50,871 nucleotides of DNA from Halocafeteria seosinensis (lineage: Eukaryota > Sar > Bigyra > Bicosoecida). A model generated the notes under the pieces. It was given only the letters and a program-made list of their open reading frames with translations. It ran no database searches and had not been told where the DNA came from. Of the stretch, positions 1 through 50,871 are shown piece after piece (position 1 is the first letter of the stretch; each line of letters begins with the position of its first letter). The stretch is from positions 1-50,871 of the forward strand of contig LVLI01000584.1 in NCBI GenBank assembly GCA_001687465.1, read 5' to 3'. Made by a program: the position numbers and the translations under genes.

Positions 1-755
1 ATAATATGGTTAGTTTTTGAAGAAGAAATAATATAAAGTTCTTTACTTTTGAGAAACAAACAATACTTTTCTGCGTCAGAGGATAACGGCATAGCGAAGA
101 AGGAAATCGCCATAGATAAGAGATTTTAGTGTGTCCCTATTTTGCAGTAAAACATTCTCCTATGATTTGTCCCTGCAATATATGGACAGTAAAAATTCAA
201 CATACAAAAAGTGATATAGGATCTCATATATGTATTTGGGCAGAAACTAAAAAGTGATACAGAAAAAACCCTAACCATTAGTGAGTGAGTAATAGTTGTG
301 GATTTTAGGGTGTCCCTATTTTGCGGTAAAACATTCTCCTATGATTTGTCCCTGCAATATATGGACAGCAAAAATCATAATAAAAAAGCTAATTTATATA
401 GAGTTTTTGAAGAAAACAAATAAAAAAGTATAATTTTAGAAGGAAGTTTTAAATGAAGAAAGGAAAGGGAGTAAATGGTATTTTGGGGCATAAAAAACAA
501 TAACTGTTAGTGAGGTGGAGTAACAGTTTGGTTATGGATTTTAGGGTGTCCCTATTTTGCGGTAAAACATTCTCCTATGGTTGGTCCCTGCAATATATGG
601 GCAGTAAAAAATTCAAAATAAAAAAAGTAACATAGTCACTAAATTAAAGACTAAGTAAAAGAAAAATAGGGGGGAAATATTCTGGGAGAAAACAGAATTA
701 TTTCAATAAACGTAGAAGACTTCGGGGATGTGGTGTAAAGCATAATTATTAATTT
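1..755 (+). repeat. Left terminal inverted repeat with three subrepeats
   Basis: AT-rich arm with three copies of a ~58-base core that begins TGTCCCTATTTTGC and ends ATATATGG(A/G)CAG, at about 132-189, 311-368 and 547-603. The first two starts lie 179 bases apart and the second and third 236 apart. The arm ends around a block resembling GTAGAAGACTTCGGGGATGT near 711-730, which has an inverted partner near 4,110-4,130. No coding potential is seen. Confidence 0.75.
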
Positions 756-1200
756 GTTCAATGTGAAAACAAATTAAGAATTAATCAATCAATTAGGCCA
801 TTTCATGGACATATAAACGTCTCTCTTGTACATTAGACATATCACTAGCTACCAGTTTATCATTAGCACCAGTATCTTTATAAAACCCTACATTACTACC
901 TTCTGCCCCTTTAATATGGACACTTGGAATATTATTACTATTTTGAATGTGAGAAAGATTAGATGGACCATAACAGTATCTCACGAGATACAATGAAAGG
1001 GATTTTTAGCACTTTCAAAACCGGCACTAGCAGCAGTAGATCTATCATTACCGGTTCCATCAATAACATCATCAATAGGCTCCCTACTACCAGTGCATAA
1101 GAAAACTAAGAAAACAAGGGACCGCACTATACCTACAGAGAAAAGTGAGTAATGCAATGTAGAGGATACGTTACATCTTCACTTTTTCAACTTATCCATT

Positions 1201-3607
1201 CTAGAAGTCTGCCCGTATATCCCTCTCAGACATATTTCGGTTTCGCAGCAGGTGATCAACGTTTTCGCCTATACTCCTAGACTGCTCCTGGATTCTCGCA
1301 ATAATGGCTTTCTCGAAATCATTGCAATGCTTTTCAGAGTCAGCGTTGTAGTCCAAACCACTACCCCAAAGAACGGCCTTCTCGTCTGAGGGCACAATTT
1401 CATCGCTGGCCCTCGAGAACCACGCACTTACGTCCTCAGTCACCAGATGAAGTTGTTCATTCCACGAGATGATATCAGAAAAGGTGTTCATCGATTCCAG
1501 AACTGTGTCCACTGGAAATCTCGTCAGGACATTGTCGATAATATAGGGGACATGCGCACCAACATCGTGGATCAACTGGTGGATTTCTGCTGTTATAGCA
1601 TCCAGAGTATCTGCAAGAAGTTGAAGAATATTTTTGCGCATGTTACCAGGGATAACGTTGCATGAAGACAACACTTGAAGTCTGTCCCTTATTGTAAGAT
1701 GTCTCTCCGTCAAGTTTTGCAGGACTTCTTGTCTTGGAACAGCCACATTTGTTGACCACTCACAGCCTGCTTGATTAGCTTCCTGAAGAATATTTAGAGT
1801 GGCTTGTAGATCTATGGAGATATTCTTCAGCTCAGAACGACGGATAGAATATTCAGCGGACTGAAATTCTGGTCGTTCATTCAAATTAAAGGCAGAAGTG
1901 CCTCGGTTATGTTCTCGTAGGCGATCGAGTTCTTCAGACCAGCATCCGGTCAAGAGCTCTCGTGTAAGACTCACTAGGAAAGGGCCCAAACTACGGAACT
2001 TCGTATCATCGCGCTTCAAACCCCACTCGATGAAGCTGCAAACAAACGCCACATCGAGTCGGGATGAGAAAAGTGACCCAAACACCTGGGAAGGGCGCTC
2101 TCGAAACTTGAGCACACGGAAAACAATTCCGAGGTAAACAAGGTAATCCTCTTCCAGCAATGCAAGTAAAGCAGTTTTCTCGAGCGACGAAAGCTCATTG
2201 GTATGGTTGACGTATTTCACAGCCTCCTTCCAACTATCGTCATACTGTTCAAGAACGAACAAGAGCCTATCAATCATGATCACGTAATGTCCCTTCCCTT
2301 CCATACGATCGATTTCCTCACCGCTGGGTCCATCGTCACTATCACTGTCGCAATCCCGAGCCCCAGTTAGACATTTGTATGCACCGTCTTCTCGAATTTC
2401 AGCCCAGACTTTTTCATCGACGTCGTCCGCCACTACAGGTGCATCTTGTGGAGTTTCGGTTTCCGTTTCCGTTCTCACAGCCCATAGAGAGCTGGCGGTA
2501 CGGAGGTAGTCTTCAACCGATATTGATGGCTTGCGTATTTCCAACATCCAATGATGTTTTTCTTTAGGATCTGGACGCCATTCTAAGGTTTCATGGTACT
2601 GTTGAGGGATCAAACCTACCTTGGATTTCATTCCCTCTTGCGGTACCATCACCTTCTGACCTGGTAATTGTTGAATCTTCTTAATGTTATCCCAAAAGGA
2701 CAAGCCCATTCTCTCGTTTGCAGCCTTTGGGAGAAGAACTTTTGACGGGTCGAATTCATTCCTCGGCTTCACCACAATATCCTTCGCATATGGCAGCGGA
2801 ACCTCGCGGAGCTTTTCAGGCGTGTACGCGAGCGTACCTATTTTCCCGTTCGGTTCGTTAATGTAGTGAACTCGCATCGAAATACCATCAGGATCGCTCT
2901 TCGGAGATGATCTTCGAACAAAGATCCACATTGGTGTTTTGTCCGTTGGACTACCTCCAACTTCACCTTTAGGTATGTTGCGGAATTCCTTCCGATACAT
3001 CTTAACGGGAGGACCGCCTTCAAAAAGAGCAGACCCCTTGAACCATAATAATGTCACAAGATAGTATATGTCAAATTTCACCTACTACCTTCGCCGGATG
3101 CAGCCGCGACAGAGAAGCGATGAAGGAACTGTGTCTCCTGCAAACCGAAAGTACAATCGTTTAGATGTTTTTCGCTAGTGTGCAAATAGCCAAGTGTCCT
3201 TTGCAAGATTGCCACAGTCTTAAGGCCAACACACTTGGAAAGGATGAATTGGAAATATTGAACAACATCTGATGTGTAGGATATCTAAATTTGATTCATT
3301 CCACTAATTGTCTTGCGAGCTTAATCACTTTCGCATCCTGTGACAACATTCTCGAGCTGAAAACTTCTTGAAGTTCGATGAGACGAAAGCGATATTTTTG
3401 TCCCCTTTACTTTCCCCTGTCTCTTGACCCTCCACACAACAACTCAAAACACGATTATGTAGGTGAGCCCTGCATGCTCCAGCAAACAAAAAAGAAATTC
3501 AAATTGTGGCAGCTTTGATGACGTACTTGCACCTTGGGTCTGAACGTGGATGAAAACGGGCGGGGAACCCTACGGGAAAAGCGGCGAAACCACTGCTGTT
3601 GAAGCAT
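1201..3607 (-). CDS. Predicted mitochondrial protein of unknown function (3 exons)
   Basis: Inferred join on the minus strand: 3527-3607, 3089-3137, 1201-3017, giving 648 residues. The large last exon is a clear open frame. It has no good ATG before 3,000, so I traced upstream. Exon 1 encodes an Arg/Ser/Phe-rich, acid-free N-terminus (MLQQQWFRRFSRRVPRPF...) typical of a mitochondrial presequence. Donor GTACGT and acceptor TTTGCAG bound the first intron; the second is a 71-base intron that keeps phase 1. The body has an acidic stretch around residue 220-250 (DCDSDSDDGPSGEE) and a mostly helical C-terminal half. I recognise no family. It sits between the inverted arms, so it is either element cargo or an ordinary gene trapped between two repeat copies. 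A simpler alternative is a single-exon start at ATG 3,000. The last exon is fairly sure, the first two less so. Confidence 0.55.
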
Positions 3608-4094
3608 TGTGGTCGTGTTGCTCTCTAAGAAGAAAATACCAGCAAAGCGTATAGTCAATGCACACAAAAACCTCGATTGAAACAACGTCGTAACAACTCT
3701 CAATCAGTGTCAACTACTGATTAGAGTGAATATAAGACTTTGTATCAAATTGTATGTTCAAGCGAAGTCCGCCGCGGCTAGGCTGGTTGGTATTCCTGAA
3801 AACAGCCGTCCCCACGGTCCAATCCCCACCCCGTTCTCGCCATCCCCATCCCCATGAAGCATTCTTAACTTACTGACTCACAATGAAAAATGGAAAATGG
3901 TCTATCATTGAGGGTAATACTGTTCATTCTTTAAGCATATGCTCAATCGAATTTAGCCATGATAGCAGCATAGTTCCTGGTCCGTTGGTAGTGGTCCAAC
4001 TAGTGGACTTCTCACAACGGGCTCTTGTACAACGTCATTCTCTATAATTGCTTGTAGAAGATGACGATGATGATGAAGGAGAGGCTGATACAGG
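3608..4094. other. Intergenic, no gene seen
   Basis: Between the putative mitochondrial-protein gene and the right arm. It contains a C-rich low-complexity patch (about 3,805-3,860, CCCCATCCCCATCCCCA-like) and no open frame of convincing character. Confidence 0.5.
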
Positions 4095-4620
4095 GTTCGG
4101 CTTTACACCACATAGGAGAAGTCCTCTACGTTTATTGAAATAATTTATTGTAATTTTTTGTTTTATCCCCTTAATTCTCCTTTACTTCATTTCCCCCAAA
4201 TATCTCCCACCTTTCGTGACTATATTACTTTTTTTATTTTGAATTTTTTGCTGTCCATATATTGCAGGGACAAACCGTAGGAGAATGTTTCACCGCAAAA
4301 TAGGGACACCCTAAAATCCATAACTATTACTCCACCTCACTAATAGTTATTGTTTCTTATCACTTCCTAGTTTTTCCCCATACTACATAGTTTTAGCTCC
4401 TATCTGACTTTTTGTATGTTGAAATTCTTGCTGTCCATATATTGCAGGGACAAATCATAGGAATGTTTTACTGCAAAATAGGGACACCCTAAAATCTCTT
4501 ATCTATGGCGATCTCCTCTCTTCGCTGTGCCGTTATCCTCTGACGCAGAAAAGTATTGTTTCTTTCTCCAAAGTAAAGGACTTTATATTATTTCTTCTTC
4601 AAAAACTAACCATATTATTT
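4095..4620 (-). repeat. Right terminal inverted repeat with two subrepeats
   Basis: Inverted counterpart of the left arm. Two core copies lie at about 4,251-4,308 and 4,431-4,487, 180 bases apart, matching the 179-base spacing of the outer two left copies. The arm ends in an inverted copy of the window's first bases. It is shorter than the left arm because one subrepeat is missing. Confidence 0.75.
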
Positions 4621-5093
4621 TTACCTAATATATCATTCCTAAATTCTCAAAATATGAATTTCAAAAAATTTAATCCAAATATAGATTTNANTTTCTCCAA
4701 ATGTAAATTTTATTTTCCAAATCTAAAAATTATTCATCCAAATTTATTTTCTATCTCCCGCGGGAGATAGTTGTCAGGGTAACAATTTTGGCACGACAAT
4801 AAATGGTTGACATTGCGAAACAAAATGTTGGAAATTGCCTATACTACTTTGTACCCCGTGTTTGCGAAGAGTTTTTGAACTCGGGTTCTCAAGCATGAAA
4901 GAAGTATCCTACAGCACAAGCGGGCGGTAGTGGTTCACACATCGTGCTTTACAGCTATCGGCTGCAAGTGAATCGATGTTCCTTTCAATAAGTTTACATC
5001 CAAATTTGAATTGGATTAAAGTCCTGGTGAAGAATTCTTATCGAACAGTTAACTCTGCTTAAGTGCGCTATTCGCGAAAACAGGGATAACGAA
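4621..5093. other. AT-rich flank and carboxypeptidase upstream region; two ambiguous bases
   Basis: AT-rich sequence outside the right arm, with undetermined bases (N) at about 4,689 and 4,691. After about 4,760 the composition returns to that of the gene-dense region, upstream of the carboxypeptidase start. No gene is seen. Confidence 0.5.
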
Positions 5094-6978
5094 ATGGTGT
5101 TCTCCCACAAAAAGGTGCTGCTTTCAGGTTTTATGCTAGCCATAGCATGCTTTCCCAATTTATATGAAGCCCAAGGAGCTATTGAAAGTGACCGCATACA
5201 GTCACTCCCCGGTATGTTACATTTGGAAAAAGATAATTCTGGTTCTCGTTTCGGAGTTCCACTCATCAATGGCTCACACACAGAGCCATGCATAAGGGGT
5301 GTTGGGGGCATAGCCTATCTCCAAATGTGCACAGAAAACCAGTGGACACTTTGGTATGACGCTATGTCATTTTAGTAGTCCAAATAAGCTCTGCAGCATT
5401 CGAAGAGCTACGGCTTGAAGTCCGCACCAGATTCTAGTTGACCCTAATCGCAACTTCATTGGAGCTTCTCCTTCGTGCTTGTCCTGCAGGATGGAATGGT
5501 GCTCTTCCGACAAAACAGTACAGTGGATACTTTGCTGTTGAGCATGGAAGCAAGCACCTGCATTATTGGTTTGTGGAATCGGAAAACAATCCGTCGACGG
5601 ATCCGGTGATCGCCTGGTATAACGGGGGACCAGGTTGCAGCTCACTTATGGGATTCTTCACGGAGAATGGTCCGTTTGCAATCAATGTGACTCAGAACGG
5701 GCCCATTCTTGTCGAGCGTCCGACCCGTTGGAACAAGTTTGCGAAGTAAGTGTGAGGCTCCTGATGAACACTTACTGTAATCGATAGCATATATGCCTGC
5801 GGCTTACAATGTGCAGTGTCGTCTACTTCGAATCCCCAGCGGGAGTCGGGTTCAGCTACGCTAATTCGGAAGCCGGCCTTACGACAAATGACTCGGAAAC
5901 CGCAGATAACAATTATGAAGCTCTAATGAAGTTCTTTGAAGGATTCAGCGAGTACCGTTCCAACCAGCTATTTTTGACTGGGGAAAGCTACGCTGGTATT
6001 TACGTTCCTACACTCGCGCATTTGGTACTGAAAAGAGACAACCGTCTTAATTTGAAAGGCATCATGGGTATGTTGTCCAAGTCTCCGATGTAGGCAATCG
6101 CAGTCAGAACAAAGTTTTCACAATTCGCTTCGTGCAGTCGGAAACGGATGTACAGGCAATGACATTGGCGTCTGCGGAGGATACAATGCAAAGTATTTGT
6201 CTGAATTTCTGGGACGTAAGGGCCTCTTCAGCGAAAAACTGTACGAGACTATTCGGAAGCAGTGCACTGATTGGAGAAACCGCTCTTCTAAGTGCCAAGA
6301 TGCCCTCCGCCAAATGCATCAAGAGGTCGGCGCAATCAATGTTTACAACGTATATGCTCCGTGCATTGATACAGGGGACTCTGCCTCATTCGAGGATCCA
6401 GTCATCGGGAAGTTACGGAAGACTCTGTTTCAAACATCTAGTGGATATGGCCCGGAACCTCAACCTGGACCTCTCCAGTGTATCAACGGTGGCCCATCGG
6501 AGACTTATTTAAATCAAGCCAGCGTCCGTTCGGCATTGCATGTAGGAAGTGAAAGTACGACGGGGAAGTGGACCACATGTACAAACGCTTTGAATTATAC
6601 CAGCACCCAATCAAATGAGCCGAAAAATATTTACCCGGATTTGATAAACAATTATCGTGTGTTGATCTACAATGGCGACGCTGATGGCTCTGTTCCGTAC
6701 TTGGACAACGAAGAATGGACCAGCAATATGAGTATTCCTGTCAAGAGCAAGTGGAGGCCTTGGTATGTGGACAACCAAGTTGCAGGTTACGTCACCAAGT
6801 ACGAAAATGACTTTGCCTTCCTTACAGTTAAAGGAGCTGGTCACGTAAGTTGCCATGACGACGAAATCCTATCTTCAAAAAATATCTCTGCATTACGGTT
6901 GCCGATCTGCCGCAGATGGTACCGGAATTTAAACCTGAGCAAGCTTATGCCATGGCCTACAGGTTTATCATGGAGTAA
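5094..6978 (+). CDS. Serine carboxypeptidase (S10 family), copy 1
   Basis: Join 5094-5211, 5490-5745, 5817-6067, 6138-6844, 6916-6978; 464 residues. Peptidase family S10 enzymes remove C-terminal amino acids and act in vacuoles/lysosomes or outside the cell. The N-terminus is a signal peptide (hydrophobic segment about residues 7-24). Family marks in order: [17 protein letters not shown] after exon 1, substrate-binding [20 protein letters not shown], nucleophile motif GESYAG (Ser about 182), the Asp region [10 protein letters not shown], and the catalytic His of KGAGH as the last residue of exon 4. The last exon encodes the typical tail [16 protein letters not shown]. All introns have GT/AG ends and phases close exactly. 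Length is normal for the family. Copy 2 at 9,258-10,928 has the same five-exon plan and the same length, so the two are a duplicate pair. Confidence 0.93.
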
Positions 6979-7636
6979 CATCTTTGAATTCAAATCCATT
7001 CGTCATGCGAATGCCTCAGTGGCATCAAACAGCAGATGAAACAGGGAATGATCCCTACAGCACTCACGTTAAGAGGATTACTTTGGGGATTTGCTCACAG
7101 AATGGTGCGCTTATGGTCGAAATATTTGGACTATTCCAGCATATACAATAGATTGTGTACATTGTGGTATACAAATGTTCGCCCGTGTATTTGTCCTCTG
7201 GTTAACTCTCACTTCTTCACTTCCACTTCCTCACTTCCTGAGAAGTCCTGAGAACCTCCTCGCACTATCCAATTTTCTTTTCAACAAAAACTCACTGTCA
7301 ACCCTTCACCACTTATTTTATCTCGGTTAAGTTCTATTCCGGGCTGTTTGAGTCACGGTCTTCGCATTTGCACCTCATTAACGATTCCACTCCACCATGC
7401 TGATCATGCTGGTGCCGACGGACCGTGCCGTCCGAGTCGTCCCCCGAGGGTCCCCGTGCCCTGTACCGCACCATGGAGCGGGGACGCGGTGGCCAATATC
7501 TCATAAAAACCCAATTCTAGCTATCTTTTTGATTTGTATTCATTTTTGATATATCATCGCGTTCGCGTTGCTCCTGCATTACCACACGAATAGTTTCGAG
7601 CGTCCTAGACGCTAAAACACGGAACTTCAACTTGCC
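6979..7636. other. Intergenic between carboxypeptidase 1 and the DSN1-like gene
   Basis: Holds the 3' flank of the carboxypeptidase and the upstream region of the next gene. A GC-rich patch of G/C clusters lies at about 7,410-7,490. Short open frames here look like chance. Confidence 0.5.
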
Positions 7637-9140
7637 ATGGAACGGGAGGTGAAAGGATTCAAGTACCGTCCTAAACGGCCGTCGGAAGGATCTGCCTCGC
7701 ATACAACGACTGCTGGCTCCCAAGCAACACAAACACGTCGACAGCAGCGGCAAAGTACGGGGACTAACACCACGCCGGGATTAGCGCGTGCAGAGCCGAA
7801 TAAGCGAAGGAGCGAGGGATCTTCCAATAGAGAGTCTAAACGCCAGAAATCGACAGCGACTTCGCCTTCCTTGCCCTCTGACACGCAGCACGGGGGTACC
7901 CAGGGCCAAGAAGAGCCCTCATCATCCTCGGATGAGAGCGTTGTTCAGCGTAAAAGAAGCGGCGCTCGGTTTCAATCCCCTTCTTCAAAGTCCTCCCCAG
8001 GACCACAGTCGGCGAAGCAAGTCCCAACGTATCCGCAAGTGGATTATGACAACCAAGTAGACTTTACATCGGACCAAAGAACGTCTGAAGCTCGATTGGG
8101 AGAAGTGCTTGATCGTCTCTTGCGACGTGAACTGAAGGAGGTGGAAAAAGTGTATACGGGAAAGCATGCTTACATCGCTGAAAATGGTAAGGACTGTTCT
8201 GGTTTTCAAAAAAAGGCATGGTTTATTATACTTCAGAACTTCAATTCTTAATTTCCCAGTGACGGAGGTTGCCAATACCCTTATCAACCGGGTAGAAGAT
8301 TTTCTTATGCAAGGTGGACTTCAACGTCGGAAAGAGAGGGGTTCCTCCACAGCAAAAGGCACCCCTGTAAGCTATCTAATTTACTCGTGGGTTAGGATGA
8401 GCTTTACAGAAGCGTGTACGCAGTCCTCATCGCAGGATAGTAAATATAATGTGGAACTAGTAAATCAAAAAGCTGTTCTTCGCAAGCTAATGGAAAATTA
8501 CGCAAATGAGTTGAATCAATGGAAGAAGATCGAGGTAAGTTACTGTGGGATTGTTATTCTCAAACGTTTTGCTCGATCTAGTACCTTTTGGGGTCTTTGT
8601 TTCCAGGAAAGATGCGCTGCTCCCAGTGGAGAATCTCTCCATTCTCTATTGGATGACTCGGAGAGTACTAGGTCTGGAAAGGCTTCAGACGCGGACTATG
8701 ACCAACAATATTTCAATTCGTATTCATTTGCTAACGACGTGATACAACGAAATAAGTTCGGGGAAGAAGTTGCTGACAAGTTAAGTTTGTACTCCGATAG
8801 TATCAAAGCCCTATTCCGCAAAGCAGAAACGGTAGCTAAGGATGCTAAAGAAGCAACGGATACTGCGGCGGCAGATTTACGCGGGAAGACATTTCGGAAT
8901 TACAGTGAAGTTGATAGGCCGTCTCATTTGGTCAAGAAGCTGGCTGAGAAGACCCCAGAGAAGAAGAATAAGTCTAGTGCAGATTCGCCCCCACCAAAGA
9001 CGAAAGATATTCAAGGGACGAGTAATACACGTAACAGTCCTCGCCGAAGAGACCAGTCTGCTCCCCTAAAGGAAACAGGAGGGATGACAGGAGCCTTGCT
9101 TGCGTCTGCTAAACAGAAGGATAATAACTTGTTTCAGTAG
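7637..9140 (+). CDS. Coiled-coil nuclear protein, candidate kinetochore DSN1/Mis13
   Basis: Join 7637-8186, 8260-8366, 8436-8534, 8607-9140; 429 residues, all introns GT/AG and in phase. Residues 1-135 are basic, Ser/Thr-rich and disordered with nuclear-signal-like clusters (KRRSEG, KRQK). A helical core follows: TSEARLGEVLDRLLRREL, then NTLINRVEDFL, then NVELVNQKAVLRKLMENY ending in LNQWKKIE. The C-terminus has another helix (FGEEVADKLSLYSDSIKALF) and a Lys/Pro-rich tail. This order (disordered N-terminus, short helical module, 'N...L...L...W' coiled coil) resembles DSN1 of the MIS12 kinetochore complex, which links CENP-C to NDC80. I infer this from pattern only; another coiled-coil chromatin protein is possible. 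It sits between two convergent carboxypeptidase genes. Confidence 0.75.
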
Positions 9141-9257
9141 TTGACAGTGGATTCATACCGTCAGGGTGGCTCACTATCTATCGCGGAGAACCAATGACGT
9201 CTAGTAGTATGTAGAGATACTTCGTGGCACCAGGTGCATTGACGTACAACGCCACCG

Positions 9258-10928
9258 TTACATCTGTTTGTTGAAAACAAATCGATAGGTCATAGCGTAT
9301 GCTTGCTCGGGCTTGAATTGCGGTACCATCTGCGAACGTTAACACAATGATACAGTAGTTCTACTACGTTTGGAAATTACGAGCTTTCGGTAAATACTTA
9401 CATGACCAGATCCCTTCACGGTGATGAAACCGAATTCTTGCTCGTATTGAGTATAGTAGCCAGCGACTTGGTCATTGACATACCATGGTCTCCATGCACT
9501 CTTCTGGGGGATATTCATATTGCTCGTCCACTCTTCGTTGTCGGTGTAAGGGACACAGGAATCGGAATCTCCATTGTAGATCAAGACTCGATAGTTCTTG
9601 ATTAAGTCCGGGTAAATATACTTTGGTTCGTTCTTCTGCGTCATTGTGTAGGCCAAATTTGAGCAAGGTTTCCACTTGCCCGTAACGTTTTCGCTGGCGA
9701 CGTGCAACGCAGAGCGGACGCTGACTTGGTTCAGATAGGCTTCTTGAGGAGCATTGTTGCCGCATGATACAGGCCCAGGCTGGGGCTTTACAGACACTTT
9801 TGTAGACGCGGCTGCATCGCGTTGGGCATCTCTCAAGGATTGAGGAAGAAGTGGGTTCTCGAAAGAGGATGATGAGCCGGTGTTAATACAAGGAGCATAA
9901 ACATCATACACATCTACTGGACCAACTTCCGCATGCATCTGTTTTAATGCTGCTTGACAATTTGAAGAAGGGTGAACCCAGTCGGTACATTCGCTCTTGA
10001 TCGTTTCGTAGACCTTATCACTGAATAGCCCCTTCCCTCCAAGTAACGCGGAGACGTATTTCGGTCCAAGAGGACTGCACGTTCCCACATCATTGCCCGT
10101 GCAACCATTACCGACTGAGCAATCGAAAGCAAATCATATGGAAATTGGGTAAGAATAATATCTGTGACAAATTGGGCCTTACCCATGATTCCTTTGAGGT
10201 TCAGTTGGTTGCTCCTCTTGAGTACGAGGTAAGCTAAAGTTGGCACATAGACACCAGCATAGCTCTCTCCTGTCAAAAAGAGTTCATGAGACCGATATTG
10301 ACTGTAGGCGTCGAAGAACTTTACGAGAGCTTCGTAGTTGTCGTTTGCGGTCACAGAGTCGTTGGTAGTGTATCCTCTGGTCGATTCAGCGTAACTGAAT
10401 CCAACTCCCGCTGGAGACTCGAAATACAATACACTGAGCACACAGAGAAAAAAGGAAAGGTAAGTAGCCTAGATCCATTTGTCAAGATGCACAGTCTTAC
10501 TTGGCAAATTTATTCCATCTCGTAGAGCGTTCCACGAGGATGGGCCCATTATCGGTGAGGTTGACAGCGAAAGGTCCATTCTCAGTAAGGAACCCTAGGA
10601 CCGAGCTGCATCCTGGGCCTCCATTGTACCAGGCAACCACAGGATCCTTGTCCGGATCGTTTTCAGATTCCACAAACCAGTAGTGCAAATGTTTTGTTCC
10701 ATCGGCCACGGAAAAGTATCCACTATAGTGCTTGCTGGGAAGCGCGCCGCTCCAACCTGCAGTAGCATGTTGTCCTGAAGGGGGCCGGCCATATATACGG
10801 GTTAACTAAGCAGCAAGCAACATACCCGGCAAAGATTGCACCCGATCGGCTTCTATGGCACCTTGTGAGCCCCCGACCATGAAGCTACACACGGTCACTA
10901 CGGCAGCGACGAGGAATTGCAGGGACAT
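9258..10928 (-). CDS. Serine carboxypeptidase (S10 family), copy 2
   Basis: Minus-strand join of 10826-10928, 10501-10756, 10183-10433, 9402-10114 and 9258-9329; 464 residues. The signal peptide starts MSLQFLVAAVVTVCSFM. It shares every catalytic mark with copy 1: [26 protein letters not shown], the Asp region YNGDSDSCVPY and KGSGH, followed by a tail beginning [12 protein letters not shown]. Exons 2 and 3 have exactly the same lengths as in copy 1 (256 and 251 bases) and all intron phases agree. The two genes converge on the DSN1-like gene, so the pair arose by an inverted duplication, or by a duplication followed by inversion. Amino-acid divergence is substantial (compare the region after VGNGCTGND), so the event is not recent. 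The start lies 267 bases from the divergently read EF-hand gene. Confidence 0.93.
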
Positions 10929-11195
10929 TGTACACACGCAACACCTGTCTGGTATTATCTATGTCACCCGAAAATATACACGACAACAACTGATTATCAG
11001 GAGCGAACAGAGAAGAAGAACAAACATCATCAACTACACAGGTCCTCTATATACTATACTGAGGGCCTTCCTAGACTCCAGGCGCGGCCCGCACGAGCTG
11101 TCTGTCGCTGAGTTCGACCCCCAACTTCAACTTGTTGTTTAGAGATACGTGTATGAAGGCATTTGATTGAATGAGTCCCGCGTTTCACTAACACA
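10929..11195. promoter_or_regulatory. Shared divergent promoter region
   Basis: These 267 bases separate the starts of carboxypeptidase 2 (minus) and the EF-hand gene (plus), so both promoters must lie here or overlap the first exons. A TATA-like run (CTATATACTATAC) is present near 11,046-11,058. No specific operator is recognised. Confidence 0.35.
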
Positions 11196-12820
11196 ATGGA
11201 GCAGCAGCAGCAGCAGCAGTCTGGTCGACAGGGAGGCCAGAGCAAGAAAACACGATGGAGTCTGGCGCCGCCAGCTCCTCCTATTACCAAAGATCTCTAT
11301 AGAGCGTCCATTAAGGCACCTCCCCCTCCTCCGGGCAACCCACAACAGCGTGAGAAAGAGCGAGAACCTGCATCTACCGCCAAACAGGCTCCAAGAGGAG
11401 GAGGAGGAGACCCCAGGGAGAAGCGAAGCTCGTTCACCCGAGAGTCCCAAAAATCTTCGGAACCGCGGCGACGACTCTCCCAGGAAGAACGCGATGAGGA
11501 GAGAGCGAGAGCAGTAGCTGCTGCACGATCCAGTGAACTGGACTCGATGGTCTCCAGAGACCCGTTCACGAAACAAAAAGCTACAATGGTGAGCACGCAC
11601 TAGTACCTCCTCGCGTTGAAACTTTTTAACGTTACTGTGGTTATTGGATGGGATTACCGGTTTTGCTTTCCTGCAGAGCTTTATACGTGATCCATCTATG
11701 GATCGAACTCTACGACAAGTATGTCTAATTGTGCTTTGGGAACGTTCCGTTCTTTTAATCACTGCTTTCTGAATGTTTGAGGGACAGCTTAGAAATGACC
11801 GGGATCGCGGAATTAGTGAAGGGACTGAGGAGGATGACGAAGGCGATGGTGACAGCGACAAAGTGGAGCAGACAATGGAATCATTCAAAAAGACCCAAGA
11901 TACTTTGATGAAAACTCGACACGATTCCCAGGCTCAGTTTGAGTCGCTGTTGCGCCCGACCCAAAAGCAGCCACAGAGACAGACACAAATGGAACAAGAA
12001 GACAAGCAGGTGAAACAAGAAGACTACCGGGTGAAGCAAGAACAACGGGAATCTTCTCCTGCTCCAGGGCGCATGATGCCAACTGTTAAGTTCGCCCGCG
12101 GAGTAGATCAAATAGAGAAACTCTCTGTAGCTACTTCCCGTGGAACTGGCGGTCAAGGCACGGAAGGATTCTCACCAAGACGAAAGATGGACACGATGGT
12201 TAGCGATATCAAGATTCAACAACTTCGTGGGATATTTGCTGGATTTGATGAAAATCGAGATAACGTCCTCGAAAGAGAGTATGTAGTGTCATTGGCGAGG
12301 AGCAACGCGGCCGCTATTTAGTATACTCTTTATTATCACAGGGAAATTACGAATGCGTTGTTATCCCTCGGGATTAAACCGACGAAAGCACTTGTAAATC
12401 GGTTCTTCGGGAACTCTTCCTTGGAGGGATGTGTTGATCTAGCAACTGTAAGTAAAGCACCACCAAACGGAGACCCCACTCCCTATCAAGAGTTTCCGTT
12501 ACGTTGTATCCTTTGCGCAGTTTATTCGGACCAGTTTACAAGAAGTAGGGGATGCCGAATCGACCTTATCTGATGTTTCAAAGGCGTTTTCCCCGTTTGA
12601 CTACGACAAGACAGGAATTGTAGATGTTGGCACTCTAAGACATCTGCTTACTCAGGTTCAAACTGGCTCTGAGCTAACACAAGGGGAGGCTGATGACTTA
12701 CTGCAAATGATTGGCATAAATAGCGGATCCAACTTCAGGGACAAGTTGGACGCTCGAAAAGCCAACATAAACTATCGACAGCTAATTGATGCGATGATGT
12801 TTGCTCCAGAGCAAACGTAA
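11196..12820 (+). CDS. EF-hand protein with a long disordered N-terminus
   Basis: Join 11196-11588, 11677-11718, 11788-12278, 12342-12447, 12521-12820; 443 residues, all splice junctions in phase. It begins MEQQQQQQ, encoded by a CAG run. Residues 1-300 are charged and low-complexity (poly-P, RGGGG, EEDDEGDGD, Gln/Lys-rich segments). The C-terminal ~140 residues are calmodulin-like. EF-hand 1 has a full calcium loop, DENRDNVLEREE, which becomes visible only after splicing exons 3 and 4. A second loop, DYDKTGIVDVGT, has Thr where the bidentate Glu is expected and may bind calcium weakly or not at all. The C-terminal half could act like a centrin or myosin light chain, but the target is unknown. 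It ends 39 bases from the 3' end of COG3 on the other strand. Confidence 0.85.
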
Positions 12821-12859
12821 TGAAACCCTCTCAAAATACAATATATGCATTGCTGTCTA

Positions 12860-15730
12860 CTATTGGCCTGATGATGCACTCTTCTTGAGAGCCTCGGCAG
12901 CTTCTTGGGGCTCAACAGATTCTTCCTCACTTTGTTCAATGGCTCTTAGTAACTCCGTTATCTTCGGTTCTACCTTTTCTTTATAGCTTGCATCAAGTTC
13001 TAGCTGCAGCAAGCGGCGCCATTGAGTAAGGGCGTCATGTATGCTTTTCTGTATAGGCTTAAACAAAATGCCCTGGGTGGAAGACGATCCTAAATATACC
13101 GCCATTCGTTTCCTTAACATAGGAAGTTTAGTTTGAAGATTGTCGTCGATCTCTCCAGCAAGGTCACTCATTCGTCCTAGAGAGGGGATTTTCGAATGAT
13201 CAAATTTTGTCTCGCTTTGTGGTCCTTCTGTTTCTTCCGCTGAACCCGATTGAGAGGACTGCTGCGAGCTGACGATAAAACTGAGCAGTTCCCCCAGTAT
13301 CTCCTGTGACGCTCGTCGGATAAAGCTGTCACAAGAACTCTTCAAGATTAGCTCTAGATCACGCCGGGAATCAATAAGTTCTACGGTAACAGAAGGAAGA
13401 CCCTGTCCTAAGATGTACGAGATCCATGACGAGCCCTCATCGTTGCTCGTTGCAAACTCCCTTGGACTGGACGTTTCCTCAGAGACAGTATTTTGTCCTC
13501 GCCGCAGGAAAGAGCGGGAGAGAAGAGATACCAACGAAGATAATAACGAGGAGAGGGCCCCGACAGTGGTACTAAAGTCAACCGACCTTGACTTAGACTT
13601 CAAGTCTACGTTAAACGGAGCCAGCTGTTCTCGGAGAATCAAAAGATGTCGAATGAGAAACAGGTCGCCGTCATTCAGAGACTGGGTCCTGGCTACGAAC
13701 TGTGACCCCTTCACTAAGGCCTTACTGCAAGCGACTACTGCGTCTTGTGCCAGATCTTCAAAAGCTGATTTGTCCAATGTGCGATACAACTTCGACAGTG
13801 GAAGTAATGTGCGCTCCAGAGGGGGATACCAAGTTTCATACATAGATATAGTACCTGTTTGAGCACCAGCTTGATTCTGGACGGACGAAACGTTGGAGTC
13901 CTGCTGCGTGTAGTAAGCTATCAGAATATCTGGATAGTGAATGAGTTTATCTTCGTCTCCTTCGGCATTCCCTCGCAGATACTCAGAAGGGGACGCTGAA
14001 GCAATCGCATCGACGAGGTCAGTCTGCGCCCTGAAGAGAAGCCGTTCTTGGGCATCTCCCATAAGTTCGCGGACTGCTATCTTTAGTGCTTCAGCCGACA
14101 TGCCTCTGGGTCGGATGAAGCCTTCAATGACCTCCTCCTTAAGGGTTAGTATAACTTCACAAAGCATATCCAAGTCCTCCAATACAAGAATCACTGGACG
14201 CATACTGTCTACAAGTGCAGAGCTTAAGTCTTTCAATGCATCGCGGACGATATCCACCGTGCCTGGAGGAACAAAACCAGCATGCGTATAGTGAGACTTT
14301 TCTCCACGAACTGCTACAACAGAAGGATCCAATAATTTCTGACTGACACGGCTAAACTTTGTGCAAAGGCTATGGAACAACTCGTATTCATCGCAAACAA
14401 CGCGAAGCATAAAATGGCAGTTTTTTCGGATCAGTTCCAAGAGCCATGAAAACTTTTCTGAGGATTTGTAGAAGGAATCTGCAATTTTTTCTTCAGCAGC
14501 GGCTATAGTGGATCCGAGGGAGCGTATATGCTTCTTGTGCTCCCTTATAGAATTTCTAAGATGAGCCAAGACGAAGGGTTGCAGTACTGCCACCCGCTGT
14601 TCCATGAAATACGAGTGCACAGAGAGAAGCTTTGAGTAACTCTCAGTGCTAGTGTCCTGACACCGAAGGTGGAGCTGCAGAAGCGGGGGCATCAGTTCTT
14701 GGCACGCATTGCGAAACCGTACATACATAATGGAGCTGACACGGGCGTCCATCAACGTGGGCTTTTCCTCAGGAAGGTGTGCCCCATGCCGAAGATGTAA
14801 TTTATTCGCGTTGTCTTGCACCTGGCGTACACACTGCTGAATCTTTTGAATACAGGTGTTCCGACAACGCTCTAATGTCATTGCTCGCAATGTAAGATAG
14901 CGTTCCAAAAATACCGACGCATCTCTGTATTGGGTGTGTTTCTGAAGAAACGCCACTGCTTGGTCAATTTGAGTGAGGCTTTTGGCGAACAAAACTTCAT
15001 CCTCTTTAACTATACGGTCGCCCAGAGACATCAATTCCTCATGCGTCATGACGCTTTCTTTCACGATTGCGTAGGATGAAGCAGAGTTTGACTCGACTTC
15101 TTCCGGGCTGCTTTGAATCAGCTTGTCTTCTTTGTCCATTTCCATACGCTTTCTAAAGCTCTGTTGGATGCGTCGAATCTCCTCGAGTGGCATGATGTTC
15201 CCATAGTACTGTGTGGCGCTTCCAGTGGGAGTTAATGCCAAGGTCAACGGACCTAAGACATCGAAATGAAATAAAGGCTTTGCGATTCTTTGAGCGGTGG
15301 ATGTCAGCTTGGCGTACTCGCGCATGAGTGTATCGCACTTATCGTGAAGCCTCTGTGTGGATTCATTGATGGAGCGATGACGTTCTTCGAGATTTTGAAG
15401 CTCCCCAATGGAATCCGTTACAAGGTCAAGAACTGTCGAAATCTGTGCGTAGCGGCGGTACGATTCCTTGACCAATTCATCCAAATGAACCATTGCGCCT
15501 CCGTCATCCTCGGCCTCTTCATCCTCCTCATCACTTTCCAGGGAATCGACATCACCTTCGGCATGCGATGCTTGTTTATCCTCCTCATAAGAATTGGCAG
15601 TTACTGTTGAGGAAGCACAGGAATTGTAACACTGGTACATGCTCAAGAGATCATCGCCCACGAGTAGTGTGTTGCTGCCACCGCTGGATTGAGGCTCCGG
15701 CAGTTCGGGCGTATAATCACTCCACTGCAT
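12860..15730 (-). CDS. COG3: Conserved oligomeric Golgi complex subunit 3 (COG3/Sec34)
   Basis: One uninterrupted frame of 956 residues with ATG at 15,730. COG3 is in lobe A of the COG tethering complex, which holds retrograde intra-Golgi vesicles for fusion and so keeps Golgi enzymes in place. The diagnostic Sec34 region is at about residues 95-190: a helical run (LVTDSIGELQNLEERHRSI), then STQRLHDKCDTLMREYAKL, then the 'LFHFDVLGPLT' turn. The rest is helical with many charged residues, as in CATCHR-family tethers. Acidic low-complexity follows the N-terminus (SLESDEEDEEAEDD). Length is in the usual 800-950 range. It is intronless while neighbours have up to four introns. It converges on the EF-hand gene and diverges from the ankyrin-PH gene (298-base gap). 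Confidence 0.85.
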   Translation of the reverse strand: MQWSDYTPELPEPQSSGGSNTLLVGDDLLSMYQCYNSCASSTVTANSYEEDKQASHAEGDVDSLESDEEDEEAEDDGGAMVHLDELVKESYRRYAQISTVLDLVTDSIGELQNLEERHRSINESTQRLHDKCDTLMREYAKLTSTAQRIAKPLFHFDVLGPLTLALTPTGSATQYYGNIMPLEEIRRIQQSFRKRMEMDKEDKLIQSSPEEVESNSASSYAIVKESVMTHEELMSLGDRIVKEDEVLFAKSLTQIDQAVAFLQKHTQYRDASVFLERYLTLRAMTLERCRNTCIQKIQQCVRQVQDNANKLHLRHGAHLPEEKPTLMDARVSSIMYVRFRNACQELMPPLLQLHLRCQDTSTESYSKLLSVHSYFMEQRVAVLQPFVLAHLRNSIREHKKHIRSLGSTIAAAEEKIADSFYKSSEKFSWLLELIRKNCHFMLRVVCDEYELFHSLCTKFSRVSQKLLDPSVVAVRGEKSHYTHAGFVPPGTVDIVRDALKDLSSALVDSMRPVILVLEDLDMLCEVILTLKEEVIEGFIRPRGMSAEALKIAVRELMGDAQERLLFRAQTDLVDAIASASPSEYLRGNAEGDEDKLIHYPDILIAYYTQQDSNVSSVQNQAGAQTGTISMYETWYPPLERTLLPLSKLYRTLDKSAFEDLAQDAVVACSKALVKGSQFVARTQSLNDGDLFLIRHLLILREQLAPFNVDLKSKSRSVDFSTTVGALSSLLSSLVSLLSRSFLRRGQNTVSEETSSPREFATSNDEGSSWISYILGQGLPSVTVELIDSRRDLELILKSSCDSFIRRASQEILGELLSFIVSSQQSSQSGSAEETEGPQSETKFDHSKIPSLGRMSDLAGEIDDNLQTKLPMLRKRMAVYLGSSSTQGILFKPIQKSIHDALTQWRRLLQLELDASYKEKVEPKITELLRAIEQSEEESVEPQEAAEALKKSASSGQ

Positions 15731-16028
15731 CCTTGAATTGATCTAATGGTGCATCTAGTAATACATCCGTGATTCCACCCAAAGAGGTTGCCCACCGGAT
15801 GAGCATATGTAGACCCACATAACAAGAAGAATTCTTGTCTCTGTTGGCTGTGTAGGGCATCCGGGCTATAAGCCCGGGACCATGGTGTTACATCCGGGCC
15901 CTCAGTCCGGATGTCCAGGCCCACGGAAGAATCATATAAGACCGCGTTGATAACAATGCGACAAGTAGATCCTGTGGATGTTATAGGAATTGCGTGTATG
16001 TCGTCAATGGTGGTATCTTGTGCATGGA
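15731..16028. promoter_or_regulatory. Divergent promoter region, COG3 / ankyrin-PH
   Basis: These 298 bases lie between two head-to-head starts. They contain a local near-repeat of CATCCGGGC-type words at about 15,858-15,915 (CATCCGGGCTATAAGCCCGG, then CATCCGGGCCC, then GTCCGGATGTCC), partly palindromic. No known site is assigned. Confidence 0.35.
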
Positions 16029-17928
16029 ATGCTGTCATCGACCTTTGAGTCCATATACAAAACCCACCGCACGGGGAACGGGAGCATACAAGATGTCGTA
16101 TTACAGGCGATAGAGGATATTTTACGTCAAAACAGTAACGACAGCCTAAAGGCAGCTTCTCAGATATGCGCAAATGAGACGGCAAAAGATGAGGTATGTT
16201 GCTTTTCCTCCTCGCTGTGGAACACCCGGAAGTGCAGCGAGTGTGCGCAAGTTGAAGATGTTACCACCGTTTTTGTAATTATTGTTTAGGGGCGACTATA
16301 GGGGACCGTAGTTCCCAGGTGTCGGGTGACCAAGTTCATTTCACCGAACGACTTCATGCGTGCAGGCTGGGAGGACTTTATTACATTGGGCTGCGGCAGA
16401 GAATGCCGTCGATGCTACCAAGAAGCTCTGCGAGATCGTAGGTAGTGAGAAGGGATTACTAGAATGCAAAACCAAGGGAGGAAATACACCGTTAGCCCGA
16501 GCTGCCGCCTATGGAAGTGATGAAGTTATTAGGGTGCTTCTACAATACAAGGCCGATCTAACCACCGTCAATAATGAAAAGTGTACACCGCTCATTCGCG
16601 CAGCGAGATGGGGACATAGTAGAACAGTTGAATTGCTATTAAAGCATGGCTCGCCTGTTGACAGAAAGGACTCGTCTGGACGAAGTGCGTTCGACTGGGC
16701 TCAATATAAGCAGTTTACAGATGTGGTAGACCAGCTAGACAAAGCAAGGAAAGCGCAGATAGCATCAAATATAGCATCCTTGGCAGCTGGGAAGACGAAA
16801 AAGAAGGAGACCCGAAGCAGCACGACGTCCGACGCTGGGGTTGCCTCGACGTCCCAGACCCAAACAGCTACCACGCAGGCCTCACACTCCCACACAACCA
16901 GTCATCAACAAGATACAAGCGGAGAGCAGGGATCGGCAAGTTCGGCTACGACAACGAAGGCTGATGTTGGAGAACCATCAACGGTTAGCACTGGGCGATC
17001 TCAAACAGCTGCCTCGCAGCACCAACGAGCGACTACTGCCAAACAACAGCGGACTAGCGCAAGTTCGCATCGCTCATCGAATACCACTGTCTCACGCAAG
17101 GAATCGCCAACGCCGTCTGCTGCGGCTAATCAGGCTAGCAGTCAAACATCGGTGTCTGCGTCTACTCCTCCACCACCACCCCCCACTCCCTCAAGTGGAG
17201 GTGGATCTTCACGAGACGTAAATGGGGGGGAAACCACGCCACCACCCCCTCCACCTGGTGAACCTCGGAAATCTTCTCAGGCTCGCACAAAGTTACATGG
17301 AAACGGTGAAGCTAAACCTACAACTAGCTCCATGAAACTTAGCGCGTCGTCAAGACAGGAGAGCGCACCAGCTCACATGTCTTCGGAACCCGGGTCCTCT
17401 TTAGCTGGTGGCCGCCACGATACATCAGGGGGAAACGGACTTGTTAACCAGTATTCGGAAGCCGGGATAAGCGAATCTGAAGAAGATAGCGATTTTGTAG
17501 ACCCGAAGCAGCCCGGGGCTCCACCAGCACGGCTCACTAGTCGCTCCATTTGTTCTTCTGGGGGTTCGCGCTTTGGTATGCCAATGCGCGTAGAAGGTTG
17601 GCTAGCTAAACATGGACATATTATAAAAAACTGGAAAAATCGTTGGTTTGTGCTAGAGTCGCGAACGATGTGGTACTATGCTAAGAAAGGAGAACCGCGA
17701 AGCAAAGCGAAGGGCGTTATACGACTTGATGAAAAGGCAAAAGCGTATATTGATGAAAGCCCATCGAAACCACCTAACTGCTTTATTGTAGCTACATCCC
17801 AAAAGAAGTACGTAATGCAAGCGGCGGATGAAGAGGAAGCAGATGACTGGGTCGCTGCAATACAAAACAACCTCAAAACCGTTCACCCTTCCTTAGCACA
17901 TCCTAAATACGATCGAATTGATGGTTAA
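16029..17928 (+). CDS. Ankyrin-repeat and PH-domain protein
   Basis: Join 16029-16193 and 16366-17928; 575 residues, phase-0 intron (GTATGT...GCAG). Splicing creates the first ankyrin repeat, KDE+AGRTLLHWAAAENAV. At least three repeats follow to about residue 165 (GGNTPLARAAAYGSDEVIRV, CTPLIRAARWGHSRTVELLL, SGRSAFDWAQY). Residues ~180-450 are Ser/Thr/Gln-rich with two proline tracts (PPPPPPTP and PPPPPPGEP) that could bind SH3, WW or profilin. The C-terminus is a PH domain at about 462-560 (VEGWLAKHGHIIKNWKNRWF; WYYAKKGEP; conserved Trp in DDWVAAIQ), suggesting phosphoinositide-dependent membrane recruitment. Likely a membrane or cytoskeleton adaptor. The order resembles some ArfGAP and ASAP-type adaptors, but no ArfGAP zinc finger is present. 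Confidence 0.88.
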
Positions 17929-17982
17929 ATTTCAGCAGCTGTGTTTCAATATAACTCATTCTACGATACTGCTATGGTATAG

Positions 17983-18839
17983 CTAATAAATATGACCATG
18001 TGGGAATTCAACCCCTCTCTTTCTCGGCTCCCTTCTAGTTACTGCCTCCTCCAACGTAGACTTCCTCTGTACGCACTGTGGTTTTCTCTCCCCAGTTTTC
18101 CTAGACGTGTCAACTGGCTTATGCTTTGATGAAAGAAAGAGCGACTTAATCCTGGCCTGTGGTATACGCATCAGATGAACACTTAAAACGCTAAAGCGCT
18201 CACCCAACCTAGTTACATTCTTACCTGTCTTTCATCCCTAACTTGGCGGGATATGTTTGGTTCCCTTAGTTGTTTCAGATTTGTGAGGTGCCAAGTTTGC
18301 ATCGATCCTATCAGAGCGTCAATGTGGTCTTCCATGCCCTGCGCTGCTAATTCGTCCCGACCTGGAAATTCCGCGTCGTCGTGCTCACCTACGGCCTCGA
18401 CGCTCGTGACTTTCGTTCGTTTCTCCATGGGTATCCCATTCGTAGAGACTGTGGAGCCGGTCACACCTTCAAAACTTAACCTCCTTGGGTAAGGCATATT
18501 GTAGCAGGGAGTTGTGGTGGATTCCGCGTGGCCTTGCTCGGAATTGCAATAGACCGGATGGTAGCGACGCTGATGCTCCGTCACCAGTTGGCTTTCCGTG
18601 CTGGATTTCGGCCCATTGGCACCTTTATGTGTAGGATCTGAAGTACTTGGACTCTGTGCAAAAGTTGCAAATGGCGTCCCCTCGTGCTTGACTGGAGCTG
18701 AATACCCCGCTGCTACAACCGAGTGCTGGGAGACAGCCGTCGCAAACGACGGTCCCTCCGATGCAGGTTGTTGCATCATGGTGCGCAGTCTCAGAAGTCG
18801 ACGGCAGATATCCCCGTCATCTCTGACGATACTGCACAT
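17983..18839 (-). CDS. Hypothetical protein (2 exons)
   Basis: Proposed minus-strand join 18225-18839 and 17983-18156; 262 residues, phase-0 intron with donor GTAAGA and acceptor CCACAG. The N-terminal segment MCSIVRDDGDICRRLLRLRTMMQQ is helical. The middle is Ser/Thr/Pro-rich and disordered. A short helix (MEDHIDALIGSMQTWHLTNL) precedes the intron, and the tail is basic (RKSTLEEAVTRREPRKRG). I recognise no family; composition suggests a nuclear or regulatory protein. The start is uncertain: an ATTATTATGTGCAG just upstream could also be an acceptor for a further 5' exon. It converges on the ankyrin-PH gene, 54 bases between stop codons. Confidence 0.5.
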
Positions 18840-19296
18840 AATAATACATTCAGTAGAACTCTTCAAGTTGTGAATTCAGTCTCGGCAACTTCAAGGGCTC
18901 TACAAGAATCCAAGTTGCAGCTTGCAAAGTGCCCAACGCAGAAAACTGTAGCATCACTCCGTTTCGATTGGTAAACTGTGCAGCGTCGAGAGAAAGCAAT
19001 TTGGCAGTATTAGAACTGTGCCCATAGAGGGAGCAGGGACTCCCAGGGAGGAAGTTACAAGTGATCGCGCACACTGGCGAGAATTGGTGCAGAGCAACGT
19101 GATAAATTGAAGTAGGTGCGGTATGATAAAAATGCAGATCAACGCATATATTGGGACCAAAATTGCTCTTATGTCGGAAGGATGATGACCTAAGCGAACG
19201 GTGCTTCAAAATGCAGCGTTTGCATAACAGGCACCACCCAATAACGGTTTCCTTTGCATACATTCAGAAATCCCACTAACCCTACCTGTATGGCCG
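18840..19296. other. Intergenic, no clear gene
   Basis: About 457 bases between the unknown gene and the 3' end of thymidine kinase. An open frame on the minus strand lacks a recognisable domain and may be a 5' leader or missed first exon of the gene at 17,983-18,839. Confidence 0.4.
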
Positions 19297-20336
19297 TCAT
19301 AGATCAGACGAAAACACAGGTGTACCTAGACATGGATCTGATGTTCCACTCTCCTGTCCTGGAGTGTTCTCTCGAGTGCGTGAGAGCGTCAACCGAGAGC
19401 CAGGGTCCGTATCTCGGTTACTCACATCGTTCAGCACGCGGCCCTGGTTCTTAGTTGGGGTCGCATATAGATCGCGATCATTCATTGCTATATCGTCGTT
19501 GGTATGATGCACTGTATGGAAACAGCGACGACACATTGGCAAGTACTTGTCATCCGATCCGATTACTTCGACGTCAGTTTCGTTACTGATTCGTTTTGAA
19601 TAAGGGGCTTCTAAGCCACAGCATGCACACACTGCCGTCAGATGGTCAATACGATCGGCCAGGGGTATAGCTTCCATTACAGCACCGAAGCCCTGTAAGC
19701 AACGAGAAATGATATCAAACATGATAAACTCGTCTCCGATGATGCGGGACTTCCATAAGTCTTGTGCTACTTACCTTTCTTTCGAATGTGCCGTTCAAGG
19801 CTGAAACAATTACCACTTTCCCATGACATGCAAATCTGTCGATTGCTTCCGGAAGGTCTGGGAAGAATTGCCCCTCATCGACGGCAATGACATCATAGCT
19901 TCGCCAATCTTGGGGGCATTCTTCGAGAGAGTTTACAGCGACTGCCGGTATTTGATCCTGGTCATGCGTGGAGATAGCGTGCTCAGAATACCGAGTATCT
20001 TTCTGCGAATACAAAGTAAAGTCAAAATAATAGGGCGCGCTTCCATCAGCAAAATTCAAATGCTCAAAAAAGATATGCGACTTTAACGGTCGCTCGCCTT
20101 ACCTTGTATTTCAATAATAACACCTTTCTCTTGGAGTATTTAAAGCGGCGCACTCTTCGCAATAATTCCGTGGATTTGCCGCTAAACATGGGGCCCAAAA
20201 TCAGCTGGATCTCCCCGAGAAAAGGTGGGAAAACAGCGGCATCCCCTTCAGCTTGCATCACCCGCAGTGTTTTCTCGTTCGCATGGGTGGTACATTGGGG
20301 GCTATTGCTGCCCGAAATAGAGCTCGATGGCATCAT
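19297..20336 (-). CDS. TK1: Thymidine kinase, type II (TK1 family)
   Basis: Minus-strand join 20103-20336, 19775-20002, 19297-19692; 285 residues, all introns phase 0. The enzyme makes dTMP from thymidine and ATP (pyrimidine salvage). The P-loop GPMFSGKST is at residues 48-56. The exon 1-2 joint restores the conserved DTRYS region. Exon 2 carries [12 protein letters not shown] with the catalytic Glu. Exon 3 has the lasso region ([20 protein letters not shown]) and zinc-ligand pairs CACC and CRRC, the structural zinc site of TK1-type enzymes. A ~40-residue N-terminal extension and a ~60-residue Ser/Thr/Asp-rich C-terminal tail go beyond the catalytic core; the vertebrate C-tail is involved in cell-cycle control, but I see no KEN box here. 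Confidence 0.95.
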
Positions 20337-20803
20337 TCTGTCTCCTATACGACGAAGATAGACACGTCCATATTTCACATTAACACAACAAGCCTGAAAT
20401 TTCCGCTACAGTGTGAAATCCTGGTGTATACCGTATGCGACGAGCTGGACTCCCATTTGAATTCTACTGTAGCCCCTCAGCTTCACAAGATGAAGAATCA
20501 CAGTAATACAACCACAGTGATGCATGAAAAGACTAAATAGTCAGGGAAATATAAATCAGCTGTTGTACACCTACCAAGTGTTTTATTGTCGAGGCAGTTA
20601 ATTTGTAATAGCGCGTTGCGGGTTTCAACTTGTAGGAATTGCGACGCAACTCTTGTCACTTCCCGCAATTGTGTACAACTTGGATGTCTAGAGCTTGCGA
20701 AAGAACTGTGCGGCCAAATACTGGCTTTCGATGTTGCATACAGTTCGTGGTGTGAAAGTGAAAAGTAACTCGCTGGTCACACCATCTCAACTCCACGGTT
20801 GGG
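20337..20803. other. Intergenic between CTC1-like gene and TK1
   Basis: A 467-base gap between two minus-strand genes. It holds the TK1 upstream region and the 3' flank of the CTC1-like gene. Nothing else is recognised. Confidence 0.45.
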
Positions 20804-23800
20804 TCAGTTCTTTCGTCGGCGTATTTCGTGTAGGCGCTCATCCGAATAAACGGGTTTCGTGGCTATGACTTTCATACTTAGTCCTGCCATCTTTTGGGTT
20901 CGAATGACCTGGTTTCCTAGCGAAAAGGGCACCAATGTTGCTGGAGGACTCAAATCTTTCACCTCCGACGTAGTCTCACTTGGTCTTTGAGAGAACGAGA
21001 CGCTGTTCCATTGGATCTCGTAAATTTTACTGACAACAGAACTCGGGAGACTTAGGCGCCACGCAACTTCACGAATATTATCGTCAAGAATACCACTCTT
21101 AGAGGCCAGTTTCCATACGTCCTTATAGTCGTGTCTAACCCAACAGTCATACCAAGGGGATGGAAATGGCTGGTCGTATTCTGAGAGATAGGTAGAGCCA
21201 CGGTCTACTGGAAGAGCCCCTTCTCGCTGCTCAGCAGCCTGATTGAACTCATGTGCGAAGGGAGCACTGGACGAACGTTCTTGCTGCCGTTTTGAAACAG
21301 AAAACGCTTGCTTCGCAGAAATTCCCATAAGGTTATCGTTAATATCACTTTTCAATAACAATACCGCGTCCAAACGTGTTCGAATTTTCCTGCGCGAGTG
21401 TTCATGATCCAATGCAACCATAGCCGGGGACTTCCGTTCCGACGAGAACGCACCATTCCAATCCAACTTCCCATACTTTGCCGTGACCCCTGCCCATTCG
21501 CATAGTGAGCCCCATGCCAAACCGCTCAGAAAGAACGCTTGAAACCCGGTAGCTGTAAGTCGTACTTCTGAAGTCCCGTCCGAAGCAAAAAATCCGGCAG
21601 TAAATACAAACGTGGGAGTGATGCCTCCAGAATCCATAGCTGCTGCTCCGGTTCGCTTAACGGTTGTGCCATATAAAGTAGTCGTTGGTGCTGTACTGGA
21701 AACACTAGCCGGATACAGTTCGGAGCCAGTAATTGTGTCGATCCACTTCATCGTAAACCATGATAAGGATACTATCTGTACCCGTATCAATTTAGATGTA
21801 AGATCCAACCCCATCGTGACCCCCGGAGAGTGCAACTTCATCAGGTATGAGACATCCTCAGGATTCTGCTTGAGCTGCGGGCCACTAGTACCCGCCATTG
21901 CCTCTAAGCTTACATCTAGGGTACCTTTTGACACCAGGACAATTTTCCCATTTTGGACCTCTCTCTTCAGTCTCCTCAGCGTTACCCTTTCTCCGGGTAA
22001 AAAGGTAGGGGGCATGCATCCTCGACTTGTCGGCAAATTGACAATATCGATATAGTCTGCCGTCTGTGTATCTAACAGTCTTATAGTCACTACTATCTTA
22101 TCATATGAGCAGCCACACAACAATTGTTCGGGAGTAGGGGGTTGCCCAATGCGTATTGCGTTTGTAGACCATTCATCGTTTCGCGCACCTAGATTAGTAA
22201 CTGAGACACTCTTTGAGAGAAACAGCCCTTCAATACTGAATTCCCGAGTTGGTTCACCAGGTACAATGTGCCGAACACTGTCTTCAACATTGGCGGATTT
22301 TAGAATTCGATAAACGTCACTAGCATGAGGGAGAAGGCACTCGCGTACGCCGATAACACCGTTAGCGCTTTTGATGTTACGCTTGTCGTATGACTTCCCG
22401 GAGGCTCCGAAGTCCAGGCACGAGTCGGGTGAAACAGAACCGCCAAGAACGCAAAGATTCTCTGATCTCCCTCTCACCGACAGCTGTTTAAAAAGTAGGG
22501 TCTTACATAACTCAGTAAAATAAGCAGCCATAGTTCCCCTGTCGGTAGATTCCATTTCTAAACAATCTTCAATCAAGCGCGGCATCCCGAAACAATGCCG
22601 AAGCTTCTCTTCTTTTCCATGCAGCACTTCGTCAAAGGCTTGTTTGGCAGAACTGGCCGTAAATTCTTCCACCACGATTACAGGATTATGTATCAGCATG
22701 GCGAACTTGCTGTCTGGTATGTCCTGGCCCCACTCATTATCGAAATGCACTTGAATTGAAGCTGAACAATCCGACAACACGAACTCCTCACGTCCTTCTC
22801 TAGTATATTTCGAGAACTCGCAGACAAGAGCAAAATTGGGAAACCCAGTGAGCCCCTTTATCCCCTCGTTATCCACTCTAAGCAAATTCCAATTACAGCA
22901 TCCTTTCGAGACAGCACGGTTGTCGTTTATCAACACGTAGGCAGCCGCCATGGCTTCGATGGGGCTCATTACATAGGTGCTCTCTGGCATCACATTGCTC
23001 AATGTCAAGAATTGCACTGACTGCTCGCACATATGTCTCAACCACTCTTCGTTAACGCCTACAGTGCTGCGGAGTATCTGCTCTAACCGACCCATCCAAA
23101 GAGCCAATGCAGGACTCTGTTGACTCACCGCTGATGATGACGCTCTGGATGTAATGGGAACCGGTGGAGACTTTGCAAGAGAATAAGGGGAAAGGGCCAC
23201 CAGCGAGATAGAGGACCTGTCTCGAATTGGGGAAAATCCGGCAAACATATGTTCTCCAAAGAAAATAGGCTGAACATTATGTAACGTAACCTGTGCTCCA
23301 CACCGTATCCCCAATCGAGGGAACGTCACGGTGTAAGTAGCTCCGCCTCTGCCGACGCTGCCACTAGCCATCCATAGCGTAAGTTGAGGATGATTGTCCA
23401 GCTGTACAGCGTTTGGATGTACTGCTGTAATGATTCCTGTGTAGTCCACCACTTCTGACTCATTCAAGTAAGGATTTTCGACCTTGAGTGCTCTTAGGGT
23501 GTTTTGCAGGGCCACCTCCGAGCAGATGTCAATCACAGTGGTATGGCCAGCGTGTTCGTCTGCATCTCCATGTGCTTGAAAGACTAAGTTGTGCCCTGTG
23601 CGGTCAAACGGGGACTTTTTGACGCGAAGATTTGTGATGATATAGTCGTTCCGAGACTTCAATACGTGGTATACTTTGCACATTCTTCTTGCAGGGAACA
23701 CAATGTCTACAGACCATCGCACTCGGTGATGGGTAGTTTCCTCGAGGCCACGCGTTGATAGCGCGGTGCATCTCCTTGCACAGTTCGTACACTGCTGCAC

Positions 23801-24889
23801 ATTGTCCGTTTTGATGTCTTCTTTGGCACCGTTTGCATCATAATCTTGCTGTTCAGGTGGATAAAACATGGAGCCATCTCGATGCAACAGATGGACTCCG
23901 ACCGCAAAGAACTCGTTGCCATTCCGATCATATTCCAACTTTCCGATTCCATGAATGAGACAATACACATTGATTGGTTGATCCAATTCAGAGGAAGTAT
24001 TTTTCTCTTCTCGCTGTACGTTTTGTTTGGCAGAGGCAGATGACTTCCCTCGGCGTCCATTTTTCATAATTTGTGACCAAAGTTTGGCAGGACAATCAAT
24101 TGACAAATTTACAAAGCAATAATCCAGCCTAGCCTGAGTTTGTCCTTGTCTCCAAGGAAACGAAAGCGGAACAGCCTTTGCCATGGGAAGGTCCACTACT
24201 GAACGAAGTACTTGAGAAGAGGGAAACAATACCAAGGCTTCTTGAGCTTCGACCACGTGAGCTTTCGGATAATCATACAATCTCCAAGACAGGCCACCTT
24301 CGGGGCAATCCTTCTCCTTGTTATGAACACCTGTGCCGTAGCCAGTGTCGTCGGCGCTCGAACTTGAATCTGAGCTTTGTGCTGCTAACATGGTGGTTGG
24401 AGGAATCAGCACGAAGCCATCCACACCCAAAGTTGACACGTTCGCGATTGCGCAATGAACTTTAACGTGGCCGAATCGACTCCGTACATCCTGCAATACG
24501 AGAAATGGTTGCGGATGAGGGTATCCGAACGCATCCTTCTTGGGAACGATTTCGGAACGTAATCGTCCAATCAGAGCGGGTTGGAGCAAATCCCCGGAGG
24601 TCCAGCCGTTGATGCTTTCACGATAATGCTTGTTATCACTGTCCTCTCCCCGTCGTCTTTTGCGGGACGTTGGCAGGAGATCTGCGACGCTAATGACCAC
24701 CCTCTGCTCGTCCAACGCGGCCTGAATGACATCTGAGTACTCTATATACCGCGTTAGATCCCCCTCAAGTTGCGACTGATCCAATAATGCCTCCAGGGAG
24801 TCTTGGATGTATTGCTCCCTCTCTAGCGCCTCCGATGAAGAACCACCCTCATGCTCCTTCTTCGCGTCGCCCTCCATCCGAGCTGCCAT
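20804..24889 (-). CDS. CTC1-like telomere-maintenance (CST complex) protein
   Basis: One uninterrupted frame. The first ATG is at 24,889, giving 1,361 residues (CTC1 of animals and plants is about 1,200-1,350). CTC1 with STN1 and TEN1 binds single-stranded DNA and recruits DNA polymerase alpha-primase for C-strand fill-in. Supporting segments: the OB-fold-like N-terminal VYCLIHGIGKLEYDRNGNEF; YIITNLRVKKSPFDR; then the block DYTGIITAVHPNAVQLDN followed by CGAQVTLHNVQPIF and SISLVALSPY, which resembles the central region of plant CTC1 ('YTG.I..V....V.LDN', then 'G..V...N.....', then '...SI.V...SP'). A further beta-rich segment precedes the C-terminus. The assignment rests on pattern resemblance, not a search. 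The alternative is another multi-OB-fold protein. It is read in the same direction as TK1, 467 bases upstream. Confidence 0.8.
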   Translation of the reverse strand: MAARMEGDAKKEHEGGSSSEALEREQYIQDSLEALLDQSQLEGDLTRYIEYSDVIQAALDEQRVVISVADLLPTSRKRRRGEDSDNKHYRESINGWTSGDLLQPALIGRLRSEIVPKKDAFGYPHPQPFLVLQDVRSRFGHVKVHCAIANVSTLGVDGFVLIPPTTMLAAQSSDSSSSADDTGYGTGVHNKEKDCPEGGLSWRLYDYPKAHVVEAQEALVLFPSSQVLRSVVDLPMAKAVPLSFPWRQGQTQARLDYCFVNLSIDCPAKLWSQIMKNGRRGKSSASAKQNVQREEKNTSSELDQPINVYCLIHGIGKLEYDRNGNEFFAVGVHLLHRDGSMFYPPEQQDYDANGAKEDIKTDNVQQCTNCARRCTALSTRGLEETTHHRVRWSVDIVFPARRMCKVYHVLKSRNDYIITNLRVKKSPFDRTGHNLVFQAHGDADEHAGHTTVIDICSEVALQNTLRALKVENPYLNESEVVDYTGIITAVHPNAVQLDNHPQLTLWMASGSVGRGGATYTVTFPRLGIRCGAQVTLHNVQPIFFGEHMFAGFSPIRDRSSISLVALSPYSLAKSPPVPITSRASSSAVSQQSPALALWMGRLEQILRSTVGVNEEWLRHMCEQSVQFLTLSNVMPESTYVMSPIEAMAAAYVLINDNRAVSKGCCNWNLLRVDNEGIKGLTGFPNFALVCEFSKYTREGREEFVLSDCSASIQVHFDNEWGQDIPDSKFAMLIHNPVIVVEEFTASSAKQAFDEVLHGKEEKLRHCFGMPRLIEDCLEMESTDRGTMAAYFTELCKTLLFKQLSVRGRSENLCVLGGSVSPDSCLDFGASGKSYDKRNIKSANGVIGVRECLLPHASDVYRILKSANVEDSVRHIVPGEPTREFSIEGLFLSKSVSVTNLGARNDEWSTNAIRIGQPPTPEQLLCGCSYDKIVVTIRLLDTQTADYIDIVNLPTSRGCMPPTFLPGERVTLRRLKREVQNGKIVLVSKGTLDVSLEAMAGTSGPQLKQNPEDVSYLMKLHSPGVTMGLDLTSKLIRVQIVSLSWFTMKWIDTITGSELYPASVSSTAPTTTLYGTTVKRTGAAAMDSGGITPTFVFTAGFFASDGTSEVRLTATGFQAFFLSGLAWGSLCEWAGVTAKYGKLDWNGAFSSERKSPAMVALDHEHSRRKIRTRLDAVLLLKSDINDNLMGISAKQAFSVSKRQQERSSSAPFAHEFNQAAEQREGALPVDRGSTYLSEYDQPFPSPWYDCWVRHDYKDVWKLASKSGILDDNIREVAWRLSLPSSVVSKIYEIQWNSVSFSQRPSETTSEVKDLSPPATLVPFSLGNQVIRTQKMAGLSMKVIATKPVYSDERLHEIRRRKN

Positions 24890-27800
24890 CGTGATTTCCA
24901 ATCAACCCGACCAACTTTATGTACAGTCTACTGAGTTAAAGAGGAGGGACGACTGAGGGACTTGTGAAGTTGGGGAAGTGAAGACGAGTCGGCGAAGCAT
25001 ACCACAGTGTAGGTTTGTTGCGGATGATGGTTCAGTAAGTGCCGGTAGGTTTGCGTAGATGATCTGGAAGGTTTTCTCATTTCCGAAAACAGTGGAATAC
25101 TACGGGATTGCACGGTATCTCCTACCCGTATTGCCAGATAATTACTGTTCCTTAGGTTTTGAATTGCACATTGAATGAAATGAAACGGACTGTGGATTTC
25201 ATTACTGCTGTCATATACAGTTACCGACAATTTTATCACAGTCGCTATACAGATAAACTTTTCACATAACTACACGCAAAATGCCCCTTACTTCGCTTCT
25301 AGGGGTAGTGGGCATCATACCACATGCATACTCATTTTAGTTTCTTGCTTTACACTGGGAACTGGCTCCTCCAGTGACTCCGCGAGGACATGCACCATAA
25401 TCGACCTTTATGTGCGAAGAAACTAAAGCATTGTATGTAATTTACTCTTCCTCTCTATTTCCTCCGTACTTGGCTCGTACACAAAATCAGCTTCACCGTC
25501 CTTTCTATCAGCTATTGAACTTCGAAATGAGAGTGAACCGCAAGCTTTTCGTCATAGCCAGGTTCTTTCGACTTATACTTGCTCAATCTCCGTCCTCATG
25601 ACTTATGCTTATCCGTTTGGGGTACAACTTGCTGTAGAGAGGTAACTAGGGCTTCCTAGTAGAGGAGTTTCATTGTCTGGTACATCGAACCCGCTTACCG
25701 AAGGATTTGTACTGACACTCCGACAGCATAACCATTTCATGGGTCCTGGCTTGTTAGTCGTAGCATTGGCGTTCCGTCGATGGTTGCTACGTCTTTCGGC
25801 GCATTCAGTTCTCGCGGTAGACAGGGAGGGCTGAATTCAGGTACAAACGGTTGTCCAGGGCACGCAGTCGACAGCAGGAATGAGTAGACGCACTTACCAC
25901 GGAGGACAAAGCGTATAATGAATGCTGTGTTTCAAAAAGGGGAACAAATATTTTCGTCGGCTGTGTTTGGCAGGAATCCGCGGCGCACTTACATTACTGC
26001 GTGGAGATTTCCAACTTCGGGCTGAACTGTCCCGAGCAGGTAGGTCGGCATCAGCACTCTGCATGAATAGGTTAAAGCTACTCCACAAAGCGTACACAGT
26101 ACGAAACAGTTTCTTTGAACGCACCCTGTAGGTAGGAAGTTGGCTGGTGTCATAAGATCGAATCATTCCTTCAAAGGGGCTTCGAGCCGTTTGTTCCGCT
26201 GTGCTGGAGTCCGACAGGGAGAATACTGCCAAGCCGTGGTAATATATTCGGTACAGGTAGGTTTCAAAATTGCCACACGCTTCAAGCGAAGTCCTGCCTC
26301 TTGATAGCGTATTACTTACTGGGACTAGAACGACCACTACTGGGCATTCTCTTCAGTGGCCGGAGACTCTTTGCTTGGTCGCGTGAAGTGTTGTCGACGC
26401 TGAGAGACTTCCGTAACTGTACGGACTTTGGCCGTCGACCTCCTTCCTCGTATATTGGGAGCTCATCTTCGAATTTAGCGGGATCCTGCAGAGAGACGCC
26501 TTGATGAATGTAGTCCCATATGATTTGGCATACCGTGTACGTACACTGAGTACCCCATAGCTCTCTCCGTAGACGGGGAGCGACTTGCAGCGAACCTCCC
26601 TTTCAGGCTCGCTGCCCATTTTACTGGTCGCCTTCGCAATTTTGCCAATTGATGCTCAGCTGAAAATAAACCATACCATCATGTGTATTCCACAGCCGCT
26701 CATCTACGGGTTTGGATTGGGTGAATTATTGCCAACTCACAACCAAATGCGACGAGTGGAGCTGTTCTCAGTGCCAGTACAAGTTGAACTTCCTTCCCAA
26801 TGTATACTACCTAATTAGCTTCATGGAAGCCGGAAAACACCTAGTACCTTTTGTACATACCTTTGACTTGGCGGTACCTTTGCCCAGCGTAGAAAATGAG
26901 TGGGTGGCTTGGAATTCCAGTCAGCAGAGTCAGTCGCAGCAACCAAGTGCCAGTGAATTGCCTACCACGTGACGAGAAGTGAAGTACTGTTGTACAACTG
27001 GACGGAAGTAGTAGCTTTAGCCCTTTAGCGCGCTCTTAAGACGGAGCAAGAATACATTCGATACAATAAACATTTGAGTCGCTCAATATTTCGAAGCAAA
27101 GCTCAACAAGGGAAGGTTACATTGTACATCACATGCAGCGGGACACCGAAGCGCAGGACAGCTGGAGACTCAGGAGGCTGGGAACTTCAATCACACTTAA
27201 ACCCATACAAAAGGCACATCTTGGCGGTCATGAAGTGAACACCACTTTTGGATTTGTGTATAGCAACTAAACACTCTTGTGGCGTTCTGATCCCGCCTGA
27301 TTCGTTCTTCCGCTTCTTCAAACCCCAGGAACCCCCACTGTACAAGATGTTCCTGTAGAGTACATGTGGTTGTACAAGAGTAGCAGTCTAATGATCACTT
27401 CCAATGGAATCCTCCATTCACTCTGCTACGGAAAAAGGCATGCATGCAGTGCATAGAGACCTGAATGGTAGTTGCGACTCCAGTTGTGACAACTTGTGAG
27501 TCGCTTTACTGACAGTAAATTACTGTAAGCCTTTACAGATTTTAGCTTCAAGGCAGGCCGGCAGATATAGCATCAGCAGCTAGTGATCAGCTGCCGCAAC
27601 AAGGACAAAAACTTTTCATCGCATGCGGGAATTTTCTCCTATTTGGCTCCTTCCTTGGTTTCCACAGGTCCGCTCGCAGTGCTCGCACATCTACAACGGC
27701 TCACACGATTGCATCAGGTGTAGCGTTCCATGAGCCTCTAGAAATCTCAAATTTGTATGGCAAATCTAGTGAGTGACTACATGCGGAGCAAAACGAGTCA

Positions 27801-29053
27801 AAGGTGCACACCGACGACCAACCCGTAGTTCATGCTGCTCCGCAGGGGCTGCAGTCGCTGGTTCTTTTTGGAGAAGCTGGAAGCGGAGAGAGCGCGTTGT
27901 TCGACACTGCCCACATGCAGTCAAGCCGCATGATAATCATCCACAGCCACCTGATACTTATGTGGATCAGAGGACTATGTGGCTTGGTGCCTCATTTGCT
28001 GGGTTTTGCGGGGCTGGAGAGCATGAAGACATTTCCTGGAGCTCGGCCTGAGCTCATACGCGGACGAATTCGTCCCTAGAGATGCGGAAGTATGATCAGG
28101 TTGCCCTTAGAAGCTGACTAGCTCGGCAATCTGTCCTCGGTGTTTGGCACGGCCCAATGGCACCGGAATATAGCGGCCCGAGCACGTCGGTTTCTCCTCC
28201 GCTGCTCCGCGGCGGCACTTAACACACTGGCTCCTATTGCGGGAGGCTCCGAGATCAACCAACCAGAAGAGCGATGGAAAAGAGATAGGGTACTGACATG
28301 CCACAAAGTATGGCAGACGAAAGCTTCTTTTGTCGGACAGAAAATGCGTGGTGCATAGTTCGTAGAGCTCTATGAACAATGAATGAAACACGTCAGTAAG
28401 CTGACCCATACCAGCTGGACAAGCTGTCGCCAGACCGGAATCACTCCTAATAATAAAAGCCTCGCCTTTGATTCGCAATACAGGCATGTTTTCACGTCCA
28501 CTTTGATGCAGCATGGTGTGTTTGGGGCATTGGTTTCCTCACTTACGCGAATAATGCGAACCCCAAAACTACAGTTCCTCACAAGGAGAGTTGTCGAGCT
28601 AGAATTGCGGTCGCACGCAAGTGTGTTCTCCGCGGGCTGACAGGTAGACTAGAGACACCTTCCCCACTTTGAAAACCAATGGATTGGTAGTCGTTTGGTA
28701 TCGAATGTAGCCAGTAAGAACATTTAAGTGTCTTCGTTTACGCATTTGCCAAGGTTGCTCTTCTTTCAGCTCACTAAGAACGAGTTTCAGGCAGCCTACT
28801 GTACGTACGGCCGAGGAGCCAGTTCAAGCAGCCTCGTTAAGTAGTTAGATTCGAAGACAGTATCATTAATAATCAGTCTCTCGTGAAAACAGAGAAACCT
28901 CTGCGGCGATAGTGGTTGAGCCTTTATCCAATTAAGGAGAAGCAGTGGCATCGAACTCAGTGTTCAATGCACTGCGACTTGAAGCGCGGTCTTGGGATCG
29001 AGAAACCAGCTTTTTGGGGAGTGCAAGAAGTTAGCACAAATTCACACGGGCAC
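24890..29053. other. Gene-poor tract (4.2 kb)
   Basis: No open frame here has a convincing ATG, domain or exon chain. Short frames on both strands overlap each other and look like chance. A GEAGSGES word (27,876-27,899) resembles a damaged P-loop but stands alone. Composition is close to that of the gene-dense region, so this may be decayed coding sequence, non-coding RNA or old insertions. Confidence 0.5.
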
Positions 29054-30112
29054 ATGACGAAAGGAATGACACTTACTCCAAAGTCAAAGACCATTTCGGG
29101 GCTACAGAAAACTGATTTTAGGCTAGTATACTCGGTCGAGGGCAGTGTATATGACGGGAAGCAGCATTTCTGCCGTCCTTACCGCGTGGAAGAGACCCAC
29201 GGCTGTATCCATAACGGCTCCCCCGGCAACTTAGGGCGACAGATAGTTCCTATTCGTCCATTAGGAACTTTTACTTTGTCCATACCTTCTGGGAAGGAGA
29301 GTGCGACGTCAGGTGCAGAGCTGTCCTCTAAATGTGGGAGTGCTGCAAAGCAGTCTCCCATTCAGTCAAAGCTTCCTCTGCGGAAGGGAAGCTCGTTGCA
29401 AAGGCCCGAAGCCATATCCCACCAAATTCCTTACTCGTCGCCGCCAACATACTACAGGAAAGAAATACAAAGTTCGTGATTTCTTATTGGATTGTAGATC
29501 TATTCGGTCGCGTGTATTGTGTAACTTTACGCCTCACAGGAACCAGCAGCGGGAGAACGGCGCTGCAGTACGAAGTCCTGCAGCGAGAGACACTCAAAGG
29601 TAGATTCCCAAAATGTGTAGATGCGTATTGGCATATAATCTTACTTCTATCTTTGTTTCTCTGTCCCTGTTGCAGAATGGATGCAGCAACACTGGGCGTT
29701 CCCCTATCCTGGCCCACAGAGTTTGTCAATGCTAGGGAAGGAAACGGGCCTTAGTCCGCAACAGCTTGAAAATTGGGTACGTGTCAAATATGCGGCTTTA
29801 TTCAAGCTTGTCATCGCAAAAGAAATCATCAAGATTTCTGATCTGCAGTTTCGCAACGAGAGGAGGCGGCATTGGAGACCGTATATGGAAAAGAATTACC
29901 CGAGAGCTGCGGAGTTTGCGGAAGGCGTCAGAGGGACCAAACGGGACGGTGGCGTTCCTTCTCTACCACGAAACATGCTTGATATCTACGTTGAAGCAGC
30001 ATCGATAGCGAAGAAGAGATGGGGAGGTAACAAACCAGTGGACGATAGGAAGGGCCTGCGCCGAGTGAAACCTGAGTATTTCTGCAAGAGCGTCTACTTT
30101 CGTCCGTATTGA
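29054..30112 (+). CDS. TALE-like homeodomain protein, copy 1
   Basis: Join 29054-29471, 29540-29599, 29676-29776, 29849-30112; 280 residues. The homeodomain is assembled by splicing: EWMQQHWAFPYPGPQSL (helix 1 with the PYP of the three-residue loop extension), ETGLSPQQLENW (helix 2 and start of helix 3), then, across the phase-0 intron, FRNERRRHWRP with the DNA-contact Trp-Phe-x-Asn-x-Arg core intact. It should be a sequence-specific DNA-binding regulator, and TALE proteins often act as heterodimers. Before it lies a Cys/Gly/Pro block (CRPYxxEETxGCIxxGSP) shared with copy 2. After it comes a conserved YPRAAEFAEGVRGT...VPSLPRNMLDIYVEAASIA segment. The first intron has a weak GTTCGT donor, but it is at the same position and phase as the GTAAGT donor in copy 2. 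In-frame ATG 28,967 is an alternative start. Confidence 0.82.
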
Positions 30113-31556
30113 ATTCTTCCCCCCAAGTGTTTTAGTAGTGCGCGAAGTTTTGGCCTCCATGGTGAGTGTGTTGGGTGTTAAGGTTAGCTTCCGTCAGAGT
30201 GTGTCCGTCAATATGGAAGCACCGTCTGTGTGTAGTTCGTCACTTGCTCATTAGTGCAACATCCATCGTCTCGGTAACCTGAAAAGTACCTGGTAATTCG
30301 CTATACCCTGTATACACTTAAGTGATACATTCGACCAAACATCGGCTAAACGATCTTCCACGAACCTGGAACCACAGTACTATGTATTTTGGAGTAACTG
30401 AAGCTTCAACGCTTTGGACATCCAGTGTTTGTGAGGCTCTAAACATGATACGTTATTGTTATTTATAGTCCGCGCTTGGGCAAAACCTCAATGTGTGCAC
30501 TGTGGTCGTTAGTGTGCAGTCAGCTGAAGGGAGAAGCCGGGGAAGCACGGAGGACGATTAGTCTAGTAGAAGTCCTGGATATCAGGACGCTGTTCCCCTT
30601 TTTGAGGCCGAATTATCCAAAATTGCTCCTTAAAATTACTCCGAAGCCATCCGTTTTAGCCACGGTGCTTGTACAATTCCACTCTCAGCCTGGCTTCCAT
30701 CCACCGCCAGTGTGTATGGCAACTTTGCAATCTGGCTTTTCTCAGTAAATTTACAGACAAGCGACTAACAACTAACGGTTGCAACAGGTACAAGGCACCA
30801 TTAGCCTTAGGGAGGATGGCAGTGTGTCGCGCCGTGCTACAGCGGTGCGATGTTCTCCGCCCGTTGCGATCCACTAACTTCTTTCCCTATAATATGCACG
30901 ATACGCACGGGCGGGTAACTAGGCTATATATGATATGAAAACCGATGCACCGCGTATGTAACTTTGGAGAGTTGGCGATTGACCCTTGAGTCGAGTGCGA
31001 GGGACTGCCGTTGCGAGTCGGCACCGCAGAACAACCGTCAGGCGAGAGTGAAGACGCTTGCAGGTAGTAGTGGTAGATATGTGCTTCTGGATCGAGTATT
31101 GTTCCAGTGCACTTCGATTCCCAATCAAGTTGGAAATATATTGAAAGTTTTTGTCCTTGTTATATTCATCACCGCGCTATGGAATTGCTGTATCCGGCTG
31201 TTTAACACTGATCTGATGTCCTAATCCCCCCTAACCGTAACCTGTGGAAACAGGAAGAGACAAACCGAAGCAAAACCAAACAGCGAACCGGTCAAACGCC
31301 TCCTCATTCTGTGTATCTTATCTGAGAAGCCAATTTTATCCACTGATTTCTCAACGTTAGCTGATACTCCTGATATCTACAGCACTCTGTCTCTAAAACT
31401 CGACCGTGGGAGCGGGCGCAATTGCGCTTCGAAGAACATTTCAAGGTGGAGTTGTTTGGTCAACCACGGCGACTCTTTACACGTGGGGGATACGTAAGGA
31501 GTTTCAGACGAGCTGCTGCTACGTATCAAACCATTGCCAAACAAACAAACTGCAAC
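30113..31556. other. Spacer between the homeobox genes
   Basis: About 1.4 kb with no supported gene. It must hold the promoter of copy 2 and the terminator of copy 1. No repeat shared with other parts of the window was noticed. Confidence 0.45.
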
Positions 31557-32676
31557 ATGTCAACCGCTTCCCAAGAGCGTGTGCTTACGAAAGACGAACC
31601 AGGCTTCACCCTACAGCAAGTGCCACCTGTCGAACCGAGAACAAGCACCGGAATGCAAGCGGAAGGACGATATTGTCGCCCATATGTACCCGAGGAAACC
31701 AGAGGATGTATTGTCCGCGGTTCGCCTATTAACATTGGCTGTCGAATCTTTCCACTTCGCCCTTCTCGAGACTTCAAACTGTGCCAAGCTTTCGGAGAAG
31801 CTTCGAGCGTCCGACGTACCCCAACGACCACTAGGAGCGAGAAGTGTACTTCAAAACATGGGTTTCTTAGAAAAGTGCAGCCGCCAAGAAGTACTCAGCC
31901 AAGTAAACTCCAGGAAAGAGCTGCGCAATGCTCCTCCAAGTTCCCCTTCTCCAAACCTCCACATGCGTACAGTAAAGTCCGCAGCAGTAAGTTTACAGAA
32001 CCTCAGAGCGTATTATCAGTTCTCAATGCCCATACGCGCTTTGCCGCTTTGTTGGTCCATCAGATGAGACCACTACCTCCCGGGGAGATCGTCTTAATGT
32101 ACTAAAAGGTAATTCAACTACTGTCGCAACGTCGCACCTCTAATTTCACGGCTTAGCTTGTTTGGGAATCGCAGAATGGATGGTCCAACATTGGTCATTT
32201 CCATATCCCGGTCCAACCTCGCTAGCGGAACTGAGTGAGAAGACTGGGCTTACCGGGGAGCAGCTTGAGAATTGGGTAAGCAACGTTTAAGGGGGCATCA
32301 TGTCCACCCACAAAATGGAAGTTCGAGATTATGCTCTCTCTCTGTGGCTCGTGATGTGCAGTTTCGTAATGAGAGAAGACGACGCTGGAGACCGTATATG
32401 ACAGATAATTATCCTGAAGCATTGAAATATGCCGAGCGAATTCGCGGAACTCGGCCAGAAGGAGGTATGCCATCCCTTCGTCGGGAGCATCTGGACTTCT
32501 ACGTGGAGGCAGCTTTCATCGCTTTCACTCGCCGAAACCAGAAACAAGCACCCAATAAAGGGGTAACGCGATGCGCATCCATTAAACGCTCTCTGGAGAG
32601 TGAGAATCATCCGTCACTTCGTGTGAAGGCCCAGCGACCTGCCAACTCACAGCCCCACAATGAATGTCCCCGTTGA
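31557..32676 (+). CDS. TALE-like homeodomain protein, copy 2
   Basis: Join 31557-31986, 32064-32108, 32175-32275, 32362-32676; 296 residues. Same four-exon plan and intron phases (1, 1, 0) as copy 1, and exon 3 is exactly 101 bases in both. The homeodomain reads EWMVQHWSFPYPGPTSL, EKTGLTGEQLENW, then FRNERRRRWRP after splicing, with the W-F-x-N-x-R core. The N-terminal block CRPYxxEETxGCIxxGSP and the post-homeodomain block (YPEALKYAERIRGT, MPSLRREHLDFYVEAAFIA) are shared. Between the shared blocks the proteins diverge strongly, so the duplication is old. The C-terminal tail is longer and basic. The tandem arrangement suggests related or paired regulators. Start chosen at the first ATG in the open frame. 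Confidence 0.83.
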
Positions 32677-33019
32677 GTGGTACAACCAGAATAAAACCAA
32701 CATAGGTAAACTCCCATATCCACCGCGCCGATGTTCACTGTGATGACATGTGTGATGCCCCAACTCCATCAAAAGAAATGTCAAGGTGCGGCTATACTGT
32801 TGTAGAGTTTCTCCTCCGACGAATGAAGGGAAGCGCGGAATCACGGAGTTAAGCTACCACCTCTTTACACATACAGGCCCAGACTGCCAGTAAATTCCGG
32901 GGAGACTCAATACACAAGTATCGTTGTTTACACTTCCTTAGCTTTTGCGTACTAATGGGAACGCACGTGTATACTCTTGCGTCGGGCCTTTGCGGTTGGA
33001 AGGGGAAGCCGTTGGAGCC

Positions 33020-33190
33020 GGCTTATCTCGAGACGTACTGGGGGGATAATTTGGAGACAGTATTATTAATTATGCAACCTTGATTATGAATAATTATTGC
33101 ATTGATGCAAATCTGTATCAGTTAAAGCATTAAATTACGCTCATACTTGGTAGATATCTGGCCTGTATAAAGCATATCAGGCGGGGGACC
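33020..33190 (-). repeat. Dispersed repeat, copy A
   Basis: Matches 46,237-46,379 with small gaps: both contain a CTTATCTC(C)GAGACGT start, the words ATTATGCAACCTT and GGTAGATATCTGGCCTG, then TATAAAGCA, and end in GCGGGGG. On the minus strand both copies keep the codons for LYTGQISTK followed by a stop a few codons later. This may be the 3' end of a coding mobile element. Confidence 0.7.
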
Positions 33191-33932
33191 ATGGAAGTCC
33201 ACGTCATTGTCGAGGAAATGCCAAGAGGACCGGTTTGGCGGCTGCTTCATCTGGATAGTAGAGAAAGAAATGGGCGCCGAGAAGATATCATAGGGAAAGT
33301 AAGAGTGTATATTCTTGCAATTGTTTCCCTTACCGTTGATATAGGAACCGTATCTGCTGACAGATTGGCGCGGACAGGAAGGATGTCTTGCTTGCAATGC
33401 GAGTTGTTGCGTTGCTTTGATGATAGACAGCAGCATAAGCAGGAGCTGACAACAAAGCTATGGGGAAAGTCGAGAAAACAGAAGTTAATCAAGGAAGGAA
33501 AAAGCGTCTCTTACCCTACGTATCACCTGGCACACAAGGGTGGAGAAGCGTAGCCTAAATCAAGATCTATCCACAGAAGCTCAAGCATAGAAGGATAATG
33601 AAGCAGAGGAGGCTGCCTTGGCAGACGATGATGACAAAGATGAGACATCGGAAAGCAATGAGACAGGAGAAGTGAGTGGGCGGGACTACGTTTGCAGAAG
33701 GCGGAAGAGAAGGAGAGATGCAAGTAAGCACTATGACAAACTCGACATTCAAGCGAACAATATTGTACAACATCTTGAAGGAATGTTTTCTTACCGGAAC
33801 AGCACTTCGCAAGCTATGCGGCAATTAGTCAAAACTTCTAGCCACCTGGGGGCGGACAGTTTACCACAGAGGACCTCCAATTTTCCAAGGGTCAGATCCG
33901 CAAAAGCGATTGAAGTTAGAAGAGACACATAG
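33191..33932 (+). other. Possible gene or gene remnant
   Basis: ATG 33,191 opens a 36-codon segment (MEVHVIVEEMPRGPVWRLLH...) ending at a good GTAAGA donor near 33,299. From about 33,600 a second open segment is acidic then basic (ADDDDKDETSESNETGE, then RRRKRRRD) and runs to 33,932. The exons between cannot be connected with confidence. The opposite strand at 33,122-33,436 is also open and continues into the dispersed repeat, so this could instead be part of an element read on the minus strand. Function unknown. Confidence 0.25.
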
Positions 33933-34730
33933 TCTCACGGACCGATTAAGTTCATTGGTTACAGGCTCCAGTGCAACCTCTCGCTCAAAGCAACTCCAAT
34001 CACTGGCTCGCTGTATCCAGCAGCTGCTCTCTGGGACCAGGCAATGCCCTGCGGTATCGAACTATATCTATTCCTCGAACGACGACGTCTGCCATTAGTG
34101 CAATCCTGACAAAATTGTTGATGTTTCATCCTCGGAAATGTTTCATAGAGGTGAAATTGCTTGTGTCTGAACAGATCAAGTGCAGTATCCCTTCTGGCTA
34201 GCAAGGCTGTTACAGATCGTGTTCTTAAGCTATACACAATGCTGTGACTAGAATCAGCTTTCAGCAGATGAATTCACATATTGGGAGAGTTCGGTCTGCT
34301 CATATTCCTGTACAGTCCTTGGTATGCCAAGCTGATAAGAGTTCGCCAGTTGTCAGAAAGAGTACAAAGCCTTCGGGATCTAAGACTTGGGACTAGTGTG
34401 GGGAACCTAGGAATCTGCGCTACTACACAAAGCCGTGCAAATATCATTTTGGTTGCAATGTATGTATTCCTAGCTCTCAATCCCCATGAATGCTCCAAAA
34501 GAAAGGTCAATATCCCCGAGCCAGCCGCCAAAGCCCCCTTATCTCCGAGACGTCTTGGGACTCCGGCAGTCGGTACACCCCCTGCCGAGTCGGTCGAGAA
34601 GAGAAACGTCATACTGATGCTGGACGCTAATATCGAAAAGGAGTAAGATTTTATGTATCACTTGTTTCCCGTGCGATCCCTTTACTTGTAAAGGACTGAT
34701 CATAGAGCTGGATCTGATGAGATCCGCATC

Positions 34731-35223
34731 TAAGGACGAGACGGAATGGAACGTTCGGAAGACACGCATGGGGGAGGGGGACGAGAGCCAGGAGAGAAGA
34801 GGGAAGAAGAACCGAGACGGATAGCACGTCTCGGGTGGAATCCGGATCCGAGAACAGCCGAAGAGCAAGCTACACGAATTGACATATACGTGCAAGAGGA
34901 AACTAACAACAATATCCTCCCAATCCTATTAAGCAATGAACTGCTAGCGAGTCAAGCGGCTGTGTCGAGACGGGGAGTAAGGACGAGACGAGTAAGGACG
35001 AGACGGAATGGAACGTTCGGAAGACGCACATGGGCCACGCCATGGGGGAGGGGGAACAAGAGCCAGGAGAGAAGAGGGATGAAGAACTGAGACGGATAGC
35101 ACGTCTCGGGTGGAATCCGGATCCGAGAACAGCCGAAGAGCAAGCTACACGAATTGACTTATACGTGCAAGAGGAAACTAACAACAATATCCTCCCAATC
35201 CTATTAAGCAATGAACTGCTAGC
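34731..35223 (+). repeat. Tandem duplication of a ~220-base unit, open in one frame
   Basis: Unit 1 (about 34,731-34,948) is repeated at about 34,993-35,223. Both begin TAAGGACGAGACGGAATGGA and end around AATGAACTGCTAGC. Unit 2 carries about 22 extra bases near 35,035. Both copies are open in the frame giving RRIARLGWNPDPRTAEEQAT and NNNILPILLSNELLAS. A methionine-started frame exists in each (34,746 and 35,030), the second ending at 35,374. Unknown family. Confidence 0.75.
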
Positions 35224-35374
35224 TAGCCATGCGGAGGTCCCATGGGATGTGACGGAAACGGATACTGAAGTTCAGGTCTGCGTCAATGCTTTGAAGTCAC
35301 TCGTTTATGCTGCCTCTCTCCTAGTGGAACCGCGGGCCTGTAGCTGCCAGACACGGGCGGCAGCTGCTACCTAA

Positions 35375-37198
35375 GTGTAGCGGCTAACATCCTGCTGCCG
35401 GTGGGCCATCAGTCACATCTTCGTCGTCGTGCCTTACTTGGGGAAAGTTCGCAGGGAAGTAGTATAGATAGAGCCATTATGACATAATAAAAATCACGCA
35501 CGGGATAAATCCCAGACTCAGGGTTTGTGTATTGATATCCGGCATGAGGTGCAGGATCTAATGCTACACACAGACTCTCACAGAGTAAGCTCCGAAGTCT
35601 TTGGTCGTTTCTAGTTTCGATAAACCAGTACCACCTAAACGAATCAGGGAAACCATACCCACACCAAAGAGTTCTCGTTTCAGTAGTGCTTTGAGTGCGG
35701 CACATGTGTTAACAACTAGGAGTATGTCGCAAAAATTGACTGGGAAATACAGTGTAGTGAACGGGGCAGGAATCAGTAAAAGCAGATGTCTGTCACAATA
35801 TAGACCATATCCATATTTTTCTCTTTTGGAAAACGGCGATCTTCTTAACTGTTTGCAGTTGGACGTGCAATTATAACTCTAAATCCTCGATTGGGTGTAT
35901 AAGTAGTTCAACTTCCCTACCTGAACCCGCTTTCGCAACCACCCCGATAGCAAGTTCCCTAGAGCTGGGTCTTCCCGTGCCACAGTCTCCAATGTTATCC
36001 CCAACCAATCCACGAGGTCGTGTGGCATCCCGTGACGCAACCTCTCTGAGGCTCTCTCCAATCCAAGTTGCTTCTCTACCGGTCTCGGTCCGGTACCGTT
36101 CCAGTCGTTCCGCGTCGCCTTTTCGTTATCGTTAAACAGAGTCTCGAACCGTCGTCACAAGAGTAAATTTACTAACCAAATATAAATGAGCTAATAATTA
36201 GCGAAGCTGAAAAAGTTGAGGTTGGAACAGACGGTCACAGACCCTTCTGAGGTTGAACTCTTCCACCCAGAAGTCAACCAGAAAGGGGTGGTGGGATCAA
36301 CAGACATACAGGTGAGGGGAAGTAACGATATTCATTTGATGTGACAGGGCAGGGTATCTACTATTCCAACCCGTAAAAACCATGTTTTTCCGGTGGCTGA
36401 TGGCTGAATGAGGAAGCTAGCACGCCGGGGATGGATGAGTTTGTCAAGGGGTACAATCCCCAATGCGTTACCCCTTCAGTATGCTTCCACCATTGCTTGT
36501 GTGGTCTTCCGACTAAGGGACAGAAAGCTCCAGTTATTATCCATAAATAGCTCCGCCAATCTTTTTGAGGCTAGATTCTCTTTCTTGCTCCAAAATTCGC
36601 TTCTTACTAGGTGGTGCTGTTGTTGCATACGTGTCCATCGATGCTCGTTAAGAGGATGTGGTCAACTTCCCGGCCGGTGGGCTATCTGTCACATTTGTGT
36701 GTGTGTGTTGAGAAGCTGTCTGGGGCCCAGAAAATGACTTCCACCCGGGGTGATTTAGAAGATTACTAGGACTGGTCCTGCCTTGACTAACAGCTGCAAC
36801 GGGATGAAACACCTTCCTGCAAGGTTGATTGTCGACAGGAAACTTGCACACATACGCCAAAACTTTCGTCTTGTCTACTTTGTCCTGAGTGTTGTAAGGG
36901 CACATCCAAACGTACTCAGTCCCATGCGGGAGATCCCCCCACTCTTCTCGCTTTAGAACCCATCGGCCGGTAGGTTGTATTTGCTGAGTATACAGTTACG
37001 CCAATACAACGCCCATGTCCTTGTGTTATGACCTCATATATACCCACCCCGCAGGATCCCGCGATTTCGCACTGCGCGGTTGCGGGCCAGGCGCGGGACA
37101 GACGCGGGTCCCGTCCCGCGCTGCGGTTTCCCGCGCGGGGTACAGCCTTGGCGGCGGGACAGAAATTCACAGAGAATTCCACAGAAACCCAGCGGGAG
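35375..37198. other. Spacer with no supported gene
   Basis: About 1.8 kb. Short frames on both strands show no domain. A TG microsatellite lies near 36,697-36,710. A very GC-rich patch at about 37,060-37,170 has several CGCGGG/CCCGCG words that could pair, just before the GLUG pseudogene. Confidence 0.45.
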
Positions 37199-39270
37199 AT
37201 GGTGATATATATTCTGTATGTGGCATTCACCCTTCTGTTAACCACCGATAGAATAGTGTTGTCAGCAAATACTGAACTACGGGACGCCATCATAAAGGGC
37301 AATGAGACGTGTATTGTTTACACTGAAGCGCACAATCTGTTCCAACAGGTTTGCAATTTCACATGGGGAGACAGGCACGAACAGACGGATTTCATTACCC
37401 TCAAAAGGAAGGAAACCTTCGACGGAGGTGACTTTGTAATTGACGCAGTTGGCATAGGTAGCTTCCACGGCGTAGTAAGAACGGATGACACGGAACTCGA
37501 GAATCCTGACCTATGCGACTTACCGCTCATACGTCGAGTGCACGTGCGACATGGAACGACGAGTGAATCTGGAGGCTTCATCGTCCAACCGGAGCAGCGA
37601 TTTTTCTGGATCGATGCATGCAGTTCGTTGGGGACCATTCAGGGAGGAGGAATATGTGGGGACAACTGTGAGCGCGACGGTGGCAAGATAAAGATTTCTA
37701 GTTCTCATTCCAGCGGGTCCACAACTGGCTGCCAGCCAGGAGGCATTGCTGGCCGACAAGTTGCAATAGAGGATGGACAAGCATTTATTGAGGATTGCTA
37801 TACTTCATGAAATATTACCGGAGAGGAAGGGAGGAATTGTAGGTCATATAGCCGCTCGGTATGGCGGGTATTTGTATCTTTCACACTCTCATTCGTCTGG
37901 GCCAATAGCAACCGTAAGTGGAGGGGGGGGATCCTAGCAGGAAGTGGTGGACGCACAACTGGCGTAGTAAATGTCTCCTTCTGCTTTTCGACGGAATGAA
38001 TTTACGGGGTGTCCACTGGTGATATTGCGGGAAGATGGACTGGGGTTGATGGTATTGTGTGCATACAGAATTGCTACTCCACGGGTAAAATTGAAGGAGC
38101 AATATCCGAAGTAGTAGAGTGTATAATTTATGGCCTACCGGCTGAATATTCAAACGGACCACGACTACATCCATGCACCGTGAAGACAGACAAGGCTACA
38201 GTCCCACCTATCCTCATTGGCTAACAGCTCGAATCTCTGCAACAGGAGTGCGTCACAACCATCAAGTTTAGGCCAATTCCGCTCAGCAGAATTCTTACCG
38301 AAGCTTCCCATGTGGGTTAAATAACGGTGAATGTCTGTCAGTAATAGTTCCTCCGTCCGTTCGTGTCGTTTCATGATTCGCTTCCCAAGTCGAGAGTTTC
38401 TCAGTGTCCTGCTCCTCCTCGTGCTCCTCCAACTGTGCTTTCTTCCAATAGCTCCCACTCTTAAGCGGCCCGTTTCCATCCAATTCCGTTCATCAAAATT
38501 CTTACCGAAGCTTCCCATGTGGGTTAAATAATGGTGAATGTCTGTCAGTAATTTTTCCTCGGTCCGTTCATGTCGTTTCATGATACGTTGATTCGCTTCC
38601 CAAGTCGGGAGTTTCTCAGTGCCCTGCTCCTACTCCTGCTCCGAAGGCATAGTTGGCGGAGAAACTGGGCGCTTCGGAGGAACCGTTTTGGTGCGCAATG
38701 GTTACACCAGTGGGAGGTTGTCTTCTCCCGTCATCAATTTTGGGGGGGGGGGGAGGATAATGGAGTCCATATCAGCCGACGCAAAGAAGGTGCAGATTTC
38801 CTTTTCTGTGTATTGTGGCATCTCAGGTGAAAGCATGGTGGGAGACAATAATGCGGGAATTGTACAAGAAGAAGGGAAGTCTCCGGACCTTGTTGGCAAG
38901 ATTGGCTGAAAACTTTATAGGCATGATGGAGATCTCGTCTGGCCTTCCGACATGTGGGATGTCGATAACAAAAGTACAATTCAAGAAGGAGTCACATGCC
39001 GACAGACATCCGACGTACCCTTTCACCACATGCAAACGGCTAGTCTGACGGTATCTTCCAGCGATACCAAGACGGCATCTACATCTACTACACCAATCAC
39101 AAGAACAAGGACAGCTTCTGGATCCGTGTCATACAACCCGACAATAACGTGCACCTCTTCTGGTTCGCTCGGAGTGGCAGACTTAGCCACCACCGGCAGT
39201 CGGTTTTCGTCCGTAACTACCAGTCAACCAGTCCTCACGCTGTCACAGGATCATCATTTTCGTGGGTGAT
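37199..39270 (+). pseudogene. Decayed GLUG-repeat surface protein gene
   Basis: The first 203 codons (37,199-37,810) are open: a signal peptide (MVIYILYVAFTLLLTT), then a region matching the N-terminal domain of the large gene at 39,289-45,630 (NETC...NLFQQVCNF, LIRRVHVRHGTTSESGGFIV, and GLUG-type GGGICGDNCERDGGKIKISS). A stop follows, and the similarity continues in shifted frames: a YSTGKIEG segment at about 38,072-38,095, a SFSVYCGISGESMVGDNNAG segment at 38,803-38,862, and a Ser/Thr stalk remnant at 39,030-39,150. No Cys-rich or membrane part is present. A 207-base tandem duplication interrupts it near 38,273-38,690. It points toward its intact paralogue and ends about 20 bases from that gene's stop. 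The open first part could still give a short secreted protein. Confidence 0.75.
38273..38690 (-). repeat. 207-base tandem duplication inside the pseudogene
   Basis: Two adjacent copies start at CCAATTCC (about 38,273 and 38,480) and share ATTCTTACCGAAGCTTCCC, ATGTGGGTTAAATAA and TTCGCTTCCCAAGTCG. On the minus strand, an open frame of 138 codons (38,165-38,581) repeats MKRHERTEE, LLTDIH and YLTHMGSFGKN. Whether this is expressed is unknown. Confidence 0.7.
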
Positions 39271-39288
39271 ATATCGGGTTTTTGTCCC

Positions 39289-42200
39289 TTATTCAAAAAG
39301 AGTCTTTCGACGCCGGCTTACACTTGCACGACGTTGATAGGTCGCTTCATGCAATATTCGCTTTCGTTCTTCTTGTTTGCGAAAGTATTTATATGACTCG
39401 AATCTTGCCTGGTCACGACTACCGGTGGGAACATCCACAGTGCCGGTGGTTCTGGACGAACTGCCAAACTGGATTCGCGCCATAGGATTCTCTCTCTGTA
39501 GCGGCATCCCACTTTCCTCCGCATAAGCCATATTAATAGGCACATGGGTTGAGTTACTGCCCTCATCTTGCTCTCTTCTTGACGTTGCATACATTAAGGT
39601 TCGCAACTTCCTTATGACGGGGGCTAGCTTGGACCGTAATATCTCTAGTGGATCTTGATTCTTCAGCTCCAATAAAACGCGTACAAAAGCACACGCAGTA
39701 AAGGTGAGCATTAACAGTTGAAGAACCAGAGTCGACACGGTTACAACAGCTTGGTTCGATGAGGCGTCGACATATAAGGACAACAGACCCAAAGATACCG
39801 TTATGGCACAGCAGATAGACTTGAGGATCTCCAACCAGTTGAGGGAGGTGTTGAGCTTGTATGGTTGCATTATAGTGCTTACAAATGCTGTGAAGAGCAA
39901 CACCACACTTACTAAAACTGCTTGATCCAAAGAAGGGCTCAAAAAGGACACCAACAAAAGTAGCACTGTGCGGCGGATAATTACCAACGCGGGCCACAAG
40001 TATCCTTTGTTCCGCACACGAAACCCCCGAATAGTACTCAGGAATTGTTTAAAGAGTTCCGGAGTACTCGCATTCTTTCGACTCCAGAGCAGATAAGCAA
40101 TCATGAAAAAGGGTACCCCAAACACAATTAGGACTACAGTGCCTGCTCCAAGAAAGGCAAGAATTGTATACTCACTCGAAGAAGTCGTCATTCGAAGGGA
40201 CGCCTTTAAACGTTGGTTTCCATAAACTTCCTTCGGATAAGTATTAAATATGTCCACAACTGTAGTAGATACTCCCGTATGGACGAGTCCCAGCAGCAAA
40301 TGAAGGGGTTGTAAAGCTTTCTTCAATGAATGCGTCAACCACGTTTTCGATGAGAAACAAGCCTTCGCATTGAGGAAGACCTGGAAAAGCAAGGACACCG
40401 AAATCAATAGCCAAGGTATAGCAATCGACAAAATAGCACTCTCAAAGAAACCAAAGTGGGTAACACAACGAAATGAGTCTGCCTGAGTGGGGGCCATGAG
40501 TGACATCTCGGCGAAATCCTTAAACCACTGAATGCTCCCAGCGAAAGGATTCGCGTCAAGTTTTCCTAGGAGCGCAAGAATTTGAAGGAAATCAAGAGTA
40601 AATACGAGGTATAGCTGCAGCTCTTTCATTACATTCATTTTGCCAGCGTTCCGTAACACTGAATCGAGAATGTCACGAGACAAATTTGGCTTTCCGTCCG
40701 CCTCAGTAGTCCGCGATTCCGACTGTGATACGTCTTGCTCTTCCGTATTCCTAGAAACTGTTTTTAGGCTTTCATACGAGATTCCAGGGACAACTTCATC
40801 GCTTTTCTTGTCTTGCACCACTGCTCTTTTAGACTGAAGAACATTCACCCCCACCACCACTGACACCGCTACAAGGACTGAGAATGCAACCGTGACCTTG
40901 TCTTTCACTGGGTTCCGACAGCGCACGCAACGTTGTTTCGTTTTCACGTATCCCGCTTCGCATATGTCACAAAGCGGTCCCTTTCGTCCTTCACTACAAC
41001 TAGTATGAAAGTTAGTTCGATTGACACGACACGCCGAGGCAGGAGTACATTGGTGCATCACGATGGGGACACTCTCACGAATTTGCTGCACAATTTGTTG
41101 CTTTACAGTTCCATCTTCGGGATGCACTGGACTGCCTTCCGCACAGAGCTCGCACCAATATCCAGACAGCATACGCAGTTGTCCTGACGAACATTTGAAT
41201 CCCTCGGTGGGACAGGGCATACACTGCGTTCTTCCTCGTAACGAAAACAATCCGTCAGAACACTGTCGGCACCCTTTGTGGTTGTTGGGATGAGGCTGAA
41301 ACGCCCCTTCTTTGCATGGTGTGCAGTTCAATTCCTCGCCGCTGATTGCATCAAAATTTCTTGCATACCCAGAGGGGCACAAACACTCAGTTCCGTCTTT
41401 GGATGCCACTTCGTTCTCACCACAATCCACTCTAGTGGTACTGACAAATAGAGGTGAGTTGCCAATACTCCGGTTGTTAACCCGAACATCGATTGAAACA
41501 TCTCCTTGAGCCTGCAATATGACTTGGAATGTAAAGCTTCGAGTAATTTCACCTGGTTGGACCCCTACTGGAAAATCGACAGAAATAGAAGATACGGACA
41601 GACCCTTGTTAACTGGAGTCGCTGATAAAGAAAGGTAGAATCCGTTGTCTTTTGTACGCTTCCTGAAGGAGCGTGTCCTCCTCGTGGGCGTCGACATTAG
41701 AAGTGCGCTTGCAGCAGTATTCCCGAATCGGTCAGCAAGAAGTATATCGATATTAACCGGCGTGTTTACTGGTTTGCTACTATTGTCCACCCGAACAAAC
41801 GATTGAGAAGAGTTGACTTGTCCGGCTGCGAACGTTGACTCCACACTTAACTTGCGAGTGTCGGTTGCAGAGGAGAAATTGGCGCCTCGGAGCCACTGCT
41901 CTAGCGTCAGAATTGAAAGAGTGTACTCGACACGCGGGAGATATTGAAATGCTGTAAACAGTGGCTGCTTATTGGTGGTTAAACTATGGGAACTATACTG
42001 GATCAAGGCTCGGAACCGTCTTCTGTTCTCAGGTGCAATGACCGCAGACACAGGAGAGAGCTCCAGCCATTCTCCCAATACAAGAACCTCTTTAAGATGT
42101 ATCGGCTCTAGTCGGCTAGCATTGTCCGCCGATGTCAAGTTCCCCTTCGACAGTAACTGTAGCCTAAAGTCTATGGGTCGAGCCATCACAGGCTTGCGGG

Positions 42201-45200
42201 CGACATTCACCACTGTCCACTCCACATGTGTTTGTCCCAAAGGCTTCAACTGAATCTCCACCGGGTGCTCGGGGCAAACAAATACGGAGGTTACTACGAG
42301 CTCTACTTTGAGCCATAGCGAAACACCATCAAAAAGTGTCGTTGCCGGGTTTGTGGGTTTGCTTTCATCGAAAGTAGTCTCGGAACCACGTAAGGAGTCT
42401 GTCTCAAAGAAAATCCATATCTGGAATTTCCCTGACTGTGGAGCATTTCGCGGCGCTAGTACCAAATCAAAGAGCTTTTGTTGAACCATCGTCGCTCCTA
42501 ACTGTCCTCGAATCGGGAACGTCGTCTTTCCTGGGCTTATCCATCCTGGGGATTGAAACTCACCAACGAGCTCTTCTCCACTAGGCTCAAATGCTCGTGC
42601 TTTCCAGTTTGTTTGGAATTCTCCCTTGTTAGTCATGAGTACATCTCTCGATTTGTCTGGATCACTTGTGCTCATTTGAAACGCGATGGTTCCCTGAGGG
42701 AGTTTCACCAGCGCTTCCCGAATGGTCATCGAGACTGTAATTACCAGTGTCTTCGAGGTTCCGAGTTGTGTGTTGTGAGTCTCGACAAAAATTTCAGAAT
42801 TTATCTGCCCTTGTGGAGCTTTCGTAATGTCGAAGACAATACGTTCTTCAACTGACGTTACTGTATCTCCCACTTCATTCGGGGGAGGAGGGATGACAAT
42901 TCCTGCAAGTTGCGGCCCCAAACGGAACCTATACTCCACATAAGGACCGACATTTAAGACCACAGAGCGTACAATCGTTCGCGACCGATTGTTGCTATCG
43001 GTTTTTGCCGCCTTTCCTTCATTTATCTCGATCTCCTTGGGAATCACCGCAGAAGTTATTTCTACAGATTGTACCAACTCGGTGACATCTACCTCCACGT
43101 CCCTTTCTGGGGATAAAACTGTTTCCCCATTGACATTGACAGGAACTCGTAAAGGGATCAATACGTTGGCGTCTTCCGCTTCAGATAATGTCCGACTGTC
43201 ACCGGTGGAGACCTGACTTGTTAATAGAGGTACTTGATTCTCCAAGAAGTACGTCACGTTTGAATGATATCTGATGCTTATGCTGTAACTGTATAGAGCA
43301 CAATCAGTGAAATATGAGGCTTGACTCCGAGAACTACACTTGTGAACTCCAAGCTCTTTAAGCTGTAGAATAAAGGGCAGGTCCTTGTCGAGTGATGTAC
43401 CCTCAAGCGTATCCTGACATCCGGAGTAGATCAAAGTTCCATTGCCATTGGATGCTGAAACACCTGGGGCACATTGTATCTCGAACTGTGGACTAATTCC
43501 GTTATGACTTTGAACGGTGACGTTTACCAGGAATAGGCTTCCTTCACTGCCCTTGGAGTATCGGATTGTTTTTCGGGCTGCTAAACTCATTGTTGTAACA
43601 CAGTCGAAAGAAAACTTTCTCCCACATCCTGATTCAACGATATATTCAGAGTTGATCATCGAGGGAGAGAACGAAGGAGTTTGAGTGACAGAGGATCTTG
43701 GTGTACACGAACCGGTTGGAGTGGTTGTTGGAGTGACTGACGCCGTTTGACTAGCGGTCGCTGTTATACTTGCCCTTGGTGAATCCGAATTGCTCGGAGT
43801 GCAAGAAGCGGTGCGGCTATTTGTTGCAAAACTCGTCGTTGACGACATCGTAGTCCGCGACGAGCTTAGGCTAGGGGATGCCGTAGTCGTTTCGGAGGAT
43901 GTACCAGAAGAGGAAGATGTCGCTGTACTTGTTTGCGTCGCTGTAGCAGTTGCGGACATGGTTGGAGTCGACGTTTCCGAATTGCTCGGAGTGCAAGAAG
44001 CGGTGTGGCTATTTGTTGCAGAACTCGTCGTTGACGGCATCGTAGTCCGCGACGAGCTTGGGCTAGGGGATGCCGTAGTCGTTTCGGAGGATGTACCAGA
44101 AGAGGAAGATGTCGCTGTACTTGTTCGCGTCGCCGTAGCAGTTGCGGACATGGTTGGAGTCGACGTTTCTGATGATGTTGCAGAGGAAGTCATTGTGGGA
44201 GAGGCGGTAATTGATGGGATTGGACTTGAATCTTGCAGTTGAAAGCGTAAAATGGGCAAAGATTGAGTCCCATTAAGAGCCCAGGTTTCATTATCCCATC
44301 GCTGAACACCTTGGGAGTGATACAGCTGACCTCGTATATCATCCAACGTGTTTGAAATGCCTACGTGTATTCGAGTCAAAACATCCTCTTGAGATCGGTC
44401 GTCTCCTACCAACCGAGCCCCATTGGCGCTATTATACACCGAATATTGTACACTAATCACACCACTTGCCGGGTAGTCTATATGTCCAATGATTCCGCCA
44501 CCATCATGGACAACACCAGAAGCATACGTATTCGTTATGTATACACTCCCTGTTGCTGCTGTTTCCCATCCCCCTGTGCCCTGCCCAGTAATCCCGCCTG
44601 CCAGATGACCATCAATATCTCCTCGTGTGTAACAATCTATTATGTGTACTTCACCATTGTCAGCCGCTGTTTGATCTCCAGTAATACCACCAGCCTTGTC
44701 TCCTTCAATGTTTCCTGTCGAATATGATTGCGTGATACGCACATGACCATGCAATTTACCGGCCTGATCTCCACAAATACCACCTGCCTGCAATCCAATT
44801 GTCCCAGTGGAATAACATTGGGTGATATTTGCAGTCCCATGATCGTCCCCTAGATCTACTCCTGTGATACCACCTGCCTCAAGACCCTGTATTGTTCCTG
44901 TTGAATAGGAATCCGATATCTTAATGTGGCCTCCGTGCTGACCTGCATGACGACCACATATACCACCAGCATAATTATTCGTGATCTCTCCTGTTGAGCT
45001 ACAAGAATCCACGATAAAATATCTTTGGTTTTTTTGAACGATAAATCCACCACTTTCTGCCGGGATCCCATTCTTGAGATGAACATTCCGAATCAAGGGA
45101 GCTTCATCCAAGGAATCAATGTTAATACCATCATCCATAACTTTAATTAATCCAAGAAAGCCTTCCTCAACATCCTGCAAGTCAATGACGTTTCCTTCCG

Positions 45201-45630
45201 CACCCCCACCATCAAATACTTCCTCCGCATCGAGGGAAATGCGAGTATTACCATTGTATCCATGGTCTTTCCAATTGAGGACAGTACAACTCATCCGAAA
45301 GAGATTCTCACTGGGGAAATGCTGGAAACATGATTCGTTTCCAGCAGAGATACTCTCGCGCAAGTCATCGTCGGAAGCTCCATTGGCAGCATTCCATACA
45401 AATGGGCACATTATGCTAAAACCCAAGAGGATTCGCATTATAGCATTTGATGGATGCAATTCAATTCTGCGTCGTCGTTTCTTCCCGTCACCAAAACCAC
45501 CAATTTCCTCGCCAGTCGTTCCTTTCCGGGATGACTTGGGGAGTTCAACTCCGAGTCCATGTATATGGTGATTATTGTCTGGCGAAGAGGAACGGTACCG
45601 GCAGTAGAAGCAGTCCACTGGTCTCACCAT
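39289..45630 (-). CDS. Giant cell-surface protein: GLUG repeats, Ser/Thr stalk, Cys-rich and multipass membrane domain
   Basis: One intronless frame of 2,113 codons. ATG 45,630 is the first, but ATG 45,438 (residue 65, MRILLGFSIMCPFVW) gives a better signal peptide and matches the start of the paralogous pseudogene. Order: GLUG-type repeats at about residues 190-400 (units like AGGICGDQAGKLHGHVRITQ, YSTGNIEG); a Ser/Thr stalk at ~480-650; a long beta-rich extracellular region with calx-beta/Ig-like character; a Cys-rich module near 1,390-1,540 (CLCPSGYARNF, CKEGAF, CRQCSDGLF, CMPCPTEGFKC) like ephrin-receptor/GCC2-GCC3 modules; then several membrane helices from ~1,570 to ~2,000, separated by a large loop, and a basic cytoplasmic tail. 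Proteins of this plan occur in protists and algae and are thought to be adhesion or sensory receptors with a TRP-like C-terminal membrane region. Ligand and role are unknown. The stalk contains a recent internal duplication. Confidence 0.88.
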   Translation of the reverse strand: MVRPVDCFYCRYRSSSPDNNHHIHGLGVELPKSSRKGTTGEEIGGFGDGKKRRRRIELHPSNAIMRILLGFSIMCPFVWNAANGASDDDLRESISAGNESCFQHFPSENLFRMSCTVLNWKDHGYNGNTRISLDAEEVFDGGGAEGNVIDLQDVEEGFLGLIKVMDDGINIDSLDEAPLIRNVHLKNGIPAESGGFIVQKNQRYFIVDSCSSTGEITNNYAGGICGRHAGQHGGHIKISDSYSTGTIQGLEAGGITGVDLGDDHGTANITQCYSTGTIGLQAGGICGDQAGKLHGHVRITQSYSTGNIEGDKAGGITGDQTAADNGEVHIIDCYTRGDIDGHLAGGITGQGTGGWETAATGSVYITNTYASGVVHDGGGIIGHIDYPASGVISVQYSVYNSANGARLVGDDRSQEDVLTRIHVGISNTLDDIRGQLYHSQGVQRWDNETWALNGTQSLPILRFQLQDSSPIPSITASPTMTSSATSSETSTPTMSATATATRTSTATSSSSGTSSETTTASPSPSSSRTTMPSTTSSATNSHTASCTPSNSETSTPTMSATATATQTSTATSSSSGTSSETTTASPSLSSSRTTMSSTTSFATNSRTASCTPSNSDSPRASITATASQTASVTPTTTPTGSCTPRSSVTQTPSFSPSMINSEYIVESGCGRKFSFDCVTTMSLAARKTIRYSKGSEGSLFLVNVTVQSHNGISPQFEIQCAPGVSASNGNGTLIYSGCQDTLEGTSLDKDLPFILQLKELGVHKCSSRSQASYFTDCALYSYSISIRYHSNVTYFLENQVPLLTSQVSTGDSRTLSEAEDANVLIPLRVPVNVNGETVLSPERDVEVDVTELVQSVEITSAVIPKEIEINEGKAAKTDSNNRSRTIVRSVVLNVGPYVEYRFRLGPQLAGIVIPPPPNEVGDTVTSVEERIVFDITKAPQGQINSEIFVETHNTQLGTSKTLVITVSMTIREALVKLPQGTIAFQMSTSDPDKSRDVLMTNKGEFQTNWKARAFEPSGEELVGEFQSPGWISPGKTTFPIRGQLGATMVQQKLFDLVLAPRNAPQSGKFQIWIFFETDSLRGSETTFDESKPTNPATTLFDGVSLWLKVELVVTSVFVCPEHPVEIQLKPLGQTHVEWTVVNVARKPVMARPIDFRLQLLSKGNLTSADNASRLEPIHLKEVLVLGEWLELSPVSAVIAPENRRRFRALIQYSSHSLTTNKQPLFTAFQYLPRVEYTLSILTLEQWLRGANFSSATDTRKLSVESTFAAGQVNSSQSFVRVDNSSKPVNTPVNIDILLADRFGNTAASALLMSTPTRRTRSFRKRTKDNGFYLSLSATPVNKGLSVSSISVDFPVGVQPGEITRSFTFQVILQAQGDVSIDVRVNNRSIGNSPLFVSTTRVDCGENEVASKDGTECLCPSGYARNFDAISGEELNCTPCKEGAFQPHPNNHKGCRQCSDGLFSLRGRTQCMPCPTEGFKCSSGQLRMLSGYWCELCAEGSPVHPEDGTVKQQIVQQIRESVPIVMHQCTPASACRVNRTNFHTSCSEGRKGPLCDICEAGYVKTKQRCVRCRNPVKDKVTVAFSVLVAVSVVVGVNVLQSKRAVVQDKKSDEVVPGISYESLKTVSRNTEEQDVSQSESRTTEADGKPNLSRDILDSVLRNAGKMNVMKELQLYLVFTLDFLQILALLGKLDANPFAGSIQWFKDFAEMSLMAPTQADSFRCVTHFGFFESAILSIAIPWLLISVSLLFQVFLNAKACFSSKTWLTHSLKKALQPLHLLLGLVHTGVSTTVVDIFNTYPKEVYGNQRLKASLRMTTSSSEYTILAFLGAGTVVLIVFGVPFFMIAYLLWSRKNASTPELFKQFLSTIRGFRVRNKGYLWPALVIIRRTVLLLLVSFLSPSLDQAVLVSVVLLFTAFVSTIMQPYKLNTSLNWLEILKSICCAITVSLGLLSLYVDASSNQAVVTVSTLVLQLLMLTFTACAFVRVLLELKNQDPLEILRSKLAPVIRKLRTLMYATSRREQDEGSNSTHVPINMAYAEESGMPLQRENPMARIQFGSSSRTTGTVDVPTGSRDQARFESYKYFRKQEERKRILHEATYQRRASVSRRRKTLFE
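43783..44172 (-). repeat. Two 192-base tandem repeats encoding the Ser/Thr stalk
   Basis: TTGCTCGGAGTGCAAGAAGC occurs at about 43,790 and 43,982, 192 bases (64 codons) apart, with the following bases nearly identical. The copies encode SETSTPTMSATATAT, TSTATSSSSGTSSETTTASP and SSSRTTM-type blocks. The exact codon multiple keeps the frame, and high identity points to recent expansion. Such stalks are expected to be O-glycosylated. Confidence 0.85.
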
Positions 45631-46236
45631 GACTAAAATATTAATTAGCTGTGCTCCACTGGTAAGGGCAATAATAGCTCCGCTGTGTCAAAAAAGAGGG
45701 GAGTTTGATTTCAAACGGAAATCTTTCCTTTGTTTCGAGTTTTTATCTCCTGCCTGCGACCAACCCCACGCGCAAACAAAGTAAACGCAAGACACAAAAC
45801 AAAACAAATCTTGAGTGTGCCACACCCTAGCTCACAAGGCACACATGTACGAAGCATGAATGAATACAATCACTATGGATGCAGGTAGAAAACAAAAACC
45901 ATGTAAATATGGGATAGCGTACCACCGGTACAATTGTATTCGGGTATTGCAGATTGCTTACAATTGTCCTGGCCTTAATTCTAATTGACGAATGTCAAAT
46001 AATGATAACTTGCTTGTGGTATCGTGAATCGCGTTACGTATAAAATTGCTACACTTTACAACACATTGAACACATTGTTGGTTATGTCTTAGGTCCATAG
46101 AGGACGGATCGGGCATGGGGGAGACAAAGGGAACAAGGTGACAAGTTGACCGGGGGAAAAACCTGCCAGGGCGCGTGCGGCATTGCTTCAATTTGGGCTG
46201 AGGCGATTTCTGAGCCCCCCGAGGGGCCCGAGGGCA
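45631..46236. other. Upstream region of the giant gene, no gene seen
   Basis: About 600 bases between the giant gene start and the dispersed repeat. No supported coding sequence. It should contain the promoter of the minus-strand gene. Confidence 0.45.
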
Positions 46237-46379
46237 AAATTGGCTTATCTCCGAGACGTACCGGGGATAATTTAGGGGCAGTATTATGAATTATGCAACC
46301 TTCATTATGAATTAGTTAGAGCATTAATTACGCCCATGCTTGGTAGATATCTGGCCTGTATAAAGCACAATGGCGGGGG
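46237..46379 (-). repeat. Dispersed repeat, copy B, cut at the mitochondrial junction
   Basis: Same sequence family as 33,020-33,190. The similarity stops at GCGGGGG (46,373-46,379), exactly where mitochondrial sequence begins, whereas copy A continues into other nuclear DNA. The minus-strand codons LYTGQISTK plus stop are kept. Confidence 0.75.
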
Positions 46380-46387
46380 TGCCAAAT

Positions 46388-46445
46388 CGGTTAGAACGCA
46401 CCGCTCATAACGGTGTTGTTATAGGTTCAAGTCCTATTAAGCCCA
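46388..46445 (+). tRNA. Mitochondrial tRNA(CAU), 5' end missing
   Basis: The 3' two thirds are perfect: anticodon stem CACCG/CGGTG at 46,399-46,403 and 46,411-46,415 around loop CTCATAA (anticodon CAU, 46,406-46,408); T stem ATAGG/CCTAT (46,421-46,437); acceptor 3' strand TAAGCCC (46,438-46,444) and discriminator A. The expected acceptor partner GGGCTTA and D-stem GTTC are absent; instead the repeat end GGCGGGGG precedes. The gene is therefore broken within the D arm and should not fold normally. CAU could mean Met or lysidine-modified Ile. Confidence 0.8.
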
Positions 46446-46447
46446 AC

Positions 46448-47035
46448 ATGAAACGTTTTGAAAATCTTGAAAAAACACAACAAAAAACAAGAAGTTTATC
46501 ATTAGAATATGCAATTTTCGTGAAACAAATGTTTCCTTCAATTAAAATTTATGCCCAGGGACAGGATTTATATATAAAAACTAGTCCAAAAAATATTTGA
46601 CGCATAGCTCAATTTCTTAAATTACATACGAATTCACAATTTAAATTGTTAATGGAAATTTGTGGTGTAGATTATCCCGAAAAACAATTTCGATTTGAAG
46701 TTATTTACCATTTTTTAAGTATACATTACAATAGTAGAATTAACTTAACAGTTTTTGTACAGGATGCTCAACCTTTACCAAGTTTAAATGATATTTATCC
46801 AAATTCAAACTGATTAGAACGAGAAGTTTGAGATATGTTTGGTGTTTTCTTTACTAATCACAAAGATTTACGACGAATTTTAACTGATTATGGTTTTAAG
46901 GGGCATCCTTTGCGAAAAGATTTTCCGTTAACTGGGTATACTGAAACTCTTTATAATGATTTTTTTAAAAACATTGAATATCAAGAAGTTTCATTATCAC
47001 AAGCTTATCGTAATTTTACCGTTTCAACTGAATAA
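46448..47035 (+). CDS. nad9: NADH dehydrogenase subunit 9 (complex I, 30 kDa)
   Basis: 195 residues read with TGA as Trp (for example at 46,598-46,600, KNIWRIAQFL). Nad9 is part of the peripheral arm of complex I. Family marks: the [18 protein letters not shown] segment, the WLEREVWDMFGV motif (with two TGA codons), and the [21 protein letters not shown]-terminal signature. It starts two bases after the broken tRNA and ends with TAA. The reading frame is intact, so this copy is functional mitochondrial DNA or a very recent nuclear transfer. In the nucleus the TGA codons would stop translation. Confidence 0.95.
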
Positions 47036-47059
47036 TAATTACAATAGATATTCAAAGTA

Positions 47060-48736
47060 ATGCAATTGTTTATGTTAACCGAAGAAGTTTCACTATTTTG
47101 ATCCAATATTGATTTTTTAATAAACATTTCTTTAATGTTTTTAGTTATTTTTTTTTTAAATTTTTTAATTGAAGAGAATATAAATAAAGTTAAATATATC
47201 CATTTAATTGTTGTTTTTTTTTTCTTTTGCTTAATATTTAATTCTGAGTTTTATTTAAGCTCATTTTTTCTTGAGACTTTTTCAAATAATAATACCACAG
47301 AGATTTTTTATAATTTAATCGATGAAAATAAGTTATTTTATTGTCATTTTATTTTTTTTGCATCGATAATTATTTTAACTATATTGTTTTTTGGTTTTTA
47401 TCAAAATACATTAATGAAATATAGTAAAGATTTTGAATTTACATTTTTAATCTTATTATTTTTTATTTCATCTTTATGTCTTTTTTTTAGTACTCAATTC
47501 ATTGAAATTTTTATTTGTTTAGAATGCATAAGTTTTTGTTCTTATGTTCTAATTGGGATGGAACGAGTTAATAAACTTAATGCTATTACAGGGATTCGAT
47601 ATTTAATTCTAAGTACAATTCCATCTTGTTTAGTAATTTTAGGTGGTATTTTCATTTATGAAAATTATGGATCATTTATTTTGAATAACGTAGAATTGTT
47701 TTTAGAAAGTTTTGCTTCGACCACAACTGATATCTCTTTTTTTAAAAATATTACATTATTTAATCATTTAAAAACTACATCAAATACCCCGGATTTTTTT
47801 AATTATTGATTTACTCATTTAACTAATTTAGAATCATTAATTCAATTTGTTGGATTTGACAATTTAGTTTTACGTGACTACTTTTTAGTATCAATTTATT
47901 TAGCGATTATTATGGTTTTGATTAATCTTTTATTTAAAATAACAGGTGCCCCCTTCCATATTTGAGCTCCTGTTGTTTATAATCAGGGACCATTAAGTAG
48001 TGTTGCTTTTTTAGCAACTTTTTCTAAATTTATTATTGTTTTATTCTTAATTAATTTGTTTACAACAATATTTTATTTTGCTAAACCTATTTGAAGTTAT
48101 GTTTTTTTATTTGTTAGTTTATTATCAGTTTGATGTGGGATGATTGGAGCATTTTCTCAACAATTTATTAAAAAATTTTTTATTTATAGTTCAATGACTG
48201 ATGTAGGATTTTTATTATTAGGTTGTACTTTTTATAACATTGAAAATCAAAAATCATTATTTAATTATTTATTCATTTATACCTTATCATCTTTATTGAT
48301 TTGATTTTCATTTTTATATTTACAACGGGATACAAAATTTTTAGTTAATTTACAATCTATTTTAAGTAAAAATCCTATTTTAACCCTTATTTTTTCCTTA
48401 AATATTTTTTCATTGGCTGGGATACCTCCTTTTGGTGGATTTTTTATTAAATTAGATATCTTAATTCATCTAGTAACATCTTCACATTTTTTTATTGCAT
48501 TATTATTATTATTACTTACTGTTATAAATTTTTATTATTATTTACGTTTAATTAAAATTTTATATTTTGAAACATATGTTTTTGAAAAATTAAATAAGGA
48601 TTCTAATAAAATTAAATATGAAAAATTATTAATTTTTGTGGTTTTAATTCATATTGTTTGTTTTTATGAATTTTTTACACAAGATATATTTTTATTTTTA
48701 TTTGATGACTTTATGAAAACTATGTATTTATCTTAA
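47060..48736 (+). CDS. nad2: NADH dehydrogenase subunit 2
   Basis: 558 residues with TGA as Trp (several, for example at about 47,807 and 47,964). A hydrophobic multipass proton-pumping subunit of complex I. Marks: ECISFCSYVLIGMER-type segment in the first half; KITGAPFHIWAPVVYNQGP, the classic Nad2/Nad4/Nad5-family proton-channel motif; FFIYSSMTDVGFLLLG; and SLAGIPPFGGFFIKL near the C-terminus. Length is normal for protists. Frame intact from ATG 47,060 to TAA. Confidence 0.95.
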
Positions 48737-48779
48737 TTTATTTATCTATTTTTGATCGATTAATTTTTAATTAAATCGA

Positions 48780-49445
48780 ATGATTTTATATTTAAGTGAT
48801 TTTTTTATTATAGGATCCAATTATGGATTATTTATAGGTAGTATTTTATTGAGTATAACAAGTGTTAATCCTATACATTCTATCTTAAGTTTAATTAATA
48901 CTTTTTTAACAGGATCTATTTTTTTAGTTATTTTAAACTTAGTCTTTTTTGCATTAATATTCTTAGCAGTTTATTTAGGAGCAATTGCAATATTATTTTT
49001 ATTTATTGTTATGATGTTAGATATTAAAATAACGAATGAATCGTATTTACTTAGAAATTCTTGATCGTTTTTTGATATTTTAACTTTAACATTGCCGTTC
49101 ATTTGATTTCATATAGAATATCAAAATTTTAATATTTTAGAAATATTAACTCGTTATATCAATATTATTCAGAATACTGGAAATGATTTATTTACATTTG
49201 ATGTGGATTACTTTTGGTATGTAGAATTATTAACACATGTGCCACATGTTGTTGAAATCGGTCGTTATATGTTCGAAAGAATGACAATTGCATTTTTACT
49301 ATGTGGTTTATTATTATTTATTGCAATGGTGGGTGCTATTGTAGTGACCGTTGAACCTTTAGGAACAAAATTTTTATACCAACAAGATCCTGGTGATCAA
49401 GCAATAAGAAGTGCTCAAACAAGTTATTACTCTAATTTATATTAA
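48780..49445 (+). CDS. nad6: NADH dehydrogenase subunit 6
   Basis: 221 residues with TGA as Trp. Small membrane subunit of complex I. Recognised by NPIHSILSLINTFLTGS, then FFALIFLAVYLGAIAILFLF followed by IVMMLDIK (the family signature), and the C-terminal LLFIAMVGAIVVTVEPLG. Frame intact. It lies 43 bases after nad2 and 6 bases before rpl5. Confidence 0.95.
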
Positions 49446-49451
49446 ATAATT

Positions 49452-50027
49452 ATGAAAAATGAAATAAAAAATGATTTATTATATAATAGATTTTATGAAA
49501 AAAAAATTGATGTTAATGATCTTTGTTTTATAACAAAATTTATTAAGGATAATCGAAAAATTAATTTACACGCCTCAAAAATTTTACTAAATTTTAGTTT
49601 TAAAGAAATTAATTTTAATAAAAAACGAGTAGCGCCTTTTTTATTAATTTTAGAAATCCTATCCAATCAACGTAACACGGCAATGAAATCAAAAAAAAAT
49701 ATTATTTATTTAAATATAAAGAAGAATACTTTTGTTGGATGTAAAGTAACACTTCGAAGACAAAATATTTATGAATTTTTAGATACTATTTTACTATATT
49801 TACCTCAATTAGAAAATATTAATTTAATAAAGCAACAAGAATTAAATAGAAATAAATTTAATAATTTTTCTTTTTGATTAAATCAATTGTTTAAATTTTA
49901 TCAATTAAAAAATTTACAACAAGACTTTGTACAGCGTTTACGAGTTGTTATTGTTTTCAATAGTTGATTATCAGAAGAAAAAAGTTTTTTCTTTACATCT
50001 AATAATATTCCAATTTTTTCTAAATAG
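49452..50027 (+). CDS. rpl5: Mitochondrial ribosomal protein L5
   Basis: 191 residues with TGA as Trp; stop TAG at 50,025-50,027. The order of conserved features fits uL5: LEILSNQRNTAMKSKKN, then NTFVGCKVTLRRQNIYEFLD ('G..VTLR....Y.FLD' is the family signature), then FWLNQLFKFYQL and a diverged C-terminus. uL5 contacts 5S rRNA in the central protuberance, which suggests a retained gene-rich mitochondrial ribosome set. Start chosen as the first ATG, six bases after nad6. Confidence 0.85.
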
Positions 50028-50043
50028 GATTTTCCTATTTAAC

Positions 50044-50115
50044 TGGAGTATAGCCAAGCGGTAAGGCGTCGGTTTTTGATACCGAGACGCAAAGGTTCGA
50101 ATCCTTTTACTCCAA
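50044..50115 (+). tRNA. trnQ: Mitochondrial tRNA-Gln (UUG)
   Basis: A full cloverleaf: acceptor TGGAGTA/TACTCCA, D stem GCC/GGC, anticodon stem TCGGT/ACCGA with loop TTTTGAT (anticodon TTG), T stem AAAGG/CCTTT with loop TTCGAAT. Confidence 0.95.
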
Positions 50116-50118
50116 AAC

Positions 50119-50192
50119 GTGTTTGTAGCTCAATTGGATAGAGCGGTAGATTACGAATCTATAGGTTGAGAGTTCGAGTCTTTCCAAACACA
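50119..50192 (+). tRNA. trnR: Mitochondrial tRNA-Arg (ACG)
   Basis: A full cloverleaf: acceptor GTGTTTG/CAAACAC, D stem GCTC/GAGC, anticodon stem GTAGA/TCTAT with loop TTACGAA (anticodon ACG), T stem GAGAG/CTTTC with one G-T pair. Three bases separate it from tRNA-Gln, so they are probably processed from one transcript. Confidence 0.95.
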
Positions 50193-50260
50193 AATTTGTG
50201 AAGGTTTTATATTTTAAATTTTCATTATTCATTACAAGATTATTACTAGAATTTATAATA

Positions 50261-50871
50261 ATGTACTTACGTCAACATCAAAATACAAATAAATTGAAAA
50301 GTTTTACTTTAAATTTTGGTCCTCAACATCCAGCAGCACACGGTGTTTTACGTTTGATTTTAGAATTAGAAGGGGAAGTAATAAAAAATGCTGACTCTCA
50401 TATAGGTTTATTACATCGTGGAACTGAAAAGTTAATTGAACACAAGACTTATTTGCAAGCATTACCTTATTTTGATCGTCTTGATTACGTTTCAATAATG
50501 AATCAAGAACATACTTATTCACTAGCTGTTGAAAAATTATTAAATTTACAAATTCCGAAAAGAGCACAATATATTAGGGTTATGTTTTGTGAAATAACTC
50601 GAATATTAAATCACTTATTAAATGTTGGGACACATGCTTTAGATGTTGGTGCAATGACCCCAATGTTATGAGCTTTTGAAGAACGTGAAAAATTAATGGA
50701 ATTCTATGAACGTGTATCCGGTGCTCGTTTACATGCTAGTTATATTAGACCCGGTGGGGTACAACAAGATTTACCAATGGGGCTGTTAGAAGATATTGAT
50801 CAATTTGTTAATCAATTTCATTACAGATTGGATGAAATTGAAGAGTTATTAACAAATAATCGTATTTGAAA
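50261..50871 (+). CDS. nad7: NADH dehydrogenase subunit 7 (complex I, 49 kDa), partial
   Basis: The first 203 codons, running off the window end; TGA is read as Trp (50,669-50,671, PMLWAFEERE). Recognised by [20 protein letters not shown], the [18 protein letters not shown] segment and [20 protein letters not shown], which form the quinone-site region of the 49 kDa subunit. ATG 50,261 is preferred over an upstream in-frame GTG at 50,198 because the conserved N-terminus begins shortly after it. Confidence 0.95.

Follow-up and report, generated by a model that had tools for sequence, protein, structure and literature searches.

A tandem pair of intron-split TALE homeobox genes in the bicosoecid Halocafeteria seosinensis belongs to a family with at least four members

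Introduction

Pairs of TALE homeodomain proteins drive the haploid–diploid switch in green plants and brown algae, and the age of this role in stramenopiles is at stake. In a switch of the GSP1/GSM1 type, a heterodimer is formed after gamete fusion, and each mating type supplies one of the partners. The HD1/HD2 pair of fungi combines a TALE gene with a non-TALE gene, as a rule in divergent orientation. As described by Joo et al., one TALE partner in green algae belongs to the KNOX group and the other to the non-KNOX group, and the known dimers join proteins of different groups; two non-KNOX proteins failed to interact in each of three green algae (PMC6219170). The OUROBOROS (ORO) and SAMSARA (SAM) proteins of Ectocarpus heterodimerise via their homeodomains (PMC6368402), so that TALE proteins do not necessarily require a KNOX domain to dimerise. 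According to the same description, ORO and SAM have only the homeodomain in common, and their conserved domains beyond it match nothing else in databases (PMC6368402).

Here, we describe two homeobox genes, A and B, found in a 50,871-nt stretch of the Halocafeteria seosinensis genome (contig LVLI01000584.1, assembly GCA_001687465.1), hereafter called the window. A sequence-only reading of this DNA had proposed an ancient, duplicated, and possibly partnered regulator pair, comparable either to GSP1/GSM1 or to the homeodomain pairs that determine mating type in fungi.

Structure of genes A and B

Genes A (29054–30112) and B (31557–32676) are adjacent, are both encoded on the plus strand, look intact, and contain four exons each (Table 1). 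All six introns are 66–86 nt in length and have GT–AG borders; after joining the exons at these sites, the products are 280 aa for A and 296 aa for B. The intron phases are 1, 1, and 0 in both genes. The start codon of gene A is uncertain, since a second in-frame ATG is located upstream, at about 28967. Between positions 24901 and 36974, there is one stop-to-stop frame of at least 200 aa, namely that containing exon 1 of gene B, in agreement with the earlier description of the surroundings as gene-poor.

Table 1. Exons of genes A and B with their positions in the window
Feature	Position	Strand	Characteristics
Gene A exon 1	29054..29471	+	N-box (CRPYRVEETHGCI..GSPGNLGR..PIRP..TFTL), IPYSSPP motif
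Gene A exon 2	29540..29599	+	GT-AG, phase 1 at both ends; layout as in B, C, D
Gene A exon 3	29676..29776	+	Homeodomain helices 1-2, start of helix 3, ends ...LENW; 101 nt
Gene A exon 4	29849..30112	+	FRNERRRHWRPYM, remainder of helix 3, C-terminal extension, stop codon
Gene B exon 1	31557..31986	+	N-box, FPFSKPP motif
Gene B exon 2	32064..32108	+	Spliced model; phases as in A
Gene B exon 3	32175..32275	+	First homeodomain part, ends ...LENW; 101 nt
Gene B exon 4	32362..32676	+	FRNERRRRWRPYM, C-terminal extension, stop codon

A distinctive feature of both genes is that the TALE homeodomain is restored by splicing alone, through a TGG/TTT join in helix 3. Intron 3 splits this helix as LENW/FRNERRR, between W48 and F49 in the homeodomain residue numbering. 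Thus, two four-exon genes with matching intron phases, in which the homeodomain appears only after splicing, had been recognized correctly from the sequence, as indicated by the GT–AG models and by Pfam.

The homeobox intron is located at 48/49, in phase 0, in all four genes of the family described below (A–D), one base from 48(2/3). According to Joo et al., the most ancestral TALE homeobox introns are 44/45 and 48(2/3) (PMC6219170); the intron of A–D matches neither of these classes. It may have arisen by a shift of an old intron, or it may have been gained anew.

The homeodomain and its class

A six-frame search of the genome with the Homeobox_KN profile (PF05920) revealed 11 exon-level matches, two of which are in the window (29678–29776 and 32177–32284). 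The sequence-only reading had named this profile and the generic Homeodomain model as a check, and genes A and B exceed the cut-offs of both: the Homeobox_KN scores are 49.8 bits for A and 49.9 bits for B (cut-off 24), and the Homeodomain scores, just above the cut-off of 22.9, are 24.4 and 26.6. Genes C and D also exceed the Homeobox_KN cut-off. Residues 154–201 of protein A (48 residues) span Homeodomain positions 11–55 (45 positions); three extra residues are therefore present between helix 1 and helix 2, and PYP is found as well. Helix 3 of spliced A and B reads LENWFRNERRR, which agrees with the TALE pattern WFxNxRxR. The three extra residues, PYP, and the helix 3 motif support the TALE class of these genes, which had been described as divergent and TALE-like. 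Residues W48, N51, R53, and R55, which have a role in DNA contact, are conserved in both homeodomains. A Pfam search (E up to 1) found no KNOX1/KNOX2, ELK, MEIS, PBC, or PBC-like domain in A, B, C, or D, where a highly diverged version is possible.

Among solved structures, the best relative by profile is a MEIS2 chain (3k2a, 2.1e-11), and yeast alpha2 is also among the relatives (3.4e-06). The AlphaFold model of P0001, the protein of gene C (6 rows), has a mean pLDDT of 52.5 and a pTM of 0.35; it is confident near the homeodomain only (blocks 151 to 230 at 69–89), and further helices at 227–237 and 250–268 are predicted with lower confidence (blocks 57–77). The best fold matches of this model are MEIS, Exd, PBX, and TGIF homeodomains, with TM-scores by target of 0.53–0.84. 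The top match, the MEIS2 chain, superimposes at 0.9 Å over 47 columns with a Foldseek E of 0.05, and none of the 114 matches reached E ≤ 0.001. This poor E value can be explained by the fact that little outside the homeodomain folds confidently.

MEIS2 (3k2a) resembles A and B in having PYP and three additional residues between the first two helices, in the WFxNxRxR helix 3, and in the modelled fold. However, MEIS2 has Ile50 and Ala52, whereas A–D have Arg50 and Glu52 (Gln in D). Since A–D carry Arg50 instead of the Ile of MEIS2, they may recognise a DNA site other than the one usual for TALE proteins. A further difference is that Pfam finds no MEIS/KNOX N-terminal domain in A–D, which carry an N-box and a C-terminal extension of their own.

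The wider gene family

When gene B was used as a query against the genome, 20 matches were found at E up to 1: A, C (on C368), and D (on C107), followed by weaker TALE genes. A weak match on C415 (E 0.80) was taken as chance. Genes C and D splice with the same phases (1, 1, 0) and have the same 101-nt exon 3, and the introns of A–D are of the GT–AG type in 12 of 12 cases. A decayed copy of D adjoins it on C107 (L014, about 4422–5209), with 67% identity in an 867-column alignment and broken frames. The finding of C and D rules out the A–B pair as unique. The earlier view of the pair as the unit is not supported: A and B are side-by-side old duplicates, but they are not the whole set, which comprises four or more genes together with a decayed copy.

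A protein search with B revealed one protein, P0001 (1 of 532 candidates, E up to 10), and a search with a profile of A–D found P0001, P0002, and P0003 (6,841 candidates, E up to 0.1). P0003 is a TALE protein that is animal-like by eye. P0001 and P0002 come from EukProt and correspond to the transcript records GECG01014770.1 and GECG01000124.1, respectively; GECG is presumably the Halocafeteria transcript set. The gene C model matches P0001 at 277 of 278 positions, whereas two substitutions and an indel of two residues separate the gene D model (325 aa) from P0002; exon 1 contains all of these differences. Consequently, transcripts of two sister genes confirm all three introns, among them the one that splits helix 3.

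Transcript-derived proteins of A and B were not found with the B and A–D profile queries in a single protein collection, in which candidates were selected by words in common and by limits on length. Of the five TALE genes queried with their own sequence, C, D, and C148 are represented by a transcript-derived protein, unlike A and B. This is weak evidence that fits stage-limited expression as well as low expression or loss in transcript assembly. A tblastn comparison of the C and D transcript proteins with the window gave up to 134 bits for the A and B exons and 24.3 bits elsewhere in the window; the best score was 22.3 bits for the window reversed, and 20 block-shuffled windows did not exceed 25.8 bits. 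The matches to the A and B exons exceed chance. In a search of viral contigs for A–D relatives, none of the 27 pattern matches was a true relative. A literature search found no report of the A–D family, which is not proof of absence.

Conserved parts outside the homeodomain

In A, B, and C, the homeodomain is preceded by a common N-box with 12 invariant positions, including two Cys; D retains the later part of this box only. With exon 1 of A (29129–29470) as the genome query, A itself, B, and C alone were detected (E up to 1), and exon 1 of D was found weakly with the B query (E 0.012). Behind the homeodomain, all of A–D have a C-terminal extension of about 50 residues with 56–67% identity. 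Pfam names neither the N-box nor the extension.

Age of the family

For the homeodomain together with the extension, dN is 0.29–0.40 across the six pairs of A–D. The NG86 dS could not be computed in five of the six pairs, which we read as saturation, and equals 1.62 for the pair of genes A and D. The conservation of the protein where synonymous sites look saturated indicates purifying selection on these duplicates. A and B are old, selected duplicates and not decayed copies; the ancient duplication proposed for them agrees with these dN values and the apparent dS saturation. The linkage of A and B is not accounted for by a recent tandem duplication.

In a quartet test, the three topologies were within 1.2 log units, with A+B the lowest, and this comparison does not favour A and B as sisters. 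By homeodomain, A is nearest to C (73.9%), and the A–B identity is 71.7%. N-terminal identity is 16–32% over all six pairs. The highest value (32.2%) belongs to A and B, and this likeness of their N-terminal parts speaks in favour of a special A–B link.

Other TALE genes of the genome

Judging by exon count, the genome has at least ten and up to 12 TALE genes: A, B, C, D, C148, C136, C160, two on C103, one or two on C41, and C99. The two genes on C103 stand head to head, and the two homeobox exons on C41 may belong to one gene or to two. In the stramenopile species analysed by Arun et al., TALE genes number between 2 and 14 (PMC6368402), so that the family size here is ordinary. C99 has 56 residues over 53 Homeodomain positions, that is, the three extra residues of the TALE type. 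In a Pfam search of 12 proteins or ORFs, several of which were single ORFs, a homeobox was found in ten and KNOX, MEIS, or PBC in none.

In the homeodomain tree (14 rows, 57 columns, several rows joined across introns by eye, C99 as root), A–D form one group (93/86), and C160, C103, and C41 are grouped with MEIS2 and P0003 (90/92); no branch of this tree is at the star level of the tool, which draws seven of the 11 inner branches as open. Outside A–D, the gene best matched by B is C148 (43.4 bits). Like C136, it shares WFRNER with A–D, but helix 3 of these two reads WFRNERKR. In contrast to A–D, C148 encodes a long protein (transcript protein P0004, 833 aa, four differences) and has no intron in the homeodomain. 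The N-box query of the genome matched neither C148 nor C136.

Life cycle genes and other genome observations

HAP2-GCS1 exons were detected on C217 as four matches covering profile positions 66–501 (best 8.3e-30, three of the four above the cut-off), and a HOP2/TBPIP match was found on C195 (3.1e-13). These profile matches suggest gamete fusion and meiosis; H. seosinensis may have hidden sex, and a life-cycle role of A and B is possible. For Cafeteria, called the other bicosoecid with a genome, a sexual cycle is stated not to be known (PMC6972860).

The host of A and B is probably a salt-loving single-celled predator. Ectoine synthase is matched at two loci, in each case by three successive pieces, the pattern that introns would produce, and all six pieces are above the cut-off; ectoine genes have been reported in H. 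seosinensis (PMC5924519). P2X receptor matches were noted as well (four of the six on C103, one of the six above the cut-off), and 13 P2X genes are reported for the species (PMC5447177). A search for the light-harvesting protein family gave 0 matches in the genome, and an algal source was rejected on this ground. In a mitochondrial stretch, TGA replaces the Trp codon, and nad7 is present; red algal mitochondria are not known to carry nad7, and its presence makes a red alga unlikely as well. Mitochondrial code 4 is described for the bicosoecid Cafileria (PMC6723347).

Discussion

We propose that A and B are members of a bicosoecid TALE subfamily of at least four genes and encode DNA-binding, probably dimeric regulators limited to a stage or condition, a reading that we consider fairly probable. 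Each protein would bind DNA through its homeodomain, which is seen in the sequence and in the model. A and B probably dimerise via the homeodomain and the conserved extension, and a TALE protein of the MEIS-like group from the same genome would be a likelier partner for either of them than A for B. Expression of both genes is probably confined to a life-cycle stage or a condition missing from the public transcriptome, and the N-box and C-terminal extension would govern partner choice and regulation.

The tight linkage of two TALE genes, the HAP2-GCS1 and HOP2/TBPIP matches, and the lack of A and B among the transcript-derived proteins found would also fit one A–B heterodimer that acts in the zygote or determines mating type, as GSP1/GSM1 does in Chlamydomonas or ORO/SAM in Ectocarpus, whose dimer of the same supergroup is formed through homeodomains (PMC6368402). 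Compared by description only, ORO and SAM resemble A and B in supergroup, TALE class, and conserved parts outside the homeodomain; however, A and B share the N-box, homeodomain, and extension with each other, whereas ORO and SAM share the homeodomain only. Chlamydomonas GSM1/GSP1 (KNOX, BELL-type) likewise comprise two TALE proteins and occur in a HAP2-bearing genome, but no KNOX or PBC domain was found in A and B by Pfam, and both fall in one subfamily instead of the two TALE groups of that switch. In green algae, partners are drawn from the KNOX and non-KNOX groups (PMC6219170), and the failure of two non-KNOX proteins to interact there argues against A binding B. Moreover, A and B stand in tandem on one contig and one strand and are not alternative idiomorphs. 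Fungal HD1/HD2 and yeast MATa1/alpha2 are also two adjacent homeobox genes; however, A and B are both TALE genes, co-oriented on the plus strand, and part of a wider family. Thus, neither the GSP1/GSM1-type nor the fungal mating-type comparison was borne out, and an A–B heterodimer of this kind seems to us quite improbable.

A and B can also be regarded as redundant or stress-response duplicates unlinked to sex, similar to the salt-responsive duplicates of H. seosinensis, for which 494 duplicate clusters with 1,652 genes are described, 43% of gene duplicates being differentially expressed (PMC5447177). The ordinary size of the TALE family (PMC6368402) agrees with this, but the words homeobox and homeodomain occur 0 times in the main text of PMC5447177, and the N-termini of A–D are highly diverged in all six pairs, unlike those of redundant copies; such an origin is unlikely, although less so than the heterodimer. 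That A and B are decaying copies, with C and D the working genes, is very improbable. Within the family, transcript-derived proteins were found for C and D only, and the copy of D on C107 is clearly decayed; however, A and B keep uninterrupted reading frames (280 and 296 codons), six of six intact splice pairs, W48, N51, R53, and R55, and a conserved protein at synonymous saturation. A neutral copy as old as A and B is expected to be broken, and their intactness therefore counts against decay.

A narrower version of the subfamily reading would make A and B stage-limited regulators of a sexual cycle, silent in growth and on in gametes or zygotes, that partner MEIS-like TALE proteins encoded elsewhere; we hold it rather doubtful. 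If A and B prove to be ordinary stress regulators, they would reflect routine family expansion. The A–D family is old, and A and B are real yet fairly ordinary additions to the known TALE class. Together with the HAP2 and HOP2 matches, the TALE genes of this bicosoecid are named genes for testing hidden sex. If the sexual-cycle version is true, it would mean a TALE life-cycle switch in a heterotrophic stramenopile far from brown algae and an undescribed sexual cycle in bicosoecids.

Other TALE Homeobox Genes of the Genome

Elsewhere in the genome, two TALE genes lie head to head on contig C103 (77173-78278), and about 0.9 kb separates their homeobox exons. As a possible divergent homeobox pair, they are stronger candidates than the neighbouring genes A and B of the window. 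Gene D, a member of the A/B family located on contig C107, has a degenerate tandem copy on the same contig, at about 4422-5209.

A relative of the further TALE gene on contig C148 was found in a public record: protein P0005 (817 aa), from a contig of 26,583 bases, is 85% identical to the C148 product across 91% of the 101 queried residues. Since this record contains such a protein, a relative of the organism seems to have been sequenced already.

Other Open Frames and Repeats in the Window

Further features of the window are listed in the table. For the 1365-aa frame, no Pfam match was found at E up to 0.01. By eye, repeats take up one region of the 2132-aa frame, and it also has a stretch rich in Ser/Thr, a part rich in Cys, and hydrophobic stretches.

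Further features in the window, with strand and basis of annotation
Feature	Position	Strand	Basis
Serine carboxypeptidase piece	6056-7039	+	Peptidase_S10, 151 bits
Apparent relative	9339-10133	-	by eye
1365-aa open frame	20804-24901	-	
2132-aa single open frame	39289-45687	-	features by eye

A dispersed repeat is present in two copies with 73% identity; one is located just downstream of gene B (33020-33187), and the other (46242-46379) immediately precedes a stretch of mitochondrial-type DNA. In addition, units of 190 nt and 42 nt, each in two near-identical copies (95%) separated by 262-275 bases, were found at 34731-35234.

Mitochondrial-Type DNA at the Right End of the Window

The right end of the window (46385-50871) is AT-rich, mitochondrial-type DNA. 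It contains nad-like frames, recognized by eye, as well as tRNA-Gln and tRNA-Arg, and Trp is encoded with TGA. Contig C95 consists of low-GC DNA up to about position 6480, and the last 215 bases of this DNA are identical to the start of the mitochondrial-type stretch; beyond them, C95 continues with a sequence similar, by eye, to a repeat of the window. Either the insertion of mitochondrial DNA into a repeat or chimeric assembly would account for the arrangement of the window and C95.

Sex- and Meiosis-Related Genes and Ploidy

Exons of HAP2-GCS1, the gamete fusogen, were identified on contig C217 (89347-90904, four matches); they occur in a lineage without known sex. A match to the meiosis gene HOP2/TBPIP is located on contig C195 (36310-36462, 54.6 bits).

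The genes differ from their transcript-derived proteins by one residue for gene C (an A/B family member on contig C368; P0001), two residues and an indel for gene D (P0002), and four residues for the C148 gene (P0004). These are allelic or strain differences, and they might point to a diploid genome.
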